A stretch of DNA of 64,000 nucleotides from Thermodesulfobacterium sp. TA1 (GTDB lineage: Bacteria > Desulfobacterota > Thermodesulfobacteria > Thermodesulfobacteriales > Thermodesulfobacteriaceae): the NCBI RefSeq assembly GCF_008630935.1, contig NZ_CP043908.1, positions 1,364,001 through 1,428,000 on the forward strand. Reading direction: 5' to 3'. Shown here piece after piece: positions 1 to 64,000 of this stretch. Below the pieces are notes generated by a model that saw only the letters and a program-made list of their open reading frames with translations, did no database searches and was not told where the DNA came from. The first letter of the stretch is position 1, and each line of letters starts with the position of its first letter. The position numbers were made by a program, and so were the translations under genes.

Positions 1-586
1 CCAAATTTACCAGACCTCTTTTTTGTTTAAGGTCTAAACCATAAGAAGTAATGTCTTGGGCTACTAAAATAAGCTCTTTTACTCCAAGTTTAAGCAAAAA
101 ATCTGCCTCTTTTAAAAGTAAATCCAAAGGTTTGCTCTTTAAACGACCTCTTATTTTAGGTATAGTACAGTAAGAACAGTTTCTATGGCAACCTTCAGAA
201 ATTTTAAGAAAGGCATAAAAAGGACTTTCGGTTAATACTCTTTCATAGGGCTCCTCTTGGGTAAAAATTCGATAAGGTTCTATTCCATAAAACTCGTCTA
301 CTTCAGGCAGAAGGTTTTTTAATATTTCTACTCCATATCTTCCGATTAAACATCCAGACACTATCAGCTTTTGGCCTTGCCTTTTTACCTCACCTAAATC
401 AAAGATATGTTCTAAAGATTCTTCTATCGCTGGCTTAATAAAAGCACAAGTGTTAACCCAAAAAAGGTCGGCCTCTTCTGGAGAAAGGACTATTTCTGCC
501 CCCTTTTTTATCAACAGGGCCAACAACTTCTCAAAATCTGCCTTATTTTTGGCGCAACCAAGGCTTACAGGATAGAGTTTGAACAT
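1..586 (-). CDS. rimO: Ribosomal protein S12 methylthiotransferase RimO (3' part outside window)
   Basis: The reading frame starts at an ATG at 586 and runs off the left edge, so only about 195 N-terminal residues are present. It begins MFKLYPVSLGCAKN, the N-terminal MTTase (UPF0004) domain whose Cys residues bind an auxiliary 4Fe-4S cluster. Further in it has the radical-SAM triad in SEGCHRNCSYC followed by IPKIRGR, typical of RimO rather than MiaB. Known role of the family: methylthiolation of an Asp of ribosomal protein S12. It starts one base after the panD stop, so it is probably the last visible gene of an ldt-panC-panD-rimO operon. The RimO/MiaB choice rests on motif wording only. Confidence 0.85.
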   Translation of the reverse strand, partial: MFKLYPVSLGCAKNKADFEKLLALLIKKGAEIVLSPEEADLFWVNTCAFIKPAIEESLEHIFDLGEVKRQGQKLIVSGCLIGRYGVEILKNLLPEVDEFYGIEPYRIFTQEEPYERVLTESPFYAFLKISEGCHRNCSYCTIPKIRGRLKSKPLDLLLKEADFLLKLGVKELILVAQDITSYGLDLKQKRGLVNL

Positions 587-587
587 C

Positions 588-953
588 TTAAGACGAAAAG
601 ACTTTTTTTATGTCTAATATTTGATTTGTTTCGTCTACGTAGACCAAAGTAGTATAAAAATTGTTTAATTCTTCTTGTGAAACCCAAGCATAAGAAACTA
701 TAATTATCTTATCTCCTACTTCTCCTAACCTGGCAGCCGCTCCGTTTAAGACCACTTCTCCCTTGTTCCCTTCTATAAGATAGGTTTCAAACCTGATTCC
801 ATTGTTTAGGTTGTAGACCCAGACAGCTTCAAATGGTCTAAGATTAGCTTTTTTAATTAATTCCTTATCTACAGAAATAGACCCTTCGTAAAAAAGATTT
901 TTATCGGTTATGGTAGCCAAGTGTATTTTACTTTTTAAAAGTTTTATCAACAT
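588..953 (-). CDS. panD: Aspartate 1-decarboxylase
   Basis: 121 aa, normal length for the pyruvoyl-dependent aspartate alpha-decarboxylase that makes beta-alanine for pantothenate. The proenzyme self-cleavage site is visible at Gly24-Ser25 in YEGSIS, exactly where the family has it; Ser25 becomes the pyruvoyl group. The NGIRF and VVLNGAAA motifs and the GDKIIIVSYA strand also match. It follows panC by 12 bases on the same strand, so both precursors of pantothenate (beta-alanine by PanD, condensation by PanC) are made from one transcript. A weak AAGGAAG ribosome site precedes the ATG. Confidence 0.96.
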   Translation of the reverse strand: MLIKLLKSKIHLATITDKNLFYEGSISVDKELIKKANLRPFEAVWVYNLNNGIRFETYLIEGNKGEVVLNGAAARLGEVGDKIIIVSYAWVSQEELNNFYTTLVYVDETNQILDIKKVFSS

Positions 954-965
954 TTGTTGTCTTCC

Positions 966-1814
966 TTAAGGTTCTATAATTTTGTTGTCTATAAGTCTTG
1001 CCTTACCTACATAGGCTGCAATAGCACAAAGTACAGGTTTTTCTATAATCTCTACTGGCTCTAAAGTTTCTGGGTCGACAACCTCTATATACTGAACGAT
1101 TATATAAGGATACATCTTTAAAAACTCAGAAAGGCTTCTTTTTATTTTTTCGGGGTTTCTTTCTCCTTCTTTGACAAGTTTTTCAGCCAGTTGAAGAGCC
1201 CTGTTTAAACTTAAGGCAGAATCTCTTTCCTTAGGAGAAAGATATATGTTTCTTGAACTCATCGCAAGCCCATCTGGCTCTCTCACGACAGGATGTCCAA
1301 TAACTTCTATATCAAGGTTTAGGTCTTTTACCATCTGTCTAATTACTAAAAGCTGTTGATAATCCTTTTCTCCAAAAACGGCTATGTCAGGCTGAACTAT
1401 GTTAAACAGCTTTAATACTACCGTAGTTACTCCCTTGAAATGACCTGGTCTAAAAGCCCCACAAAGTTTATCGGTAAGTCTTACCACCTCTACATAAGTT
1501 TGATAATCTGGAGGATACATTTCTTCTTCTAAAGGAGCAAACACTATATCTACCCCTTCTTTTTTTAACAAACCTAAATCTCGTTCAAAATCCCTTGGAT
1601 ATTCCTTAAAGTCCTCTCTTGGACCAAACTGAAGAGGATTGACAAAAATACTTACCACTACTTTATCAGCTAATTCCTTAGCTTTTCTTACTAAAAAGAG
1701 ATGCCCTTCATGAAGATAACCCATGGTCGGCACAAAACCTATTTTATAACCTGCTTTTTTTAACTCTTTACTTTTATTCTTCATCTCAGGGATAGCCCTT
1801 ATTACCTCAGCCAT
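966..1814 (-). CDS. panC: Pantothenate synthetase
   Basis: 282 aa. Joins pantoate and beta-alanine using ATP through a pantoyl-adenylate. The nucleotidyltransferase signature [10 protein letters not shown] is at about residues 29-38 (HxGH histidines at 35 and 38). The second family motif follows as GEKDYQQL, and the KMSKS-equivalent AMSSRN comes before NIYLSPKER. The stop of the upstream L,D-transpeptidase is 3 bases away, and a GGAG ribosome site for panC lies inside that gene's end, so the genes are tightly coupled. Full length, nothing odd. Confidence 0.97.
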
Positions 1815-1817
1815 AGC

Positions 1818-2717
1818 TTAATACTCCAAATTTTTATAAGGGTTTAATAAATTTATTAAGTTTTCTAAAAGAAGTCTTTTTAAACTCTCTTCTTGTTTAA
1901 CAATTCCTAATGCATCGCTTATCAAAACTTGTTTAAGCTCTCCTTGCTCCCATCTTTTTACCTCTAAAAAACGAGTACCTCTGTAGGTTTCTTGAAGCCT
2001 AAAACTTAAAAACACTTGTTCGTTTAGTTTTAAATATAACTCACCTTCAAAAAAATCCAAAGGTTTTATTCTAATAGGATAAACCAGTTTTTTTAAAATT
2101 TCATAAAGAGATTTTTGAGAATTTATGATAATTACCTTTTGGCCCTCAGAAATCCTTTTTAAAAGGTCTTTTAAATCCTTATCCTCTAAAGCTATACATC
2201 CTTGGGTCCAGAAATAGTTTTTCTGCCCTTTTTCCTTTTTATAACTACCCCCTCCATGTATCCCTATTTTGCTTCCTAAAGGTGTATGCTCTACCCTCTC
2301 ATCAGCTAAAATTTTTTTTAGATAACTTTCTAACTGTTCTTTAGAAATAAAACCTTTATAATAAGCCCAAGCAAGGTCGTTTAAATTAGGATAGTTTATT
2401 TCTATAAAATAATTATAAACCTTAGAAGGTCTTATCTCAACTATCTTATAGATTCCTTCTGGGGTTAAAAAATCCCCTCTTTTCTCCTTAGGAAGTAAAC
2501 TGTGTAAACCAATCCCTATAGAATAAACCTTTTGCGTTTTATTACCTTCCAAAAGCTTTAACGTTCTTTCTGCTTTATCTATCAAAAGAGTTAGAGTATA
2601 ACTATAGCCTGTTTCCCCAAAACTCAAAAAAAGAAAAACCATACTTAGCCAAAAAAACTTTTTTAACCTTAACCTCACCATCCTTTTTAAGTATAACCCT
2701 TTTAACCTATCTTGCAC
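1818..2717 (-). CDS. L,D-transpeptidase (YkuD/ErfK family), exported
   Basis: 299 aa. An N-terminal hydrophobic segment (about residues 21-39) looks like a signal peptide or anchor. The YkuD catalytic core is clear: SKIGIHGGG with His154, then TQGCIAL with nucleophile Cys174. The family cross-links peptidoglycan stems or attaches lipoproteins in the periplasm. The region after residue about 200 is a C-terminal extension I do not recognise. The frame opens with GTG at 2717; an ATG at 2681 (MVRLRLKKFF) would still leave a complete signal peptide and may be the true start, as neither start has a strong ribosome site. First gene of the panCD operon, which is a loose functional pairing. Confidence 0.88.
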   Translation of the reverse strand: MQDRLKGLYLKRMVRLRLKKFFWLSMVFLFLSFGETGYSYTLTLLIDKAERTLKLLEGNKTQKVYSIGIGLHSLLPKEKRGDFLTPEGIYKIVEIRPSKVYNYFIEINYPNLNDLAWAYYKGFISKEQLESYLKKILADERVEHTPLGSKIGIHGGGSYKKEKGQKNYFWTQGCIALEDKDLKDLLKRISEGQKVIIINSQKSLYEILKKLVYPIRIKPLDFFEGELYLKLNEQVFLSFRLQETYRGTRFLEVKRWEQGELKQVLISDALGIVKQEESLKRLLLENLINLLNPYKNLEY

Positions 2718-2870
2718 GCTAAACCGTTAAGACCACAAAACTTTGGATGAAAAACTAAGGTTTTTACCTAATCTTGTTTTTCTGAAGCAAACCTAAAGGA
2801 TCTATGAAGAAAACAGCTCTTTTAAGCTCAAAGGAAAAATAAATAAAGGTTAAATGGAAATTTAAACGAT

Positions 2871-2898
2871 TTGACAAAAAAAATTTTATGTTTATTAT
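2871..2898 (+). promoter_or_regulatory. Sigma-70-type promoter for flgM
   Basis: TTGACA at 2871-2876, a 16-base spacer, then TATTAT at 2893-2898, about 75 bases before the flgM start. An overlapping TATAAT at 2899-2904 is too far from the -35 for standard spacing. The region 2718-2970 between the divergent transpeptidase and flgM otherwise shows only AT-rich sequence. Confidence 0.6.
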
Positions 2899-2971
2899 TA
2901 TAATAAGGCCTAAAGAATTGAGGAGATGTTCCGATATTAAATTTAAACCTAAAAAAGCGAGGTGATAATAG

Positions 2972-3289
2972 ATGAAGATCAACGATATCTTAGGAGTAAA
3001 TGTTGAAAACCTTAAAAACTTAAAAGAGGCTAAGAAAAAAGAAGAAGCGTTTGCCTCAGAAGTTAGGAGAAAAGGTGAGGGTAAACCTCAGGAGGTATCT
3101 CCTGCAGTGGTTGAACTTTCTTCTAAAAAGGTGGTTGAAAATGCAGTGAAAAAGGCTGCTTCTCTCCCTGAAATAAGAGAAGAGAAGGTTTCTCAAATTA
3201 AAGCTCAAATTGAAGCTGGCACCTATAATGTTTCTAATAGAGAGATTGCCAGGGCTATGGTAGGTAGTCTTCTTAACGAGATTGCTTAA
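2972..3289 (+). CDS. flgM: Anti-sigma-28 factor FlgM
   Basis: 105 aa. The C-terminal half matches the FlgM family: REEKVSQIKAQIEAGTYNVS followed by REIARAMVGSLL, the helices that bind FliA (sigma-28). The N-terminal half is charged and low in structure, as usual for the exported part of FlgM. A good ribosome site (GAGGTGAT) sits 6 bases before the ATG. The gene stands alone with its own promoter and no flagellar neighbours; its last 17 bases overlap the 3' end of the convergent fusion gene. It implies a motile or formerly motile cell. Confidence 0.88.
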   Translation: MKINDILGVNVENLKNLKEAKKKEEAFASEVRRKGEGKPQEVSPAVVELSSKKVVENAVKKAASLPEIREEKVSQIKAQIEAGTYNVSNREIARAMVGSLLNEIA

Positions 3290-4454
3290 TCTGGTTTATC
3301 AAATTGGTAGTGGAAACTTGGTAAGAAAACTTAATCCGTACTACTTTTCCACCATAACTTTTTACAAAGTCTGCTCCTACTATTTTATTTTCTTCCCAGT
3401 CTGCTCCTTTTACTAAAAAATCTGGTTTTAATTCTTTTATAAGCCTCTCCGGGGTTTCTTCATCAAAAACTACTATATAGTCTACACATTCAAGACCAGA
3501 GAGTACTTTAGCTCTAAAGGTTTGAGGGTTAATCGGTCTTTCTGGTCCTTTGATCTTTTTTATTGAGAGATCGCTGTTAAGCCCTACTACTAAAAAATCT
3601 CCTAAAGACCGGGCTTTCTCTAAGTAGTCTACATGACCAGCATGAAGTATGTCAAAACAGCCATTAGTAAAAACCATCTTCTGTCCTTTAGCCTTTCTTT
3701 TCACTATATGTTTTTTAAGCTCTTCTAATGTTTTGAGCTTATTTTTTCTGTCAAAAAATGGCGTTTTAAGAGGATAAGGAAGGGATATAGGTTCTAAAGG
3801 CAAAGATAACTCCCAAATCCCTGGTTTATCATCAAGAAGATTTTCTGTCTTTTCGCCTTTAGGTGAAACCATTAAAGAATATCCATAGCCGTTTACCCCT
3901 ACCAAATAGGTTTGATTTTCAATCGCCCTTGCCACACAAAGAGTTAACCAATGGGTTATTCGAGTTAAAGGCCAAAGGGCAAAAACTAAAAGAAAATCAA
4001 CCCCGCTTTTTATAAGTTCTCTTGCTATTTCAGGAGACCTAAGCTCAAAACAGACCAATAAACCTATAGAAACATCCCTTAACTCTATAACCCTTATCCC
4101 TAACCCAGGAGAAAAAGGGTCGTCTAACCCTGGGAAAAGAAGAAACTTTTGAGCTAAAGGTTCTATTTGGTCTCTGGTTAACCGATAGATAGTATTAAAA
4201 ATTTTTTCTTCTTGATACCAAGGTGCCCCTAAAAGAACTACCTTATCTTCTGAAATAACTTGGGTGACCTCAGAAAGAAGGGCTAACACACTTTCTTGGT
4301 TTAAAGCCGAAAAATCTACTTCATAACCGGTAAGGGCTAATTCAGGAAAAACCACCAGATCTCCTTTGGCTTTAGCTAAAAACTCTTTAATAGTAGCCAC
4401 GTTTTGTTTTAGGTCAGAAGAGGGCATCATCTGAACTAAAGAAAGTTTTAACAT
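3273..4454 (-). CDS. Fusion: nitrilase-superfamily amidohydrolase + heptose-1-phosphate adenylyltransferase (RfaE2/HldE C-domain)
   Basis: 393 aa from the ATG at 4454, which has AGGAG 7 bases upstream; the frame extends five codons further to an ATG at 4469. Residues 1 to about 225 are a carbon-nitrogen hydrolase with the catalytic triad Glu38 (VVFPELALTGYE), Lys103 (AQKFLLFPG) and Cys135 (LLVCFELRSPE). Residues about 258-393 are a cytidylyltransferase-fold domain with FTNGCFDILHAGH (HAGH 271-274), ending KFSYQVSTTNLI. That pattern is RfaE2/HldE C-domain, which makes ADP-D-glycero-beta-D-manno-heptose for LPS. Both active sites look intact, so it is probably bifunctional. The substrate of the amidase half cannot be read. 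The gene is in an operon after comF (1-base stop/start contact with the longer start). Confidence 0.88.
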   Translation of the reverse strand: MLKLSLVQMMPSSDLKQNVATIKEFLAKAKGDLVVFPELALTGYEVDFSALNQESVLALLSEVTQVISEDKVVLLGAPWYQEEKIFNTIYRLTRDQIEPLAQKFLLFPGLDDPFSPGLGIRVIELRDVSIGLLVCFELRSPEIARELIKSGVDFLLVFALWPLTRITHWLTLCVARAIENQTYLVGVNGYGYSLMVSPKGEKTENLLDDKPGIWELSLPLEPISLPYPLKTPFFDRKNKLKTLEELKKHIVKRKAKGQKMVFTNGCFDILHAGHVDYLEKARSLGDFLVVGLNSDLSIKKIKGPERPINPQTFRAKVLSGLECVDYIVVFDEETPERLIKELKPDFLVKGADWEENKIVGADFVKSYGGKVVRIKFSYQVSTTNLINQIKQSR

Positions 4455-4468
4455 CCTTTTTCTCCTCA

Positions 4469-5182
4469 TTATATTAGTTGATTTCTTGCCACCACCAATA
4501 CATATACTTCTTTAGCCCCTTTAAGTTTTAAAGCCTTGGCTGCTTCGTTAACCGTAGCCCCGGTGGTCATCACATCATCTACAAGAAGCACCCTCTTTTC
4601 TTTTACTGAATCTTTAGCCAAAAAAGCCCCTTTTACGTTTTCCCAACGCTCTCTACCAGAAAGTTCGGTCTGAGGTTTAGTAGGCTTAACCCTTGATAAC
4701 AGGCCTGATAAAGGTTTTTTCTTGGTAAAACCCCAAACTAAAAGCGCACTTTGATTAAACCCCCTTTCTTTTAAACGCTCGTTAGAAAGAGGCACAGGAA
4801 CGACCAAATCGGTGCCTTCAAGTAGAAACTCAAAAAAACTTCTTAACAACTTTCCTAAACCATAGGCTAACCTAAAGTCTTTAGCAAACTTTATCCTTAC
4901 CAGCCACTCTGAAACAGGTTCTTTATACTGAAAAAGGGCATAAACCCTATCAAAATAGAAATTTTTCTCTAAACAATAGGAACAATATTCTAATTTTTCT
5001 ATACCCTTTTCAAGTAAACTTTCAGAAACTAAACTTCCGCACCGTTGGCAAACAAGTCTTAAAAAAGGAAGTTTGGCTAAACATGACCGACAAACCAGTA
5101 TCGCTTGATTTTCAAGATGTTGATTGCAGATTTCACAAAACTCAGGAAAAATAAAATCAAAAACCTTATCTAAAAGCCTCAC
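4469..5182 (-). CDS. comF: ComF family phosphoribosyltransferase-like protein
   Basis: 237 aa. The N-terminus has Cys pairs (CEIC, CRSC, CQRC, CSYC within residues 15-72) forming the ComF zinc ribbon. The phosphoribosyltransferase domain has VPVPLSNERLKERGFNQ and the PRPP-binding VLLVDDVMTTGAT motif. The family is linked to DNA uptake in competent bacteria; its enzymatic substrate is unsettled. The start overlaps the upstream peptidase gene by 17 bases, so it is translated in the same operon. Confidence 0.9.
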   Translation of the reverse strand: MRLLDKVFDFIFPEFCEICNQHLENQAILVCRSCLAKLPFLRLVCQRCGSLVSESLLEKGIEKLEYCSYCLEKNFYFDRVYALFQYKEPVSEWLVRIKFAKDFRLAYGLGKLLRSFFEFLLEGTDLVVPVPLSNERLKERGFNQSALLVWGFTKKKPLSGLLSRVKPTKPQTELSGRERWENVKGAFLAKDSVKEKRVLLVDDVMTTGATVNEAAKALKLKGAKEVYVLVVARNQLI

Positions 5183-6305
5183 CCTTTGCCTTTACAATCT
5201 CAAGCACAAGTTGCGCAGCCTTTACCAGGTCTTTTACCAAAATAAATTCTTCGGTAGTATGGACTTTTTGCATCCCTGTGCCCAAAATTACAGCCTTTTT
5301 ACCTCTTTCATTAAATATGTTGGCGTCAGAACCACCTTCTTTTCTCATAAAAGAAAGGTTTAATCTAAGTCTTTTTCCTGCCTGTTTTATCGGTTCTAAA
5401 ATTGAGTCTTCTAAAGAAATAAAAAAAGCTTGATATAACTTTTCAAAACTTACGGAAAGCTTGGGGAGATCTCCTACTTTCGGTTGATAAGAACTTTCCA
5501 CCTCTAAGCAAAGGTTTTCTATCTGTTGTATCATCTTTTCTAAAGTTTTAGGGTTATGACTTCTTATCTCTCCTTCTGCCTCTGCGGTTTCTGGTACGAT
5601 GTTTACGTATTTCCCTCCTGAGACTATACCTATGTTCATCGTGCTTTCTTGGTCTATCCTTCCTGGGGTTAGCTTAGATAACACCTGAGATAGAACATAG
5701 ATAGCATTAACCCCTTTTTCTGGTTCAAGTCCTGCATGGGCAGCCTTTCCTTTAACCTTGATTTTAAACTTATAGGAAGAAGGAGCACCGATGGTAATCA
5801 CCTCTGGATTTTCACTGTCTAAAACATAACCTTCTTTAGCGTCTATCAACTCTAAATCAAGAAACTTAGCCCCTAAAAGTCCTATCTCTTCGCAGGTAGT
5901 AAAGATAAACTCTAAAGGAGGATGAGGGATAGAATTCTCTTTAAGAACCTTGGCTAACTCAACCAGCACAGCTATACCTGATTTGTCATCTGCCCCTAAA
6001 ATAGTCCTTCCGTCGGTTTTAAAAACTCCGTTTTCAAAGATAATTTTAGGGTTTTCGCAAGGACCAACCGTATCAAGATGGGCACAAAAGAAAACAGGAG
6101 AAGCAGGAATAGCTCCGGGAATTTTAACGATAAGATTACCTACCTCTGAGCCGGTATTTTCAGCAGACTTATCAAAAAAACAGCGATAACCTAAGGCTTC
6201 AAAGATGTCAGCCAAGTAATGAGCAAGCTTCCCTTCTTTTTTAGAAGGGCTTTCTATTGAAAGAAGGGTGCTAAACTCTAAAACCAGCCGGTCTACATCT
6301 ATCAT
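5166..6305 (-). CDS. M20-family metallopeptidase, PepT-like
   Basis: 379 aa, cytosolic (no signal peptide). Two-zinc ligand set is visible: His76 and Asp78 in CAHLDTVGP, Asp106-Asp107 in LGADDKSGIA, Glu139-Glu140 in TCEEIG, and a C-terminal His349 in KVHTTEEF. A dimerisation/lid domain occupies about residues 175-285. The closest family recalled is the peptidase T-like M20B group (aminotripeptidase). It could also be a carboxypeptidase-like deacylase; specificity is not readable. Start overlaps the acylphosphatase stop by one base (ATG at 6303-6305, stop at 6305-6307). Confidence 0.87.
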   Translation of the reverse strand: MIDVDRLVLEFSTLLSIESPSKKEGKLAHYLADIFEALGYRCFFDKSAENTGSEVGNLIVKIPGAIPASPVFFCAHLDTVGPCENPKIIFENGVFKTDGRTILGADDKSGIAVLVELAKVLKENSIPHPPLEFIFTTCEEIGLLGAKFLDLELIDAKEGYVLDSENPEVITIGAPSSYKFKIKVKGKAAHAGLEPEKGVNAIYVLSQVLSKLTPGRIDQESTMNIGIVSGGKYVNIVPETAEAEGEIRSHNPKTLEKMIQQIENLCLEVESSYQPKVGDLPKLSVSFEKLYQAFFISLEDSILEPIKQAGKRLRLNLSFMRKEGGSDANIFNERGKKAVILGTGMQKVHTTEEFILVKDLVKAAQLVLEIVKAKGEAFR

Positions 6306-6577
6306 TAGCGTATTATCCTAAAGTCTTTAAACTCTCCCTTATAAGGCTCCTCTATTACCTCTACATGGGCTACCTTAGCATAAGGAGAACCTTTATGACA
6401 CCAAGCTACCATCTGGTCAACCGCCTCGTCTTCCCCTTCAAATACCGCCTCAACCCTTCCGTCAGGAAGGTTCCTTACCCAACCTCTTACCCCAAGCCTT
6501 ACTGCTTCTTCTTCTGTATAAGCCCTAAAATAAACCCCTTGCACCTTACCTGAAATATAAACATGCACCCTTTTCAT
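6305..6577 (-). CDS. acyP: Acylphosphatase
   Basis: 90 aa from the ATG at 6577; the open frame reaches 6685, but AGAGGAG stands 8 bases before 6577 and the family begins here (MKRVHVYISGKVQGVYFR). The catalytic pair Arg18 (VYFRAY) and Asn36 (VRNLPDG) is present. Hydrolyses acyl phosphates such as carbamoyl- or 1,3-bisphosphoglycerate. First gene of the acyP-peptidase-comF-fusion operon; the 100 bases before it hold no gene and no clear promoter. Confidence 0.95.
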   Translation of the reverse strand: MKRVHVYISGKVQGVYFRAYTEEEAVRLGVRGWVRNLPDGRVEAVFEGEDEAVDQMVAWCHKGSPYAKVAHVEVIEEPYKGEFKDFRIIR

Positions 6578-6677
6578 AAGGGCTCCTCTTTTCCTTACCT
6601 TTATATAAAACTGAAGTATAATAAACCTTAAACAAAAGTCAAGCCTAATAAGGGCTTTTGTGGTTACTATAAAAAAT

Positions 6678-7400
6678 CTATTCACACAAATAATCTACGT
6701 TTGCTGAGACCTCTACGGTTTTTTCATCCTTCATAGGCTCAGGGGCTTCGATACTAGAAGGTTCAGCGCTTTTTAACATCGTAAATCGATAGGTGATAGG
6801 AAGATAACGCCCTACAGTAAAACTAATAGAAGTAACGCGACAAACCTTGCCTAATTTCTCAGTTAAGGCTTCCCCAAAGTCTTGAGCCTTTTCTACCAAC
6901 TCTAATTTGATTTCTTTCTGCACTTTATCTGTTAATTCTTGAGAAGCAATCCATACCGGTTCAGAAACCTCAAAAGTTAAGCTTGGATAGGTTTCTTTTA
7001 TTTTGTTTAAAGTTTCATAAAGCACGTTCTGCTCTTTATAATCTCTTAGCTCAAAATTATAGGTGATATAACCGTTAACCCCCTCACATACTTGTCCTTT
7101 TTTTGCCCACCAACAATTTTGTTCTATCCTGTAATCACCACCTTTATAATTTAATCCCAGTTTTCTGATCCTTTTATCCGCATCTCCAAGAATATTAATC
7201 GCATCGGTCTCCTTATTAGCCTTAATTTTTACATTAATCCGAAGGCTTAAAATATCAGGCTGAATCTCTCTTTTATGCTCAAGAACTATACTAACTCTGG
7301 TAACTTTTTTAGGGTCAATGTTTGTTTCGCTTAAAGCTTTCCCTACATTAATCATAGATAATAAACCAACCCAGATGCTAATAAAGACTATCTTTTTCAT
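6678..7400 (-). CDS. SIMPL-domain (DUF541) secreted protein
   Basis: 240 aa with a typical signal peptide (KKIVFISIWVGLLSMINVG, cleavage near residue 24). The mature part has the SIMPL/DUF541 pattern: VLEHKREIQPDILSL near the start, a central alternating beta/helix region with EKAQDFGEAL, and the terminal VEVSANVDYLCE. Family members are periplasmic or outer-membrane proteins of poorly defined role. Two Cys in CWWAKKGQVC plus later Cys could form disulfides. Its upstream 100 bases are almost the same as those before the 92-aa gene at 10425, including a palindrome over the promoter, so the two are probably co-regulated. Confidence 0.8.
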   Translation of the reverse strand: MKKIVFISIWVGLLSMINVGKALSETNIDPKKVTRVSIVLEHKREIQPDILSLRINVKIKANKETDAINILGDADKRIRKLGLNYKGGDYRIEQNCWWAKKGQVCEGVNGYITYNFELRDYKEQNVLYETLNKIKETYPSLTFEVSEPVWIASQELTDKVQKEIKLELVEKAQDFGEALTEKLGKVCRVTSISFTVGRYLPITYRFTMLKSAEPSSIEAPEPMKDEKTVEVSANVDYLCE

Positions 7401-7411
7401 GTTTATCCCTC

Positions 7412-7514
7412 CTGCAATTTTTATGTTAGGTTTTACTTAAATACCTTTTGTTTTATATAACAAAACAAAAGCTTATAAGTTAGAGAAGGACAAGGACTCC
7501 ATTTGTTTTAGGCC
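7412..7514 (-). repeat. Intergenic segment duplicated at 10434-10535, copy 1 (upstream of SIMPL gene)
   Basis: About 100 bases including the ribosome site (GCAGGAGG), an AT-rich leader, a palindrome and the stretch AAGCTTATAAGTTAGAGA align closely with 10434-10535, differing by a few substitutions and a short gap. Both copies are read upstream of minus-strand genes for signal-peptide proteins that are otherwise unrelated. In the second copy an IS110 element abuts the outer end. Here the outer end (7490-7515) keeps the GGACTCCATTT of the IS110-side sequence, so a decayed IS110 left end is possible. Confidence 0.7.
7445..7471. promoter_or_regulatory. 27-bp palindrome at the SIMPL-gene promoter, possible operator
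   Basis: CTTTTGTTTT, a 7-base TATA-like centre, then AAAACAAAAG: a perfect 10-base inverted repeat. The centre offers a -10-like TATAT. The same palindrome (one end base changed) occurs at 10469-10495 in the same position before another gene. Reads as a repressor or activator site, or a promoter with a hairpin; the regulator is unknown. Confidence 0.5.
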
Positions 7515-7726
7515 CTCCTCAAATATAAAAAGGAGATGGAGCAGAGTGGCCCTTTTATTTCTTTTATTTTATCTTCGATTTTTTGGATAATACCTATCTC
7601 CTTATTCTCCTCAGATGCTGCGGTGCTATTAGAGGAACCAGATGAGGAAATATCAGCATAGCTTAAGTTGTAAATTACAAATATCATAAAAATTGAAGCT
7701 AACCCGGATAATAATAGTTTTTTAAT
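7508..7726 (-). CDS. Small secreted protein, non-ATG (ATT) start
   Basis: 72 codons open from ATT at 7726 (IKKLLLSGLASIFMIFVIYN) to TAA at 7508. Residues 1-24 form a clear signal peptide ending SYA before DISSSGSSNS. The rest is Ser-rich, then charged (IIQKIEDKIKEIKG). No ATG or GTG lies before the signal peptide; ATT followed by AAA AAA stands where MKK would be, and an in-frame ATG in the middle of the signal peptide would destroy it. The last 12 codons run into the duplicated intergenic segment, so the original 3' end may be lost. Follows the 540-aa gene by 16 bases. Could be a pseudogene. Confidence 0.5.
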   Translation of the reverse strand: MKKLLLSGLASIFMIFVIYNLSYADISSSGSSNSTAASEENKEIGIIQKIEDKIKEIKGPLCSISFLYLRRA

Positions 7727-7742
7727 GGTTATATCTTCTTTA

Positions 7743-9365
7743 TTAATCTAAGGTGGTTAAATTAAATTTTCCACTTTCTACTTCAATCGGAGGTCCATTC
7801 TGCACCCGGAAAAAAATCCGTACATTTAAACCAGGAAAGTTTTTATCGTCCACCTCAACCTCAACAACAGAATTTTCCTCCTTCAAAGACTTGATTTTAT
7901 TCTCAACATAAATTTTTTCTGAAACTACACTGACAGAAGCCCTTCCTTTAAGTAAATTGATGATACATTCTTTATTTTTAAGTTCAAACATCGTATCTTT
8001 TTCAACCATAAAACAGGAACCAGGTTCTAAAATCATTGAAACACGACCATCAACCGTAAGAGCTGACACTGGCTCAGTCTTAGCACAATAAACCTTTTGA
8101 GTAGCTAATAACCGCGGATAAGCACCTATTTTCACCTCAATGTATGGCTTAATATCAGGATTATTCCCTTCATAAATTAATTCATTTATTAATATGCCTC
8201 CCCATTCAACCACAGTAAATCCTTTTCTTCTTGGAGTTTTTATTACAGGTTCTTTTATTTTTTCTTCTTGTTGGATACCCTCAAACGCCAAAATAACCCT
8301 AATAATTTTATCTGGCTTTGGCTTAATCCAAATGGCCAAACTATCATCCAAAAAATTTCTGCTTAATAACATTATTTTAAAATACGGATAACCTTTTAAT
8401 TCTTTTAACCAATAGTCTTTAAAATCTTTAATTTCTTTTCTATTCAAACCTAACTTAGGTAATATTTTATCAAACCAACGGTTAAGTTCCTCTGTTTTAA
8501 CCACCCATCCTTCTTTTGGTAAGTCTAAAGGTGTATTCAACGCTACTTCATAAAATAAATACTCGTACTTATCATCTATGATTCCCTTTGGATTGGCTTT
8601 AACCGACCAAAACCCATTATAAGAAGGAATAGTTTTAGTTAACCAACCCTTAGGATTTAGATAAACTTCTATTTGCTTAGTCTTAGTAGGATAAAGATAA
8701 ATAGCTGGCTTTTTTACAAGAGGTAAAGGATATTTTATATCTGCTTCTTCACAGGTCAATAATTTCATTTCTTTGTTTTCATCTCTTACTAAGGTAAAAC
8801 AAAGCGTTTCTAATTTGGTTGGACAACAAGAAGGATCGGTTTCTCTATGGGTAAGAAGTGATAAATATATTGAGTCTCTCTCTCTATCACGAAAAGTAAC
8901 AAATCCTGGCTGAAATTTTAAATCTTTTACTACCACTCTATCTCCAAGTTTTATTGAATTAGTTTGCATGATTTTGCCATTTTCATTTACAAGTGCGGTT
9001 ATTTCAAAAAAAACACCACTTCCCCCAAAATTTTCAGAAAGTATAACTATAGCAAACGGTAATGAAAAGTTTGGTTTAAAAATACCATATTTTTCTATTT
9101 TTACGCTGATGTAATTTTTGATATCTTCTTCATTACCAGGTCTCAATTGAGTTTTATACTCCCCATTTTTTAATGTCACTGTTTGCCCTGAATACTTTAA
9201 ATGATATCTAAAGTTCTTAATGGTTTCTTCATTTAGAGTATCAGGGCTTTCTGAAGCTATAGTTGATTTTATCGTAAGCAAAAAAATATATACTGTTGTT
9301 ATTAAAAGAAGATTTATACTATACATTAGATTTGTTTTTATAAAATTTATCATGTTGTTCCTCAC
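7743..9365 (-). CDS. Large secreted protein with a KPAIYLYP-type domain
   Basis: 540 aa with a signal peptide (hydrophobic about 15-37). At about residues 220-350 it carries KKPAIYLYPTKTKQIEVYL and the following W- and Y-rich strands (SYNGFWSVKANPKG, YEYLFYE). I recognise this as a widespread uncharacterised domain found in secreted bacterial proteins. The C-terminal about 130 residues have a FecR-like beta character (VDGRVSMILEPGSC). CC and C residues near 180-205 may form disulfides. Second-last gene of a minus-strand cluster of secreted proteins (10425 to 7508). No enzymatic residues identified. Confidence 0.75.
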   Translation of the reverse strand: MRNNMINFIKTNLMYSINLLLITTVYIFLLTIKSTIASESPDTLNEETIKNFRYHLKYSGQTVTLKNGEYKTQLRPGNEEDIKNYISVKIEKYGIFKPNFSLPFAIVILSENFGGSGVFFEITALVNENGKIMQTNSIKLGDRVVVKDLKFQPGFVTFRDRERDSIYLSLLTHRETDPSCCPTKLETLCFTLVRDENKEMKLLTCEEADIKYPLPLVKKPAIYLYPTKTKQIEVYLNPKGWLTKTIPSYNGFWSVKANPKGIIDDKYEYLFYEVALNTPLDLPKEGWVVKTEELNRWFDKILPKLGLNRKEIKDFKDYWLKELKGYPYFKIMLLSRNFLDDSLAIWIKPKPDKIIRVILAFEGIQQEEKIKEPVIKTPRRKGFTVVEWGGILINELIYEGNNPDIKPYIEVKIGAYPRLLATQKVYCAKTEPVSALTVDGRVSMILEPGSCFMVEKDTMFELKNKECIINLLKGRASVSVVSEKIYVENKIKSLKEENSVVEVEVDDKNFPGLNVRIFFRVQNGPPIEVESGKFNLTTLD

Positions 9366-9393
9366 ATTTTTAATTTTTTTAAATTTATTTAAT

Positions 9394-9681
9394 TTATTGC
9401 TTTATTTCATACTCAATTTTACAATAAATATCTTGTTTCCAACGACGATCTTCTGATTCATCTTTCAATTCCGAACATATTCCAACAAAAGTTACCTCTC
9501 CTTTTCTATCCTTACATTTATTTATAGCATCTTCTAAAGCAGCATCACAATTTTTGCCATAACCACTTATTATTATTTTTGTTATTCTTTTTTTATCATC
9601 TTTAGTATTTGCAAAACTTATTGAAACAGAAAAAACAAGGAATATTAAAAGCAAAAAAATAGATAATACTTTATTCCTCAT
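9394..9681 (-). CDS. Small secreted protein with four Cys
   Basis: 95 aa. Signal peptide of about 24 residues (LLLIFLVFSVSISFA). The mature part is about 70 residues, begins NTKDDKKRITKIIISGYG and has Cys in NCDAALEDAINKC, GICSEL and DIYCKI, enough for two disulfides. The ISGYGKNCDAALEDAINKC stretch resembles short periplasmic proteins of the BON/LPP20-like size class, but I do not assign a family. Lies 28 bases upstream of the 540-aa gene and 20 downstream of the Cys-rich 74-aa gene, all one strand: likely one operon. Confidence 0.65.
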   Translation of the reverse strand: MRNKVLSIFLLLIFLVFSVSISFANTKDDKKRITKIIISGYGKNCDAALEDAINKCKDRKGEVTFVGICSELKDESEDRRWKQDIYCKIEYEIKQ

Positions 9682-9701
9682 GTTTTAACCTCCTTCTAAA
9701 T

Positions 9702-9926
9702 TTAATTACATACTTCTTCCCATTCTACACATACTTTATACACACCACAGATTTTTTTACCAGGGAAAACAGGATCAGGCTGGCAAAATCTTCTTTCTTC
9801 CCATTTTTTACAAACCTTTTCGCAATTCTCATTGCTGGTGGTAGATTCTTTATTTTGAATATCTGTTGCCCAAAGGTTACTCATAAAAAAAACTAGGAAA
9901 CTAAGAACCAAAACTGTTTTTTTCAT
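9702..9926 (-). CDS. Cys-rich small secreted protein
   Basis: 74 aa. Signal peptide (KKTVLVLSFLVFFMSNLWA, cleaved near residue 20). The mature 54 residues hold six Cys with a repeated pattern: CEKVCKKWEERRFC then CGVYKVCVEWEEVC. The two C-x3/4-C-(K/V)-x-W-E-E blocks are an internal duplication. Six Cys in so small a protein suggests a disulfide-stapled periplasmic or extracellular peptide. No family recognised. A good ribosome site (GGAGGTAG) precedes the ATG. Confidence 0.65.
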   Translation of the reverse strand: MKKTVLVLSFLVFFMSNLWATDIQNKESTTSNENCEKVCKKWEERRFCQPDPVFPGKKICGVYKVCVEWEEVCN

Positions 9927-9967
9927 AGCCCTACCTCCAGATTATTTTTTAAAATCTTTCCCTGCTT

Positions 9968-10078
9968 ATTCTTAAGTTTCAGATTTCCTTACATTCCTTT
10001 TCAGCTCCCTTAGAAGTTTTTTGTCACTTCTCATACTTTGATCTTTATTAGTCTCTATATTAACATTATACCGAAAAT
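9968..10078 (-). pseudogene. Decayed partial copy of the 92-aa gene next door
   Basis: This stretch aligns with 10203-10315 inside the intact 92-aa gene (shared runs around ATTCTTAAGT, TTCCTTTTCAGCT and CACTTCTCATACTT) at an offset of about 235 bases. It has no start codon or intact frame. So a tandem duplication of the small secreted gene occurred and one copy decayed. The remaining bases 9927-9967 and 10079-10146 hold only the ribosome site of the 74-aa gene and nothing else that I recognise. Confidence 0.6.
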
Positions 10079-10146
10079 TTTTTTCATCTTCGACCTCCTA
10101 TCTAAAATTTAAAGTGCTTAAAATGAATGTTGGTATCATTCCTCAC

Positions 10147-10425
10147 TTATTTTCCTCTTCCATATTGTCCTTTTTTATCAATGTTCGGAACTGGATATTT
10201 TGGAGAATTCTTAAGTCTTGGGTTTTCCTTGCGTTCCTTTTCAGCTTCCCTAGCAGCTTTTAACCACTTCTCATACTTAGAACTTTTTTCTATCTCAGAG
10301 GGCTCATTAACCTCAAAATTTTTTGTAGATTTATTTACTTCATACATTGAATTGTCAGCTTTCCCTTTGAAAGTTGTAATGAATAATAAAAGAGTAAAAC
10401 TGAGTACTAATGTTAGTTTATTCAT
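10147..10425 (-). CDS. Small secreted charged protein
   Basis: 92 aa. Signal peptide of about 23 residues (KLTLVLSFTLLLFITTFKGKA). The mature part is highly charged and probably helical in the middle (KYEKWLKAAREAEKERKE), ending in a basic, Pro-rich tail (NSPKYPVPNIDKKGQYGRGK). No known family. It is first in the minus-strand secreted-protein cluster, behind a ribosome site (GCAGGAGG) in the duplicated promoter segment. A broken second copy lies just downstream. Confidence 0.6.
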   Translation of the reverse strand: MNKLTLVLSFTLLLFITTFKGKADNSMYEVNKSTKNFEVNEPSEIEKSSKYEKWLKAAREAEKERKENPRLKNSPKYPVPNIDKKGQYGRGK

Positions 10426-10433
10426 AAATTCAC

Positions 10434-10535
10434 CTCCTGCAATTTTTATGTTAAGGTTTGTTTAACACATTTTGTTTTGTATAATAAAACAAAAGCTTAT
10501 AAGTTAGAGAGGGACAGGGACTCCATTTTTGGTAG
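10434..10535 (-). repeat. Intergenic segment duplicated at 7412-7514, copy 2
   Basis: Second copy of the promoter/leader segment described at 7412-7514, here upstream of the 92-aa gene. Its outer third (GAGAGGGACAGGGACTCC) is also the first arm of the RNA hairpin predicted for the IS110 element, so the boundary between host promoter and insertion sequence lies inside or at the edge of this repeat. Confidence 0.65.
10469..10495. promoter_or_regulatory. 27-bp palindrome, second copy, possible operator
   Basis: Inverted repeat ATTTTGTTTT / AAAACAAAAG around a TATAAT-like 7-base centre, nine of ten pairs intact. On the minus strand the centre gives TATTAT, a plausible -10 for the secreted-protein cluster. 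Matches the site at 7445-7471. Confidence 0.5.
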
Positions 10536-10640
10536 GCCTTTGAGCCTCTTAAGGAGTATGTCCCTCTGTCCCTCAACACCCGATAAGTTGGTTGGGCTAC
10601 CAAAGCCCCAGCTACTCGGGAGGATGGTGTGAGGGACAAA
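10504..10640 (+). ncRNA. Candidate IS110 bridge (seek) RNA in the left end
   Basis: Immediately upstream of the transposase are two nested stem-loops. The first pairs GAGGGACAGGG/ACTCC (10507-10524) with GGAGT/CCCTCTGTCCCTC (10553-10574), enclosing an AGGC-GCCT hairpin. The second pairs CCCGA (10580-10584) with TCGGG, encloses GGGCT-ACCAA-AGCCC (10594-10609) and leaves unpaired strands TAAGTTGGTT and CAGCTAC on either side. Internal loops with two guide strands are the known layout of IS110 bridge RNAs. Fold done by eye. Confidence 0.55.
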
Positions 10641-10663
10641 AATCTTAAAAAGGAGGTAGCATC

Positions 10664-11863
10664 ATGACCCATTACATCGGTGTTGACATTTCTAAAGATA
10701 ACTTCCACTTCTGCATCCTTAACCATGAAGCTAAAACCCTCTCCTCCGGCAAACTCTCTATGTCTCTTCAAGGCTTCTCTGATTTCTTTAACCTTCTCAA
10801 AACCCTCTCTGACCCTATCGTTGTTATGGAATCCTCTGGTAGGTTCCACATCCCCCTTTACTGCTTCCTCGTTGAAAAAGATATCCAAACCTTCATCCTT
10901 AACCCTAAAATCGTCCACAGATTCTTTGAATTTATCTCCGCTAACAACCCCTCTAAATACGACACAAAAGATGCCAAAATCCTTGCACTCTTCGCTCTTA
11001 ATAACCCTGAATTCCTTAAATCCTATCCTGAAAACTCTGAACTCCGTAGTGCTTCTCGTCTTATCCAAAAACTTAAACATGAACTTGCTGAAGCTAAAAC
11101 TCAAATCAAATACGCCCTCACTGTTCTTTTCCCAGAAGCTGAAAAGCACTTTAATATTTACTCCCACTCCTTCCTTAACATACTCCTTAAATTCCCCTCT
11201 GCTAAAACCCTTAAAAAAGCTAAACCAAATGAAATTTCCGAAATTATTAAATCCTCTGTTCCTAAAGGTAAAACCCCTTCCTTTTCTCCCGATGAAGTCA
11301 TAAACCTTGCTAAAAACTCTATCGGGGTTGACAATCCTTATCTCTCTCAAACTCTTATCATCTACATCGAAAAACTCTTTTTCCTTGAGCCAAGAATAAA
11401 AAAGCTTGAAGAGATGCTTGTAGAGAAAATGGATGAAGACCAGCAAGAACAAATTAAGCTCATTTCCTCTATAAAAGGTATTTCCTCTAAACTTGCAAGT
11501 CTCTTTTTGGCTGAAATCAGAGACGTAAAAAGATTTTCTAATGCCAAAAAGCTCATAAAGTTTGCGGGCACAGACCCAGTAACAAAACAATCTGGTAAGT
11601 ATAAAGCTAAGATGAGCATATCTAAGCAAGGGTCGAGCTTTCTCAGAAATGTTCTTTTCCAGATGGCGGTAGGTGTAGTAAAATGGAATTTTTACTTCAG
11701 ATCCTATTTTATACGTAAGAAGAAAAACTTTGGCAGTTATAAGAAAGCTATGATAGCAGTTGTAAACAAACTTATAAGAGTTATCTATGCAATTTGTAGA
11801 AAAAAAACTTTCTTTAATCCTGCTTTTTCTAAGTTCCCTGTTCTGGAGGTCTCTCATGTTTAA
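10664..11863 (+). CDS. IS110-family transposase (DEDD recombinase)
   Basis: 399 aa, full length for the family. The N-terminal RuvC-like DEDD domain shows YIGVDIS (Asp8), VMESSGR, and KYDTKDAKILA. A coiled-coil linker covers about residues 145-260. The C-terminal Transposase_20 domain contains ISSIKGIS and the catalytic Ser region SISKQGSSFLRNVL. A strong ribosome site (AAGGAGGTAGC) precedes the ATG. The frame is intact, so the element may be active. Codon use is C-rich (many CTT/CTC/AAC) compared with the AT-rich genes around it, suggesting recent arrival. Long antisense and shifted frames here are shadows. Confidence 0.95.
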   Translation: MTHYIGVDISKDNFHFCILNHEAKTLSSGKLSMSLQGFSDFFNLLKTLSDPIVVMESSGRFHIPLYCFLVEKDIQTFILNPKIVHRFFEFISANNPSKYDTKDAKILALFALNNPEFLKSYPENSELRSASRLIQKLKHELAEAKTQIKYALTVLFPEAEKHFNIYSHSFLNILLKFPSAKTLKKAKPNEISEIIKSSVPKGKTPSFSPDEVINLAKNSIGVDNPYLSQTLIIYIEKLFFLEPRIKKLEEMLVEKMDEDQQEQIKLISSIKGISSKLASLFLAEIRDVKRFSNAKKLIKFAGTDPVTKQSGKYKAKMSISKQGSSFLRNVLFQMAVGVVKWNFYFRSYFIRKKKNFGSYKKAMIAVVNKLIRVIYAICRKKTFFNPAFSKFPVLEVSHV

Positions 11864-11994
11864 TTCCTATTTTCTGATAGTTGACTCCTTATTTAGTTGG
11901 CCTTTTTAATTTATCCAGCCTCTATGGGGGTCTGCATATAGCCTTATAACTCATTTTTTCATGTCCCCTCTCATATATCTGTGATTTGCTCACT

Positions 11995-13062
11995 TCAATT
12001 TCCCTCGCAGATTTTTTTGCATGCTTCAATAGAATCAAAAGGTACAACATGACCCCCACAGCCGCCATGAACAAATGTATGGCAGGTTTTGTCAAAATTA
12101 GAAAAATATGCTCCTTCAAACAGACCCTTACAAGTTCCTGGTAGAGGTGGTAAGTAACATCTCTTTTTAATATCAATCTTTTTTCCTTGAGTTCTTTGAA
12201 TAAAATCACTTAGAAATATAGCGGCACTTTTATGACCTTTAAAAGTGCAAGCATCAACATCTTCTTCATTTGGAATATTGCCTTTTTCTATGAGAATCTT
12301 TATAATGTTTACGTTTTCTATATCAGCCATACAGGTAAATTTTATAATATTTTTTTGTTTTAGATTGGCTCCTTTTTCTGCAAGAATATGAAAAATATCA
12401 TCATAGCCTTTTATTATAGCAATTTTAAGAGATTCGTCATTAAACTCAATTCCTTGTTTTAAAAGAAACAAAGAAACTTCTTTATGTTTTCTCCTGAGAA
12501 ATTCATTTAAAAAATTTGCTCCGACCGATTTCTTTATATCCCAGCCCTTTTTAAGGCAAACCTCAAAAATTTCTATGATTTTTTTATAGTCTCTTTCTCC
12601 GAAAGCAAGTCCATATAGCGGGATCTCTCCTCTGTTATCTTTCAAATTAAAATCAGCACCATTTTCTATAAGAAAAATAATAAAATCTTCATTCATAAAA
12701 TTGTAAGCAATAGCATCATGGAGAGGTGTTCTGCCATCTTTATCTTTGGCGTTAATATCAGCTCCTTTTGCCAAAAGAATTTTGACCATGTTAAGGTCTC
12801 CCTCTCGGGCTGCGTAATGAAGCAAAGTCTTACCATTGTCATCACGAACGTTTACATCCTTTTGATTAAGGATGTATTTTTTCATTAATTCAATATTGTC
12901 CGAGCCTTTCTTCATTTCTGATCCTTTGTCAACGAAATATCGTTGGAATATTTCATCATTAGATCGAGAATATGAGACAGATGGGAAAAGAAAGAAGTAT
13001 CCTGCAAAAAAAGCACAAATTATTGTGATTATCAATATTCTATGCTGACCCTTTTCCATCAT
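11995..13062 (-). CDS. Secreted ankyrin-repeat protein with C-terminal Kunitz (BPTI-type) domain
   Basis: 355 aa from the ATG at 13062 (GTG at 13074 and ATG at 13059 are alternatives; GGTGG and GGGAG precede them). A signal peptide or anchor spans about residues 6-30. Ankyrin repeats follow, clearest in KTLLHYAAREGDLNMVKILL and RTPLHDAIA, then degenerate repeats to about residue 285. The last about 54 residues are a Kunitz domain: six Cys with spacings 9-16-8-13-4, exactly those of bovine BPTI, plus TCKG (P1 Lys), the FVHGGCGG core and the final CKKIC. Kunitz domains inhibit serine proteases; Lys at P1 predicts a trypsin-like target. Stop-start overlap with the FecR fragment upstream. Confidence 0.85.
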   Translation of the reverse strand: MMEKGQHRILIITIICAFFAGYFFLFPSVSYSRSNDEIFQRYFVDKGSEMKKGSDNIELMKKYILNQKDVNVRDDNGKTLLHYAAREGDLNMVKILLAKGADINAKDKDGRTPLHDAIAYNFMNEDFIIFLIENGADFNLKDNRGEIPLYGLAFGERDYKKIIEIFEVCLKKGWDIKKSVGANFLNEFLRRKHKEVSLFLLKQGIEFNDESLKIAIIKGYDDIFHILAEKGANLKQKNIIKFTCMADIENVNIIKILIEKGNIPNEEDVDACTFKGHKSAAIFLSDFIQRTQGKKIDIKKRCYLPPLPGTCKGLFEGAYFSNFDKTCHTFVHGGCGGHVVPFDSIEACKKICEGN

Positions 13063-13373
13063 TTCTCCCACCACCTTTCAAGATTTTCTATTTTTCTTAT
13101 AGTTATAGTCTCACCTAAATTTATTATAGCTTCGTAGCCTTCTTGTATCAAATAGGATTTATTTTTAATATTATCGGTAAATTCAACTTCTCCTTCTATT
13201 ACCGAAATTTTTATAATGTGCCCATCTTCTCTTTCCACAACAAATTCAGTTCCTCTGGGTGTGGTAACAGCATCAGTAGGTACTTTACTACAATTCGGCC
13301 TCCCTACAGTAATCTTACATAATTCAATTCTAAGTTTTTTTATGGATTTTTGAATTCTTCTACTGCACCCCAT
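13059..13373 (-). pseudogene. FecR-domain protein, 5' end cut off by an IS3 remnant
   Basis: 104 codons are open. From about residue 33 the sequence is FecR-like: TPRGTEFVVEREDGHIIKIS, VIEGEVEF, then SYLIQEGYEAII. The N-terminus is missing, and the present first codons (MGCSRR) are read from the terminal repeat of the IS3-type fragment beginning at 13364. So an exported FecR-type protein was truncated by insertion. FecR domains bind or sense at the cell surface. The last codon overlaps the ankyrin-Kunitz start, so the two were one operon and the downstream gene may have lost its native promoter. Confidence 0.7.
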
Positions 13374-13530
13374 TTGTCAAGACATTTTTTATGCCTTAAA
13401 GTTTTAGAGGTCATGCTACCTTTCTTATCCTTTCCTCATATTTTGCTTCAAATTCTTCTGGGCTCATGTACCCAAGCTTAAAGTGCACATAGAGCTTGTT
13501 ATAGTCCTCTTGTATCCACCTGCTATAAAA
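13364..13530 (-). mobile_element. IS3-family remnant: right end and orfB C-terminus
   Basis: Terminal repeat TGCACCCCATTTGTCAAGAC starts at 13364. A frame read 13526 to 13411 gives WIQEDYNKLYVHFKLGYMSP then EEFEAKYEERIRKVA and stop, the characteristic C-terminus of IS3-family OrfB integrases (YN..R.H..LGY.SP pattern). The rest of the element is gone; 13531-13632 shows nothing recognisable. The same terminal repeat bounds the miniature elements at 17218 and 25259. Confidence 0.8.
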
Positions 13531-13632
13531 AATCCATACGATTAAGTATTTAAAAATTTTCATAATTACTTTTAATCTTTTTACTTATGTATACGATTCT
13601 TCTAATACGCTTTTGTTCTGTTTCTTTTAATG

Positions 13633-13929
13633 CTATTTTGATAGATTGTTATCAATCTTTGGCTTAGGGATTGGTATATATTGCACACCACCAGAGAGAT
13701 TGCTAGACCTTCCAGTATCAAACCCTTGACTTGCCTCTCTTCTTGCTCTCTCCCAAGAGCTATCAAGATCGTTATAATTTCCAGAAGATGTTGAATGTTG
13801 TTCTGCCCTCCAGCTGTCTCCTGAGGTTCCAGCGGCTTGGTCATAAGCAGAATCTCCACCATAAGCTATTCCCGATATAAACAAAACAAAAACCATACCA
13901 AACATGCCCTTCTTTAAGAATCTTTTCAT
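13633..13929 (-). CDS. Small secreted Ser/Gly-rich protein
   Basis: 98 aa. Signal peptide (LKKGMFGMVFVLFISGIAYG, cleaved near residue 24). The mature part is polar and low complexity: DQAAGTSGDSWRAEQHSTSS, then SSWERARREASQGFD and a short C-terminal IPIPKPKID tail. No family recognised; it looks intrinsically disordered. It follows the 1024-aa gene by 11 bases and has its own ribosome site (GGGGGGC region), so both should share one transcript. An alternative frame at 13602-13862 is a shadow. Confidence 0.6.
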   Translation of the reverse strand: MKRFLKKGMFGMVFVLFISGIAYGGDSAYDQAAGTSGDSWRAEQHSTSSGNYNDLDSSWERARREASQGFDTGRSSNLSGGVQYIPIPKPKIDNNLSK

Positions 13930-13940
13930 GATGCCCCCCT

Positions 13941-16900
13941 TTAAGATTTTTGATTAAGCTTTTGTAACTCCCCTTCTATCTCTTTTATACGTTTCATGCA
14001 TTTTTCTATGTACTGTTTTTGGGCGGATACAGCTTTATAGTAAAGATCTAAATTCTTTTCAAACTCCTTCATCTTTGTCCAGTGAGTAAAAACCACCTTT
14101 AAATCCAGCCCTGTATTAACAAAATGGGATAAAACCTTAGCTAAATCTTTGATCTTATCCTCTATACCAGGTATAGCATTAACAGCTTTTACTATCCCCT
14201 CTGCAAGGTCTTCAAAAGTATGATCTTCAACAGAAGCCCAATCAGCAAAATCTTTTGTAGCTAAAAGATCTTTAAATCTTTTAATCTCCTTCTCTCGTTT
14301 AGGAGATTTCTTAAAATGCTTTTCTAACCGCTTAAACAAATTGTCCTGTAACAGGTCTAACATGATCTCTTTAAACCTCTCTTCGCTTCTTAAGATAGCT
14401 TTTTCAGTCTCTTCTCTCCAGCTTTCAAACTCCTTAATATTTTCTAACATTCCCTTATTAAGTTTGTCTAAGTTGATTTTTGCCAAGTAAAGTTTATGTT
14501 TAAGGTCAGCCAGTTCTTCTCCAAGCTTTGTTTCGTCAGGCAAGAGTTTTTCTTCTTTTAGTTTCTCGGCACGTTTTTCTACCTCCTCAGGTTTATCCTC
14601 TAAAGTAGAAGTTTGAGGTTTTCTTTTAAAGACTGTGGGGTCTATTACTAATGGACGATCAGGTTTTAGTTCCACTATTTTTTGTCCTACTGTTTGATAA
14701 TCTAAAGGATTTTGTCGGTAATGATTTAATAAATCGTTAAGTTTTTGTAAAGAAGTCTTTATCTTAGCCTCTTCTTCCTTGGCTTTAGCTAAAATTTGAT
14801 TATACTTTTCTGGTTCAGTATGTTTAAAACTCTCAGCTGAGCTAATCTCCTTTTTTAACCGTGCATATTCATCTAAGTTAGCTGCTACCACCTCTAATAG
14901 CTTTTTATTAAAAACTCCTTGAGACCCTACAGGTAGACTGTTTAGTTGTGGATTCACATATAAAGGCACCTTTACACCTAAAGATGAAAGGTCGATTCGT
15001 CCTATCATGGCTTGTGCGCTTTTTTCGGCAAGGTCTCTGGCTGATTCAAGGTCTCCTGCAAGGGCTGAAGCCACTGCTTTTTCTGCCAAAACTGAACTTG
15101 CTGCCAGCTGATGAATGGCATCCTTAGTTTCTATATAATTTCCCTTTATCCACGCATTAGTTGTGTCTCGATAATCAACCCCTCCACCATGATTTTCGAC
15201 AAAGAAAGAAAAACTGTCGGTTTCTTTTGAATAACAAAAGGTAGCAACTGTAGTCCCGGTTACTCCAACCAATTCTTCTAAATCAACTCTTTGGTAAGAG
15301 GGAAGAGTTACTTTTAAATTATTGGATTTTAGCCATCTGGCTAAGGCTAAGACCTTTTGGATTTCTCTCATGGTATGTAATGAAGGGAAAATCTGAGAAA
15401 ACTCTTCATATCTACTGGTTAACATCTCTGCATATTCCTTTAAAATTTCGACATACCAAGAGGGCATATCTGAACTTAAAGGCTCACTACCTATTCTTAC
15501 CTCTGACCTTGCAAAGTAAACAGCGGATTTATCAGGACTGATTTTTAATTCTACCTTTCTAGGAAAAATCCAATGACGATCAAGTCCATTTTTAATCTTT
15601 TGAAACTCCTTACCCTTACCTTTTTCATTAACCTTTTGAGTAAGGTAGACAACAAAGGGATAAAAATCTTTAAGGGATGCTGTTTCAAGATTTAAAGTGG
15701 TTACATACTTAAGCGTATAATCTGCATAAAAAAAGGCTTTAGCTATATAAGTATCTGAGGATAGATTAAAATACGTTGGTTTCACTTCGATAGAAGGAAT
15801 TTTAAACCTTTTTTTTATAAAGGAATCGCTTAAAACAAGGTTATAGAAGACGGTCTTCATCATCCATTCTCTTTGGATTTCTTCAAATTTTTGGTTGGCA
15901 AACTCGCTTAATTCTTGGTCACAATTTCCTCTTAGAGGAGCCCTTTTAATAGCTGCTTCTATTACCTCTTCTTTTACCCCCATACCTCTAAGCAAATTTT
16001 TATAAAGTAAAAACAATAAATTACGAGAAGCCTCCCAGTTGTCTATTTTTCCGGAATTAAAGTCACTTCTTATCCTTTCAAACTCATCAATAAGACCCAG
16101 CGTCTCATAAATCTCTCTAAACCAATGTCCTGCGTTTTCCATACCATAAACTTCAGAAAACTTTTGAAATCCCCAAAATTGAACCATAGCTTTTCCATAT
16201 TTTCCCTCAAGCCCTAAAGCCATAAAAATTTTATAAAAAAGCTCCTGTAAATGTAGATACTGCTCAAGTTGTTCTCTATTGTTGAACTTCCATTTTTTAG
16301 ATTTTGGCTCCCAATTAAGATAAGCCTCAAATTCTTCGGGGGTAATCGAAAATACTTTTAGCCTTGCTAAAAGTATTTGTTTTTCTGGTAAAGGTGGAGA
16401 AGAATACAAAATTTCTTTCAATATACCTGATAACCAATTAGCTCCATAATTTAGGTCTCGACCTACCCTATCCATTTCTTGATCAAAGATAGATTTGATT
16501 TCTTCTAATGCCCTGTATGTATTTTTAGTTGGGTCTAAAGAAAAAGATGGATAAGGATACCTAAGAGCCTCGTCCAAAACTTGAACGTAGGGGAGAGGTC
16601 CTGTTTTGTATTTTGGGTCGTAATGTCCTACCAAAGTAATCTCTCCTGTGTTTTTATCGATAAAAATCCCGTCTAAGACATTGATCGCAGAAGTTTTAGC
16701 TAAAAGACTGTTTTTATCAAGAAGGTCTCCCTTTTTATTTGCTTTATCTATCAATCTTTCTCTTGAAGAACCTTTAAAGGCTATTTTTGACCTATCTTGA
16801 AACGATTGAATCGTAACACCCAAGGCAGGTTTTTCCTTGGATATGTTTACAGAAAGAGATAAAATTTTGCCCTCCTTAACCACCTCCTGAGAATACGCAT

Positions 16901-17015
16901 AAACAACCAGACTTAATGCTAAAACAAAAGCTAAAACAATGTTCCTAATAGTTGAAATAGTTGATATAAATGATGAAATCTTGAAATAAAAGTCAAATTT
17001 CAAAAATCCTATCAC
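13941..17015 (-). CDS. Large (1024-aa) secreted protein of unknown function, coiled-coil C-terminus
   Basis: GTG start at 17015. Residues 1-46 are identical to those of the Spy-like protein at 25107 and contain the signal peptide (RNIVLAFVLALSLVVYAYSQ). The mature N-terminal part contains SAINVLDGIFIDKNTGEITL then GHYDPKYKTGPLPYVQVLDE and continues to about residue 650 as a mixed helical/beta region with few Cys. Residues about 700-1024 are rich in Lys and Glu with long heptad-like stretches (LKHKLYLAKINLDKLNKG, YIEKCMKRIKEIEGELQKL), probably coiled coil. I cannot place it in a known family. Periplasmic or surface location is likely; the neighbouring autotransporter shares its promoter cassette. 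Confidence 0.75.
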   Translation of the reverse strand: MIGFLKFDFYFKISSFISTISTIRNIVLAFVLALSLVVYAYSQEVVKEGKILSLSVNISKEKPALGVTIQSFQDRSKIAFKGSSRERLIDKANKKGDLLDKNSLLAKTSAINVLDGIFIDKNTGEITLVGHYDPKYKTGPLPYVQVLDEALRYPYPSFSLDPTKNTYRALEEIKSIFDQEMDRVGRDLNYGANWLSGILKEILYSSPPLPEKQILLARLKVFSITPEEFEAYLNWEPKSKKWKFNNREQLEQYLHLQELFYKIFMALGLEGKYGKAMVQFWGFQKFSEVYGMENAGHWFREIYETLGLIDEFERIRSDFNSGKIDNWEASRNLLFLLYKNLLRGMGVKEEVIEAAIKRAPLRGNCDQELSEFANQKFEEIQREWMMKTVFYNLVLSDSFIKKRFKIPSIEVKPTYFNLSSDTYIAKAFFYADYTLKYVTTLNLETASLKDFYPFVVYLTQKVNEKGKGKEFQKIKNGLDRHWIFPRKVELKISPDKSAVYFARSEVRIGSEPLSSDMPSWYVEILKEYAEMLTSRYEEFSQIFPSLHTMREIQKVLALARWLKSNNLKVTLPSYQRVDLEELVGVTGTTVATFCYSKETDSFSFFVENHGGGVDYRDTTNAWIKGNYIETKDAIHQLAASSVLAEKAVASALAGDLESARDLAEKSAQAMIGRIDLSSLGVKVPLYVNPQLNSLPVGSQGVFNKKLLEVVAANLDEYARLKKEISSAESFKHTEPEKYNQILAKAKEEEAKIKTSLQKLNDLLNHYRQNPLDYQTVGQKIVELKPDRPLVIDPTVFKRKPQTSTLEDKPEEVEKRAEKLKEEKLLPDETKLGEELADLKHKLYLAKINLDKLNKGMLENIKEFESWREETEKAILRSEERFKEIMLDLLQDNLFKRLEKHFKKSPKREKEIKRFKDLLATKDFADWASVEDHTFEDLAEGIVKAVNAIPGIEDKIKDLAKVLSHFVNTGLDLKVVFTHWTKMKEFEKNLDLYYKAVSAQKQYIEKCMKRIKEIEGELQKLNQKS

Positions 17016-17038
17016 TTTATAACCAATCCTAATTCTAT

Positions 17039-17106
17039 ATAATTAAAAGTATAATATAATTAAAAGTATAATATAATTAAAAGTATAATATAATTAAAAG
17101 TATAAT
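17039..17106. repeat. Four tandem 17-bp units overlapping the -10 region
   Basis: Unit ATAATTAAAAGTATAAT at 17039-17055, 17056-17072, 17073-17089 and 17090-17106. The paralogous cassette has only one unit (25131-25147). On the minus strand each unit carries ATTATACTTTTAATTAT and adds to the 5' leader; the unit nearest the -35 supplies part of the -10 region. Pattern typical of slipped-strand expansion. Confidence 0.9.
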
Positions 17107-17132
17107 ATACTTAACTCTTAGAATTTTGTCAA
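17104..17132 (-). promoter_or_regulatory. Promoter of the 1024-aa secreted protein
   Basis: TTGACA (plus-strand TGTCAA at 17127-17132), a 17-base spacer and TATATT (17104-17109). Transcription would start about 85 bases before the GTG start and pass through the 17-bp tandem units. Same -35, spacer and -10 as the copy at 25145-25173. Confidence 0.7.
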
Positions 17133-17217
17133 CCAAAATTTTAAGCTTTTTTTGGGAAATTAAAGAAATTATATGATATTATATTTAATTTTTCTTTATT
17201 TTTTTTAATTTTCCTAT

Positions 17218-17402
17218 TGCATCCCATTTGTTAAGACATTTTTTTATGCCCTAAAGTTGTTGAGATAAAGACTATTGCTAATTTCTCTCTGCCGTCCATT
17301 TCCTCTGTTTCATCTCACACCTCCTGTCTTAATATTTTATCCCTGCCTAACAAGAGAGTTTAACCTCTACAACTTTGGTGTGTCCAGTCCCTATGGGGTT
17401 CA
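17218..17402 (-). mobile_element. IS3-derived miniature element (MITE-like), copy 1
   Basis: 185 bases bounded by imperfect inverted repeats: TGCATCCCATTTGTTAAGAC at 17218 and, on the minus strand from 17402, TGAACCCCATAGGGACTGG. Inside, on the minus strand, is a ribosome site and the first codons of an IS3 orfA (MKQRKWTAE, from the ATG at 17313) that run at once into a stop and then the opposite end. So it is an internally deleted IS3 element. Identical copy at 25259-25443; a related terminal repeat with an orfB tail is at 13364. Confidence 0.7.
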
Positions 17403-17456
17403 GTATAAGGTTATTCAACAGCTTCATAAGCTCTCTGTAGTTACTATTTTGAAATA

Positions 17457-17862
17457 TTAAACCAATAGATACAAAATCCTCTCGGATGCCTTAGCAGGAA
17501 AGCTCACCTTTAAAGAGGCTTCCTTAATACCACTCTTAGCTACGAAAGCCTAAGGAAGCTTCTGATAGAAGAAGTACCACATGAACCACGAAGAAAAAGG
17601 GAGGTATATCGGAGACTGAGAAGGATGCCCAAAGCGGGAAACCCTAATGACCTCTGGAAATCATGTTCTGCCCAGAATTTTGACTCTGATCAAAGGAATT
17701 CTTGAAGCTGCCTTATAGGCTCATTGAGTTAAGTGCTATTTCAATAATCGTGTCTGGTAATATCATGTTGAAGGGCTACAGGTATTAAGAAAGATAAACC
17801 TCTTTAACAAAAAGAAATAGAGAACCCAGGAGATAGAAAATTAAAAAAAATTTAACGGTAAT
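17457..17862 (+). other. Gene-free stretch with a possible transposase N-terminal remnant
   Basis: About 400 bases without an intact frame between the cassette copy and the autotransporter terminator. On the plus strand 17464-17553 reads NRYKILSDALAGKLTFKEAS then LIPLLATKA and stop, which resembles the helix-turn-helix start of some transposases; further broken frames follow to about 17700. Nothing else is recognised. Low certainty; chance cannot be excluded. Confidence 0.3.
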
Positions 17863-17885
17863 AAAAAAGCCCCCAAGAGGGGGCT
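17863..17885 (-). terminator. Rho-independent terminator of the autotransporter operon
   Basis: Minus strand AGCCCCC-TCTTG-GGGGGCT followed by TTTTTTATT, 28 bases after the autotransporter stop. Strong GC stem in an AT-rich setting. Confidence 0.9.
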
Positions 17886-17912
17886 CTGTTATCAATCTTT
17901 ACCCTAAAACAA

Positions 17913-20900
17913 CTACCAATTATATCTTAGCATCATTGACCCAGAGTAGCCCGTGTAATCTCCATTAAAGTCTCCTCTTCCGGAAATCTCAAGACCGAGG
18001 TTCTTCTGAAGCCTAAATTCTCCTCCAAGCTGGACAATAAAAGTCGTTCTATTTATCTCCCTTGATAATTTCCATCTTGTTGGGTCACTTCTCATATAGT
18101 TAACCGCACTTATATCATTTTTCCCAAATGCCTGTTCCAATCTTCCATAAGCATAAAGTTTAACTGGCATTGCACCTGCCTTTGCTTCGGAAGCAAGCAT
18201 AACCCCTATCACTCCTTTCCACATATGTTTGCTATCAGGATCATAATATCTATCCCAACTTGTTACCCTGTTCCCAGCACTGTCATAAACCTTTGTCCAA
18301 AAACTTTCGGGATTGTAGTAAGTATATCTTATTCCTATCTCAGGAATTACATTTAATTTCCCTCTATAAACTTTCCCAAGAAGTATTTCCCCATGGACAC
18401 CTTTCATGGTATAACTTGCCTTCTCTTTAAGCTCCAAATTTAGTCCTGTACGTCCATTATAGTCATTTGAACTACTAAATCCATACATGTTATATCTTAA
18501 ATAGGAATCTTTCATCATTATCCACATACCTGTAATACCAAGTGAAAAGATGTCAGAGTCACCATCTTTTGCTGATCTTCTACTATAGTCATATTCAGCT
18601 CTCAAATAATTGGCATAGATACCTAAAGAAAAGTTCTTTGTAAGAAAACCTCCTAATCCGATGTTAAATCCATAAGTATTGGTATCAAAACCAAGGTCAT
18701 CGGCAGAAACATGAGTATAAAGAGGTTTAAACCACATGCCACCACGATATTCAACTCCACCAAGACTATATCCAGCTCCAACATCACTTATGCCAGCAGA
18801 CGCAAGCATCACTGGCTGATAACCTTTCACAAGAATAAAAGGCGAAGTAATAGGCAGAGAAGTAAAGATACTATCTACCATAATTGAATTAACTATAACT
18901 CCACCTATCATACTGTTAACTGATCCTAATGCTTCTTCTGGTTTGTTCAAAGCTAAATATTTAAAAATAATCTGTGCATCTTTATCAGTTATATTTGGGT
19001 CATACCATGCTACATCAATAAGTGGATTTGTATAGCCTTTCTCTAACTCGCCCCAATTACCATTTACTGTCCCATTACTTTCTATTAAATTATAAGGAGT
19101 GCCTACAACTATGTATTGAGCACTATTATTCCAAAGTCTTACAACTAAGGTTGCATTATTAAGACCAAGTGATGAACCACTTTCAACGTAAATGGGAGCT
19201 GTATTAGGTCCAGTACCAGGCGCTCCAAAAGTGATGGCAAACTTGTCTTTAAGAGTTACATTAGAGCCAGAATCTACATAAAGGGTGCGAAGCTTTTTCC
19301 CAGAAAGAGCATCTCCCCAAACAACTATTTCACCAGGGTTTGAAAGTTCAACTGTTGAATTAATAATATAAATTCCAGCTACCTTATCTACATTTCCACT
19401 TGCAGAAACTGTAATGGTTCCATTGTTTATAAGAGTTATCTCTGAATCTTTTAAATAGATTCCAAAGCTGTTTACTGTCCCACTTGAAGAGCTAGCAGAT
19501 ATATCAATGATCCCCTTATTAAGGATTGTTGAACCAGTCTGTGCTTTCTCAATATATAATCCTGTTGCCTTTGCTGACTGCTCTCCTATAGTTGAAACTT
19601 TAATCGTTCCACTACTTTCATTTAAAAGATCTTCTGTAAGAACCACTGCGTATACACCAGTTGCCTCTGTGTCCTTACCAGTTGCTATCACCTTAATGGT
19701 GCCATTATTGGTAAAGTTATTTATGGTATCTTCGTCAACATATAATCCATAAGCTTTTGCAGTCCCATTTGTCGCTGTGGCTCTCACATCTATTGTCCCT
19801 TCATTCGTAAAATTTCCCATATCATATGCATACACTCCATACACAGTTGCATTCCCACCTGTTGCAGTTGCATTTACGATTATTGATCCATTACTAGTAA
19901 ATTTGCCTATATAACCTGCATACACTCCATATGCATATGCAGTATATTCTGAATTCGCACTTCCTGTAATTGACCCGCTATTTGTTAAATTTCCTATACT
20001 TCCTGCATACACTCCATATGTTCTTACTAAACTTGTCCCACTAGCACTTCCTGTAATTGACCCGCTATTTGTTAAATTTACAATACTTCCTGTATACACT
20101 CCATATGCATCTGCATTTGTCCCATTCGCACTCCCTGTAATTGACCCGCTATTTGTTAAATCCCCTATGTTATCTGCAACCACTCCATACGCCTCTGCAT
20201 AATCTGTCCCATTCGCACTCCCTATAATTGACCCGCTATTTGTTAAATCCCCTATGCTTCCTGTATCCACTCCAGCTGCCTCTGTAGTTCCATTTGTTGA
20301 AATTGCACTCACAGTTATTAATCCAGTATTAGTGAAATTGCCTATATCCTCTGTTGTAGATACTCCAAACGCTGTTACCTCATCTACTCCCTTCGCTGTT
20401 ACTATTATGCTCCCTTCGTTTGTAAAATTGCCTATCTGACCTACATAACCTTCCTCACCACCTGCCATAACACCTATTACATTCGCACTCCCTCCATTAT
20501 TCTCCCCATAAACCTCAATCTTCCCACCTTCTAAATTCCTAAACTCTCCTATCGTCCCATTAAATACTGCTACCCCTACTGCATTAAGCTCCCCTCCATC
20601 TGCATATCCACTTACCGTTAAATTCCCATCGTTAATGAATATACCTATTTCCCCAGATTCCCCACCTTCTATTTCTTCCGGTAATCCTGCCATTACCCCT
20701 ACTACTGCTGACCATTCCCCACCAGTTGAATTGGTAAATACTGATATGTTTCCAGTATTATTGAAATATCCTATATCCTCTGACTTAACCCCTACTGCTG
20801 TCGCATTAATCGATTCTATAGATACCAATATATTCCCAGTGTTCGTAAAATTACCTACACTCTCTATCTCAACCCCTACAGGTATGTTATTATCCGCATA

Positions 20901-23900
20901 GTTTACATAGCCACCAGTTCCATTTACGTTTATATTTCCACTATTAACAAAATTAGTTGCATTTAAAGCATAAACTCCAGCAAGCATAAGTTGCCCTGAA
21001 GAATCAGTCACATTACCAAAAACATCTATACGACCTTCGTTTATAAGGTTAGTAACATTACCAACAACTACCCCACCTGCTAATACTTCTGTGCCATTTG
21101 CTAAAACTTGAATGGTACCATTATTTGTTAAATTCCCTATGCTTCCTGCATACACTCCATATGCACTTGCATTATCTGTCCCACTCGCACTTACTGTAAT
21201 TGACCCGCTATTTGTTAAATCTACTATGTTATCTGCATCCACTCCATATGCCCTTGCATAAGATCCCCCACTCGCACTTACTGTAATTGACCCGCTATTT
21301 GTTAAATCTACTATGTTATCTGCAACCACTCCATATGCACTTGCATTATCTGTCCCACTCGCACTTACTGTAATTGACCCGCTATTTGTTAAATCTACTA
21401 TGTTATCTGCATCCACTCCATATGCCCTTGCATAAGATCCCCCACTCGCACTTACTGTAATTGACCCGCTATTTGTTAAATCCCCTATGCTTCCTGTATC
21501 CACTCCAGCTGCCTCTGTAGTTCCATTTGTTGAAATTGCACTCACAGTTATTAATCCAGTATTAGTGAAATTGCCTATATCCTCTGTTGTAGATACTCCA
21601 AACGCTGTTACCTCATCTACTCCCTTCGCTGTTACTATTATGCTCCCTTCGTTTGTAAAATTGCCTATCTGACCTATATAATCTTCCTCACCACCTGCCA
21701 TAACACCTATTACATTCGCACTCCCTCCATTATTCTCCCCATAAACCTCAATCTTCCCACCTTCTAAATTCCTAAACTCTCCTATCGTCCCATTAAATAC
21801 TGCTACCCCTACTGCATTAAGCTCCCCTCCATCTGCATATCCACTTACCGTTAAATTCCCATCGTTAATGAATATACCTATTTCCCCAGATTCCCCACCT
21901 TCTATTTCTTCCGGTAATCCTGCCATTACCCCTACTACTGCTGACCATTCCCCACCAGTTGAATTGGTAAATACTGATATGTTTCCAGTATTATTGAAAT
22001 ATCCTATATCCTCTGACTTAACCCCTACTGCTGTCGCATTAATCGATTCTATAGATACCAATATATTCCCAGTGTTCGTAAAATTACCTACACTCTCTAT
22101 CTCAACCCCTACAGGTATGTTATTATCCGCATAGTTTACATAGCCACCAGTTCCATTTACGTTTATATTTCCACTATTAACAAAATTAGTTGCATTTAAA
22201 GCATAAACTCCAGCAAGCATAAGTTGCCCTGAAGAATCAGTCACATTACCAAAAACATCTATACGACCTTCGTTTATAAGGTTAGTAACATTACCAACAA
22301 CTACCCCACCTGCTAATACTTCTGTGCCATTTGCTAAAACTTGAATGGTACCATTATTTGTTAAATTCCCTATGCTTCCTGCATACACTCCATATGCACT
22401 TGCATTATCTGTCCCACTCGCACTTACTGTAATTGACCCGCTATTTGTTAAATCTACTATGTTATCTGCATCCACTCCATATGCCCTTGCATAAGATCCC
22501 CCACTCGCACTTACTGTAATTGACCCGCTATTTGTTAAATCTACTATGTTATCTGCAACCACTCCATATGCACTTGCATTATCTGTCCCACTCGCACTTA
22601 CTGTAATTGACCCGCTATTTGTTAAATCTACTATGTTATCTGCATCCACTCCATATGCCCTTGCATAAGATCCCCCACTCGCACTTACTGTAATTGACCC
22701 GCTATTTGTTAAATCTACTATGTTATCTGCATCCACTCCATATGCCCTTGCATAAGATCCCCCACTCGCACTTACTGTAATTGACCCGCTATTTGTTAAA
22801 TCCCCTATGCTTCCTGTATCCACTCCAGCTGCCTCTGTAGTTCCATTTGTTGAAATTGCACTCACAGTTATTAATCCAGTATTAGTGAAATTGCCTATAT
22901 CCTCTGTTGTAGATACTCCAAACGCTGTTACCTCATCTACTCCCTTCGCTGTTACTATTATGCTCCCTTCGTTTGTAAAATTGCCTATCTGACCTATATA
23001 ATCTTCCTCACCACCTGCCATAACACCTATTACATTCGCACTCCCTCCATTATTCTCCCCATAAACCTCAATCTTCCCACCTTCTAAATTCCTAAACTCT
23101 CCTATCGTCCCATTAAATACTGCTACCCCTACTGCATTAAGCTCCCCTCCATCTGCATATCCACTTACCGTTAAATTCCCATCGTTAATGAATATACCTA
23201 TTTCCCCAGATTCCCCACCTTCTATTTCTTCCGGTAATCCTGCCATTACCCCTACTACTGCTGACCATTCCCCACCAGTTGAATTGGTAAATACTGATAT
23301 GTTTCCAGTATTATTGAAATATCCTATATCCTCTGACTTAACCCCTACTGCTGTCGCATTAATCGATTCTATAGATACCAATATATTCCCAGTGTTCGTA
23401 AAATTACCTACACTCTCTATCTCAACCCCTACAGGTATGTTATTATCCGCATAGTTTACATAGCCACCAGTTCCATTTACGTTTATATTTCCACTATTAA
23501 CAAAATTAGTTGCATTTAAAGCATAAACTCCAGCAAGCATAAGTTGCCCTGAAGAATCAGTCACATTACCAAAAACATCTATACGACCTTCGTTTATAAG
23601 GTTAGTAACATTACCAACAACTACCCCACCTGCTAATACTTCTGTGCCATTTGCTAAAACTTGAATGGTACCATTATTTGTTAAATTCCCTATGCTTCCT
23701 GCATACACTCCATATGCACTTGCATTATCTGTCCCACTCGCACTTACTGTAATTGACCCGCTATTTGTTAAATCTACTATGTTATCTGCATCCACTCCAT
23801 ATGCCCTTGCATAAGATCCCCCACTCGCACTTACTGTAATTGACCCGCTATTTGTTAAATCTACTATGTTATCTGCAACCACTCCATATGCACTTGCATT

Positions 23901-24629
23901 ATCTGTCCCACTCGCACTTACTGTAATTGACCCGCTATTTGTTAAATCTACTATGTTATCTGCATCCACTCCATATGCCCTTGCATAAGATCCCCCACTC
24001 GCACTTACTGTAATTGACCCGCTATTTGTTAAATCTACTATGTTATCTGCATCCACTCCATATGCCCTTGCATAAGATCCCCCACTCGCACTTACTGTAA
24101 TTGACCCGCTATTTGTTAAATCCCCTATGCTTCCTGTATCCACTCCAGCTGCATATACATAAGATCCCCCAACCCCACCTGCTAATACTTGAATGGTACC
24201 ATTCTCAGTTATAGTTAAATTACCAATCGGCCTTACCTGAGATCCTTCTTCAATAGCACCATTTGCAAAAATACCTATGGTTTTATTACCTGCAGTTGAG
24301 TTTGTCTGTGTAACTTCAAGCGTTGCATTAATGGTTAAATCAGAAAATATATTACTTGTATCATTATCTACAAATATCCCAAAAGTATTAGCCCCTGTGT
24401 TATTGATTATGTTAAGATCCTCCTCCAACGTATAGGAACTATTTGACCCATTCAAATAAACTCCTATCTCCTGCCCAACTGTCATAGAACCACTCGCTCC
24501 TAAAATCAAAACAATAAACAACCCCAATACCAACCAATCTAAATACCACTTAAACCTCTTATCACACACCTCCTTCCCCCCTACTCTTTGTCCAAAATTT
24601 TCTTTCCTATTCTTATTCTCTTTGTCCAT
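17913..24629 (-). CDS. Giant repeat-built autotransporter (type Va) adhesin-like protein
   Basis: 2238 aa from the ATG at 24629 (AGGAGG 7 bases upstream; a GTG directly before is less likely). An extended signal peptide covers about residues 1-54 (WLVLGLFIVLILGASGS). The passenger, to about residue 1950, is beta-helix-like with hundreds of short NLTNSGSITVSASG-type strands. The last about 270 residues form the outer-membrane beta-barrel, starting GGMWFKPLYTHVSADDLGFD and ending MMLRYNW with an aromatic last residue. The passenger contains three near-identical 411-440-residue blocks, each with four or five 29-residue units. The barrel exports the passenger to the surface; adhesion or autoaggregation is the usual role, inferred here. 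Two bases downstream of the Spy-like gene: same operon. Confidence 0.93.
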   Translation of the reverse strand: MDKENKNRKENFGQRVGGKEVCDKRFKWYLDWLVLGLFIVLILGASGSMTVGQEIGVYLNGSNSSYTLEEDLNIINNTGANTFGIFVDNDTSNIFSDLTINATLEVTQTNSTAGNKTIGIFANGAIEEGSQVRPIGNLTITENGTIQVLAGGVGGSYVYAAGVDTGSIGDLTNSGSITVSASGGSYARAYGVDADNIVDLTNSGSITVSASGGSYARAYGVDADNIVDLTNSGSITVSASGTDNASAYGVVADNIVDLTNSGSITVSASGGSYARAYGVDADNIVDLTNSGSITVSASGTDNASAYGVYAGSIGNLTNNGTIQVLANGTEVLAGGVVVGNVTNLINEGRIDVFGNVTDSSGQLMLAGVYALNATNFVNSGNINVNGTGGYVNYADNNIPVGVEIESVGNFTNTGNILVSIESINATAVGVKSEDIGYFNNTGNISVFTNSTGGEWSAVVGVMAGLPEEIEGGESGEIGIFINDGNLTVSGYADGGELNAVGVAVFNGTIGEFRNLEGGKIEVYGENNGGSANVIGVMAGGEEDYIGQIGNFTNEGSIIVTAKGVDEVTAFGVSTTEDIGNFTNTGLITVSAISTNGTTEAAGVDTGSIGDLTNSGSITVSASGGSYARAYGVDADNIVDLTNSGSITVSASGGSYARAYGVDADNIVDLTNSGSITVSASGTDNASAYGVVADNIVDLTNSGSITVSASGGSYARAYGVDADNIVDLTNSGSITVSASGTDNASAYGVYAGSIGNLTNNGTIQVLANGTEVLAGGVVVGNVTNLINEGRIDVFGNVTDSSGQLMLAGVYALNATNFVNSGNINVNGTGGYVNYADNNIPVGVEIESVGNFTNTGNILVSIESINATAVGVKSEDIGYFNNTGNISVFTNSTGGEWSAVVGVMAGLPEEIEGGESGEIGIFINDGNLTVSGYADGGELNAVGVAVFNGTIGEFRNLEGGKIEVYGENNGGSANVIGVMAGGEEDYIGQIGNFTNEGSIIVTAKGVDEVTAFGVSTTEDIGNFTNTGLITVSAISTNGTTEAAGVDTGSIGDLTNSGSITVSASGGSYARAYGVDADNIVDLTNSGSITVSASGTDNASAYGVVADNIVDLTNSGSITVSASGGSYARAYGVDADNIVDLTNSGSITVSASGTDNASAYGVYAGSIGNLTNNGTIQVLANGTEVLAGGVVVGNVTNLINEGRIDVFGNVTDSSGQLMLAGVYALNATNFVNSGNINVNGTGGYVNYADNNIPVGVEIESVGNFTNTGNILVSIESINATAVGVKSEDIGYFNNTGNISVFTNSTGGEWSAVVGVMAGLPEEIEGGESGEIGIFINDGNLTVSGYADGGELNAVGVAVFNGTIGEFRNLEGGKIEVYGENNGGSANVIGVMAGGEEGYVGQIGNFTNEGSIIVTAKGVDEVTAFGVSTTEDIGNFTNTGLITVSAISTNGTTEAAGVDTGSIGDLTNSGSIIGSANGTDYAEAYGVVADNIGDLTNSGSITGSANGTNADAYGVYTGSIVNLTNSGSITGSASGTSLVRTYGVYAGSIGNLTNSGSITGSANSEYTAYAYGVYAGYIGKFTSNGSIIVNATATGGNATVYGVYAYDMGNFTNEGTIDVRATATNGTAKAYGLYVDEDTINNFTNNGTIKVIATGKDTEATGVYAVVLTEDLLNESSGTIKVSTIGEQSAKATGLYIEKAQTGSTILNKGIIDISASSSSGTVNSFGIYLKDSEITLINNGTITVSASGNVDKVAGIYIINSTVELSNPGEIVVWGDALSGKKLRTLYVDSGSNVTLKDKFAITFGAPGTGPNTAPIYVESGSSLGLNNATLVVRLWNNSAQYIVVGTPYNLIESNGTVNGNWGELEKGYTNPLIDVAWYDPNITDKDAQIIFKYLALNKPEEALGSVNSMIGGVIVNSIMVDSIFTSLPITSPFILVKGYQPVMLASAGISDVGAGYSLGGVEYRGGMWFKPLYTHVSADDLGFDTNTYGFNIGLGGFLTKNFSLGIYANYLRAEYDYSRRSAKDGDSDIFSLGITGMWIMMKDSYLRYNMYGFSSSNDYNGRTGLNLELKEKASYTMKGVHGEILLGKVYRGKLNVIPEIGIRYTYYNPESFWTKVYDSAGNRVTSWDRYYDPDSKHMWKGVIGVMLASEAKAGAMPVKLYAYGRLEQAFGKNDISAVNYMRSDPTRWKLSREINRTTFIVQLGGEFRLQKNLGLEISGRGDFNGDYTGYSGSMMLRYNW
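20248..24120 (-). repeat. Three tandem ~1.3-kb blocks with nested 87-bp units inside the autotransporter gene
   Basis: Block borders (TCCCCTATGCTTCCTGTATC) recur at 20248, 21481, 22801 and 24121. Blocks are therefore 1233, 1320 and 1320 bases; the 87-base difference is exactly one 29-codon unit. Each block starts (in coding direction) with five, five or four 29-residue units alternating GGSYARAYGVDADNIVDLTN and GTDNASAYGV versions, followed by about 295 residues of non-tandem strands. Blocks 1 and 2 look nearly identical at the DNA level; block 3 has a few changes (for example EGYVGQIG for EDYIGQIG). A diverged fourth start follows. Confidence 0.95.
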
Positions 24630-24633
24630 CACT

Positions 24634-25107
24634 TTACCTCCTTCCTATTCTAATCTCCCTCCACTTCTTCCTCTGCTCCTCGTTTAACACCCCGTCTATC
24701 TTCTTCCCTGTCTCAAGCTCCTCTGCTATCAGCTCCCCACGAAGACAATGTATCTCCTTGACAAGCTTCTTTATTTCTTTGATGTCCCAATCACTGTTTA
24801 ACATCTCCTTAAACCTTGCCTCCTTCTCCCTAATCTTGCTTGACAACTCTTGCTCCTTTTTAAAAAATCCCTGCAAATACTTCTCTATCTCCTTAACCTG
24901 CTTCTCATTAAGCTTAAGCTCCTCCTTAAAATCAAGAATAGTCTTTCTTGCTTGAGGAACACCTCCCTTAACCACCTCCTGAGAATACGCATAAACAACC
25001 AGACTTAATGCTAAAACAAAAGCTAAAACAATGTTCCTAATAGTTGAAATAGTTGATATAAATGATGAAATCTTGAAATAAAAGTCAAATTTCAAAAATC
25101 CTATCAC
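24634..25107 (-). CDS. Spy/CpxP-like periplasmic protein (LTXXQ-type)
   Basis: 157 aa, GTG start. The first 46 residues are the same signal-peptide cassette as the 1024-aa protein. The mature part is all-helical with LKLNEKQVKEIEKYLQGFF near its start and VLNEEQRKKWREI near its end, the two LTxxQ-type motifs of the Spy/CpxP/heavy-metal-resistance family. Such proteins are periplasmic chaperones or stress sensors. Standing directly before a giant autotransporter, it may protect the unfolded passenger in the periplasm; that role is an inference. Confidence 0.8.
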   Translation of the reverse strand: MIGFLKFDFYFKISSFISTISTIRNIVLAFVLALSLVVYAYSQEVVKGGVPQARKTILDFKEELKLNEKQVKEIEKYLQGFFKKEQELSSKIREKEARFKEMLNSDWDIKEIKKLVKEIHCLRGELIAEELETGKKIDGVLNEEQRKKWREIRIGRR

Positions 25108-25144
25108 TTTATAACCAATCCTAATTCTATATAATTAAAAGTAT

Positions 25145-25173
25145 AATATAATTAACTCTTAGAATTTTGTCAA
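25145..25173 (-). promoter_or_regulatory. Promoter of the Spy-like/autotransporter operon
   Basis: TTGACA (plus-strand TGTCAA at 25168-25173), 17-base spacer, TATATT (25145-25150). One 17-bp unit (25131-25147) overlaps the -10, compared with four in the sister cassette. Confidence 0.7.
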
Positions 25174-25258
25174 CCAAAATTTTAAGCTTTTTTTGGGAAA
25201 TTAAAGAAATTATATGATATTATATTTAATTTTTCTTTATTTTTTTTAATTTTCCTAT

Positions 25259-25443
25259 TGCATCCCATTTGTTAAGACATTTTTTTATACCCTAAAGTTG
25301 TTGAGATAAAGACTATTGCTAATTTCTCTCTGCCGTCCATTTCCTCTGTTTCATCTCACACCTCCTGTCTTAATATTTTATCCCTGCCTAACAAGAGAGT
25401 TTAACCTCTACAACTTTGGTGTGTCCAGTCCCTATGGGGTTCA
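25259..25443 (-). mobile_element. IS3-derived miniature element, copy 2
   Basis: Same 185-base element as at 17218-17402, with the same inverted ends (TGCATCCC... and, on the minus strand, TGAACCCC...). It was carried along in the cassette duplication rather than inserted twice, since the flanks match too. Confidence 0.7.
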
Positions 25444-25495
25444 GTATAAGGTTATTCAACAGCTTCATAAGCTCTCTGTAGTTACTATTTTGAAA

Positions 25496-26100
25496 GGTGA
25501 TTCCTCATTTTATTCCACCTAAACATAAATACACCATTTCATCTAAGTTATCTCTACTATTATACCTGAATTCAAGTTCTTTCAAGTAATACACAAAATT
25601 CTCCCTGCTTACTCCATGAAACTTAAGAAGTCTCTCTTTGGCATAACTCCAAAATCCTTCTATCCCATTTATATATACCTTCCCATTTGCAGACCTTATA
25701 CTCTTGTCTACTCTCTCGTGTCTAAAACCATACATCACAAGTCCGTCATAGCTCCTAAATTTGTCTGTGTAAATTAAACTCCCCCTCTTTACCTTCTTTA
25801 TCGTCTCCTTTAACAGAGCCTCACAAGATACATCCTTAACTACTTCTACTTTTACTTTTCCTTGCCTTTCAAGAATTCCAAATACTGGTATCTTACCTTC
25901 TGCTCCCATCCCTCTCTTCTTCCCTCCAAATTTTGTTTCCACAAAAGGGACAACAAGTAAAGGTTTTAAGCACACCTTTAGCTCTTAAGAATTCTTCTGC
26001 CTTTTCTTCAGAGGATGCTATTTCTACGAGCTCTGCTAAGTTCATAGTTCCCACCTCCCGAATAAATTATAACAGAGGTGGAATATTTTGAGCAATCACC
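25496..26100 (-). mobile_element. IS1595-family (ISXO2-like) element, internally deleted
   Basis: Inverted ends: GGTGATTCCTCATTTTATTC at 25496 and, on the minus strand from 26100, GGTGATTGCTCAAAATATTC, both followed by CACCT. Between them is a shortened transposase gene. About 605 bases in all, against roughly 1 kb for intact relatives. No flanking target duplication is visible. Confidence 0.85.
25505..26045 (-). pseudogene. IS1595-family transposase, deleted and frameshifted
   Basis: The N-terminus is read from an ATG at 26045: MNLAELVEIASSEEKAEEFL, then RAKGVLKTFTCCPFCG, the zinc-ribbon start of ISXO2-type transposases. The frame then shifts near 25960 and resumes at VETKFGGKKRGMGAEGKIPV, the first DDE block, and continues to the C-terminus (YTDKFRSYDGL, VYINGIEGFWSYAKERL, NSRD). 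About 100 residues between the zinc ribbon and the DDE block are missing. Not functional. Confidence 0.8.
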
Positions 26101-26104
26101 AAAG

Positions 26105-26215
26105 ATAAATAGTTTAACGCTGTTTGTATTTTTACAAAAATAGGGTATATTTAAAGAAATTGCTTGGGGGTGGAGTAACCCTTCCTCAGGCTTAAAAATA
26201 CAAAAAGGAGGTTGA
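26105..26215 (+). promoter_or_regulatory. rpsO leader, possible S15 autoregulatory region
   Basis: About 110 bases between the IS1595 end and rpsO. It contains a TTTGTA-ATTTTT-type hairpin with ACAAA near 26130 and a GGGT...ACCC pairing (26170-26185). S15 is known to repress its own mRNA through varied leader structures; here only hairpin potential is seen. No convincing -35/-10 pair was found. Confidence 0.3.
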
Positions 26216-26219
26216 GTTT

Positions 26220-26489
26220 ATGCCTTTAGACCCAGAGTTAAAACAAGAGATTATCCAAACTTTTCAGCGTCACCCAAATGACACAGGGTCGCCTGAAGTC
26301 CAGATTGCTTTGTTAACTGCAAGGATAAAGCAACTAGAAGAGCACCTCAAAATCCATCGCAAGGATTTTCATTCAAGAAGGGGTCTTATGAAATTAATCG
26401 GTCAGAGAAGGGCCCTTTTAAATTACCTCAAAAGAACCGATTTCAACAGATATCAGGCTTTGCTTCAAAAAATAGGGCTTAAAAAGTAG
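26220..26489 (+). CDS. rpsO: 30S ribosomal protein S15
   Basis: 89 aa, standard length. Contains the family signature [19 protein letters not shown], then [18 protein letters not shown] and [13 protein letters not shown], ending [10 protein letters not shown]. Binds 16S rRNA at the central-domain three-way junction early in 30S assembly. Good ribosome site (AAGGAGGTTGA). Isolated plus-strand gene convergent to rpoC; pnp, often next to rpsO, is absent here. Confidence 0.98.
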
Positions 26490-26518
26490 TTCTTTAAGAA
26501 TATTTTAAACCTTTACAA

Positions 26519-26551
26519 ATAAAAAGGGGCGGATTTAACCCGCCCCTTTTT
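26519..26551. terminator. Bidirectional terminator between rpsO and rpoC
   Basis: AAAAAGGGGCGG-ATTTAAC-CCGCCCCTTTTT: seven GC pairs flanked by five A and five T, so it can end rpsO (plus) and the rpoBC operon (minus). Confidence 0.9.
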
Positions 26552-26583
26552 ATTATGTCTTTTTATTTTTTTCTCTTTTCTCT

Positions 26584-29500
26584 TTACACCCAACCTTTTT
26601 GTTCATAAACAATTCTTCCTGTACCAGCAGGGATCAACCTTCCGATGATTACGTTTTCTTTTAATCCTTTTAGATAATCTACTTTACCTGCGATAGAAGC
26701 TTCAGTAAGCACCCTGGTGGTTTCTTGGAAAGAAGCTGCAGACAACCAGGAATCAGTAAGCAAGGCAACCTTGGTAATACCAAGGATAACAGGTTCAGCT
26801 ACAGCTGGTTTTCCTCCAGAAGCTATTATTTTTTCGTTTTCTTCCTCGAACTTGACTTTATCTACATACTCACCAATCATGAAATTGGTATCTCCTGGGT
26901 CTTTTATCTTAACTTTTTTAAGCATCTGTTTTACGATAACTTCAAAGTGTTTGTCGTTTATCTTAACGCCTTGAAGCCTATAAACCTCTTGGATCTCTTC
27001 AACCAAAAATCGAGCGACCCCTTTAACTCCTTTTACTTTTAAAATATCATGAGGATTAGGAGAACCCTCTATCAAAGGATCTCCAGCCTTTACCACATCT
27101 CCTTCTCTTACCAAAATATGTTTACCCTTAGAAATATAATACTCCAAGGGGTCTCCTACCTCAGGCTGGATAACCACCTTCTTTTTACCCCTTGCTTCTT
27201 TTTCAAAAACTACCGTTCCGTCAATTTCAGTAATGGTGGCATATTCTTTAGGTTTTCGTGCTTCAAAAAGGTCAGTAACCTTAGGAAGACCACCGGTGAT
27301 GTCTTTAGCTTTAAGGGTCTCTCTTGGTATCCTAGCTATAATATCTCCTGCTTTTACAAAATCTCCTTCCTGAACACTAATAATCGCCCCTACCGGAAGT
27401 TCGTATCTTGCCTTACCTCTTCCGTCTGGAAGGTCTATCGTCCGTCCTTTATCGTCTTTAAGAGATATTCTTGGTCTATAGTCAGTAAGTTTGTAATCTC
27501 TGACTATAATACTTGCCCTACCGGTAGTTACGTCAATCTTTTCATCTACGGTTACACCATCTATGATGTCCCCAAACTTAACCCTTCCAGAAACCTCAGC
27601 AATGATAGGTGTAGTATAAGGGTCCCATTCTACCAAAAGGTCTCCTGGTCTTACCTCTTGACCTTCTTCTACCTTTATCTTAGCACCATAAGTAACAGGA
27701 TATTTTTCTAAAATCCTTCCATCCGGGGTAACGATAGCTACTTCTCCTTGTCTGTTCAAAGCAACTAAATTACCATCTTCTCTTCTTACTAACCTTAGAT
27801 TAAGGAACTTGACCAAACCTCTTGACTGAGCCCTATGTTCGCTTTGCTCTAAGGCCTTGCCTACAGCACCTCCAATATGGAAGGTTCTCATCGTAAGCTG
27901 AGTTCCAGGTTCTCCAATAGATTGTGCTGCTATAATCCCTACTGCCTCTCCTATCTCTACCAACTTTCCGGTAGCAAGGTCTCTTCCATAACATTTTCTA
28001 CAAACTCCATGCTTTGCCTCACAAGTAAGTACAGACCTTATCATAACCTTTTCTATACCTGCTTCTTTAAGCTTTTTAACCCCTTCTTCGTCGATTTCCT
28101 GATCAGCCTCGATTAATATCTCTCCAGTAACAGGATCTAAGATGTCTTCCAGAGCTACCCTTCCTAAAACTCTGTCCCAAACAGGCTCGATTATTTCTCC
28201 TGCTTCAATAAGATGCCCTACCTCTATACCGTCTATCGTTCCACAATCCTCTTCAGTCACTATACAATCTTGAGCAACGTCAACTAACTTTCTTGTAAGA
28301 TATCCTGCATTAGCAGTTTTTAAAGCTGTATCTGCAAGCCCTTTACGGGCTCCGTGGGTAGAAACAAAGTATTCCAAAACAGAGAGTCCCTCCCTAAAAT
28401 TACTCTTAATCGGGGTTTCGATAATCTCGCCAGAAGGTTTGGCCATCAAACCTCTCATACCTGCAAGCTGCCTTATCTGATCCTTAGAACCACGAGCGCC
28501 AGAAAAAGCCATGATATAAACAGGGTTAAAACTAGGACCTATTATTTTTTCTCCGTTAGGCCCTATGTATTCTTTGGTTTCCATTTCTTTAATCATCTCT
28601 TCAGTAACACGCTCTGTAGCGCTAGACCAAATGTCTATAGCCTTGTTATAACGCTCGCTCTCGGTTATCAAACCTTCTCTATACTGTTCCCAAATCTCAG
28701 CGATCTTTTTGTCGGCTTCAGCTAAAATCTCTGCCTTTTTCTTAGGGATGGTAAGGTAATCAACTGAGATAGAAAGAGCTGCTTCAGTAGCTTTCATAAA
28801 ACCTAAGTCTTTCAACTTGTCTGCAAAGATAACCGTTTTTTTAATACCTGCTCTACGATAGGAAATATCTATCAACTTCTGAAGCTCTTTTTTGGTTAAA
28901 GGTTTGTTATACTCCTCAAAAGGAATTTCCTCAGGAACGATCGTAGAAAACAATATCCTCCCCACCGTGGTATCTATAAGTTTGCCGTCAATTTTTACTT
29001 TTATTTTTGCTTGAAGATGAAGTGCACCAGTTTGATAAGCAAGGATAACCTCGTCCTTATCTCTAAAGACTTTACCCTCTCCTTTAACAAAAGGACGTTC
29101 TAAAGTCATGTAATAAATACCTAAAACCATGTCTTGGGTAGGATAAACTACAGGAATACCGTTTGCAGGAAGAAGTATATTATTAGTAGACAAAATAAGT
29201 ACCCTATTTTCTATCTGTGCCTCTACTGACAATGGCACATGCACCGCCATCTGGTCTCCGTCAAAGTCTGCGTTATAAGCTACACAAACTAAAGGATGTA
29301 ATTGTAGTGCTTTGGTATCTATCAATACAGGTTCAAAAGCCTGAATACCTAACCTATGCAAAGTAGGTGCACGGTTCAACATCACAGGATATTCCTTGAC
29401 TATCTCATCAAGGGCATCCCAAACTGCAGGATGTTCCTCTTCTACCAATCTTTTTGCGGTCTTAATATTAGTAGCATAACCGTGCTTTTCTAACCATCCA

Positions 29501-30645
29501 TATATATAAGGTTTAAAAAGTTCTAAAGCCATTTTCTTGGGCAAACCACACTGATACATTCTCAATTCAGGACCAGCCGTGATAACAGACCTACCTGAAA
29601 AATCTACTCTTTTACCAAGAAGGTTCTGCCTAAACCTACCCTGTTTGCCTTTAAGAATGTCAGAAAGGCTTTTAAGTGGTCTTCTGTTAGGACCCATTAC
29701 AGGACGTCCTCTTCTTCCGTTATCAAAAAGGGCATCCACAGCCTCTTGTAACATTCTTTTTTCGTTTTTCAAAATAATTTCAGGTGCATCAAGGTCTATT
29801 AGTTTTTTTAATCTTACATTACGGTTTATCACCCTTCTGTAAAGGTCGTTTAAATCTGAAGTAGCAAACCTTCCTCCTTCTAAAGGAACTAAAGGCCTTA
29901 ACTCAGGGGGGATAACTGGAATTACTTTTAAAATCATCCATTCTGGCTTGTTGCCAGACTGCTTAAACGCTCTAGCTATTTGAAGCCTCTTGCTTAATTT
30001 CTTTTTACGTGCCTCACTATGGGTGGTTTGTAATTCAATCTGAATATCTTGAATAAGTTTATCAAGGTCTAAATTTCTTAAAAGTTCATAAATAGCAGAA
30101 GCCCCAGTATCAGCTACTATCTGGTCACCATACATCTCTTTTAACGTATAATATTTATCTTCGGTTAAAATGGTTCCAACAGGAAACTCTTCGAGCTGGC
30201 TCTCGATAACTATGTAGCGTTCTAAATAAAGGATGGACTCAACCTCTTTAAGGGTCATATTAAGCAAAATACCGATTTTAGAGGGAATACTCCTCAAATA
30301 CCAAATATGAGCAACAGGAGCTGCAAGCTCAATATGCCCCATCCTTTCTCTTCTAACTTTACTTTGAATAACCTCAACTCCGCATTTCTCACAGATAACC
30401 CCTCTGTGTTTCATTCCTCTATATTTTCCGCAAATACATTCATAATCCCTTACTGGACCAAAAATTTTTGCACAAAACAGACCATCTTTTTCAGGCCTTA
30501 AAGTCCTGTAATTTATTGTCTCTGGTTTTTTTACCTCTCCATAGCTCCACTCCCTTATTTTTTCTGGAGAAGCTATACCTATCTTTAAAGCTTTTATTTT
30601 CATAACATCCTTAGGTTTTTCTAAAATAGAAAGGAGCTCCTTCAT
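26584..30645 (-). CDS. rpoC: RNA polymerase beta-prime subunit
   Basis: 1353 aa. N-terminal zinc site [19 protein letters not shown] (near residue 70), the catalytic Mg loop [12 protein letters not shown], the bridge-helix/trigger-loop part ([20 protein letters not shown]), and the second zinc site [19 protein letters not shown], followed by [17 protein letters not shown]. Full length, C-terminus [14 protein letters not shown]. Lies 23 bases after rpoB in the same operon; ends at the shared terminator. Confidence 0.99.
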
Positions 30646-30668
30646 TATTTAAACACCCCCTTTGGTTT

Positions 30669-33600
30669 TTATTCTTCTATAGGTTCTATATCTAAACAAA
30701 GACCTTGTAGCTCTTTAGTTAACACCTTAAAGCTTTCAGGCATGCCTCCTTCTAAAAAGTTTTTACCTTTTACCAATTTTTCATACATCTTGGTCCGTCC
30801 TTCTACGTCATCACTTTTTACAGTAAGAAATTCATGTAAAGTGTAAGCAGCTCCATAAGCCTCTATTGCCCAAACCTCCATCTCTCCCAATCTTTGGCCA
30901 CCAAACTGAGACTTTCCACCAAGAGGTTGCTGGGTTATCAAAGAATATGGTCCTGTAGATCGAGCATGGATTTTATCATCAACCAAATGATGGAGCTTTA
31001 ACATATGCATATATCCTACGGTTACCGGTTCATAAAAGGGTTCCCCTGTCATTCCGTTATAAAGAACTGTAGTTCCACTTTCATTCAACCCAGCTAAAGA
31101 CAGCCATTTCTTTATCTCAGCTTCTTTAGCTCCTGCAAAAACAGGGGTAGCAATAGGAATACCATCGGCAAAACCCTTAGCAAGCTCTAATATCTCTTCG
31201 TCTGTCTTACCTTCTACCAATTTTTCATATTCTTCTTCGTAAAAAATTTCCTTTAAAAGGGCCTTTACGCTTTCTATCTGATATTCCTGGGCTAACTTGG
31301 CCAGTTTTTTACCCAGCTCTTTACAAGCCCAACCTAAGTGGGTTTCGAGAAGCTGACCGATATTCATACGAGAAGGAACACCCAAAGGAGAAAGTATCAT
31401 GTCTACAGGTGTTCCATCAGGAAGATAAGGCATATCCTCAATAGGAACAATTTTAGAAACAACACCTTTGTTTCCGTGCCTTCCTGCCATCTTATCTCCT
31501 GGCTGAAGTTTTCTTTTCATCGCCACAAAAACCTTTACTACTTTTAAAACACCAGGGGGTAATTCATCTCCTTTTTTAATCCTATTAATATGGGCTTCGT
31601 ACTCTTCTATGATTTCCTTTCTCTTTTTTTCATAGGCCTTTATTACTTCAGTAATCAACTCTTTCTTAGAAGATGGAACTATATCTTTCAGCTTAGGTAA
31701 TAGAGAGGTAGGCAAGTTTTTTAATCTTTCTAAGGTAAGGGCCTCCCCTTTATTGATAAAAATCTGGCCTTCTCTTTCTAATTCTGCAGTAGCTAATTCT
31801 CCGTTCAAAACATAAGCCAGCCTGTTTACCGTATGCCTAAAAAGGACCTCTAAAACATCTGCTTGATTTCTTAATAGTCTTGCTATAGTTTCATCTTCTT
31901 TCTGTTTAGCCCTAATGTCTTTTTCTAATCCCTTACGGGTAAGGATTTTAGTATCAATTACGATACCTTCTATACCAGCCGGTACCTTTAAAGAGGTATC
32001 TTTCACATCTTTGGCCTTTTCTCCAAAAATAGCCCTTAATAACTTTTCTTCAGGTGTAAGGGTAGTCTCACCCTTAGGTGTCACCTTCCCTACTAAAATG
32101 TCTCCAGGTTTTACATAACTTCCTATCTTTATAATACCACTTTCGTCTAAATTGGTTAAAAGTTCTTCGCTTACATTAGGAAGGTCTCTGGTAATTTCTT
32201 CTCTTCCAAGCTTGGTCTCTCGAGCTACACACTCAAACTCCTCTATGTGAATAGAGGTAAATACGTCTTCTTTTACTAATCTTTCAGAAATTATGATAGA
32301 GTCCTCAAAATTATAACCTCTCCAAGGCATAAAGGCTACTAAAACATCCTTACCCAAAGCCAATTCTCCTTTACTAATAGAAGGACCATCAGCCAAGATT
32401 TCTCCTTTTTTAACCCTTTGTCCTGGTTTGACTATAGGCCTTTGTGAGAAACAAGTGTTTTGGTTAGATTTTTTCCACTTTATCAATTCGTAAATCTTTA
32501 CCTCTGGAAGCTCCCCTTCTTTAGTATCATATCTTACTACGATTCTGGTGCTATCAACATCTTCAACTACTCCATCAGCCTCAGCTACTATAACCATACC
32601 AGAATTTAAGGCTACTGCTCTCTCCATCCCAGAACCAACTAAAGGAGCTTTAGTCTTAATCAAAGGCACAGCCTGCCTTTGCATGTTTGAACCCATAAGC
32701 GCACGGTTAGCATCGTCATGCTCAAGAAAAGGTATCAAAGAGCTGGAAACACTTACCACTTGAGCAGGTAAAAGGTCTATCAAATCAACCTCATCTCTAT
32801 GGGCAATGATAAATTCTCCGTTCTTTCTAGCAGGTACATATTCTTCTAAAATATTACCTTCTTTATCTAATCTAATAGTAGATTGAGCTATTACTAAATC
32901 TTTTTCTTCAGCAGCGTTTAAATAGATGATTTGATCCGTCACCCTACCTTCTTTAACCAAACGATAAGGAGTTTCTAAAAACCCATAAGGATTGGTTTGA
33001 GCAAAAGTAGTTGGAGAAACGATTAAACCTATGTTAGGACCTTCAGGTGTTTCGATAGGACAAATTCTTCCGTAATGGCTGGGATGAACGTCTCTAACCT
33101 CAAATCCTGCCCTTTCTCTGGTCAAACCTCCTGGACCTAAAGCAGAAAGTCTTCTTTTGTGGGTAAGCATAGAAAGAACGTTTGTCTGATCCATAAACTG
33201 AGAAAGCTGGCCTTGAGCAAAAAACTCCTTTACCGCACCCACCACAGGCTTACTGTTGATAAGCTCTACAGGAGTTATCTCTTCAAGCTCCTGAAGCTGG
33301 AGTTTCTCCTTTATAGCCCTTTCCATCCTCATAAGACCGATAAGAAACTGGTTTTCTACCAACTCTCCTACTGCCCTAATCCTTCTGTTAGAAAGGCTGT
33401 CTATATCGTCTCCTTCATCTTCTCTTTCTCTTAACCTTATCAACTCTTTTAAAATAGCAATAATATCTTTTTGCGTAAGTATCCTCTGATTTATTGGAAT
33501 GTCCAAGTTTAAACGCAAATTAATTTTATAACGTCCTATCTCAGAAAGGTCATAAGTTTCAGGATCAAAAAAGAGAGACCTAAAGTAAGCCTCTGCCACT

Positions 33601-34754
33601 TCATAATTTACAGGACTTGAAGGCCGCATCTTTCTATAAATTTCAATAAGAGCCTCTTCCCTGTTTTTTATTTTATCTGTTTTTAATGCATCTCTCACAG
33701 ATGAAGTATAATAATGAAGGTCTACAAAAAGAACATTTACCTCTTTTATTCCCTTTTCCCTAAGCAAATCTAATATTTCTTTCGTTATTTCTTGATTAAC
33801 TTCTAAAATCACCTCTCCAGTATCAGGATCTACCACTTCTTTAGCACAAATCTTTCCTATCAAAGCCTCATCAGGAAGTTTTACCGAATAAATCCCTGCT
33901 CTTTTTAATTTTTTTATCAAACCTGCAGTAATTACCTTGCCTTTCTTAACGATAACTTCCCCGGTGTTGGGATTAACAATATCAGCTACTACCTTTTGGC
34001 CGGCTAAAAGTTCGTAATCTAAGATTTTTTCTACACCCTCGTCCAAGATTAGATATCTCTCAGTAGGATAAAATAAAGACAAAATTTCTTCTTCACTCAT
34101 ACCCATAGCTTTAAGAAAGATGGTAGCTAAAATATTTTTTCTTTTATCTATCCTTACAAAAAACCTACCTTTATAATCATAAATAAAATCTAACCATGAA
34201 CCCTTTACAGGGATAACCCTAGCAATATAGGTTAGCCTGCCTGCCTTCGCATGAGTCTTTTCTTTTTCAAAAATAACACCAGGGGACCTCTGAAGTTGAT
34301 TAACGATAGCGCGTTCAGTCCCGTTTATGATAAACCTTCCATCTTCAGTCATAAGAGGAATGGTTCCAAAATAAACCTCTTGCTCTTTGACATCTTTAAT
34401 GCTCTTTACCCTGGTTTCAGGGTCTAAATCATAAGTTACCAAACGCACCTTTAGTTTAATCGGAGCTTCATAGGTTAAGCCTTTATCTTTAGCTTCTTCT
34501 GGTTCGTACTCTGGTTCTAAAATTTTGTAATCTATGTATTCTAAAACCGCAGTCTCAGAATAATCTCTTATCGGAAAGACTGACTTTAAACATCTATGAA
34601 TGCCTATATCAGCTCTATGCTCTGGAGGGGTTTTAGCCTGTAAAAACTTATTGTAAGACTCCTTAGGTATCCTTAAAAGATAAGGTACTTCTTGAATTTG
34701 TTTTACTTTAGCAAAATTTTTACGAACCGGTAAGTTTCTTTGGTTGTTTAGCAT
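30669..34754 (-). CDS. rpoB: RNA polymerase beta subunit
   Basis: 1361 aa. The rifampicin-binding cluster is present ([20 protein letters not shown] then [20 protein letters not shown]), as are the SQRPIV motif, [30 protein letters not shown] and the C-terminal [20 protein letters not shown]. Slightly longer than the E. coli protein, with extra segments around residues 270-340. An attenuator-like hairpin lies between rplL and this gene, as in other bacteria. Confidence 0.99.
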
Positions 34755-34789
34755 TTTTTTGATCCCCTCCCTGAAATTTTATAAATGAC

Positions 34790-34823
34790 AAAAAGGGTTT
34801 CCCCAGGGATAGGGGAAACCCTT
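34790..34823 (-). terminator. rplL-rpoB attenuator hairpin
   Basis: Minus strand AAGGGTTTCCCC-TATCCCT-GGGGAAACCCTTTTTG: 12 base pairs and a five-T run, 45 bases after the rplL stop and 36 before the rpoB start. It resembles a partial terminator that sets the L7/L12 to RNA polymerase ratio, as known in E. coli. Confidence 0.8.
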
Positions 34824-34868
34824 AGAAAAATTAGATTGTAGAAAATAAAGTTTTAAGCTATACAAGGC

Positions 34869-35261
34869 TTACTTGATTTCTACTTTGGCACCTACTTCTT
34901 CTAATTTTTTCTTAATCTCTTCGGCCTCGTTCTTGCTAACACCAGTTTTTACAGGCTTAGGCACACCTTCAACCAAATCTTTAGCTTCTTTTAAACCTAA
35001 TCCTGTGATTTCCCTTACTACCTTAATGACGTTAATCTTATTGCCACCAACATCAGTCAACACCACATCAAACTCGGTCTTTTCTTCAGCCTGAGCAGTT
35101 TCAGCAGGAGCACCAGCCACAGCACCCACAGCTGCTACTGCAGCTACTGGAGCAGCTGCAGTTACTCCAAACTTTTCCTCTAATTCTTTGATAAACTGAG
35201 AGAGCTCCAAAACACTCATGTTGGCAATAAACTCGATAACTTCTTCTTTGGTTACTGGCAT
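34869..35261 (-). CDS. rplL: 50S ribosomal protein L7/L12
   Basis: 130 aa. N-terminal dimerisation region ([20 protein letters not shown]), an Ala-rich flexible hinge ([20 protein letters not shown]), then the C-terminal factor-binding domain [13 protein letters not shown] and [18 protein letters not shown]. Forms the ribosomal stalk with L10 and recruits EF-Tu and EF-G. Follows rplJ by 38 bases. Confidence 0.98.
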
Positions 35262-35299
35262 TTCCTAATCCCTCCTTTTATTTTTTCTATTTTTAAACT

Positions 35300-35827
35300 T
35301 TACTCACCTTTAGCCTTTTTCTCTTCAATAGCCTTAAGTGCATAAAGGAATTTCCTGATAATAGCAGCCAAAACCCCAACAAAATTAGAAACAGGTGCCT
35401 GAATAGTCCCCAGCACTTGAGCCAATAAAATCTCTCTTGGAGGAAGTTTCACTAAATCTTCAAGGTATTCTGGCTTATAACCCTTACCTTGTATTACAAA
35501 ACCCTTTATCTGTAAAGATGGATGATTTTTTATAAAACCACTTAAAACCTTAGCTATCTCTACAGGATCTTGATAAGCAAAAACTAAAGCCGTAGGACCT
35601 TCTACATAGTCGTTTACTGCCTTAAAATTAGTGTTTTCAGAAGCAATCCTTATAAGAGTATTTTTTATAACCCTAACCTCTCCCCCTTTTTCTCTTACAA
35701 GCTTTCTTATCTCGTTACTTTCAGCTACAGTAAACCCTTTAAACGAGGTTACAAAAACCCCCTGTGATCTAGCAAATTTTTCACTCACATCTTTGATAAT
35801 TTCTGCCTTACGAGCCCGGGTAAGCAA
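35300..35827 (-). CDS. rplJ: 50S ribosomal protein L10
   Basis: 175 aa. Begins with TTG at 35827 (minus-strand AGGAGGTATAAAC before it). Sequence LTRARKAEIIKDVSEKFARS, then KGGEVRVIKNTLIRIA and EGPTALVFAYQDP, matches L10; the C-terminal helix binds L7/L12 dimers. The unusual TTG start and the structured leader suggest that translation of the stalk operon is deliberately limited. Confidence 0.97.
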   Translation of the reverse strand: MLTRARKAEIIKDVSEKFARSQGVFVTSFKGFTVAESNEIRKLVREKGGEVRVIKNTLIRIASENTNFKAVNDYVEGPTALVFAYQDPVEIAKVLSGFIKNHPSLQIKGFVIQGKGYKPEYLEDLVKLPPREILLAQVLGTIQAPVSNFVGVLAAIIRKFLYALKAIEEKKAKGE

Positions 35828-35837
35828 GTTTATACCT

Positions 35838-35985
35838 CCTTATAAAATTTCACCAACTGAAAGGGTACCCTTTCGCCTATAGTAGGCTGAGGAAGCTCCC
35901 CCATTTAAGCCTTTCACTTAGGCACCTACTAATCTTTGGCCCCAAGAGTCACCCTTGCTTTGAAGGACCTCAAGGGGCACAAACA
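35838..35985 (-). promoter_or_regulatory. Ribosomal protein L10 leader
   Basis: A 160-base gap between rplA and rplJ is rich in pairing, unlike other gaps in this operon. On the minus strand it holds GCCCCTTGAGG...CTTGGGGC, AGTAGGTGCCT...and GTAGGCTGAGG-type elements, with GAAAGGGTACCCTTTC as a strong terminal hairpin just before the ribosome site. Location and layout fit the known L10 leader, bound by L10(L12)4 for feedback control. Confidence 0.75.
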
Positions 35986-35988
35986 TTT

Positions 35989-36711
35989 TTAATCTCCAGA
36001 GTATCTCTGGATTAAATTCCTCACTTCGTTTGGGTCAACCTTAATACCAGGACCCATCGTAGTAGATATAGCAACACTTCTTATATACTGCCCTTTAGCC
36101 GCAGAAGGTTTAGCCTTTAAAAGTGCCTCAAAAAAGGCAGCCATGTTCTCTAAAAGTTTTTTTTCACCAAAAGAAACCTTACCTACAGGAACATGCACTA
36201 CCGCTCCTCTATCAACCTTAAAATCAACCTTACCTGCTTTTATATCCTTAACGGCTTTAGCTACATCAAAGGTTACGGTTCCTGTTTTAGAACTTGGCAT
36301 AAGTCCCCTTGGACCTAAAATCTTACCTACCTTACTAACAGCAGGCATCATATCCGGTGTAGCTATTACCTTATCAAAATCAAGCCAATTTTCTTTCTGT
36401 ATTTTTTCTATCAAGTCTTCATCACCTACATAGTCAGCACCAGCCTCTAAAGCCTCTTTAGCCTTATCCCCCTTAGCAAAAACCAATACTCTTGCAGTTT
36501 TCCCAGTTCCATGAGGTAAAACCACAGAACCCCTAACCATCTGGTCTGCATGCCTTGGGTCAACCCCTAACTTTACCGCTACCTCTACCGTCTCATCAAA
36601 TTTAGCAGAAGCTGTCTCTAAGGCAAGTTTAACAGCCTCTTCAAAATTATATTTTTTTGTCCTATCTACCTTAGCTAAAGCCTCTCTATACTTTTTTCCG
36701 TGCTTAGCCAT
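35989..36711 (-). CDS. rplA: 50S ribosomal protein L1
   Basis: 240 aa. Shows the L1 signature: [32 protein letters not shown], then [20 protein letters not shown] and [13 protein letters not shown]. Binds 23S rRNA at the mobile L1 stalk and helps release deacylated tRNA; in many bacteria it also represses its own operon. Lies 11 bases downstream of rplK. Confidence 0.98.
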
Positions 36712-36722
36712 ACCACCTCTCC

Positions 36723-37148
36723 TTAATCTACGATTTGAACTCCCATACTTCTAGCTGTACCTTCTATAGTCCTGATAGCAGCCTCTAAGGATGCAGCTGT
36801 AAGGTCCTGCATCTTCATCTTAGCTATCTCTTCTAACTGTTTTCTAGTAATCTTACCCACTATCTCCTTTCCAGGTGCATGAGCCCCTGTCTCAATCCCT
36901 ATAGCCTTTTTGATAAGTACTGCAGCAGGCGGAGTCTTCAACTCAAAAGTAAAAGAACGGTCAGCATAAACCGTAATCACTACAGGAATAATATAGCCTT
37001 CCTGACCACGAGTTTTCTCATTAAAAGCCTTTACAAACTCCATGATGTTAACACCATGTTGACCCAAAGCTGGGCCAACCGGAGGCGCAGGAGTTGCTTG
37101 CCCCGCAGGAAGTTGCAATTTTATCTGAGCTATCACCTTTTTAGCCAT
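36723..37148 (-). CDS. rplK: 50S ribosomal protein L11
   Basis: 141 aa. [20 protein letters not shown] then [18 protein letters not shown] is the classical L11 N-terminal domain; the C-terminal rRNA-binding domain follows ([18 protein letters not shown], ending [12 protein letters not shown]). Part of the GTPase-associated centre needed for factor binding and the stringent response. Spaced 15 bases after nusG. Confidence 0.99.
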
Positions 37149-37163
37149 ACTCCTCTATCCCCC

Positions 37164-37691
37164 TTAAATCTTCTGTAAATAAGCAAACTCTATCTCTACA
37201 GGAGTTTCTCTCCCAAAAATGCTTACCAATACTTTAACTTTACCTTTATCAGGTTTAACCTCATCTACTATCCCTATAAAGTTAGCAAAAGGTCCATCTG
37301 TAATCCTTACTCGGTCACCCTGAGCAAACTGATAACGAGGTTTAGGCTTTATCTCCTCTACCACCAACTGAGAAATAAGCTTTTCTACTTCCTCAGTCCT
37401 AAAAACATAAAGTCTATCACCACCTATAACATCTAAAACCCCTTCAACCCTCTTCAATTCTTCTTTCAACTCATCATCAATCTCACCGAACATCAAAAAA
37501 TAACCAGAATAAAAAAGCTTAGAATACTGCTTTTCAGGAGAAAAATTAACCTCTATCTCCTTAGGCGGAGGAACAAAAAACCGCTCTACCTTTTCGGTTA
37601 AGCCCTTACGAACCAAAAGCTCCTCTACCAAGGCTTTAACCTTTTCCTCCCAACCAGACCAAACCTGCACCGAATACCAAACCTTACTCAC
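37164..37691 (-). CDS. nusG: Transcription termination/antitermination factor NusG
   Basis: 175 aa. NGN domain begins [20 protein letters not shown] with [20 protein letters not shown]; the KOW domain follows ([36 protein letters not shown]). Binds the RNA polymerase clamp and couples it to Rho or the ribosome. Adjacent to secE with one base between, the universal bacterial order. Confidence 0.97.
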
Positions 37692-37692
37692 T

Positions 37693-37914
37693 TTACCTCA
37701 CCAAAATAGAAATTACAAAGTTATATATTATATCCAAAATTCCCAAATATGCACCTATAAAAAGACTAAAAACAACTACCATAAGCGTACTCATTAAAAC
37801 CTGTTTTTTAGGTGCCCAAGTAATTTTTTTAGCTTCTATTTTAACCTCTTTTAAAAATCTTACCACCCTATCCCAAAAATTTTCTTTGTTTAAACTCGTG
37901 TCTTTAATCGCCAT
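37693..37914 (-). CDS. secE: Preprotein translocase subunit SecE
   Basis: 73 aa from the ATG at 37914; the open frame runs on into tRNA-Trp but the protein starts MAIKDTSLNKENFWDRVVRF. Contains the SecE amphipathic motif FLKEVKIEAKKITWAPKKQV and one transmembrane helix (LMSTLMVVVFSLFIGAYLGI). Stabilises SecY in the inner membrane. Single-helix form as in most bacteria. Confidence 0.95.
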   Translation of the reverse strand: MAIKDTSLNKENFWDRVVRFLKEVKIEAKKITWAPKKQVLMSTLMVVVFSLFIGAYLGILDIIYNFVISILVR

Positions 37915-37940
37915 AAATCCTACCTTAGTAAAATAAAAAT

Positions 37941-38017
37941 TGGCAGGCCAGGAGGGACTTGAACCCCCAGCCTTCGGATTTGGAGTCCGACGCTCTGCCA
38001 AGTTGAGCTACTGGCCT
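37941..38017 (-). tRNA. tRNA-Trp (CCA anticodon)
   Basis: Minus strand AGGCCAG...CTGGCCT acceptor stem, discriminator G and encoded CCA. Anticodon loop CTCCAAA gives CCA. D-loop GCTCAACTTGGCAGAGC and T-loop GGTTCAAGTCC are normal. It sits between rpmG and secE, a conserved position. Confidence 0.97.
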
Positions 38018-38020
38018 ACC

Positions 38021-38191
38021 CTATTTTTTAACTTCCTTATGAACCGTATGTTTTCTATCCCAAGGACAATACTTTTTAAGTTCTAACCTGTCAGGAGTGT
38101 TTCTTCTGTTTTTAGTAGTAGTATAGTTATTTCTTTTACATTCTGTACACTGTAAATGAATAATAACCCTTACCTCTCCCTTTTTAGCCAT
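38021..38191 (-). CDS. rpmG: 50S ribosomal protein L33
   Basis: 56 aa: begins [20 protein letters not shown] and continues [20 protein letters not shown] to a [11 protein letters not shown] end. Only one Cys pair is complete (CTEC) and one Cys (YCPW) of the second zinc pair remains, so it is an intermediate between the four-Cys and Cys-free L33 forms. Lies 27 bases after tuf. Confidence 0.95.
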
Positions 38192-38218
38192 CCCTTAAAA
38201 CCCCTATTATTCTATTAT

Positions 38219-39418
38219 TTATTCTATTATTTTAGTTACTACACCAGCACCAACAGTCCTTCCACCTTCTCTAATCGCAAACCTCAACCCCTCTTCCAAC
38301 GCCACAGGCTTGATCAACTCAACCTCTAACTCCACATTGTCTCCAGGTATCACCATCTCCACACCCTCAGGTAACTTCACCACCCCAGTCACATCAGTCG
38401 TCCTAAAATAAAACTGAGGCCTATACCCGTTAAAAAACGGCGTATGCCTACCACCCTCCTCCTTCTTCAAAACATATACCTCTGCCTTAAACTTCGTATG
38501 AGGCTTTATACTCCCAGGCTTCGCCAATACCTGACCCCTCTCTACCTCATCCTTGCCTATCCCCCTCAACAATACACCTACATTGTCCCCAGGTAACGCC
38601 TCATCCAATATCTTCCTAAACATCTCAATACTAGTCGCCACCGTCTTCACCGTAGGCCTAAGCCCCACTATCTCTATCTCCTCCCCAGGCTTAAGCACCC
38701 CCCTCTCTACCTTGCCTGTAACAACCGTACCCCTACCAGATATACTAAACACATCCTCTACAGGCATCAAAAACGGCTTCTCCACATCCCTCACAGGCTC
38801 AGGTATATAATCATCCATCGCCTTTATCAACTCCCATATCCTACCACACCACTCACACTCCTCCTTACCACATCCACACTCAAGCGCCTTCAACGCACTC
38901 CCCCTCACCACAGGTACCTCATCCCCAGGAAATCCATACTTGCTAAGTAACTCCCTAACCTCTAACTCCACCAAATCCAATAACTCCGCATCATCTACCA
39001 TGTCAACCTTGTTCATAAACACCACTATCGCAGGAACGTTAACCTGCCTCGCAAGCAACACATGCTCCCTCGTCTGAGGCATAGGTCCATCCGTTGCCGC
39101 AACCACCAAAATAGATCCATCCATCTGCGCTGCCCCAGTTATCATGTTCTTAATATAGTCAGCATGCCCAGGACAATCTATATGCGCATAATGCCTCTTG
39201 TCACTCTCATACTCAACATGCGCAAGCTGAATCGTAATACCTCTCGCCTTCTCCTCAGGAGCCTTGTCTATGCTATCAAACGGTATCCACTGCGCATAAC
39301 CCTTCGTAGACAAAACCCTGGTTATAGCACTGGTCAACGTAGTCTTCCCATGGTCTATATGCCCAATCGTACCCACGTTTAAATGAGGCTTCTTCCTCTC
39401 AAACTTCTGCTTAGCCAT
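38219..39418 (-). CDS. tuf: Elongation factor Tu
   Basis: 399 aa. G-motifs [17 protein letters not shown] and NKVDM are present, switch I as [14 protein letters not shown]. Delivers aminoacyl-tRNA to the ribosome. Between domains G and 2 it has an insertion [18 protein letters not shown] with four Cys (181, 183, 188, 191), a possible metal knuckle absent from E. coli EF-Tu. The gene is visibly more GC-rich, with C-ending codons, than its neighbours, which may reflect expression-driven codon choice, gene conversion with another tuf, or transfer. No fusA or rpsL beside it. Confidence 0.98.
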
Positions 39419-39461
39419 CTCACCTTCCTCCTATCCTAAAATAGGTTATTTAAATAAAAAC

Positions 39462-39537
<76 letters not shown>

Positions 39538-39558
39538 ACCCCATTTAATTTTCCTCAG

Positions 39559-39631
39559 AGCGGGCGACGGGACTCGAACCCGCAACCCTCAGCTTGGAAG
39601 GCTGATGCTCTACCACTTGAGCTACGCCCGC
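39559..39631 (-). tRNA. tRNA-Gly (TCC anticodon)
   Basis: Minus strand GCGGGCG...CGCCCGC acceptor stem, discriminator T, no encoded CCA (CTG follows). Anticodon loop CTTCCAA gives TCC. 73 bases. Confidence 0.96.
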
Positions 39632-39652
39632 TTATATTTCAAATAATAAAAG

Positions 39653-39735
39653 TGGAGGGGGGAGGATTTGAACCTCCGAAGGCGAAAGCCACCGGGTTTA
39701 CAGCCCGGCCCCTTTGGCCGCTCGGGTACCCCTCC
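39653..39735 (-). tRNA. tRNA-Tyr (GTA anticodon)
   Basis: Minus strand GGAGGGG...CCCCTCC acceptor stem with the long class-II variable arm (GGTGGCTTTCGCCTTC). Anticodon loop CTGTAAA gives GTA. The 3' end reads CCCCCCTCCA, so CCA is at least partly encoded. First of the Tyr-Gly-Thr-tuf cluster. Confidence 0.96.
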
Positions 39736-39748
39736 TTGTTTTTCTATA

Positions 39749-39776
39749 AAATTAACTTAAAATTAAATTTTGTCAA
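39749..39776 (-). promoter_or_regulatory. Likely promoter of the tRNA-tuf cluster
   Basis: Minus strand TTGACA (plus TGTCAA at 39771-39776) with an AT-only stretch where the -10 should be (TAATTT at 16-base spacing; TATAGA further down). The only candidate between qmoC and tRNA-Tyr; -10 is weak. Confidence 0.45.
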
Positions 39777-39789
39777 GAGAACCAAGCGT

Positions 39790-40986
39790 TTATTGAGCCA
39801 TCTTTTGAGTTATATCTTTATAATATAAATCAAACATCACTGCAGTTGTCCTAAAAGCTAAATGGGCAAACTTAGAATAAGCCACCCCTAAAAATAAAAT
39901 AAAGACCGCAACTAAATGAGCTAAATAAACTAAAGAAACTATAGATTCTATAGAAGGAATACTACGTACTATTTCTATACCAAACCCTGTCAAACCTATG
40001 ATTAAAATAAGGTTGATCAAAAAGCTGTCAGCATAACTGGTTTTTACACTTTTTTCTGCTTCAGCTTTTCCTCTACCTATCATTATAGCTATAATAGCAT
40101 AAAGAAGTAAAATTCCTCCAAAATTACCTAACCATTTAACAGGGTGGGTTATAGGGTTCCAAGGGGTATGAAAACCCAAAACATCTGCCATAAAGAAAAC
40201 GATCGCTGTAGTGATGGCTAAAATAATAAAAGCGTATATCAGCAACATATGAGGGTTAGCTCTCCAGTGATTAGAATTACATTTTTTAAATCTTGCATGT
40301 GATAAAATCTCTACTAAAGCGGGGATAAAGTAACTCTTTAAAATAGTCCACATACTATATCTGTAAGCCTGTGGAACTTTATAAGTATCTAAATAGGAGT
40401 TCCACATTTTGTTTATCGCTGAAGCAAGCATAATAATAACAAATGCCGCAAGTGGTAAAAACACCACGTCTATCATCAACACCCTTGCTGGTAAATGGAA
40501 AATCCAAAGATCATAGTTGGGACCACCGTAAGGGAAAGAGCTTGCATCGAAAAAGTTGGGAACTCCCTGAAAAGTAGCTAAGGTAGCTAAAAGTATAAAA
40601 AATAAAGCAATCGCAGGTAAAACCAAAATACCCCAACTGTTGTTAAAAAAGGTATGTAAAAACTTTAAAGGCACTGCTTCTTTTATTACCAACAATCTCA
40701 AAGCCCCTAAAACATCCCCAGGTTGAGCCCCCCTTGGACAGTACTTACTACAGTCTCCACATTGATGACACAACCAAACTGCAGGGTCGTTTAAGAGTTT
40801 GTCCTTAAATCCCCATTGAGCAAGAATCATCTGTTTTCTTGGAAAAGGAGCCTCTTCCGGAGAAAGAGGACATACTGTAGCACAAGTAGCACACTGATAA
40901 CATTTTTTAACGGTATCACCACCTATCTCTTGTATTTCTTTAATAGCCTTTAAATCTGGATCTACCTTTAAAACGCCGTTACTCAT
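39790..40986 (-). CDS. qmoC: Quinone-interacting membrane-bound oxidoreductase subunit QmoC
   Basis: 398 aa. The N-terminal HdrC-like part has two 4Fe-4S motifs (CYQCATCATVCPLSPEEAPF and CHQCGDCSKYCPRG). The rest is a b-type cytochrome with about six hydrophobic helices (VLPAIALFFILLATLA, FIILAITTAIVFFMADVLGF, LLLYAIIAIMIG). It anchors the Qmo complex in the inner membrane and exchanges electrons with menaquinone. Last gene of qmoABC, 12 bases after qmoB. Confidence 0.94.
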   Translation of the reverse strand: MSNGVLKVDPDLKAIKEIQEIGGDTVKKCYQCATCATVCPLSPEEAPFPRKQMILAQWGFKDKLLNDPAVWLCHQCGDCSKYCPRGAQPGDVLGALRLLVIKEAVPLKFLHTFFNNSWGILVLPAIALFFILLATLATFQGVPNFFDASSFPYGGPNYDLWIFHLPARVLMIDVVFLPLAAFVIIMLASAINKMWNSYLDTYKVPQAYRYSMWTILKSYFIPALVEILSHARFKKCNSNHWRANPHMLLIYAFIILAITTAIVFFMADVLGFHTPWNPITHPVKWLGNFGGILLLYAIIAIMIGRGKAEAEKSVKTSYADSFLINLILIIGLTGFGIEIVRSIPSIESIVSLVYLAHLVAVFILFLGVAYSKFAHLAFRTTAVMFDLYYKDITQKMAQ

Positions 40987-40998
40987 AGTTTATCCTCC

Positions 40999-43200
40999 TT
41001 ACCAGCCTTTAAATGGATTTTCACCAAATCCTTTAATTTCTTCAGCAAAGTTTTGCATCTTGTTTACTGCTATATCTACTTCATCTATAGCCACTGTATG
41101 TATAGTAACTCTTTCTGACTCTAATGCAAGTTGCTGTAAAGTTTCCGCTACGTTTTCCATACGCCTATTTGCAAGCTCACTACCTTTTATAAAATGACAC
41201 TGATAATTTTCACCATATTTACAACCTAAAAGAAGAATACCATCATATCCCTTACTCATCGAGTCTTTAATAAATGCTACGTTAACCGCTCCTAAACATC
41301 TAACAGGAATAATCCTAAAAGCTACTGGAAGTGATTTTTTCTGGTAGGCAGCCATGTCTAACGCTGGTAAGGCGTCGTTTTCACAAACAAAAGCCATAAG
41401 CCTATACTGTTCATAACCTTGTTCTGGCATTTCTGTAGCTTTGATCATGGTAGAAATCATGTCCACAGAATAGTCTTTAAAGTTAATAATTCTTTGAGGA
41501 CAAGCACCAAAACAAGTTCCGCAACGGCGACATCTAGTAATGTTGGGCATAGGATTACCCTTTTCATCCTCGTTTAAAGCTCCAAAAGGACATTCTTCAG
41601 TACACCTTTTACATTGAGTACACATCTTTAAATCCCATTCTGGATAGGCATAATCCCAAGTCCTTGGATGTACAGCATGTCCTTCTTCTATAGCAGTCAA
41701 ACACTGAATAGCCTTTAAAGCAGCACCTTTAGCATCTTCTATCGCCTGCTGGATGGTCATAGGTTGATGAACCGCACCTGCTGCATAAATTCCAGTTCTT
41801 CTGGTTTCATAAGGGAAACAGATGAAATTAGAATCGGCATATCCGTAAAAAAGCTCAAGCTCAGGTAAGCCTGGACCTTGCCTGTATTCTAAATTAAGCA
41901 CCGGTTCTTCAGCAGTAACCGGAACCATACCTATAGCCAATACTACTAAATCAACTTCTACCTCTATCTTCTCTCCCAACAAAGTCTCATCTACTAAAAC
42001 TTTTACCTTTCCATTTTCTCCCTCGGTTACAGAAACCACCTTACCTTTGGTTAAAAAAACTCCTGGGTCATCTTGAAGGGTCTTGTAAAAGTTTTCAAAA
42101 ATACCCATGGTTCTCATATGGTCATAAACGATAAAAGCTTTGGCCTCAGGATCTGCCTCTCTTATATATTTAGCCTGTTTGAGGGAGGCTAAACAACAAA
42201 ATCCAGAACAGTAAGACAGATGGTTTTCATCCCTTTGTCCAGCACACTGAATAAAAAGCACACTTTTGACAGGGGATCCATCAGAAGGTCTTACCAAAGC
42301 CCCATTTTTAGCCATCTCTTCAAACTTAACATTTGTCACCACATTAGAAATAACTCCATAGCCTAAATCTGTAAGCTTACTTGCATCATAAGGTTTAAAA
42401 CCAGCTGCTAAGACTATAGAACCTATCTTTACCTCTTCTTCCTTTCCCCCCTGTTTTATCTTTACTTGAAACAAACCAGGTGCACCGGCTATGTTAGTTA
42501 CCACCGCTCCTTTATAAACTTTTATCTTATCGTTTGCCTCTACTTGAGAAATTAAATCATTTACTACAGGAGGAACAAGATTTTGAAACGGAGGAGATAC
42601 CTCACAATGAGCCTTCATCTTCGCCACAAAACCACCAAGCTCTTTTTCTTTTTCTACCAAAACCACTTCATAACCAGCCTTAGCTGCTTCTAAAGCAGCG
42701 GTTAAACCAGCTACACCTCCTCCGATAACCAAAATAGTTTTAGAAATCTCTTCTTCAGGCTTAAAAGGCTCTGGTTTTTTATAGGTCTGCAGTTTAGCCA
42801 CACTCATTCTTACATAATCCTTGGCTAAAGCCATCAATTCATCTTTAAACGAAACACCACTAACATATTCTGCAGTATCTTCTAAAATTTCTCCGTTCTC
42901 TCCCACCAAAAACCTACTCCAAACTACTCCTTCCCTCAAACTCACCCTGTCAACAGCTACATGGTCAAAGGAAAAAACATCATAGTTTACCCTTTGAGAA
43001 CAAGCACATATAGAAACAGAGTCTAATCCATCTTGAGCTATTTTTTCTTCTATAAAAGCTCTTCCTTCCTTAGAACACAAAAACTCTTTAGTATATACAG
43101 CTGCTGCACCTTGCTCTTTAGCAGCATTTTCTAACTCAGCTAACTCTAAACGATTACCTATATTACAAGAAGAGCATATAAAAACTCCTATTTTTTCCAT
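40999..43200 (-). CDS. qmoB: QmoB (HdrA-like flavoprotein with MvhD-like domain)
   Basis: 733 aa. The HdrA-like FAD domain is in the middle (TILVIGGGVAGLTAALEAAK, then CAGQRDENHLSYCSGFCCLA). Two 4Fe-4S motifs follow (CTQCKRCTEECPFGAL, CRRCGTCFGACPQR). The last about 150 residues are MvhD/F420-non-reducing-hydrogenase-delta-like with VRCLGAVNVAF and LLGCKYGENYQCHF. Works with QmoA and QmoC to pass electrons between quinone and APS reductase, possibly with electron bifurcation or confurcation. Three bases after qmoA. Confidence 0.94.
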   Translation of the reverse strand: MEKIGVFICSSCNIGNRLELAELENAAKEQGAAAVYTKEFLCSKEGRAFIEEKIAQDGLDSVSICACSQRVNYDVFSFDHVAVDRVSLREGVVWSRFLVGENGEILEDTAEYVSGVSFKDELMALAKDYVRMSVAKLQTYKKPEPFKPEEEISKTILVIGGGVAGLTAALEAAKAGYEVVLVEKEKELGGFVAKMKAHCEVSPPFQNLVPPVVNDLISQVEANDKIKVYKGAVVTNIAGAPGLFQVKIKQGGKEEEVKIGSIVLAAGFKPYDASKLTDLGYGVISNVVTNVKFEEMAKNGALVRPSDGSPVKSVLFIQCAGQRDENHLSYCSGFCCLASLKQAKYIREADPEAKAFIVYDHMRTMGIFENFYKTLQDDPGVFLTKGKVVSVTEGENGKVKVLVDETLLGEKIEVEVDLVVLAIGMVPVTAEEPVLNLEYRQGPGLPELELFYGYADSNFICFPYETRRTGIYAAGAVHQPMTIQQAIEDAKGAALKAIQCLTAIEEGHAVHPRTWDYAYPEWDLKMCTQCKRCTEECPFGALNEDEKGNPMPNITRCRRCGTCFGACPQRIINFKDYSVDMISTMIKATEMPEQGYEQYRLMAFVCENDALPALDMAAYQKKSLPVAFRIIPVRCLGAVNVAFIKDSMSKGYDGILLLGCKYGENYQCHFIKGSELANRRMENVAETLQQLALESERVTIHTVAIDEVDIAVNKMQNFAEEIKGFGENPFKGW

Positions 43201-43203
43201 CTT

Positions 43204-44442
43204 TTACCCCCTTTTTATAATTTGAATAGCTTTTAAAGCTGCGCCAGTAGCCGTTTCATTTGAAGTCATAACATCTAAAGGCATCTTAGCACAACCGCAA
43301 CTGAACATCCCCTCATCTTCAAGGACAAACCCATTTGGATCAACCTTTACACCTTTAATTTCTGCAGAAGCTAAACTTGGTTGCATACCAAGAGCTAATA
43401 CCACTAAATTAACCCTTTGGGTTATCCGTTTTCCTGAAATGGTATCTTCTGCAGTAACAATCAAATCTTTAGTTTCAGGATCTTCCTCTATCTTGGCTAC
43501 TTTACCCTTAATAAAATTTATTTTAGCCTCAGATTCTGCCCTTTTCAAAAACTTTTCATATCTACCAGGAGTTCTAAGGTCTATGTAAAAAATATAAGAT
43601 TCTGTATCAGGATATTGCTCAGACAAATAAAGACTATGTTTTAACGAGGCTAAACAGCAGATATAAGAACAGAAAGGCAGATGGTTTTCATCTCGAGAAC
43701 CAGCACACTGAACAAAGGCTACCTTCTTAGGAGGTTCGTTGTCTGAAGGTCTAACAATCTTTCCTTGAGTAGGTCCCCACGGAGAAGCCATCCTTTCCAT
43801 CTGCATATTGGTTATTACATTAGCATACTTTCCATAACCTAAATTATCAAGATTAGTAGCATCATATGGTTTCCACCCGGTAGCCCAGATAATAGAACCT
43901 ACCTCTAACTCTAAAACCTCTTCCTTCATTTCAGGATCTATAGCGTTATATTTACAAGCTGCCATAATCCTTTCTAAATCTCCAGGGGCTAAGGCATCTT
44001 TATCTAAAACATATTTCATAGGAAAAGCAACAGGATAAGGAAGATAAATGGCTTTGGTTTTAGAAAGTCCAAAATCAAAATCATTTACCCTCTCTCCTTC
44101 ACAAACCTTTTCACATTCCCCACAAGCAGTACAGTTGTCATTAACATATCGAGGAGATATTCTTACCTTAACCTTATAATCTCCGGGGACTCCACCTACC
44201 TCTAAAACCTCTGCCATAGTATATACTTTAATCTTTGGGTTACTCTTAATCCTTCTGTAGTTAATCTCTAACCCACAAGTAGGTGGACACAACTTTGGAA
44301 AATAATACCTAAGTTGAGCTACCCTTCCACCTAAAGTAGGTTGCTTTTCTACCAAAATAACGTCAGCACCAACTTCTGCTGCTTCTACCGCAGCAGTCAC
44401 TCCACTTATACCACCACCTACCACTAATATAGGTTTAGCCAT
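43204..44442 (-). CDS. qmoA: QmoA (HdrA-like flavoprotein)
   Basis: 412 aa. The FAD-binding N-terminus is PILVVGGGISGVTAAVEAAE, followed by a Cys cluster near residue 125 (NDNCTACGECEKVCEGERV) and CAGSRDENHLPFCSYICCLA. One HdrA-type flavin domain without the extra ferredoxin and MvhD parts of QmoB, as known for QmoA. First gene of the qmo operon behind a long perfect hairpin; ribosome site AGGAGG. Confidence 0.94.
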   Translation of the reverse strand: MAKPILVVGGGISGVTAAVEAAEVGADVILVEKQPTLGGRVAQLRYYFPKLCPPTCGLEINYRRIKSNPKIKVYTMAEVLEVGGVPGDYKVKVRISPRYVNDNCTACGECEKVCEGERVNDFDFGLSKTKAIYLPYPVAFPMKYVLDKDALAPGDLERIMAACKYNAIDPEMKEEVLELEVGSIIWATGWKPYDATNLDNLGYGKYANVITNMQMERMASPWGPTQGKIVRPSDNEPPKKVAFVQCAGSRDENHLPFCSYICCLASLKHSLYLSEQYPDTESYIFYIDLRTPGRYEKFLKRAESEAKINFIKGKVAKIEEDPETKDLIVTAEDTISGKRITQRVNLVVLALGMQPSLASAEIKGVKVDPNGFVLEDEGMFSCGCAKMPLDVMTSNETATGAALKAIQIIKRG

Positions 44443-44461
44443 ATTATAACCTCCTAAACAC

Positions 44462-44508
44462 TTTTTCAGAATAAAACCCTTTTACTAAAAGGGTTTTATT
44501 CTGAAAAA
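44462..44508. other. Perfect 23-bp inverted repeat just upstream of qmoA
   Basis: Arms at 44462-44484 and 44486-44508 (TTTTTCAGAATAAAACCC... ) pair without a mismatch around one central base. On the minus strand it ends 20 bases before the qmoA start, next to the ribosome site, and is not followed by a T run. So it looks like an mRNA stabiliser, processing site or protein site rather than a terminator. Confidence 0.7.
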
Positions 44509-44514
44509 AAAAAT

Positions 44515-44543
44515 AAAAAAGAGGGGGGACTAAGCCCCCCCTC
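44515..44543 (-). terminator. Terminator after aprBA
   Basis: Minus strand GAGGGGGGGCTTAGTCCCCC with CTC completing the stem and TTTTTT after it, 19 bases past the aprA stop. Separates aprBA from qmoABC, perhaps leakily. Confidence 0.88.
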
Positions 44544-44561
44544 TTACTTCTATTTAACTCT

Positions 44562-46571
44562 TTACGGTCCAAGTGGGTCAGGAATTATCTGAACATAAGG
44601 ATAAGTTTCTAAAGTCCATTCCTTGGTTTCAGGATTCCAGCTAGAAAGTGTGAAACATCTCCAATTAGCATCGTCAAGGGCGAGGAAGTCAGTTCTATAG
44701 AAGTAGCCAGGATAACGAGTTTCTTCACGGAAGAGAATGTGTAATAGGTGAGCTTCAGCAGTCCATACACGATGTCTATTTTCCCAAGCCCTCATAAGTT
44801 CATGTAAGTCTCTGGCAGCAGCATATTCCATGTCTTCCTTAAGCATCCTGAGAAGGTCAAGACCTCTTTCAAGCATGACTTTATTGGTCTTATAGAAAGT
44901 GGAAGTACCAGCCACATATTCGTCCATAATCTTCATAAGCCTTGCCTGAATATGACGAGGAATAAGATAATTGGGGTTGATTTCATAATGGGTAGAAGCA
45001 TTCTTAAACTCTTCAAACCTGTACCAAGGAGCATAGATCTCTTTCTTCAATTCTTCAGGAGTTTCTTTGATGGTTGGAGTATAGTCTTTGTTATCAAGGC
45101 AGTACTGAACCATAGCCTTAGCAGCAATACGTCCTTCTACATGAGAACCAGAGGAGAACTTATGTCCGGAAGCTCCAACAGTGTCACCAGCGCAGAAAAG
45201 ACCCTTTATGGTGGTCATTCTGTTATAAAGCCCGATTTCTTTCCAAGGAGCTTTATATTCTTCAGGTACCCAATCTTCGTTAGGACCACATACCCAAGCA
45301 CCTGCACAACCAGCATGGCTACCAAGGAGATAAGGCTCGGTAGGCATGATCTCAGAAGGTAATTTTTCAGGTTCAATATTTAAACAAGCCCACAATCCAG
45401 CCTGGGTTACGCACATGTCTAAGAAGTCTTCCCAAGCCTCAGCGATAAGGTGTTTGAACTCTTTTTTATCCATCTTTTCGGCAGCTTCCTGAAGAGCCCA
45501 TTCAGTGTGCATATAGATAGGACCACGACCCTGTTCCATTTCAATAAGCATAGCATGGTTTCTTAAACAGGTACCGATATGAGATGCCTCTCCATAAGGA
45601 GCAAATTTCTTAAGTTCGTCTTTATGTTTAGCTACATAGTCTTCACCAAAAGCGTTAGTAGCCCTAGCCTTGAAGAGCAAGAACCAGGCACCTACAGGAC
45701 CATAACCATCCTTGAAACGAGCAGGGATAAATCTGTTTTCCATAAGAACAAGCTTAGCACCAGTCATAGCACACATAGCATAACCAGTTCCAGGGTTCCA
45801 TACAGGATACCAAGCACGTCCTTTACCTTCATCTATAGACCTAGGACGGAAAACATTAACGGCACCACCTGTGGAAAGAAGAGTGGCCTTAGCCTTGATG
45901 ATATAAATCTTGTTTTCCCTAACAGAAAATCCAACAGCACCAGCACAACGACCCTTGTCGTTAGCATCTAATAAAGGTCTTACGATAAAGCATCTTTCTA
46001 TAATCTCAGCCTTATCATAGCTGGCAAGAGCATTTTTGGCAGCCTCAGCCACGATAACCTTATAAGATTCTCCGTTAATCATTATCTGCCAACGACCAGA
46101 ACGAACAGGTTGAGCTCCATTCTTTAAGGTTAATCCCTTAGCCTTGGCTTCAGCTCCATCCAAGGTCTTACCGGTGTTAGGATCTTTTTTCCAAATAGGA
46201 AGACCCCACTCCTCAAAACAAATAACAGTATCATCTACATGACGACCAACATCAAAAACTAAGTCTTCACGAACAATACCCATCAAGTCGCAGCGGACCA
46301 TTCTAACATAGTCATCAGGTTTGTTTTCTCCTATGTAAGTATTAATAGCAGAAAGACCCATAGCCACAGCACCAGACCTTTCCATAGCAGCCTTATCACA
46401 AAGAATAATCCTTAAACCAGCAGGCTTAGCCCACTGGACAGCCTCAACAGCGGCACCACAAGCAGCCATTCCGCCGCCAACAAATAAAATATCTGTCTCT
46501 TTTTCTACTATTTCAGGTTCTGCACAAGCCAAACCAGCATTATAAGACCAAATCTTAGGCATAGTTGCCAC
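44562..46571 (-). CDS. aprA: Adenylylsulfate (APS) reductase alpha subunit
   Basis: 669 aa, full length. The FAD-binding start TDILFVGGGMAACGAAVEAV, the active-site stretches CDKAAMERSGAVAMGLSAIN and SRWQIMINGESYK-like region, and FCAGDTVGASGHKFSSGSHV match AprA. Reduces APS to sulfite and AMP in the cytoplasm, using electrons through AprB. The reductive (sulfate-reducing) direction is suggested by the neighbouring qmoABC and sat. Co-transcribed with aprB, 22 bases apart. Confidence 0.98.
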   Translation of the reverse strand: MATMPKIWSYNAGLACAEPEIVEKETDILFVGGGMAACGAAVEAVQWAKPAGLRIILCDKAAMERSGAVAMGLSAINTYIGENKPDDYVRMVRCDLMGIVREDLVFDVGRHVDDTVICFEEWGLPIWKKDPNTGKTLDGAEAKAKGLTLKNGAQPVRSGRWQIMINGESYKVIVAEAAKNALASYDKAEIIERCFIVRPLLDANDKGRCAGAVGFSVRENKIYIIKAKATLLSTGGAVNVFRPRSIDEGKGRAWYPVWNPGTGYAMCAMTGAKLVLMENRFIPARFKDGYGPVGAWFLLFKARATNAFGEDYVAKHKDELKKFAPYGEASHIGTCLRNHAMLIEMEQGRGPIYMHTEWALQEAAEKMDKKEFKHLIAEAWEDFLDMCVTQAGLWACLNIEPEKLPSEIMPTEPYLLGSHAGCAGAWVCGPNEDWVPEEYKAPWKEIGLYNRMTTIKGLFCAGDTVGASGHKFSSGSHVEGRIAAKAMVQYCLDNKDYTPTIKETPEELKKEIYAPWYRFEEFKNASTHYEINPNYLIPRHIQARLMKIMDEYVAGTSTFYKTNKVMLERGLDLLRMLKEDMEYAAARDLHELMRAWENRHRVWTAEAHLLHILFREETRYPGYFYRTDFLALDDANWRCFTLSSWNPETKEWTLETYPYVQIIPDPLGP

Positions 46572-46593
46572 CTCCTTTTATTTTTAAAATTTT

Positions 46594-47091
46594 TTAGTAT
46601 TTTGCAACCTTACCAAGAGCACCAACTTCAAACTTCTTATTAAGAACGGCTTCAGGCTTTTTAGGTTCTACACCATCGGCTACCTGAGTAAAGAGCTGGT
46701 TGGTATTGATTTTAGATAAATCAGGAGCAGGTTTGCCAACGGTTGGGTCAGCAGAACCTTCAGGTGTAGTCCTAATAGGAAACTTAAACCTGACAACCAC
46801 ACCGTTTCTAAACTTAATGGTCCACATGATGTCAGTAGTACCACGCATAGGCTGACAAGTTCCGTTTAAAGGAGCAAAATCAGCATAGTGCCTAATGGCT
46901 ATAGCACCCTGAGGACAGCTTTTTACACAGCTGTAGCACTCCCAGCACTGGTCAGGCTCCTGGTTATAAGCTTTCATAGCCTCAGGGTCAAGAATCATAA
47001 GGTCATTAGGACAAATGTACATACAAACTGTCCTGTCACCACCCTTGCAACCGTCACACTTTTCAGGGTTCACATAACTTGGCATAGCCAA
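46594..47091 (-). CDS. aprB: Adenylylsulfate (APS) reductase beta subunit
   Basis: 165 aa. Two 4Fe-4S binding stretches: CDGCKGGDRTVCMYICPNDL and CWECYSCVKSCPQGAIAIRH, as in characterised AprB; the C-terminal tail (about residues 115-165) wraps around AprA. Transfers electrons, in sulfate reducers from the Qmo complex, to the FAD of AprA. Good ribosome site (AGGAGGTTGGC). It has its own promoter upstream. Confidence 0.98.
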   Translation of the reverse strand: MAMPSYVNPEKCDGCKGGDRTVCMYICPNDLMILDPEAMKAYNQEPDQCWECYSCVKSCPQGAIAIRHYADFAPLNGTCQPMRGTTDIMWTIKFRNGVVVRFKFPIRTTPEGSADPTVGKPAPDLSKINTNQLFTQVADGVEPKKPEAVLNKKFEVGALGKVAKY

Positions 47092-47128
47092 CCTCCTTTT
47101 TGGTTTTATTCTTATAAACTTTTATATC

Positions 47129-47156
47129 TTTATAAACAACTTTAATTAAAAGTCAA
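47129..47156 (-). promoter_or_regulatory. Promoter of aprBA
   Basis: Minus strand TTGACT (47151-47156), 16-base spacer, TATAAA (47129-47134), about 35 bases before the aprB start. The stretch 47157-47290 upstream holds only AT-rich sequence. Confidence 0.65.
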
Positions 47157-47291
47157 CCTGTAAAAAAAGTTAAAATTACTAATCTTTAAACAAAAAAATT
47201 TGTTTAAAACCTTTTATTCTATTTTTTCTTTCTATTTTTTTTTATTTCTCTTTTTTCTATTTTTACTTTTTAAAAGAACGAATAAAAAACA

Positions 47292-47319
47292 AAGGAGAAA
47301 GGGATAACCCTTTCTCCTT
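47292..47319 (-). terminator. Terminator after the 119-aa gene
   Basis: AAGGAGAAAGGG and CCCTTTCTCCTT pair perfectly around a four-base loop; the minus strand continues TTGTTTTTTATT. Ends the sat operon. Confidence 0.85.
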
Positions 47320-47330
47320 AAAAATTCAAA

Positions 47331-47690
47331 CTACTCTGTTTCTATTTCTGGAGCAGGAAGATATTCAGCTTCCTTAGCGGCTAACTCTTTAATCTTATCG
47401 ATGTTAGCCAAAACAGCCTTAACCACTTCTTCTCCCAAAGTCTTTTGATTAGCTATCTCTTCAAAAAGGGCTCTTTTAAAAGCTACAGGAGTATCGGTTA
47501 TACAAGCACGAGAGTCGATACGAGCGGTTTCGAAGGCCTTCAATATATCATTCTTTACATCTTCGCCTACCTTAACCCTTACCACCTTAAGCTCCCCACC
47601 AAACACAGCCTCTATATTAGCCTCAACCGGTGTTCCCTTAAGTTTTGCCAATCTGTAGTCATCTAAAAATACTTCCAAAATGTATTCCAT
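47331..47690 (-). CDS. Conserved small protein between sat and aprBA, function unknown
   Basis: 119 aa, cytosolic, acidic. Residues MEYILEVFLDDYRLAKLKGT, then GELKVVRVKVGEDVKNDILK and ARIDSRACITDTPVAFKRAL. One Cys in a DSRACITDT motif. I do not recognise a named family. It lies 33 bases after sat and before a terminator, so it is co-expressed with the first enzyme of sulfate reduction. A role in APS handling or Sat regulation is only a guess from position. Confidence 0.7.
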   Translation of the reverse strand: MEYILEVFLDDYRLAKLKGTPVEANIEAVFGGELKVVRVKVGEDVKNDILKAFETARIDSRACITDTPVAFKRALFEEIANQKTLGEEVVKAVLANIDKIKELAAKEAEYLPAPEIETE

Positions 47691-47723
47691 GTTGTCACCC
47701 CCTATGTTTTTAAAAATTTTTAA

Positions 47724-49097
47724 TTAATCAATGTCAGGAACATCAACTTCCAAGGTCTCTTCCTTATACTGGACATACTTCTCGTTAACAAAAGGATAGT
47801 TAAACTTTTTCCACCATTTAACGATGGTCTTAAACACCTCAGGCCTCATGATGATAGCTGGAGGCTGAACACCCTCGGCTACCAAACCCCTAATTAAACT
47901 ACCGCTAAGCTTCTGCTTTTCTTTATCATGTCCGCAATTTTCACTGTAAGCCATTTCCTTGCATTTTGGACAATACCAAAATTCTCTCATATTCTGAGGC
48001 CTAATCTGTAAACCACCCTCAACTTGTGTAGGAGGTTTATCAAAACCATAACTTGGAATACCCTTAAGCCAAAGTATCTGAGTAGCAAATTTATCATAGT
48101 ACTCGCCTACGGCTGCGTGGTCCCTACCAAACATGTGATGAGTACAACCCATATTCTGCCTGATGATACCATGGAGTAAACTCTCTAAGGGGTTACCATA
48201 CCTCATGTCCCAAAGAGTAAAGGACACAAGATGCCTATTGGGCTTAATATAACCAGCCTTATTCACCATGTCATGAGCCTCTAAAATAGCCTCATCAGGA
48301 TAATCTCCCCTTCTTTTAACACCGATAATAGCATTTACCAAAATACCATGACAAGGCTCCACATCACCAGTAAAAGCTGCTGCCTTCATAAGCATTTCAT
48401 GCCCAACGTGAGGCACGTTTCTGGTCTGATGAGCGATAGCAGTTCTCCAACCTCTTTCCTCAAAAATCTCTCTACATTTCCTTGGAGGAATCCAGAACCT
48501 ATCAAAAGGTGGTTTAAAAATAGGCTCGTTAATAATAGTAAACTTTCCAGCTAAAATAACAGGCTGATGGCTTCTATAAATAACCCACCCAGGATGTTTA
48601 TCATCAAATCTTTCTTTTACTACTTCGGGATTAGCCTCAGGAGTTCCAAAGGTTCTATCAGCAAGCTCTGCTGGGTCTATCTCATAAACCTCTTCAATGT
48701 CTAAAATAGCAAAAGGCTTTCCTTTTAACCTAAGAAGCAATCTGTCTCCTGAATCTACACCAAGCTTCTGATAGTCTTCCTTTGATATGTCAAAAAGAAT
48801 AGGATAAGGGAAAACCCAACCACTTAACAACCTTCTTTTAGAAAGTACAGACTCTAACTCCGCAGAAGTCATAGAACCTTCCACAGGACTAAAAAATCCA
48901 TAACAAACAGACATGATTTCACGATAAACATTTCTTACCGGTGTCCCTCTCTTGTAATGCAGGGTGGGCTTAATGTCGTAAACTGCACCCGCCTTTTCAC
49001 AAGCCTGCACAATCTTTTTGGCCGCTTTTTTATCCTTGAGCACCCTTTCTACTAAGCGCCCACCATGAGGCATGGGTCTGTTAAAATAAAGTTCCAT
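47724..49097 (-). CDS. sat: Sulfate adenylyltransferase (ATP sulfurylase)
   Basis: 457 aa, the homo-oligomeric archaeal/dissimilatory type. The active-site motif is visible as AIAHQTRNVPHVGHE (QTRN and HxGH), followed by GVKRRGDYPDEAI, GCTHHMFGRDHA and a zinc-like CPKCKEMAYSENCGH segment near the C-terminus. Makes APS from ATP and sulfate, the activation step before AprBA. Preceded by two candidate promoters and an AT-rich leader. Confidence 0.97.
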   Translation of the reverse strand: MELYFNRPMPHGGRLVERVLKDKKAAKKIVQACEKAGAVYDIKPTLHYKRGTPVRNVYREIMSVCYGFFSPVEGSMTSAELESVLSKRRLLSGWVFPYPILFDISKEDYQKLGVDSGDRLLLRLKGKPFAILDIEEVYEIDPAELADRTFGTPEANPEVVKERFDDKHPGWVIYRSHQPVILAGKFTIINEPIFKPPFDRFWIPPRKCREIFEERGWRTAIAHQTRNVPHVGHEMLMKAAAFTGDVEPCHGILVNAIIGVKRRGDYPDEAILEAHDMVNKAGYIKPNRHLVSFTLWDMRYGNPLESLLHGIIRQNMGCTHHMFGRDHAAVGEYYDKFATQILWLKGIPSYGFDKPPTQVEGGLQIRPQNMREFWYCPKCKEMAYSENCGHDKEKQKLSGSLIRGLVAEGVQPPAIIMRPEVFKTIVKWWKKFNYPFVNEKYVQYKEETLEVDVPDID

Positions 49098-49151
49098 AGC
49101 AACCCTCCTTTCAGTTGAGTTATTTTACCAACATTATTGAATTATTTTCAA

Positions 49152-49180
49152 ATTATTAAACAATTAAGTTTTAAAGTCAA
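49152..49180 (-). promoter_or_regulatory. sat promoter, proximal candidate
   Basis: Minus strand TTGACT (49175-49180), 17-base spacer, AATAAT (49152-49157), giving a leader of about 50 bases. Confidence 0.45.
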
Positions 49181-49277
49181 AGGAAATAAAAGGCATTTAA
49201 GACTGTTTTCAGCTTACCACAAGATAAAAACATTATTAAATGTCCATTTTTTATAATTTTTTAAACTTTTTCTTTTA

Positions 49278-49306
49278 TTTATACATTATAAAAACTCAAT
49301 TGTCAA
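49278..49306 (-). promoter_or_regulatory. sat promoter, distal candidate
   Basis: Minus strand TTGACA (49301-49306), 17-base spacer, TATAAA (49278-49283). Closer to consensus than the proximal one; it would give a leader of about 175 bases. No gene lies in 49098-49355. Confidence 0.6.
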
Positions 49307-49355
49307 AAAGGGGTTTATGTTTTATAATTCCTCAAAAAGAAAATAAGAGGAAAAG

Positions 49356-50315
49356 ATGATCGTTGAAAAAATTAAAAAAGAGATCGGATTGATAGAAGAA
49401 AACCTAAAAAAATTTATTAGTTCTCAAGTGCCTTTTATCAATCAAGTAAGTGAGTATGTGCTTTTTGCTGGTGGTAAAAGAATAAGACCCCTTCTCACAG
49501 TAATTTGTGCTAAACTTTTTTCTCCTAATCTTTCAGAAAACCTATACCGCACTTCTATACTTTTTGAATATTTACATGCAGCAACACTATTACATGACGA
49601 TGTAGTAGACTCAGCAGAATTTAGAAGAGGAAGAAAAGCAGCAAGAAATCTTTGGGGAAATCAAGCTACCATCTTAGTAGGAGATTATCTTTATGCCAGA
49701 GCCTTAAAACTTGCAAGTGAATTAAGAAATCCTGAAGTAATGGAAGTTATTACCGAAACCACCCTCATTATGAGCGAAGGAGAGGTGCTTCAGCTATTAA
49801 ATCTTTATCAAACAGAGATCTCAGAAGAGGCATACGAAGAGGTTATTTTTAGAAAAACCGCAGCCCTTATATCTGCTTGTTGTGAAGTAGGGGCTATTAT
49901 AGGTGGGGCTTCCCCTGCAGAAAGGGAAAAATTAAAAAATTTTGGGAAATACTTAGGGCTATCCTTTCAAATCATAGACGACCTTTTGGATTATCTTAGC
50001 ACGGAAACAGGGAAAGACTTAGGGAGGGATTTTAAAGAAGGAAAAATTACCTTACCTGTAATCTATGCTTTAAAACAAGCCTCGTCAGAGGATAAAAGGA
50101 GGCTTTTAGAACTTTTAACCCTTCCTGAGCCTAAGGATGAATTTTTTGAAGAAGCTAAAAATCTTATAGAAAAAAATCAAGGGTTTAAACTTGCCCAAGA
50201 AAAGGCTTTAGATTATATTAATCAAGCTAAACATTCTTTGGATGGAATTCCAGAAAACCTTTATAAACAGATGCTTATTTTTATCACAGACTATCTTACT
50301 AATAGGAAGAAATAA
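49356..50315 (+). CDS. Polyprenyl (octaprenyl-type) diphosphate synthase
   Basis: 319 aa. The first Asp-rich motif is DDVVD (81-85) in LLHDDVVDSAEFRRG, the second DDLLD (208-212) in FQIIDDLLDY. Also FAGGKRIRPLL. Extends allylic diphosphates with isopentenyl diphosphate; the small residues before the first motif suggest a long-chain product, fitting menaquinone side-chain synthesis for a quinone-dependent respirer. Chain length cannot be read. Ribosome site AGAGGAAA; the next gene follows 6 bases later. Confidence 0.9.
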   Translation: MIVEKIKKEIGLIEENLKKFISSQVPFINQVSEYVLFAGGKRIRPLLTVICAKLFSPNLSENLYRTSILFEYLHAATLLHDDVVDSAEFRRGRKAARNLWGNQATILVGDYLYARALKLASELRNPEVMEVITETTLIMSEGEVLQLLNLYQTEISEEAYEEVIFRKTAALISACCEVGAIIGGASPAEREKLKNFGKYLGLSFQIIDDLLDYLSTETGKDLGRDFKEGKITLPVIYALKQASSEDKRRLLELLTLPEPKDEFFEEAKNLIEKNQGFKLAQEKALDYINQAKHSLDGIPENLYKQMLIFITDYLTNRKK

Positions 50316-50321
50316 AACCTT

Positions 50322-50960
50322 ATGGGCATACTAAAACTTTTGGTGTTAGACTGCGACGGTGTTCTGTTTGATTCCAAACAAGCTAATACCTATTTTTACA
50401 ATTATATTTTAGAACGGGTAGGAAGGCCTCCTATGACCCCGGAAGAGATAGAATTTGTCCACATGCATTCAGTAAATGAGTGTTTAGCCTATCTTTTTAG
50501 GGATATCCCAGAAAAGCTTGAATTAGCTAAAAACATACAAAAAGAAATTTCTTATTCGCTTTTTTTTGACTATTTAGTCATGGAAAAGGGCCTTAAGGAT
50601 TTTTTAAGCTGGGCCAAAAACTATTTATACATAGCTTTGTGCACCAACCGCACCACTTCTACCTATCCTTTATTGTCTCATTTCAACCTTACCGAATATT
50701 TTGATTATGTTATGAGTGCAGCTATCATTCCTAAAAACGACCCAAGAGCCCTTCTTCAAATCTTAGAACATTTTAAGGTAAAACCTGAAGAAACCCTTTA
50801 TGTAGGTGATTCTAAGGTAGATGAGACACTTTGTAAAACCTGTAAAGTTCCTTTAGTAGCCTTTAAAAACAAGGAATTAGAAGCTGATTATTATGTAGAA
50901 AATTTTTATGAACTAAAAGAGTTGTTAATTTCTAAATTTTCTTTTTCTAAAAGATCATAA
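50322..50960 (+). CDS. HAD-family phosphatase (phosphoglycolate phosphatase-like)
   Basis: 212 aa. HAD motif I LDCDGVLFDS near residue 9, motif II Thr in LCTNRTTS, motif III Lys in IPKNDP and motif IV YVGDSKVDE. A helical cap lies between motifs I and II. Substrate unknown; resembles the Gph-like subgroup. In an operon with the polyprenyl synthase; its last 55 bases overlap the convergent helicase gene. Confidence 0.85.
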   Translation: MGILKLLVLDCDGVLFDSKQANTYFYNYILERVGRPPMTPEEIEFVHMHSVNECLAYLFRDIPEKLELAKNIQKEISYSLFFDYLVMEKGLKDFLSWAKNYLYIALCTNRTTSTYPLLSHFNLTEYFDYVMSAAIIPKNDPRALLQILEHFKVKPEETLYVGDSKVDETLCKTCKVPLVAFKNKELEADYYVENFYELKELLISKFSFSKRS

Positions 50961-53170
50961 ACCTTTCTAAAAATCTTTATTATAGGAGAAAAACCTCCTA
51001 TTTGGTCTGGGCAAAGAATAAAAAGGTTTTTTTTAGCCCTAGTAAGACCCACATAGAGAAGATTTAGAAGTTCAAGCCTGTTTTTTGCCTTGTCTAAATA
51101 CCATCCCAACTTTCCTTCTTCAGGTAATTCTTCTTTTTTTCCGTAAAAAACCTTGCCATTATAAAAAACCAACTTAAGGTCTGAGCTAAACCGATTTTCT
51201 GTCCATCCCAAAGGCAGGATTACCGTTTCAAACTCTAAACCTTTAGCCTTATGAAGGGTTAAAACCTTGATACAATTTTCTACTTGAGGAATGTCAAGCT
51301 CATCCTCTGAATATTTTTCCCAATACAATAAAAACTCTTCAAGCCCTTCTCCTCTTCTATCTAAAGTAAACACTACCGTTAAAAATTTATAAAGGTAGGC
51401 TAATTCTAAAGGAAATTGTTTTTCTATTTCTAAAGTTTTCACTAATTCTAACACCAGTTTATATAAAGATAGACCTTTTTTAAGGCTTAAAAGTGGGGAC
51501 AGACGGGTTTTCCAAAAATCGGCTTTTATATCTTTGAGAAAAGAAAGAAGGGTAAAACTATTTCCGTTAATCAGCCAACTTAAGTATTCTTCTAAAATTT
51601 CCTTACCTTCAGGAAAAGCAGGGCCTGATAGACAGGTTGCAAGAGAAACCTCATCGTCTGGATAGGCTATAAACTTTAGTATAGAAACCAAAGTGTTTAC
51701 TGCTAAAGATTCTTTTAGATGTAAAGAGGAACTTGATAACACATGAAATCCTTGCGAGATGAGGAAAGAGGAAAACTCTATTACCTCCTTGTTTTCTCTA
51801 AGTAATAAAGCTACATCCTTTAAGCCTTCCTGAGGCTTAAGCTCTTCTAAAATCCTAAGAATCTCCTCTTTTGCCTTTTCTACAAAACTATCCGAAGCGG
51901 TTTTATCTATACTAATCGTTCTTACTTCTACCCTACCTTTATAGGTTTGCACCGGATTTTGAGAAACATGTTCAAAAGTGGTTTGGAATTCATTTGTTAT
52001 ACTTTTAAGAACTTTTTTCTTGTCCTCTTCGTTATCTCTTTTTGCAAAAACAAGGTCTACCAAAGCTTCTTGAGTTATCGGTTCTTCTTTAAGTTTTTCA
52101 AAAAATCGGTTGTTAAACTCTATTACCACCCTACTACTTCGGTAGTTATTACTTAAAACCTCTTCTTTTATCTCATAATATTTAAATCTTTCTAAAACCT
52201 CTTTAAAAAGGGTTGGGTCTCCCCCTCTCCATTGAAAGATTGACTGCTTAGGGTCTCCGGCACAAACCAAAAGACCTTGTTTACTTACTAAATCCTCTAT
52301 TATAGGCTGAAGGGCCTCCCATTGAAGGCGGTCTGTATCTTGAAACTCATCTATGATGACCCCTTTAAGATTACCAAGCTTAACATAAACCCAAGGAAGA
52401 ATCCCCTGTTCTTCTTTCAAAAGAAAGCTGGCTATTTTTTCTTTCCACAGCCCTATAAAAATTTCTTTTTCTTCAAAAAAGGTTTGTTCTAAAAATCTTC
52501 TCAGAACCGAATAAAATTTAAAATAAATCTTTCCTCTTTCTTCTAAATGTTGAATCAACTCCTCTTTATTTAAAAAGGTTAAAAGTTCTTTATGATAGGT
52601 AATTTTTTCTAAAATCTTTTTTAAATCTAAAACAAAAGTATTTTTAAAATTAATTTTAAGGCTTTCCTTATCCATCAATAAGGTTTCGATAAACTTTTCT
52701 AAAAGGTCTTTTAGGTCTTTGTCTTGCTCGATGTATGGGTAAAAACTGGTAAGAGCCTTTTCTATAAGCTCTTCTTTGATATAAGTGCTAACCTTAAAGT
52801 CTGTTTCTAATCCAAGTTCATATGAAATAGCTTTATAAAGGGTCAGCAAAAAACTATCTATGGTTTTTACCTGAAGGTAATCATAGTTAGAAAAAAGGTA
52901 AACCAAAAGTTCTTCTGCTTTTTCAGGAGAAAGGTTTAGTTGAGCACTTAAATCTTTGCCTTTTTCAGTTTGTTTAACTATTTCTTTTAAAAAGGTTATT
53001 ATCCTCTGCTTCATCTCAAAAGCGGCTTTGTTAGTAAAAGTGATCGCTAAAAGGTTCCTTAACGACTCTTTACCTTCTTTAGAAACAAACTCAAGAAATT
53101 TTAAGGCTAAGTTGTAGGTTTTACCACTACCTGCACTGGCTTTATAGAGAATGATGTTTGACCCCATCAA
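50906..53170 (-). CDS. UvrD/RecB-like superfamily 1 DNA helicase
   Basis: 754 aa. Walker A ASAGSGKTYNL (about residues 10-20), motif II VIIDEFQDTDRLQWEAL, motif III CAGDPKQSIFQWRGGD, motif IV SNNYRSSRVV, motif V TLHKAKGLEFETVI and motif VI LLYVGLTRAKKNLFI. Most like the AddA/RecB helicase half, but it is short and I see no C-terminal nuclease domain. Could act in recombination repair with a separate nuclease. Its start overlaps the divergent frame of rsmE at 53151-53170. Confidence 0.87.
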   Translation of the reverse strand: MMGSNIILYKASAGSGKTYNLALKFLEFVSKEGKESLRNLLAITFTNKAAFEMKQRIITFLKEIVKQTEKGKDLSAQLNLSPEKAEELLVYLFSNYDYLQVKTIDSFLLTLYKAISYELGLETDFKVSTYIKEELIEKALTSFYPYIEQDKDLKDLLEKFIETLLMDKESLKINFKNTFVLDLKKILEKITYHKELLTFLNKEELIQHLEERGKIYFKFYSVLRRFLEQTFFEEKEIFIGLWKEKIASFLLKEEQGILPWVYVKLGNLKGVIIDEFQDTDRLQWEALQPIIEDLVSKQGLLVCAGDPKQSIFQWRGGDPTLFKEVLERFKYYEIKEEVLSNNYRSSRVVIEFNNRFFEKLKEEPITQEALVDLVFAKRDNEEDKKKVLKSITNEFQTTFEHVSQNPVQTYKGRVEVRTISIDKTASDSFVEKAKEEILRILEELKPQEGLKDVALLLRENKEVIEFSSFLISQGFHVLSSSSLHLKESLAVNTLVSILKFIAYPDDEVSLATCLSGPAFPEGKEILEEYLSWLINGNSFTLLSFLKDIKADFWKTRLSPLLSLKKGLSLYKLVLELVKTLEIEKQFPLELAYLYKFLTVVFTLDRRGEGLEEFLLYWEKYSEDELDIPQVENCIKVLTLHKAKGLEFETVILPLGWTENRFSSDLKLVFYNGKVFYGKKEELPEEGKLGWYLDKAKNRLELLNLLYVGLTRAKKNLFILCPDQIGGFSPIIKIFRKVYDLLEKENLEINNSFSS

Positions 53171-53192
53171 AACTTATTGTATTATAAGTTCT

Positions 53193-53948
53193 ATGAACCT
53201 TCAAGGTGGAAATAGGTTTTTTTTCGAATTTTCAGGAGAAGAAGGGTTTCTTTCAGAAGAAGAAAGTTTTCATTTGGTTAAGGTTTTAAGAAAACATCAA
53301 GGAGACAAAATTCTCTTAATAAACGGAAAAGGGAAAGAGTTTGAGGCTAAATACAAAGAGATTATCAAAAACGGAAAAAGTTTTAAGGTTAAGGTAAAAA
53401 TCTTAAGGCTTACAAGAGAAGAAAAACAAAGAGCCCCTAAAATAATAGGTATTTTACCTATCTTAAAAGGGGACAAAACCGAATGGTTGGTAGAAAAAAG
53501 TACAGAGCTTGGGGTAGAAGTTTTTGTGCCTTTTTATAGCACGTTTAGTGTAGCTAAGCCTTCTAAAAATCTCATACCTCGCCTTATAAATAAGGCTAAA
53601 CAAGCTTTAAAACAGTCGGGAAGACTTTTTATGCCTGAAATACTTTCTCCGGTAGAACTAAACACTTTTTTAAAAGATTTTCCTTGGAGAGACAGTTTAA
53701 AATTAGTAGGAGGGTTAGGTTCTTCTCTTAATATAGAAAACTTAAAAACTGAAATCAAAAAAGCCCATACCATCGTGTTTATAACCGGACCAGAAGGTGG
53801 TTTTGAAAAAACTGAAGAGGACATGCTTAATGAGATTGGGTTTTTACGTATATGTCTTTCTCCTTATATCCTAAGAGCAGAAACCGCCTTTTTGGCCTTA
53901 GCAAGTATTATAGGTTTTTTAACCTTATCTTTGGGATTAAAAGGTTGA
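53193..53948 (+). CDS. rsmE: 16S rRNA (uracil1498-N3)-methyltransferase RsmE
   Basis: 251 aa from the ATG at 53193 (MNLQGGNRFFFEF), where family members begin; an in-frame ATG at 53151 adds 14 residues overlapping the helicase start, and neither has a clear ribosome site. SPOUT-fold motifs: PILKGDKTEWLVEKSTELGV, FITGPEGGF and LSPYILRAETAFLALASI. Methylates U1498 in the ribosomal decoding region. Confidence 0.92.
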   Translation: MNLQGGNRFFFEFSGEEGFLSEEESFHLVKVLRKHQGDKILLINGKGKEFEAKYKEIIKNGKSFKVKVKILRLTREEKQRAPKIIGILPILKGDKTEWLVEKSTELGVEVFVPFYSTFSVAKPSKNLIPRLINKAKQALKQSGRLFMPEILSPVELNTFLKDFPWRDSLKLVGGLGSSLNIENLKTEIKKAHTIVFITGPEGGFEKTEEDMLNEIGFLRICLSPYILRAETAFLALASIIGFLTLSLGLKG

Positions 53949-54015
53949 AAAATAGTTGAAAAAAAACAAAAATGTGGTTTGATAGAGAAAGATAATCTTT
54001 ATAAGAGGAGATATT

Positions 54016-54504
54016 ATGGGAGGACGTTCGCGCAAGTCTGTATTAAAACAAAAGTTGGCTAAATACTATAGAGAAAGGGAAAATCCGTTAGCCCTCCTTG
54101 CGCTCCAAGACGAAATCATCAAACAAAATCAAGAAAAACTTGTTGTTTTAGAAAAAAATTTAGAAGCTTTGAAGGAATTAGAGCAAAAAGAAGATGTTAA
54201 GGTAACCACTGTATCCAAACTTAACGTGAGAAAGTTTACCAACGAACCTGATAAAAAGTTTGCTAACAGAGCCTTTTATGAGGTGCTTTATCCTATTACT
54301 TTAGAATATCGTTTTATGTCTTTACAAGCTATTTTTATCTGGTATTTAAGGGCCTTAGAGTTGGTATACGGAGATAAACCCCCTAAGATTCATATTAGTA
54401 GACTACAGAAATGGATAAAATATTGGTTAACAAGCCTTACCCCTGAGCAGGAACTTCAGCTAAAAAGCGCTATCATTTCTTGGATACTTAACAGGTTTAC
54501 CTAA
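54016..54504 (+). CDS. Hypothetical protein, helical, basic
   Basis: 162 aa, no signal peptide. N-terminal basic stretch GGRSRKSVLKQKLAKYYRER, a coiled-coil-like segment NQEKLVVLEKNLEALKELEQ, then a compact part rich in aromatic residues (FMSLQAIFIWYLRALELVYG, LQKWIKYWLTSLTPEQELQL). No family recognised. Good ribosome site (AGAGGAGATATT). Followed 3 bases later by the DUF4198 gene. Confidence 0.65.
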   Translation: MGGRSRKSVLKQKLAKYYRERENPLALLALQDEIIKQNQEKLVVLEKNLEALKELEQKEDVKVTTVSKLNVRKFTNEPDKKFANRAFYEVLYPITLEYRFMSLQAIFIWYLRALELVYGDKPPKIHISRLQKWIKYWLTSLTPEQELQLKSAIISWILNRFT

Positions 54505-54507
54505 AAA

Positions 54508-55347
54508 ATGCCTTTTTTAGGGCTACTACTCCTTTTACTTTTGCTTTTTCCAGGAGTAGGGTTTAGTTATAAAGTTTTCCTAATATCTCTCCCTGACAAC
54601 TATGGTGCAGTTAATAAGGAAAAACTTTTTTATCTTGGAGCAGCAGAACCGGCCTTTGGATTAATTTTAGACCTCAAAACCCCAAAAAACCTTTATACCA
54701 TCCTACCTAACGGGACAGTCGAAAAACCTATTTTTTTAAAGAGTGAATTCTTTGATAAAGCGCTCAACACCAAAAGAATAGGCTATAACGTAAAATTTTC
54801 TCCTAAAACCCAAGGAGACCACCTCTTTTGTTTAGAAAGCGACTACACCTTACTTAGAGACCAAACAGTAGGGAAATTTTTGGTTAAAACCTTTTTTCAT
54901 GTGGTAAAAGAAACCCATTGGGAAAAACTTTGTGGTTTTGAACTCGAAATCAAGCCTTATACCAGGCCTTATGGATTTAGAAAACATGGGGTTTTTTGGG
55001 GTCAAATCTGGTATAAAAATAAACCTTTATCCTCAGGGGAGGTAGAGGCTGAATATTTTTCTCCTATCTTTTTAAAAGAAGAAGACCTTCCTAAGGACTC
55101 TTACGGTCAGATAAACTATCCTTACCTTAAAAAGAAGGTAAAACTTTCTAAAAACGGTTTTTTTGTAGTTTCTTTAGAAAACCCTGGTTGGTGGGTAATA
55201 ACCTTTAAGGTCCGTTCAGGAGAAAAGACTTACGGAAACCAAAGATATCCTTTTTATTTAATACATCATTTCTGGCTTTATGTATTTCCAGATAAAAAAG
55301 AAGAGAGCATTTTGGAATATTTCGAACCTCCCTTTAAGCAAAAATAA
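54508..55347 (+). CDS. DUF4198-like secreted protein
   Basis: 279 aa. Signal peptide with a poly-Leu core (LGLLLLLLLLFPGVGFS). The mature part has the DUF4198 layout: HVVKETHWEKLCGFELEIKP, then YTRPYGFRKHGVFWGQIWYK and a C-terminal Ig-like strand set with NPGWWVITFK. Family members are periplasmic and often lie near metal (nickel/cobalt) uptake genes; no transporter is beside it here. Family assignment from pattern memory. Confidence 0.65.
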   Translation: MPFLGLLLLLLLLFPGVGFSYKVFLISLPDNYGAVNKEKLFYLGAAEPAFGLILDLKTPKNLYTILPNGTVEKPIFLKSEFFDKALNTKRIGYNVKFSPKTQGDHLFCLESDYTLLRDQTVGKFLVKTFFHVVKETHWEKLCGFELEIKPYTRPYGFRKHGVFWGQIWYKNKPLSSGEVEAEYFSPIFLKEEDLPKDSYGQINYPYLKKKVKLSKNGFFVVSLENPGWWVITFKVRSGEKTYGNQRYPFYLIHHFWLYVFPDKKEESILEYFEPPFKQK

Positions 55348-55422
55348 AAGACTTTTATAAATTAATATTTTTTTATTACAGAGTAAAAATTTTTAAAAAA
55401 AAGATTAAGTGCTAAAATATAA

Positions 55423-56448
<1,026 letters not shown>

Positions 56449-56464
56449 AATTCTTTTAAGGTTC

Positions 56465-56493
56465 AAACCCTGGGGGGATCCCTGGGGTTTTTT
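56465..56493 (+). terminator. Terminator after ilvC
   Basis: AAACCC-TGGG...CCCTGGGGTTTTTT: GC stem around GGATCC followed by six T, 17 bases after the ilvC stop. Confidence 0.75.
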
Positions 56494-56553
56494 CTCCATA
56501 ATTCCTTTAAATCCTGCTTTACTTCTTTTAGATTTGTATTATATTTACCAATT

Positions 56554-56643
56554 GGAGGAGTGCCCGAGTGGACGAAGGGGGCGGCCTTGAAAGCCGTTGA
56601 GGGAGTTTGCCTCCCTCCGGGGGTTCGAATCCCTCCTCCTCCG
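56554..56643 (+). tRNA. tRNA-Ser (TGA anticodon)
   Basis: GGAGGAG...CTCCTCC acceptor stem, discriminator G, long variable arm (TGAGGGAGTTTGCCTCCCTCC region). Anticodon loop CTTGAAA gives TGA. CCA not encoded. Lies 27 bases before ftsY. Confidence 0.97.
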
Positions 56644-56669
56644 TTTATCAAAGCCTAAAAGTCTAACGG

Positions 56670-57737
56670 ATGTTTAATTTTTTTAGAAGAAAAAAAGAAG
56701 AGAAAAAAGAACCTCAACAAGAATCACAAACTATATCTCAAACCTCTCCAGAACCTTCTGAGATAGAATCTCCTCAACAAGAGCCTCAAGAAGAAAAAGG
56801 TGGTTTTTTCAGTTTCTTTAAAAAAGAAAACCTGATAGAAAAGTTCAAAAAAGGGCTTTCTAAAACTAAGGAACGCCTTTCTGAAGCCCTTTCTGAGGTC
56901 TTTGAAGTCGACCGAGTAGTAGACCTGCAAACCTTAGAAGAGGTAGAAGAAAAACTTATCCTTTCAGACCTTGGAGTAGAAACTACCTTAGCCTTGATAG
57001 AACCTTTTAAAGACAGGGTATTAAACGGTGAAACCCTTACAACTAAAGAGCTTAAAAAGTTTCTTAAATCTCAGATGTTATCCTTTTTAAAAGAGGCAGA
57101 AACTCCCTTCCCCCCTCAAGCTAAACCTGCTGTCCTTTTTTTTCTTGGGGTCAATGGAGTTGGGAAAACTACTACCATAGCTAAAATCGGAAAAAGGTTA
57201 AAAGAAAGCGGTTTTTCTGTGGTGTTGGTGGCTGCCGATACCTTTAGGGCAGCAGCCATAGACCAGTTAAAAACCTGGGGGCAAAGGATAGAGGCACCGG
57301 TTATCGCCCTTCAAGAAGGGGCTGACCCTGGAGCTGTCATCTATCAAGGTATAACCTATGCCCAAAAAAACAACATAGACATAGTTTTGGTAGATACTGC
57401 AGGAAGGCTTCATACCAAATATAACCTTATAGAAGAGCTAAAAAAAATGGTAAAAGTTATGCATAAGCTGGTAAGCCCTGAGGCTTGTGAAAACATCTTG
57501 GTGCTTGATGCTACCACAGGCCAAAATGCTTTAAGTCAGGCTAAACATTTTACCGAAGCCATTCCTGTGCACAGCGTCATCATTACTAAGATGGACGGAA
57601 CGGCTAAAGGTGGCATAGCGATAGCCCTTTCTCATCAGTTTAATCTGCCTATAAGGTTTATAGGTTTAGGGGAAAAGGCTGAAGACCTTGTTCCCTTTAA
57701 TAAAGAAAGTTTTGTAAATGCTATCCTTCCAGATTAA
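56670..57737 (+). CDS. ftsY: Signal recognition particle receptor FtsY
   Basis: 355 aa. A charged N-terminal part rich in Glu, Gln and Pro (about residues 8-50), then the N domain and GTPase G domain: GVNGVGKTTTIAKIGKRLKE, VAADTFRAAAIDQLKTW, VDTAGRLHTKYNLIEELKKM and ITKMDGTAKGGIAIAL. Receives SRP-ribosome complexes at the inner membrane. Start MFNFFRRKK has no strong ribosome site. Overlaps the convergent cytochrome gene end by 17 bases. Confidence 0.97.
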   Translation: MFNFFRRKKEEKKEPQQESQTISQTSPEPSEIESPQQEPQEEKGGFFSFFKKENLIEKFKKGLSKTKERLSEALSEVFEVDRVVDLQTLEEVEEKLILSDLGVETTLALIEPFKDRVLNGETLTTKELKKFLKSQMLSFLKEAETPFPPQAKPAVLFFLGVNGVGKTTTIAKIGKRLKESGFSVVLVAADTFRAAAIDQLKTWGQRIEAPVIALQEGADPGAVIYQGITYAQKNNIDIVLVDTAGRLHTKYNLIEELKKMVKVMHKLVSPEACENILVLDATTGQNALSQAKHFTEAIPVHSVIITKMDGTAKGGIAIALSHQFNLPIRFIGLGEKAEDLVPFNKESFVNAILPD

Positions 57738-58392
57738 TCTTTCCTTTTATTTTTTCATACCATAGATGATGTCTCTTTTTAACGTATTCTTCGTCTACAT
57801 ACCCGGTAATCATCGCTTTAAGTAAGGGCCAGTTAGGTTTGACGGCTAAAACAAAAAACACATGAATAAGAAACATCAAAATAAAAACTCCACCACTTAT
57901 AGTATGTGTAAGGTTTAAGAGGGTTTCTGCTTTTGGAGAAAAAACCACCCATTCCAAATTTTTAAGCACCTTCAAAAACCCTGTACCCCCTACTATCAAA
58001 GTAGTCAAACCAATCCCTAAATAGGCGACCCTTTGCTCAGGAAGCCACTTATCACACGGTGGTTCTTTCCCTATACCAAAAGATGCAAAGATTACCTTAA
58101 AAGAATCTATAAAATCCCTTGGCTTTGGGAGAAGCCCAAAATCCTTTCTTAAACCATGGAAAAAGATATGAAAAAGCACTGCCATCACAAAAAAGATGGC
58201 TGCTATGTAATGTACCTTGGTTACCGTATAAAAATCAGCCGTCCAGTGAAAACCTGGGATTTCAGTAATGTAATATCTTTTAAAAAGTGGCAAACAACCA
58301 AGTCCAGTAAAAATAAGCACTATGCCTGATAAGGCAACCGTCCAATGTTCAAGCCTTATTAAAACTCCATATCTTTTTATTTTATTCCCCAT
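57721..58392 (-). CDS. Cytochrome b subunit (formate dehydrogenase gamma-like)
   Basis: 223 aa with four hydrophobic helices (WTVALSGIVLIFTGLGCL, YIAAIFFVMAVLFHIFFHGL, GIGLTTLIVGGTGFL, LTHTISGGVFILMFLIHVFF). Histidines in LEHW, VHY, LFHIFFH, LTH and LIHVFF can bind two haems b. Typical of the FdhI/FdnI family carrying electrons to menaquinone. Overlaps the FeS gene by 11 bases. No catalytic molybdenum subunit is nearby. Confidence 0.85.
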   Translation of the reverse strand: MGNKIKRYGVLIRLEHWTVALSGIVLIFTGLGCLPLFKRYYITEIPGFHWTADFYTVTKVHYIAAIFFVMAVLFHIFFHGLRKDFGLLPKPRDFIDSFKVIFASFGIGKEPPCDKWLPEQRVAYLGIGLTTLIVGGTGFLKVLKNLEWVVFSPKAETLLNLTHTISGGVFILMFLIHVFFVLAVKPNWPLLKAMITGYVDEEYVKKRHHLWYEKIKGKINLEG

Positions 58393-59353
58393 GGTTACCC
58401 TCCTTTTTTTCAGATTGTTCTTTTGACTTGGTTACCAAAGCCCCTGCTATACCTGCTAAGGTTGCAATCACAGCACCCGCTACAACACCTTTGCCTATAG
58501 GGTTAATCTCTTGTTGATATATGTTTGACACTTTTACCGGCATGCGAAACCTTGCCTTGGTTTGGGCAAGATACTGGTCTACCTTTTCAAAAGGAACAGG
58601 AGATAAATATAAAGTTGAAGTTCCTCCGTTTTGCACGTCTCCGTACACAAAAAGGCCCTCTTTTTTAGCCTTTTCATAAGCCATCTGAAAAACCTTTTTC
58701 CTTTCCCCAAAGTAAAAAACCTTGTTTTTACAGGCTATCACACAGGCTGGTTCTTCTCCTTTCTTAATCCTGCTATCGCAAAGGTCACATTTATACATTA
58801 CCCCTCCCCCGGCATACTTGGGAAGAAGCTTTAAATAAATTCCAACCCCTGCCTGACGCTGAGGAATATGCCAAGGGCAAACATCTCTACACTTGGCTCC
58901 TCCAAAACAAAGATTGTGGTCTATTACGCTGTTACCTTCAGGCTGTTTAGTCAAAGCCCCGAAAGGGCAACCCTTTACGCAAGGAGGAGAATCACAATGC
59001 ATACAGCGTCTTGGTATATAGAGGGTTTGTCTGTCTATCTCTACTTTTTGGATAAAAAGCCAGTTATAGGGGGTAAGAGTGTCTATTACCTCCCTTTTGT
59101 TTGACCAGTCTTCGTAGGTTTTTCGGGGCCAATAAGGAAGAATAGGTTTTTTAGGCTCAGGAAACCTCTCCTTATTTTCCTCTCTACAGGCCTTAACGCA
59201 AAGGGGAATTTTTTCACCTTGACAACCATCGCATTTGGTAAGGTCTATAAGGGTGGCATACTTTCCGGTTATAGCATAGGTTTCCTTAGGTATAAGGGCT
59301 GCACCAAGTAAACTTCCACTTAAACCAAAAAACTGCCTTCGCGTAAGCTTCAT
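58382..59353 (-). CDS. Tat-exported four-cluster ferredoxin subunit (HybA/FdnH-like)
   Basis: 323 aa. Twin-arginine signal TRRQFFGLSGSLLGAALIP. Ferredoxin Cys motifs: CDGCQGEKIPLCVKACREEN, CMHCDSPPCVKGCPFGALT, CFGGAKCRDVCPWHIP and CDLCDSRIKKGEEPACVIAC, consistent with four 4Fe-4S clusters. A C-terminal transmembrane helix (VVAGAVIATLAGIAGALV) anchors it. Periplasm-side electron conduit to the cytochrome b encoded next; the enzyme it serves must be elsewhere in the genome. Confidence 0.88.
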   Translation of the reverse strand: MKLTRRQFFGLSGSLLGAALIPKETYAITGKYATLIDLTKCDGCQGEKIPLCVKACREENKERFPEPKKPILPYWPRKTYEDWSNKREVIDTLTPYNWLFIQKVEIDRQTLYIPRRCMHCDSPPCVKGCPFGALTKQPEGNSVIDHNLCFGGAKCRDVCPWHIPQRQAGVGIYLKLLPKYAGGGVMYKCDLCDSRIKKGEEPACVIACKNKVFYFGERKKVFQMAYEKAKKEGLFVYGDVQNGGTSTLYLSPVPFEKVDQYLAQTKARFRMPVKVSNIYQQEINPIGKGVVAGAVIATLAGIAGALVTKSKEQSEKKEGNHGE

Positions 59354-59387
59354 TTTTGTTTACCTCCCTTTGAGAGCTATTAAAATA

Positions 59388-59415
59388 ATAATAAAATGTT
59401 TACTTAAAAAGTCAA
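59388..59415 (-). promoter_or_regulatory. Promoter of the FeS/cytochrome b pair
   Basis: Minus strand TTGACT (59410-59415), 16-base spacer, TATTAT (59388-59393), about 35 bases before the start. Confidence 0.6.
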
Positions 59416-59571
59416 CTTATTTAATTAAAAAATTTAATATTCTCCCTCCATACAGGTTGGTTTTATCTTTTGGTTTTTAGTTAAACAAAGTTCAGTAAAA
59501 TTTGACCACTTCTCGGCTGACTCAACTTTCGTACAATATTTGATTTTTTATTCTGACGATTTCAATAAGAA

Positions 59572-59641
59572 TTTATTGCGTAAAAATTTTTGAAAAAACA
59601 TGATAGTTCTGCAAAATCAATCCGCTAAACCTCCTCCCTTG
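59572..59641 (-). mobile_element. IS256 C-terminal remnant (older copy)
   Basis: Minus strand reads GLILQNYHVFSKIFTQ and stop, matching the end of the neighbouring IS256 transposase (LGNYHAFLGKIFTQ). Only this tail remains. Otherwise 59416-59790 is AT-rich and holds a half copy of the IS256 terminal sequence (TTTTTACACAATTAATA, 59761-59777) but no gene. Confidence 0.65.
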
Positions 59642-59790
59642 TTTTCTCCTCTAAATAGCTAAGAGATTCTATTTCTTATTATTATGACAGCTTCTCTTAC
59701 ATTTGGGTTTATTTAAAGGTTCTATCTACTGAAGAAAATACCATATCTTTTCCTTTTAAATTTTTACACAATTAATAAACCTCTATCATA

Positions 59791-60876
59791 GTGTCCCTTT
59801 TATTGTGTAAAAATTTTTCCGAGAAAGGCATGGTAGTTCCCCAATTCAATTTCATTAAACCCTCTTAACTTCCTTGAGTTTAACCTCTCATTCAGTTCTT
59901 TCAAGATTAAATATAACAACCTCTCAACAGAGCCTTCATCCGGAAATACTTCTATTACCTTTATCCTCCTTTTTATCTCTTTCGCTAACCTCTCAACCTG
60001 ATTAGTTGTATAAATAAACTGCCTTATCTCTCTCGGATACCTCAAACAAAAAGGTTAATAATGCATACGATTTATCCTCCCATTTCTTCACTACCTTAGG
60101 ATATATCTTACCCCATCTTCCCCTTAATCTTAATATCCCCTCCTTAGCTCTTTCTTCTGTTTCTGCTCTATATATCCTTTTTTAATCTTCTGCAAATAAA
60201 CCTCTATCTTTTGCCCGCACCTTATTTAAAGAATTCCTTACAGTATGTAATACACAAAGTTGCCATTCCGAAGCTGGATAAACCATCTTTATGGCATTTT
60301 CTATCCCAGGCAAATCATCCGTAATAAAAAGTTGAACTTTCTTTACCCCACGCCGATTTAACTCTCTTAAAGGTTTTCCCAATTCTTGGCACTCTCTCCT
60401 TCAGACCCAAATATCCAAAATCCAAGTATTTCTCTTCTCCCATCAGGCTTTATCCCTAAAGCTAAATATACTGGCTCCTTTGCTACCTCATTTCGCCGAA
60501 TAGATAAATAAGTTCTTTAACTTCATCTTCAGTCACCTTTATTAACCGGGAAATGCTTTTCAGCCCTCCTTCTTTCAGGAAGTAGGAAGGCACGAAAAGT
60601 AAATCTCTGGTATAAAAACCATTTGCATAGTCTTCTTGCTCTTCTAAATAAATCCTTCTTTCTTCAAGCATAAGCTTTTCTAAAAGGTTTTTAATAAGAT
60701 TGTTGACTTCTTGCTGAAAAAAGTTTAGAATTTCTTCTATAGGTTGTTTTGTTAAAGTTTTAGTTTTTTCTTTCACGGTAGCTTCCCCTCCTTTCTGGTA
60801 GTTTTGGTTATTATGCATTGGGGAAGCTACCATACCCTTCCCTTTCCCTCAAGTCTTTACACAATTAATGAGACAC
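59791..60876 (-). mobile_element. IS256-family element, degenerate
   Basis: Inverted ends: GTGTCCCTTTTATTGTGTAA at 59791 and, on the minus strand from 60876, GTGTCTCATTAATTGTGTAA. About 1.09 kb, shorter than intact relatives, with a broken transposase inside. The right end lies 33 bases from the cas2 stop. Confidence 0.85.
59800..60833 (-). pseudogene. IS256-family (mutator-type) transposase, several frameshifts
   Basis: Three frames cover it in order: N-terminus 60833-60483 (ILNFFQQEVNNLIKNLLEKL, YANGFYTRDLL), a piece around 60480-60385 (EPVYLALGIKPDGRREILG in another frame), the central part 60382-60182 (VKKVQLFITDDLPGIENAIK, WQLCVLHTVRNSL) and the C-terminus 60045-59800 (FIYTTNQVERLAKEIKRR). 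The central catalytic part of the normal 400-residue protein between about residues 110 and 160 is lost. Not functional. Confidence 0.88.
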
Positions 60877-60908
60877 TACCAACCTCTACTCAGCCAAAAT
60901 CGTAAAAA

Positions 60909-61193
60909 TTAAATTACGTTACTATCAAAGTCAAAATTTTTTCTTGCTAAAATTATTCTTTCCCATTTTACAGTGTCGGGTAATTTATAAATTATCACGC
61001 TATCTTTATCTTTATCTACTACTTCTAAAATTGCTTTTTCAAGCTTATAAAGCTGCCCCTCTGTTAAATCTCCTTCGAATACTGACTTTTGTACATGATA
61101 GAGATACTTTCTTGCTATTTTACGAACTTTGTTTAATCTTTTTTGGTCAGAAGGCTCAATCGTTTCAATGTCGTAGATTAAGATTACCTTCAT
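60909..61193 (-). CDS. cas2: CRISPR-associated endonuclease Cas2
   Basis: 94 aa, normal length. Ferredoxin-fold start VILIYDIETIEPSDQKRLNK with the catalytic-position Asp8, KYLYHVQKSVFEGDLTEGQL and the C-terminal SVIIYKLPD. With Cas1 forms the spacer-integration complex. Last gene of cas4-cas1-cas2; an array would often follow on this side, but the IS256 wreck lies there instead. Confidence 0.96.
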   Translation of the reverse strand: MKVILIYDIETIEPSDQKRLNKVRKIARKYLYHVQKSVFEGDLTEGQLYKLEKAILEVVDKDKDSVIIYKLPDTVKWERIILARKNFDFDSNVI

Positions 61194-61196
61194 CCT

Positions 61197-62162
61197 TTAC
61201 CACCAGACCCTTAATCCTTTATATTTTTTTTCTCCTAAAAGATGTTTTATCAATTTATAAAGCTCAAGCTTGATTAATGTTTTATACTTTACTTTTCTTT
61301 TTAGTTTTCTATGATAGATTGTAGATTCTAACAATTTATCAAAATGATAAACAAAGGTTTTTCTTCCTTTTTCAGTAAGATAAGCAAATTCTACCTCTTT
61401 TAAGAAATCTGAAGGTTTTATTAACCCTTCATTTATTAATCGAAAAATTAATTTGTCTACTATCAAAGGTTTAAAAATCTCAGAAATATCAAGAGCTAAA
61501 GAAAACCTTCTTTCAAACGGTTCATGTAAAAAACTCACCGCTGGATTAAGTTGGGTATGGTAAATCTCTTTTAAAATGGTGGTATAAAGCATTGAATTAC
61601 CAAAAGAAATTAAAGCGTTTAAAGGGTTTTCGGGAGGCCTAAAACTTCTTTCGCCAAATTCCCAATTGGTGATCCTTTCAAAAGTAGAATAATAAATTCT
61701 ACGAGCCTTTGCTTCTATAAGCATTATTTCATTTATAGATTTAGCTTGCATCACTTCTTCTTCACATTTTCTTAAGCCTAAAATTTCTTTTTCATACTCT
61801 CTTTTTTCAAGAATTCTATGAATATTATGGATTGCAGAAGCAATGATTTCTTTAGCCAGATAAAGCCTTTGAGAAGGGTTTAGGTAATGCTCAACTTGTT
61901 TTACTATCACTGTGCCTGATATGTTTGTTTCTCGAGGATAAAAACTTCCGGTGTAATATCCATAATAATTGAAAAAGTGAAGTAGAATACCATTTTGAGA
62001 TAGAAAATTTACAAGCTTTGTGTTAAGGGTGTTTTCTCCAAAGAGATAAATCTGCTCCACTTGAGTAACAGGAATAAATCTTTTCCCTTCTGAAGTAGAT
62101 AGACAAAGGGTGTTTTCTCTTCTTTCAAGTTTGCCCGAAGAAAAAAGGTAAAAAGATCTCAT
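61197..62162 (-). CDS. cas1: CRISPR-associated endonuclease Cas1 (type I-B-like)
   Basis: 321 aa. N-terminal beta part SFYLFSSGKLERRENTLCLS, then FLSQNGILLHFFNYYGYYTG and FYPRE; C-terminal helical part with LISFGNSMLYTTILKEIYHT, then LNPAVSFLHEPFERRFSLAL DI-type metal-site region and the IFKPLIVD motif. These are the hallmarks of the I-B subtype Cas1. Metal-dependent integrase for new spacers. Three bases separate it from cas2 and 18 from cas4. Confidence 0.95.
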   Translation of the reverse strand: MRSFYLFSSGKLERRENTLCLSTSEGKRFIPVTQVEQIYLFGENTLNTKLVNFLSQNGILLHFFNYYGYYTGSFYPRETNISGTVIVKQVEHYLNPSQRLYLAKEIIASAIHNIHRILEKREYEKEILGLRKCEEEVMQAKSINEIMLIEAKARRIYYSTFERITNWEFGERSFRPPENPLNALISFGNSMLYTTILKEIYHTQLNPAVSFLHEPFERRFSLALDISEIFKPLIVDKLIFRLINEGLIKPSDFLKEVEFAYLTEKGRKTFVYHFDKLLESTIYHRKLKRKVKYKTLIKLELYKLIKHLLGEKKYKGLRVWW

Positions 62163-62180
62163 CTTAAATCCTCTATAATT

Positions 62181-62681
62181 TTAACTATAGCAAAATTCAT
62201 AGTAACTACAATTTTTGCAGTAAGGCTTTTGTATTGTAGGAGGTAGAGGAGAATTTAAAATCTGGTTTATCTCTTTTTTAAAATTTTCGATTATTCTTTC
62301 GTCTTCCTCAACAAATTTAACCTCAATTTTTTTGAAAAGTTTTGGGTAATGAATAATTCCTGAAGAACAATTTATCCCCAATTTTTTCAGTTTGTATATA
62401 TAAAACTTAACCTGCCAAATATGAGCAGGCTCCAATTTTCTTGACTTTTTTATCTCATGAACCACAATCCCATCTTTTGTTTTTATAAAATCTATTTTTA
62501 CATCTCCGAGTTCTATATCTTTATACTTTTCCTTCTTAAAAGCTTCTTCATCTATTAATTTACCAAGCTCCACATAATCAGAATATTTTTCAAAACTTAT
62601 CTGATGAGAAAAAAGCCAGAGTTTTCTTTTACAGACTACATAATAAGCTACCTGTGTGCCTGTGAAACTTTCTTTCAACAT
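62181..62681 (-). CDS. cas4: CRISPR-associated exonuclease Cas4
   Basis: 166 aa. FTGTQVAYYVVCKRKLWLFS start with the first cluster Cys, the RecB-nuclease core (VKIDFIKTKDGIVVHEIKKS, with QVKFYIYKLKK after it) and the C-terminal triad KPYCKNCSYYEFCYS that completes a 4Fe-4S cluster. Trims prespacers and checks the PAM. First gene of the adaptation operon, divergent from the Cas8-like gene. Confidence 0.95.
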   Translation of the reverse strand: MLKESFTGTQVAYYVVCKRKLWLFSHQISFEKYSDYVELGKLIDEEAFKKEKYKDIELGDVKIDFIKTKDGIVVHEIKKSRKLEPAHIWQVKFYIYKLKKLGINCSSGIIHYPKLFKKIEVKFVEEDERIIENFKKEINQILNSPLPPTIQKPYCKNCSYYEFCYS

Positions 62682-62997
62682 TTTTAAAAATCTCCATTTT
62701 TGTTTAATTTATCATAAAAAAGACTGCTTTTTAAATTTTTTTCGGCTAAAAATTAAATTTATTTAAACTTGACAGAAAAATTTTAAAAACTACAATTTTT
62801 CAATAATAAGAAAATTAAAAAAAATAATAACCAACACATTTTGTTATCTATAACATTACGAAAAAAAATTTTGCAAAATAAAACGATTAATTGAAGGTGC
62901 AAAAGGAACAACTACCAAAGTAGATGACCTCTTGAGGTGATTTATAAGGCAGGCTTTTTAAAATAAGAACAGCAATGTTTTAAATGATAAAGAAAGT
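62682..62997 (+). promoter_or_regulatory. Divergent intergenic region with promoter for the Cas8-like gene
   Basis: 316 bases without a gene, very AT-rich. TTGACA (62769-62774), 16-base spacer and TACAAT (62791-62796) form a good plus-strand promoter, giving a leader of about 200 bases. Inside the leader are a small palindrome TGTTAT-CT-ATAACA (62842-62855) and a short GACCTC-TT-GAGGTG hairpin (near 62930). No CRISPR repeat is seen. Confidence 0.55.
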
Positions 62998-64000
62998 ATG
63001 AGTAAACCAAGAATTGAGGAACATGTAAACCAAAAATCAGGCAAATCTTCTAATAATCCGAATCAACTTCAATTTACCGGCAACTGGTTTATCGATGCAG
63101 GGATTTTGGGGTTCGTGAATTTGATGGAAGAAGTTTATGGGTGGGATTTAGAAAAACTAAGAGAAAGAATTAGTGAAGAACCAGAGGTCGTGTATTATGG
63201 ATACTTTCCGTTTGCTTATTTCTATAACCTTTCAAAAAAAGATAAGAAAGAATTAAAAACGGAAGCGATTAGCTTTATAGAGAAAAATAAAGGATTAGGC
63301 AAAAAAATTTTAGAAGAAATTTGGTGGAAGTTTATTACTGAACTTTTTAGGGAGACTTGGGTTGAAAAGAAATTAGAAATAATGCACGAATCAGAATGCT
63401 ATAAGGGAGGCAAGGTAAAGGACGCGAGAGGTAAAGTAAAGTCTCAATATGCTGATGATGGGTACATAAATTTAGTTAGGGACAGAGAGGAGTTGATAGG
63501 TAATATATTAAAAAACAATAATTTTAAAGAAAAAATTAAGGAAGTCCTCGGAAAACGTAAAGAATTTATTAAAGAAGGATCACATAATTTAGAAATTGAT
63601 GATATAAGATGCTTAGAAGAAAATTTAGGCAACTTTACGGATGATGATCTTCGTAAAGAAATTGAAAATATTGTAAGGAAACACAAAGAACTCGAAAATT
63701 ACCTTAACAGAATTTGGGATGTAGTTAAGTCGAAAAATGTTTCTAAAGACAAGAGCGTATTCTATAGAATCCCGATTGACAGTAGTTTCTTCAAAAACTA
63801 TCTATTTTTCAACAACTCAAAAGGAATTTTTGAACAGCTGGAAGACTTAAAAAATCTTTTAGATGGCGACACAAGTTATTCAGATTATTTATCTAAAATC
63901 GATAAAACCATCAGCAAATTTTTACCGTCAGATAAAGAGTTCCCTAATATTTCATATACTAAATTTAGAGCAGAAACAATACTGAAAGATGTGCCATACT
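62998..64000 (+). CDS. Cas8-like protein (Cst1/Cas8 family), 5' part
   Basis: ATG at 62998; 334 codons are open to the window end. The N-terminal sequence QLQFTGNWFIDAGILGFVNL matches the TGNxFxDAGI start typical of Cst1/Cas8-type large subunits of type I-B/I-A Cascade. The rest is Lys- and Glu-rich and helical (LEKLRERISEEPEVVYYGYF, IWWKFITELFRETWVEKKLE). No CxxC pair appears in the visible part. Divergent from cas4-1-2, so effector and adaptation genes form one cas locus. Subtype should be settled by the next genes outside the window. Confidence 0.6.
   Translation, partial: MSKPRIEEHVNQKSGKSSNNPNQLQFTGNWFIDAGILGFVNLMEEVYGWDLEKLRERISEEPEVVYYGYFPFAYFYNLSKKDKKELKTEAISFIEKNKGLGKKILEEIWWKFITELFRETWVEKKLEIMHESECYKGGKVKDARGKVKSQYADDGYINLVRDREELIGNILKNNNFKEKIKEVLGKRKEFIKEGSHNLEIDDIRCLEENLGNFTDDDLRKEIENIVRKHKELENYLNRIWDVVKSKNVSKDKSVFYRIPIDSSFFKNYLFFNNSKGIFEQLEDLKNLLDGDTSYSDYLSKIDKTISKFLPSDKEFPNISYTKFRAETILKDVPY

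Follow-up and report, generated by a model that had tools for sequence, protein, structure and literature searches.

Kunitz domains have been studied almost wholly as animal proteins. The closest described counterparts of the domain reported here are the Kunitz/BPTI inhibitors (PF00014, MEROPS I2), with which it shares the six-cysteine spacing, a lysine at P1, the predicted fold and a full-length profile match. It differs from them in carrying G-(H)-VVPF where they have G-N-x-N-x-F around BPTI position 43, in being fused behind ankyrin repeats, and in being a putative inhibitor, so classed from its sequence. That Kunitz domains occur in bacteria is already known, and has been mentioned in passing (PMC3426482). 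The other bacterial examples (in Bacteroidota lipoproteins, DUF2330–Kunitz proteins and Geobacteraceae) belong to the same clade and share its motif, and some adjoin secreted ankyrin genes; they are, however, unfused to ankyrin repeats, and their P1 residue is often acidic or aliphatic. The literature searched, which covered few subscription journals, yielded no dedicated study of bacterial Kunitz domains and no description of an ankyrin–Kunitz family, of its sequence signature or of an exchange between Kunitz and serpin inhibitors.

Two further kinds of inhibitor bear comparison. Prokaryotic serpins, whose functions have been described as enigmatic (PMC8233489), are likewise secreted serine-protease inhibitors, and one with a predicted P1 lysine fills the corresponding island of a sister species; their fold is unrelated, and they act by the serpin suicide mechanism as opposed to the reversible standard mechanism. 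Ecotin, a bacterial inhibitor of foreign serine proteases (PMC7773321), differs from Kunitz proteins in fold and family, and the likeness would be one of functional analogy, namely the proposed neutralising of foreign trypsin-like proteases outside a Gram-negative cell.

The locus described here lies in a 64,000-nucleotide stretch of the genome of Thermodesulfobacterium sp. TA1 (hereafter the window), a genus assignment that supports the thermophilic sulfate reducer originally proposed as host.

The ankyrin–Kunitz protein

The ankyrin–Kunitz gene occupies positions 11995–13062 on the minus strand and encodes 355 amino acids from an ATG start, or 359 amino acids (11995–13074) from a GTG start. 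From its N-terminus the product comprises a leader resembling a signal peptide and then ankyrin repeats, and it ends in a Kunitz domain; no other Kunitz domain occurs in the complete 1.83 Mb genome. The open reading frame and its Pfam matches to Ank_2 and Kunitz_BPTI confirm the architecture given in the original prediction, an ankyrin protein ending in a Kunitz/BPTI domain behind a leader. The leader, MMEKGQHRILIITIICAFFAGYFFLFPSVSYSRS (about 34 amino acids, 12961–13062, minus strand, recognised by inspection), reaches a peak hydropathy of 2.43 in a 19-residue window and is predicted to be helical at residues 7–29 (359-residue numbering) in an AlphaFold2 model, and a hydrophobic N-terminal segment is also present in the orthologues. 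The ankyrin-repeat region (12178–12960, minus strand) matches Ank_2 with an E-value of 1.5e-27, and in the whole-chain AlphaFold2 model (24-row alignment, mean pLDDT 87.4) it has a solenoid fold for which Foldseek returned ankyrin and DARPin structures. Matches to Legionella-type NCBIfam ankyrin models were rejected as evidence of an effector, being generic repeat matches far under their cut-offs. The open reading frame is not a chance one, because orthologues of the same architecture exist, and between those of T. hveragerdense and T. thermophilum dN/dS is 0.22 over the whole gene and 0.13 over the Kunitz part; the gene is under purifying selection.

The Kunitz domain (12004–12162, minus strand) is, judged by profile match and predicted fold, a real and well-formed one in an unusual bacterial architecture. 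Comparison with PF00014, suggested as a check when the domain was first noticed, gave a match over the whole profile (positions 1–53 of 53, residues 305–357; E 3.4e-10; 40.4 bits against a cut-off of 21). The gaps between its six cysteines are 8, 15, 7, 12 and 3 residues, identical to those of BPTI (9-16-8-13-4 in the earlier notation), TC-K-G places a lysine at P1, the residue after the second cysteine, and the FVHGGCGG and CKKIC elements are both found, all as originally reported. The “exact BPTI spacing” holds for this copy but not for other bacterial Kunitz domains, orthologues included, nearly all of which are one residue shorter between C38 and C51 (11, not 12); the window domain reaches 12 because of an extra histidine (GGHVVPF). 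The residues of the canonical loop (G12, C14, P1 and G36–G37) are present as PG-T-C-K-G and H-GG-C. The position of BPTI Asn43 is replaced within VVPF, as it is across the bacterial clade, a buried Asn43 being typical of the animal domains compared and not strictly defining for Kunitz/BPTI. Structure prediction, likewise proposed as a check, was carried out for the domain alone (AlphaFold2, 29-row alignment): the model (pLDDT 84.6) has the helix/strand/strand/helix order expected for Kunitz, and its best 50 PDB matches in Foldseek are Kunitz structures without exception (TM to query 0.58–0.75).

Two cysteines of the ankyrin part (FTC.. and DAC/DFC..) occupy the same or an adjacent position in all six aligned full-length members. 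Such a pair is consistent with an oxidising compartment and may represent a possible fourth disulfide. One membrane protein of the window genome resembles VKOR in its cysteine motifs, which are a CxxxxC loop, FCQFC and, in a thioredoxin-like tail, CPNC; it matches VKOR at 20.3 bits, under the curated cut-off of 27.5, and is a candidate disulfide source.

Relatives and genomic neighbourhood

The ankyrin–Kunitz order recurs in related genomes, which had been raised as a point to check. Kunitz domains occur in 3 of the 41 genomes of the order, those of the window, T. hveragerdense (L025) and T. thermophilum (L035), and all three are ankyrin–Kunitz proteins; the architecture is also found in Geomobilimonas luticola (L017), MAG L010 and genome G591 (L091), so that the full-length form is spread over five deltaproteobacterial genomes besides the window. 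A shortened copy, whose Kunitz part is without the first cysteine region, is present in G615. P1 is lysine in five of the six aligned full-length proteins and glutamine in the sixth, and identity between the window and T. hveragerdense proteins is 61% in the Kunitz part and 41% in the ankyrin part. Beyond this family, profile searches recovered Kunitz domains in 8 of 395 genomes sampled across the phylum, with one match taken to be false, and in 13 of 141 genomes of the Geobacter-type order, and our survey gathered 54 Kunitz loci in Bacteroidota, Marinimicrobia, Proteobacteria, Nitrospirota, Methylomirabilota and one archaeon. Prokaryotic Kunitz domains are rare yet widespread. Because Kunitz genes adjoin secreted ankyrin genes elsewhere (L011, L017, L023 and L040), the link to ankyrin proteins is recurrent and not the peculiarity of one fusion. 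A Pfam Kunitz match in an RCC1-like protein (L009) was treated as a false positive. No Kunitz domain was found in plasmid and phage records; among the plasmid matches listed for the full ankyrin–Kunitz protein none reached a query coverage of at least 80%, and these were ordinary ankyrin proteins by annotation, or unannotated.

At two Geobacteraceae loci (L017:7133-8681 and L042:5740-7438) the Kunitz gene codes for a leader-like N-terminal segment and, at the other end, a short conserved tail (…RDFEN…), and directly after it comes a radical SAM/SPASM gene, whose matches to peptide maturases are at family level and all under equivalog cut-offs. The Kunitz protein of this pair is possibly a modified one, to judge from its neighbour, and the literature search found no account of a modified (RiPP-like) Kunitz protein with a radical SAM enzyme; such a reading was rejected for the window, since the radical SAM neighbour belongs to the Geobacter-type copies. 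Fusions of DUF2330 to Kunitz were confirmed by Pfam at L014, L023 and L039 and recognised by sequence likeness at L034, L041, L097 and L011, and at L011 and L023 a large secreted ankyrin gene follows the fusion gene. Kazal and Kunitz domains stand in tandem in a protein encoded on a contig that was binned as archaeal (L051:5407-6162), and a Saprospiraceae protein is made up of a tandem array of six Kunitz domains whose P1 residues are K, E, K, E, K and R (L021:5374-6507).

In the window, the ankyrin–Kunitz gene is preceded by a short FecR-like open reading frame (13059–13373, minus strand, by inspection; no significant Pfam match), whose TGA overlaps the ankyrin–Kunitz ATG (ATGA; junction AAATGATGG), an overlap that suggests translational coupling of the two. 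Positions 13400-13500, between the FecR-like frame and the next gene, resemble on inspection an insertion-sequence integrase remnant, which suggests that the FecR-like gene is truncated. The next gene encodes a small secreted protein of the DSAYDQ family (13633–13929, minus strand; 58–72% identity to relatives); it keeps its place next to the inhibitor gene in both T. hveragerdense and T. thermophilum, and genome G005 has it in its serpin island. Just downstream of ankyrin–Kunitz an IS110-family transposase gene has inserted (10664–11863, plus strand; PF01548 4.3e-28, PF02371 1e-22). Four genes for secreted proteins lie beyond it, all on the minus strand. The first (10147–10425), for a small protein of the …KGQYGRGK family, has conserved counterparts in the islands of T. 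hveragerdense and T. thermophilum (tblastn E 7e-11 and 3e-11). The second encodes a small cysteine-rich protein (9702–9926; 55% identity to the G005 copy) and is the neighbour of the serpin in G005; both T. hveragerdense and T. thermophilum have it close to ankyrin–Kunitz. The third is a 540-residue companion (7743–9365) with homologues in related islands, and the fourth a SIMPL/DUF541 protein (6678–7400; PF04402 5.2e-09) whose orthologue in G005, with 80% identity, adjoins the serpin.

In T. hveragerdense, T. thermophilum and MAG L010 the gene immediately after ankyrin–Kunitz is a companion homologue, and within the genus the companion is found in 4 of 14 genomes, exactly those that bear an inhibitor. 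The C-terminal domain of the T. hveragerdense and T. thermophilum companions reappears in L010 as part of the ankyrin–Kunitz protein itself (3e-16), which links the two genes, and forms a separate gene after ankyrin–Kunitz in L091; the window companion is shorter and is without that domain. On the far side of the DSAYDQ gene is a large secreted gene, here called “big” (window:13941-17015), for a 1024-residue protein. Its first approximately 50 residues share 94–96% identity with the signal region of a Spy/CpxP-like open reading frame (24633-25107) that sits on the other side of a giant autotransporter, whereas the G005 and G013 orthologues each start with a signal of their own and a PDZ domain. 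Recombination around the autotransporter seems, from these comparisons, to have given “big” a different 5' end.

The genes “big”, acylphosphatase and M20 peptidase are contiguous in G013, G007 and G001, and in the window the secreted-protein gene set that includes ankyrin–Kunitz stands between “big” and acylphosphatase. The same small genes, with ankyrin–Kunitz and the companion, occur at other genomic places in T. hveragerdense (near a tRNA-Arg gene) and T. thermophilum (near a primase-like gene, a UvrD-type helicase and a TrwC-like relaxase, the last two by inspection), and all three Kunitz genes of Thermodesulfobacterium are found amid the same secreted-protein genes. No composition break marks the island.

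In G005 the island comprises “big”, the DSAYDQ gene, two companions, the cysteine-rich gene and SIMPL, beside a tyrosine-recombinase-like open reading frame. The searches of the order found no Kunitz domain in this genome; a secreted serpin is encoded between SIMPL and the cysteine-rich gene (PDB serpin match E 5e-89), the only serpin among the 14 genomes of the genus sample. The only other serpin found in the order, at a contig edge in G029, lies ahead of a TPR–PDZ gene whose homologue (4e-20) stands beside ankyrin–Kunitz in T. thermophilum. Counting the RCL from the hinge glycine (GTEAAAATAV…) predicts Lys–Ser at P1–P1' in both serpins, with which a conserpin alignment agrees. On the strength of these counts and of the TPR–PDZ and island contexts, the three Kunitz and two serpin proteins share a P1 lysine and a type of neighbourhood.

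Possible function and target

We consider it probable, with some reserve, that the ankyrin–Kunitz protein is a secreted serine-protease inhibitor directed against trypsin-like, probably foreign, proteases, and that it is accessory cargo of a mobile island. Its export, disulfides, inhibitory action, target and ankyrin role are what we infer, as follows. The leader would export the protein, which could be periplasmic, surface-bound or released, and its disulfides, C1–C6, C2–C4 and C3–C5 in the Kunitz domain, would form outside the cytoplasm; the ankyrin solenoid would provide a binding or positioning scaffold, and the Cys-Lys-Gly loop of the Kunitz domain would enter the S1 pocket of a trypsin-like (Lys/Arg-specific) protease in the manner of a standard-mechanism inhibitor. 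The target would most likely be a foreign protease from neighbouring or predatory microbes, and the serpin with a predicted lysine at P1 in the sister-species island would perform the same task with another fold. The unrelated serpin in the island of a sister species suggests that the island serves to block a protease. Of the surface or periplasmic protease inhibitor first envisaged, what stands is an ankyrin–Kunitz protein, putatively exported to the periplasm or secreted, that has serine-protease-inhibitor features, as indicated by its domain matches and relatives.

As Asn43 is replaced in the bacterial clade, inhibitory geometry is not to be presumed, and many of the 57 bacterial six-cysteine domains have Glu, Asp, Leu, Phe or Met at P1 (11 Glu, 4 Asp), residues unfit for trypsin-like targets. 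This wide variation favours a reading that we regard as unlikely yet the strongest competitor, in which the domain is a non-inhibitory, disulfide-stabilised recognition unit on an ankyrin adaptor, for envelope assembly or adhesion. Such a role would suit ankyrin repeats, which are general binders, and the envelope-type domains, DUF2330 among them, to which Kunitz is fused elsewhere; Kunitz domains that do not inhibit proteases are on record (PMC3426482), and the pairing of Geobacter-type Kunitz genes with a radical SAM/SPASM gene hints at other uses. It fits poorly, however, with a P1 lysine in all but one of the aligned ankyrin–Kunitz members and with a serpin of predicted P1 lysine as the alternative cargo in G005.

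Less probable again is that the protein serves the cell's own proteolysis, either as an endogenous regulator of an HtrA/DegQ-type periplasmic protease or as a protector of the cell's own exports such as the autotransporter. HtrA is the one trypsin-family match in the genome, PF00089 having a single match per genome, of about 500 amino acids, irrespective of inhibitor presence. An HtrA-sized protease is present in 12 of the 14 genus genomes (the two misses being incomplete assemblies), most of them without an inhibitor, and HtrA proteases prefer small aliphatic P1 residues, unlike lysine. Since the sole trypsin-family match is HtrA-sized and is present with or without the inhibitor, a foreign target is likelier. 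The autotransporter is a near neighbour in the window genome, but its presence does not track that of Kunitz: ankyrin–Kunitz is encoded in three Thermodesulfobacterium genomes, two of which lack an autotransporter beta-domain, and in one further genome an autotransporter occurs with neither Kunitz nor serpin. The suggestion that the domain protects the giant autotransporter is thus, as a general role, unsupported by co-occurrence.

If the ankyrin–Kunitz protein is a secreted inhibitor of foreign proteases, the serpin of G005 invites a further and more tentative reading, that of a mobile “anti-protease slot” in which inhibitors of unrelated structure that converge on lysine at P1, ankyrin–Kunitz or serpin, may replace one another on an exchangeable secreted-protein island as a means of extracellular defence. 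The base for such a swap is one fully syntenic genome (G005) and one contig-edge serpin (G029).

Origin of the Kunitz domain

The PF motif is present in all 57 six-cysteine domains of the 54-locus survey, a count that is biased because the survey patterns contained [VD]PF; Pfam-profile searches of the 395- and 141-genome samples, free of that bias, give the same motif. Between the fourth and fifth cysteines, 54 of the 57 domains have 11 residues. The nine animal domains compared (seven sequences from profile alignments, with BPTI and the APP inhibitor domain typed from general knowledge) have 12 residues there and are of the G-N-x-N-x-F type or its BPTI variant, and the “VPF” motif common to the window and bacteria is absent from all nine. 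A Kunitz tree of 70 domains and 54 columns separates animal from bacterial domains with support of 100/94 and groups the window domain inside the bacterial part, with other ankyrin–Kunitz domains (88/50) and not with animal ones. Placing the window domain with animals by constraint is 25 log-likelihood units worse, with an AU p of 0.134 that over 54 columns is no formal rejection. The best identity of the window domain is 60–66% to bacterial domains and at most 42% to the nine animal domains.

Two origins had been offered, transfer from a eukaryote and independent bacterial spread. The tree, the motif and the patchy distribution of the island favour the latter, and a recent transfer from animals appears disfavoured on these comparisons, the AU result notwithstanding. 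That an animal Kunitz domain recently entered a Thermodesulfobacterium ankyrin gene by horizontal transfer is very improbable: it is in animals that Kunitz domains are most familiar, the extra histidine brings back the animal spacing and the AU test is non-significant, but the closest relatives, the placement in the tree and the “VPF” motif are all bacterial, and the same full-length fusion occurs in five other bacterial genomes.

Should the slot reading be true, the island would be a way for bacteria to defend themselves, outside the cell, against the trypsin-like proteases of competing or predatory organisms, one that draws on an old bacterial Kunitz clade, marked by the PF motif and distinct from the animal one. 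A clade with its own signature, an ankyrin–Kunitz architecture recurrent in several deltaproteobacterial lineages and its alternation, on one mobile island, with a serpin of equal predicted P1 would together make the purpose of bacterial Kunitz and serpin proteins directly testable, and these small, heat-stable proteins would serve for asking what such proteins do in bacteria.

Follow-up and report, generated by a model that had tools for sequence, protein, structure and literature searches.

Background

In wrinkly spreaders of Pseudomonas fluorescens, rearrangements fuse a gene in frame to an upstream gene, which provides a new promoter and N-terminus, and two of these fusions showed 23- and 219-fold increases in transcription (PMC4395868). 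Across bacteria, fragments of distant genes have been joined into novel genes by deletion (PMC12803068). In Schistosoma japonicum, a core promoter and signal sequence are shared by a family with 27 UniGene entries and stand before different proteins, an arrangement ascribed to recombination between repetitive elements (PMC3434034). Conserved 5' regions and signal peptides ahead of different surface proteins are also found in the mycoplasma vpma, vsp and vsa systems; these loci rearrange by site-specific inversion through a recombinase, which in M. agalactiae is Xer1 (PMC2268961).

The locus described here lies in a 64,000-nucleotide stretch of the genome of Thermodesulfobacterium sp. TA1 (the window, whose coordinates are used unless another locus is named). 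Very probably, the 5' end of a native operon encoding a Spy-like protein and an autotransporter was duplicated here, and one copy became joined, in frame, to a shortened gene from a PDZ-protein family. As in the wrinkly spreaders, a gene would have acquired promoter and N-terminus together; there, however, the deletion uses up the donor, whereas at this locus the donor operon has been retained, and the recipient received a signal peptide in place of one it already had. The fusions born of deletion resemble ours in joining distant fragments, but a duplication would also be needed here because the donor survives intact. The schistosome family has the same arrangement in a eukaryote with 27 entries, as against two genes in a bacterium, and in place of the recombinase-driven inversion of the mycoplasmas this locus has direct repeats, two copies and no recombinase seen among the ORFs scanned. 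The locus would work as the experimentally evolved gene fusions that capture a promoter do, except that here a duplicated 5' end would have spared the donor.

The repeat pair and the genes it precedes

Two copies of the repeat lie on the same strand, copy 1 with 583 bp and copy 2 with 530 bp in the alignment (Table 1). An earlier note on this DNA had recognized the pair and its orientation correctly, giving 531 bp for the second copy. The sole differences between the copies are one substitution and a 51-bp gap, the latter representing three additional 17-bp units (AATTAAAAGTATAATAT) in copy 1; when these units are left aside the copies are 99.8% identical. The length of the match rules out chance as its cause. 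Read along the minus strand, the repeat runs through the tip of an insertion sequence (IS), an IS3-family remnant, a promoter-like site, the start codon and about 46 codons. The coding sequences diverge directly past this leader, where YSQEVVK is followed by EGKILS in the 1024-aa ORF and by GGVPQA in the 157-aa ORF. The match through promoter, leader and start, with its abrupt end, had been noticed before, and the alignment agrees. No further full-length copy was found in the 1,829,881-bp genome, nor any Rfam match within the repeat.

Table 1. Features of the repeat locus and its surroundings in the window
Feature	Position	Strand	Basis
1024-aa fusion gene: spy leader and body of a PDZ-family protein, without the native signal peptide and without most of the PDZ domain	13941..17015	-	Orthologs P0004, P0005, L011, L012
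Repeat copy 1: IS tip, IS3-family remnant, promoter, four 17-bp units, start codon, leader of about 46 codons	16874..17456	-	Alignment
Lineage-specific, IS-littered insertion that separates rpsO from the body of the PDZ-protein gene	16874..26121	.	Bounds are where homology is lost
Tandem AT-rich 17-bp units between promoter and start codon (four in copy 1, one in copy 2)	17040..17108	.	
Promoter-like site TTGACA-17-TATATT, copy 1	17104..17132	-	Upstream element conserved in T. geofontis
IS3-family remnant, internally deleted so that its left end, with the transposase start, adjoins its right end (like 13331-13409); copy 1	17215..17407	-	
Remnant of another IS, HTH_28/29-type transposase; its tip is the upstream end of the repeat	17437..17638	+	Longer copies at 421, 827 and 833 kb
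Terminator-like hairpin 3' of the autotransporter gene	17866..17887	-	
2239-aa repeat-rich autotransporter, encoded next in the spy operon and carrying a separate signal sequence	17913..24632	-	Pfam Autotransporter beta-domain; translation
157-aa Spy/LTXXQ-like periplasmic protein, leader donor	24634..25107	-	Pfam LTXXQ, E 7.7e-5
Repeat copy 2, with one 17-bp unit; native leader and promoter of the spy-autotransporter operon	24966..25495	-	Alignment; relatedness to T. geofontis spy genes
Promoter-like site TTGACA-17-TATATT, copy 2	25145..25173	-	
IS3-family remnant of identical type, copy 2	25256..25448	-	Alignment
Truncated IS1595-family (ISXO2-like) transposase abutting the tip of copy 2	25505..25975	-	Pfam DDE_Tnp_IS1595, E 3e-26

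The same note took the repeats to head two giant secreted proteins. The sequence does not bear this out: copy 1 heads the 1024-aa ORF, but copy 2 heads the ORF of 157 aa, and the 2239-aa ORF behind it is a separate gene. That one promoter and signal peptide precede two unrelated proteins was confirmed: the mature parts are non-homologous, and because the two proteins match over the leader only, the leader is not simply part of one family with homologous mature regions.

The 1024-aa ORF is free of stops over its 1024 codons and in frame across the junction; its start is uncertain, being either the GTG at 17015 or a TTG four codons further. The protein has no Pfam domain above cut-off, and its predicted structure (mean pLDDT 48) is too low in confidence for use. 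Searches of genome contigs with this protein and with the Spy alignment gave no confirmed relatives.

The small, periplasmic-chaperone-like protein of 157 aa scores 23.8 bits against Pfam LTXXQ, just below the curated cut-off of 24.3, whereas relatives, those in T. geofontis among them, lie above it (27.0, 32.3 and 24.6 bits). In this it resembles the Spy/CpxP-type periplasmic proteins; unlike them, it is encoded in an operon with a large autotransporter, and its Spy function is putative. The 2239-aa ORF begins with an ATG at about 24629, has a Shine-Dalgarno sequence overlapping the spy stop codon and a hydrophobic leader of its own, and ends in an autotransporter beta-domain (PF03797, 86 bits against a cut-off of 26, E 4e-24). 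The passenger part of the gene includes several modules, each about 1.2-1.3 kb long, nearly identical to one another and carrying 87-bp subrepeats, and the module number is likely to be variable.

Insertion sequence remnants

The left end of the IS3-family remnant recurs at 138.3 kb (L004) and 680.8 kb (L003) of the genome, and the right end resembles window positions 13331-13460 and L006. The family was assigned from an HTH_Tnp_1 Pfam match on the left-end reading frame at L003 and from the ends as read by eye. Since the remnant is common to both copies and absent from the T. geofontis promoters, it is older than the duplication. A composite transposon was considered and rejected, as the flanks are remnants of different IS families with no full IS at either end. 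Among the ORFs scanned near the repeat, a subset of those in the window, the genes for DNA rearrangement were all transposases or pieces of transposases, with no site-specific recombinase. Elsewhere in the window, positions 10664-11863 (plus strand) hold an IS110-family transposase ORF, overlapped by an ORF on the opposite strand (10451-11857) that has no Pfam match.

The recipient gene in related genomes

Orthologs of the 1024-aa protein were found in four genomes of the same genus (T. geofontis OPF15, G013, G007 and G001), with 63-72% identity. In all four the N-terminus differs from that of the 1024-aa protein and carries another signal peptide; in both orthologs scanned, a PDZ domain that scores above the Pfam cut-off comes next. 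About 95 N-terminal residues, comprising the signal peptide and most of the PDZ domain, have thus been exchanged for the 46-codon leader, and among the genomes compared this is seen here only. A search of this genome for the lost N-terminus (97 residues) found it nowhere else, a weak result as the search had no positive control. In G013 the ortholog adjoins rpsO and rpoC with no insertion between (rpsO was named by eye from the sequence, and rpoC by Pfam on the window copy). The window loses homology to G013 at 26122, a position shortly upstream of rpsO, and is homologous to T. geofontis again from 16879, no more than 6 bp from the end of the repeat at 16874. The coincidence of the junction with the repeat end, together with an N-terminus replaced here only, argues that a duplicated 5' end has been fused to a truncated gene.

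Between species the orthologs are 70-77% identical in DNA, compared with 99.8% between the repeat copies, which dates the duplication, or a conversion that came after it, to the recent past. The ratio of dN to dS between the 1024-aa gene and its T. geofontis ortholog is low (0.17/0.98), and mostly reflects history from before the fusion; the fused gene may be young and decaying.

Two neighboring genes of other kinds were observed in passing. The 359-aa ORF at window positions 11995-13074 (minus strand) combines ankyrin repeats with a Kunitz/BPTI domain at its C-terminus (Pfam 40.4 bits against a cut-off of 21); among solved structures, the chains nearest to this domain are tissue factor pathway inhibitor and further inhibitors, all from animals. 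A Kunitz domain is unusual in a thermophilic bacterium. In T. geofontis, a Serpin gene (Pfam 430 bits; L024, 1060-2292, minus strand) lies near the PDZ-protein ortholog, so that in both species a protease-inhibitor domain typical of eukaryotes is found near the PDZ-family gene.

The donor operon and its relatives in T. geofontis

T. geofontis has two spy genes, each preceding an autotransporter gene, with a leader related to that of the window spy gene (46% amino acid identity) and a conserved promoter element. This kinship, combined with the different native N-terminus of the recipient, identifies the spy operon as the donor and the PDZ gene as the recipient.

Identity between the two T. geofontis operons (L022 and L023) is 90-97% in a first block, which extends from the promoter to about codon 65, and in a second block formed by the end portion of the autotransporter gene and its terminator; between these blocks it is mostly 30-70%. 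It is about 90% for the promoter-leaders but about 39% for the remainder of the Spy proteins, and the change comes abruptly, at a boundary across which third-position identity at unchanged residues falls from 90% to 54% (Fisher p about 1e-4). Past the leader, the window Spy protein groups with that of L022 (74% against 44% amino acid identity), yet the two T. geofontis leaders are nearest each other (88%), which is a mark of recombination. The promoter-leader segment has therefore been homogenised between the two T. geofontis operons, independently of the event in the window. A partial copy of the promoter region also lies 3' of the autotransporter gene of the first spy operon (L022) and ends just before the TTGACA box. 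Homogenisation and partial promoter copy together indicate that the spy-autotransporter locus is prone to duplication in two species.

The boundary between autotransporter terminator and following promoter copy in T. geofontis has the sequence AAATTAGC[C/T]TAAATATCAAC (L022 13788-13814 and L023 5570-5596), with no further occurrence in the genus genomes searched. An FtsK-like gene is found close to the second operon. A dif/Xer-type site at the unit boundary (AAATTAGCCTAAATATCAAC) was discarded as a candidate, being present only in T. geofontis, at two places, and absent from the window.

Origin of the fusion gene

The starting unit would have consisted of the IS tip, the IS3 remnant, promoter, leader, spy and autotransporter genes. 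Most probably this unit was duplicated in tandem, perhaps via recombination between IS copies, after which an in-frame deletion would have extended from just past the second leader to about codon 95 of the recipient, taking away the promoter and signal peptide of that gene along with the greater part of its PDZ domain. The donor operon would remain intact because its 5' end had been duplicated. The 1024-aa product would be transcribed from the spy-type promoter and exported by the signal peptide, without a PDZ domain, and dedicated recombination machinery would not be required. The comparisons above establish the identity of the repeats, the donor, the recipient, the in-frame junction and the recent relative age of the event. 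Duplication followed by deletion is only the more probable order, since a single recombination event or gene conversion would leave an identical repeat.

Such a single step, in which ectopic recombination or gene conversion put the spy 5' end on the PDZ gene with no earlier tandem duplication, would have the same donor, recipient and product and differ in path alone. The junction lies at a short stretch partly common to spy and the recipient orthologs (around GTTAAGG), as this path would allow, and the end sequence would be identical by either path. Taken alone, however, it leaves unexplained why the spy-autotransporter unit stands directly upstream, why the upstream IS tip is shared, and why the recipient lost about 95 codons along with its promoter region, and we regard it as a possible but somewhat unlikely route.

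The evidence from T. geofontis also bears on a broader reading, which we consider improbable, in which the spy-autotransporter locus acts as a donor again and again. The segment at its junction (autotransporter 3' end, terminator, promoter and leader) would be repeatedly duplicated and homogenised, setting new cores under one promoter and export signal, as a recombination-driven cassette without a recombinase of its own. If this is true, the new cores would be other Spy/autotransporter pairs, or a foreign gene as in the window.

As the earlier note observed, the direct repeats flank an 8-kb segment, which in principle could be deleted by homologous recombination. It is quite unlikely that this constitutes a phase-variable switch, in which such recombination drops the spy-autotransporter segment from some cells and slippage of the 17-bp units tunes expression. 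Repeats of 530-583 bp in one orientation, 8 kb apart, and four units as against one between promoter and start would suit a switch, but loss between direct repeats is irreversible in cis and no alternative form was seen in the one genome of the species.

The earlier note proposed a cassette mechanism, and a dedicated system resembling mycoplasma vpma/vsa could place one promoter-leader before various exported proteins. The leader common to two unrelated proteins in the window, and the abrupt change past the T. geofontis promoter-leaders, might be read in this way. Yet we found no sign of such a mechanism, which we judge very unlikely: the genome has only two copies, these are direct repeats, the nearby ORFs scanned include no recombinase, no conserved recombination site was seen, and the T. 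geofontis boundary sequence is not found in the other genus genomes. The expectation that relatives would carry the same leader before other proteins was not borne out, as 28 of 30 family genomes had no match and the T. geofontis matches occur only before spy. With the leader profile limited to four genes in these 30 genomes (two in the window, two spy genes in T. geofontis), a leader-shuffling system is unsupported. A faint residue of the cassette idea persists in the promoter-leader segment that was copied independently between the two T. geofontis operons.

That the second copy is an assembly artefact of misjoined repeats is hardly credible even in a locus so rich in near-identical repeats, since the copies can be told apart (by one substitution and 51 bp), both junctions are in frame in a genome that forms one contig, and the N-terminus native to the recipient turned up nowhere else in it.

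Duplication of the spy-autotransporter 5' end and its fusion to the truncated PDZ-family gene thus remains the preferred explanation, and comparative genomics points to a one-off fusion. For understanding how bacteria make new genes, natural fusions are of value when they are recent and when donor and pre-fusion recipient can both be recognized. In this case the part gained is a promoter and an export signal, and the part lost is a PDZ domain. The involvement of one locus in two species suggests a habit that can be tested.

What the first reader, a model, noticed from the sequence alone, without database searches (positions are those of the whole stretch)
20248..24120. Nested repeats of two sizes in a giant autotransporter
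Seen: three head-to-tail blocks of 1320, 1320 and 1233 bp that differ in length by one 87-bp unit; each block contains 4-5 copies of the 87-bp unit. Blocks 1 and 2 appear nearly identical. This suggests recent unequal recombination or gene conversion and a protein whose surface length can change in both 29- and about 440-residue steps.
Basis: seen in the sequence. Interest (0 to 1): 0.75.

Follow-up and report, generated by a model that had tools for sequence, protein, structure and literature searches.

The report
Stretchable rod-like surface protein gene
A heat-loving sulfate-reducing bacterium carries a gene for a long, rod-shaped surface protein built from short repeats nested inside large, almost identical repeats, so recombination could plausibly lengthen or shorten the rod in small or large steps; the gene travels with a small chaperone-like partner gene.

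Summary
The 2,239-codon ORF 17913..24632(-) holds blocks of 1320, 1320 and 1233 bp. Blocks 1 and 2 are identical, inside a 1,479-bp exact repeat. Block 3 equals block 2 minus one 87-bp unit plus two substitutions. Copies of each unit type are byte-identical. The protein is a classical autotransporter: PF03797 barrel, and a passenger block predicted as a beta-solenoid (pLDDT 95.6). Genus: Thermodesulfobacterium. Relatives' genes carry their own exact in-frame duplications of other lengths (93, 369, 264, 540, 741 bp), so multi-scale duplication recurs in this clade. Length change within a species is inferred, not shown: one genome per species, no reads. Beyond the finding, a small LTXXQ (Spy/CpxP-type) gene sits 1-4 bp upstream, precedes all four family autotransporters whose upstream side is visible, and is present in the same 5 of 30 family genomes as the autotransporter. 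The cassette is an insertion that near relatives lack. Nested or variable repeats in autotransporters have precedents (BigE, ShdA, Periscope Proteins); the LTXXQ pairing was not found in the papers searched. Verdict: real, a variant of a known kind, moderate interest.

The parts
17913..24632 (-). autotransporter ORF, 2239 codons (GTG 24632; ATG 24629 also possible)
   Evidence: open frame, translation
22833..24152 (-). block 1, 1320 bp (440 codons)
   Evidence: identical to block 2
21513..22832 (-). block 2, 1320 bp
   Evidence: identical to block 1; exact repeat 1479 bp at offset 1320
20280..21512 (-). block 3, 1233 bp (411 codons)
   Evidence: block 2 minus one 87-bp U1 unit, plus 2 substitutions at 20449 and 20444
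23688..24122 (-). 87-bp array 1: U1 U1 U2 U1 U3
   Evidence: unit typing by exact DNA; TRF 87-bp arrays
22368..22802 (-). 87-bp array 2: U1 U1 U2 U1 U3
21135..21482 (-). 87-bp array 3: U1 U2 U1 U3
22818..23702 (-). 295-residue segment between arrays 1 and 2 (further solenoid coils)
21498..22382 (-). 295-residue segment between arrays 2 and 3, identical to the first
20265..21149 (-). third 295-residue segment (2 residues differ)
19905..20249 (-). diverged repeat units U5-U8 after block 3
   Evidence: 11-38 differences per 87 bp from U1-U3
17982..18737 (-). PF03797 autotransporter beta-domain
   Evidence: E 5.4e-24; genome position; Foldseek
24634..25107 (-). LTXXQ (Spy/CpxP-type) small exported protein, 157 aa, ends 1-4 bp before the autotransporter start
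   Evidence: PF07813 E 7.7e-5, just under the cut-off; over cut-off with its frame neighbours in the genome search
24962..25495 (-). upstream region and signal-peptide codons of the LTXXQ gene, duplicated at 16871-17454
   Evidence: 99.5% identical pieces
16871..17454 (-). second copy of that region, fused to the 1024-aa ORF
13941..17015 (-). 1024-aa exported protein; relatives' version has its own signal peptide and PDZ-like start, lost here
25505..25984 (-). IS1595/ISXO2-like transposase remnant
   Evidence: PF12762 E 3.5e-26

Best explanation
A classical (type Va) autotransporter of a Thermodesulfobacterium species. The N-terminal signal takes it to the periplasm, the C-terminal barrel inserts in the outer membrane, and the passenger folds outside as one continuous beta-solenoid rod, most likely a surface adhesin or spacer for attachment or biofilm life. 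Its membrane-distal two thirds were lengthened at two nested scales: 29-residue rungs (87 bp) amplified first, then an array plus a 295-residue run of other rungs was duplicated as a unit to give three blocks; one extra U1 arose and was copied with the newest block. Homologous recombination between these long identical in-frame repeats can add or remove 29 or about 411-440 residues without breaking the frame, because whole rungs are exchanged. The adjoining LTXXQ protein probably acts as a dedicated periplasmic holdase for the unfolded passenger. Shown: repeats, frame, barrel, predicted solenoid, linkage. Inferred: adhesion, actual length switching, chaperone role.
For: Exact nested repeats and unit order; all offsets multiples of 3, far beyond the shuffle control. 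PF03797 and barrel fold (model pLDDT 69). Passenger block AF2 pLDDT 95.6, all-beta, aligned to HMW1, EtpA and Fap2 beta-helices at Z 18-21. Independent exact in-frame duplications in T. geofontis (93 and 369 bp; 264 bp in its second gene) and near-exact ones in G002 (540 and 741 bp). The 295-aa segment is also present in T. geofontis in three diverged, partly incomplete copies. In drafts G002, G003 and G019 the genes lie at contig edges, as repeats would cause. LTXXQ adjacent in four visible cases and co-occurring in 5 of 5 genomes.
Against: No second isolate or reads, so no length variation seen. No adhesive domain or ligand identified; no Pfam or NCBIfam family over cut-off in the passenger. 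Foldseek alone gave no significant match for the passenger (best E 0.39). G187, a more distant relative, has no exact repeats of 30 bp or more, so repetition is not required for the family. LTXXQ function rests on family membership only.
Confidence: 0.62

Rival explanations
1. The repeats are a passive by-product: slippage and conversion homogenise solenoid coils in any such gene, and the length has no regulatory meaning.
For: Beta-solenoids tolerate coil gain and loss (general knowledge); the 295-aa segment seems to be duplicated by lineage (T. geofontis copies A and B 64% alike, own copies 99-100%); no adhesion data.
Against: Recent exact duplications in four genes of three species suggest at least tolerance of frequent change; a selective role is untested.
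Confidence: 0.3
2. Old blocks kept identical by gene conversion, rather than a recent duplication.
For: Block 3 shares everything but two substitutions and one unit with blocks 1-2; conversion would also give identity; the related gene in T. geofontis has several old copies of the segment.
Against: T. geofontis copies are not homogenised (37-64% alike), and exact identity of blocks 1 and 2 including the extra U1 is most simply one recent duplication.
Confidence: 0.25
3. Assembly artefact: the identical block was inserted by mis-assembly.
For: Blocks 1 and 2 are byte-identical over 1,479 bp; reads are not available here.
Against: Closed single-contig genome; block 3 is distinguishable by an 87-bp difference and two substitutions; short-read assembly would normally collapse, not expand, such a repeat; relatives also carry exact repeats.
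Confidence: 0.07

Closest known systems
Classical autotransporters, type Va (PF03797; EstA, EspP, NalP, Hbp)
   Same: C-terminal beta-domain, signal-like N terminus, long beta-helical passenger; already reported for Thermodesulfobacteria as a phylum (PMC4793230)
   Different: no annotated passenger domain; passenger dominated by nested near-identical repeats; LTXXQ gene next to it
BigE, a very large autotransporter (PMC3419190)
   Same: a ~309-residue passenger segment repeated 8 times plus 8 repeats of 69 residues
   Different: as described there the two repeat kinds are distinct regions; here the short units are nested inside each long block, at DNA identity 99.8-100%
Periscope Proteins, and ShdA with 4-6 PATR repeats (PMC8201768, PMC9704523)
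   Same: highly identical tandem repeats in a rod-like surface protein, proposed recombination-driven length change
   Different: repeats are rungs of one solenoid, not separate folded domains; strain-to-strain variation not tested
Fap2 of Fusobacterium nucleatum (PDB 9qe7)
   Same: autotransporter adhesin with long beta-helix; aligned over 392 residues at 21% identity, Z 18.4
   Different: host-cell adhesin of a mesophile; no block repeat comparison made
Spy/CpxP (LTXXQ) periplasmic chaperone family
   Same: PF07813 match, small exported protein with a TILDFKxELxLxExQ motif
   Different: encoded directly before an autotransporter; no such pairing found in the papers searched

Membership tests
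Classical autotransporter (type Va) | C-terminal PF03797 beta-domain | tested here: met
   E 5.4e-24, 85.8 bits against cut-off 26
Classical autotransporter (type Va) | autotransporter barrel fold with passenger on the same chain | tested here: met
   barrel model (mean pLDDT 69) best matches EstA, AaaA, EspP, NalP, E 2e-11 to 6e-13; same ORF; the number of strands was not counted
Classical autotransporter (type Va) | N-terminal Sec signal peptide | tested here: inconclusive
   hydrophobic stretch YLDWLVLGLFIVLILGASGS read by eye; no predictor available
Classical autotransporter (type Va) | passenger exposed on the cell surface | not testable with these tools
   needs protease shaving or microscopy
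Periscope Proteins | long, highly identical tandem repeats in a surface protein | tested here: met
   surface location inferred from the barrel
Periscope Proteins | repeats are individually folding domains (PMC9704523) | tested here: not met
   29-residue units are rungs of a continuous predicted beta-solenoid
Periscope Proteins | repeat number varies between strains | not tested
   one genome per species held; relatives carry different duplications
LTXXQ / Spy family (24634..25107) | PF07813 at or over the gathering score | tested here: met
   own protein 23.8 bits alone (cut-off 24.3), 24.4 with frame neighbours; orthologues 26.9 and 32.1 bits
LTXXQ / Spy family (24634..25107) | periplasmic chaperone activity | not testable with these tools
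   needs an aggregation assay

The most novel reading that the evidence does not exclude
A mobile two-gene module: a recombination-extendable beta-solenoid autotransporter with its own dedicated Spy-family periplasmic chaperone, which keeps a passenger of near-identical, misfolding-prone repeats export-competent at high temperature; the same chaperone branch also serves other giant repetitive secreted proteins (two LTXXQ genes directly after a giant repeat protein in G223, of another family in the phylum).
Probability: 0.35. Interest if true: 0.65.

Novelty: new variant of a known kind. Interest (0 to 1): 0.45.

Why it matters
It offers a natural, non-pathogenic example of how a secreted beta-solenoid grows at two scales by recombination, in a deep-branching thermophile. 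It raises a testable question: do autotransporters with near-identical repeats need a dedicated chaperone? Large multidomain proteins are thought to avoid adjacent identical domains because they misfold (PMC8201768). The co-occurrence of LTXXQ and autotransporter genes in the family makes a specific, knock-out-testable prediction.

Tried and rejected
The window's own species was not identified. N-X-S/T sequons are enriched in the passenger (85 against 38 +/- 5 in shuffles), but the FTN/LTN turn motif of each rung probably explains it; not pursued as glycosylation. HMMER hits SwrA, HflC, Sat3 in the passenger are weak, below cut-off and dismissed. Foldseek alone gave no significant fold for the passenger. 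G365, G058 and G285 are weak or unlike barrel matches and were not used. The chance figure for LTXXQ/autotransporter coincidence (7e-6) ignores shared ancestry and is not a proper test.

Full report
Observation. The ORF at 17913..24632 on the minus strand (2,239 codons) contains the reported structure. A shift analysis gives an exact repeat of 1,479 bp at offset 1320, and exact stretches of 1,033 and 219 bp at offset 1233. Splitting the protein at AAGVDTGSIGDL gives blocks of 440, 440 and 411 codons; blocks 1 and 2 are identical as DNA. Removing one 87-bp unit from block 2 leaves only two differences from block 3, 20449 (D to G) and 20444 (I to V). Typed by exact sequence, the arrays read U1U1U2U1U3, U1U1U2U1U3, U1U2U1U3, followed after block 3 by diverged units U5-U8. 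Codon shuffles never gave an exact repeat over 20 bp, and every exact repeat of 30 bp or more has an offset divisible by three. The genome is one contig of 1,829,881 bp.

Order of events (inference). The simplest history is: amplification of 29-residue rungs; duplication of an array with its 295-residue neighbour segment; gain of one U1 in one block; then a recent duplication of that 1320-bp block. A 32-bp, 88% identical match joins the N-terminal flank to the start of each 295-residue segment (IGNLT..NGTIQVLA in the protein) and may mark the original junction. Gene conversion is an alternative for the identity.

What the protein is. The C-terminal part matches PF03797 at E 5.4e-24; the model of this end (mean pLDDT 69) is closest to the EstA, AaaA, EspP and NalP translocators. 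One block plus flanks, modelled with own and related passengers, gives a confident all-beta model (pLDDT 95.6, pTM 0.93). Foldseek alone found nothing significant, but the second aligner placed it on HMW1 and EtpA (Z 21.3 and 20.6) and on the Fap2 autotransporter adhesin (392 residues, Z 18.4, 21% identity). In the arrays the strand pattern repeats every 29 residues, so an 87-bp step should add one repeat of a continuous rod (inference).

Relatives. G010 has the length of T. geofontis OPF15 and carries two such genes, of 2,285 and 1,216 codons. The barrel search over 30 family genomes found 4 carriers; G002 is a fifth, with the N-terminal part of such a protein cut by a contig end. T. geofontis has three diverged or partial copies of the 295-residue segment. 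Recent exact or near-exact duplications of other sizes occur in both T. geofontis genes and in G002, but not in the distant G187. In drafts G002, G003 and G019 the autotransporter lies at contig edges, as expected if repeats break assembly.

LTXXQ partner. The 157-aa gene at 24634..25107 ends 1-4 bp before the autotransporter start and is a weak PF07813 member. Its orthologue directly precedes both T. geofontis genes and the G002 gene. In G019 it lies 35 bp from a contig end with its downstream side off the contig, and in G003 it is itself cut by a contig end. In the family, LTXXQ and autotransporter are found in the same five genomes; neither was found in the other 25, some of which are incomplete drafts. 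In G223, from another family of the phylum, two LTXXQ genes directly follow a giant repetitive protein that ends without this barrel. Chaperone function is inferred from the family (Spy, CpxP; general knowledge). Paper searches for LTXXQ or Spy with autotransporters gave nothing relevant; the library lacks most subscription papers. The distant autotransporter of G187 has no such gene beside it, so the pairing is a trait of this family, not of autotransporters at large.

Locus history. In G009, G012 and G021 the 1024-aa gene's homologue follows rpsO directly, with its own signal peptide and a PDZ-like N terminus (PDZ by eye). Here about 9 kb with the LTXXQ-autotransporter pair lies between. The 1024-aa gene has lost its native start and instead bears a near-identical copy of the LTXXQ gene's upstream region and signal peptide (16871-17454 against 24962-25495). 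The barrel differs from T. geofontis at 24.5% of fourfold sites (25 of 102), while rpoB and rpoC differ at 50-53%. This, with the patchy distribution, points to horizontal transfer of the cassette. The N-terminal part and LTXXQ are more diverged (44-47% of few sites), so exchange may be mosaic.

Known precedents. Type Va autotransporters were already reported in Thermodesulfobacteria (PMC4793230). BigE combines long and short passenger repeats (PMC3419190). ShdA varies by 4-6 beta-helical repeats and the Periscope class defines recombination-driven length change (PMC8201768, PMC9704523). The repeat finding is therefore a variant of a known kind. It fails the Periscope criterion of individually folding repeat domains but may work like one.

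Limits. No reads, no second isolate, no species name for the window's genome, no functional data. Length switching, adhesion and chaperone action are predictions.

Noticed in passing
17037-17114 and 25129-25145: A 17-bp unit TATACTTTTAATTATAT occurs 4.6 times in tandem upstream of the 1024-aa gene but once in the otherwise near-identical region upstream of the LTXXQ-autotransporter pair; exact copies occur nowhere else in the genome. Possible promoter-spacing variation.
   Followed up: partly
13941-17015 against L049, L050, L051: The 1024-aa exported protein has lost the PDZ-like start of its homologues and bears a copy of the neighbouring operon's promoter and signal peptide: a promoter and signal-peptide capture.
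   Followed up: partly
16871-17454 and 24962-25495: Direct repeats (same orientation) of about 550 bp flank the autotransporter gene and most of the LTXXQ gene; recombination between them would delete both.
   Followed up: no
11995-13074: Predicted protein with ankyrin repeats and a C-terminal Kunitz/BPTI domain (E 3.4e-10), unusual in a bacterium, inside a ~7-kb stretch (6658-13956) absent from relatives.
   Followed up: no
10664-11863: IS110-family transposase on the plus strand overlapping a 468-aa minus-strand ORF, in the same inserted stretch.
   Followed up: no
L073:11452-15371: Two LTXXQ genes directly after a giant, tandemly repetitive secreted-type protein in a distant relative (G223), independent support for an LTXXQ link to giant repeat proteins.
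   Followed up: partly
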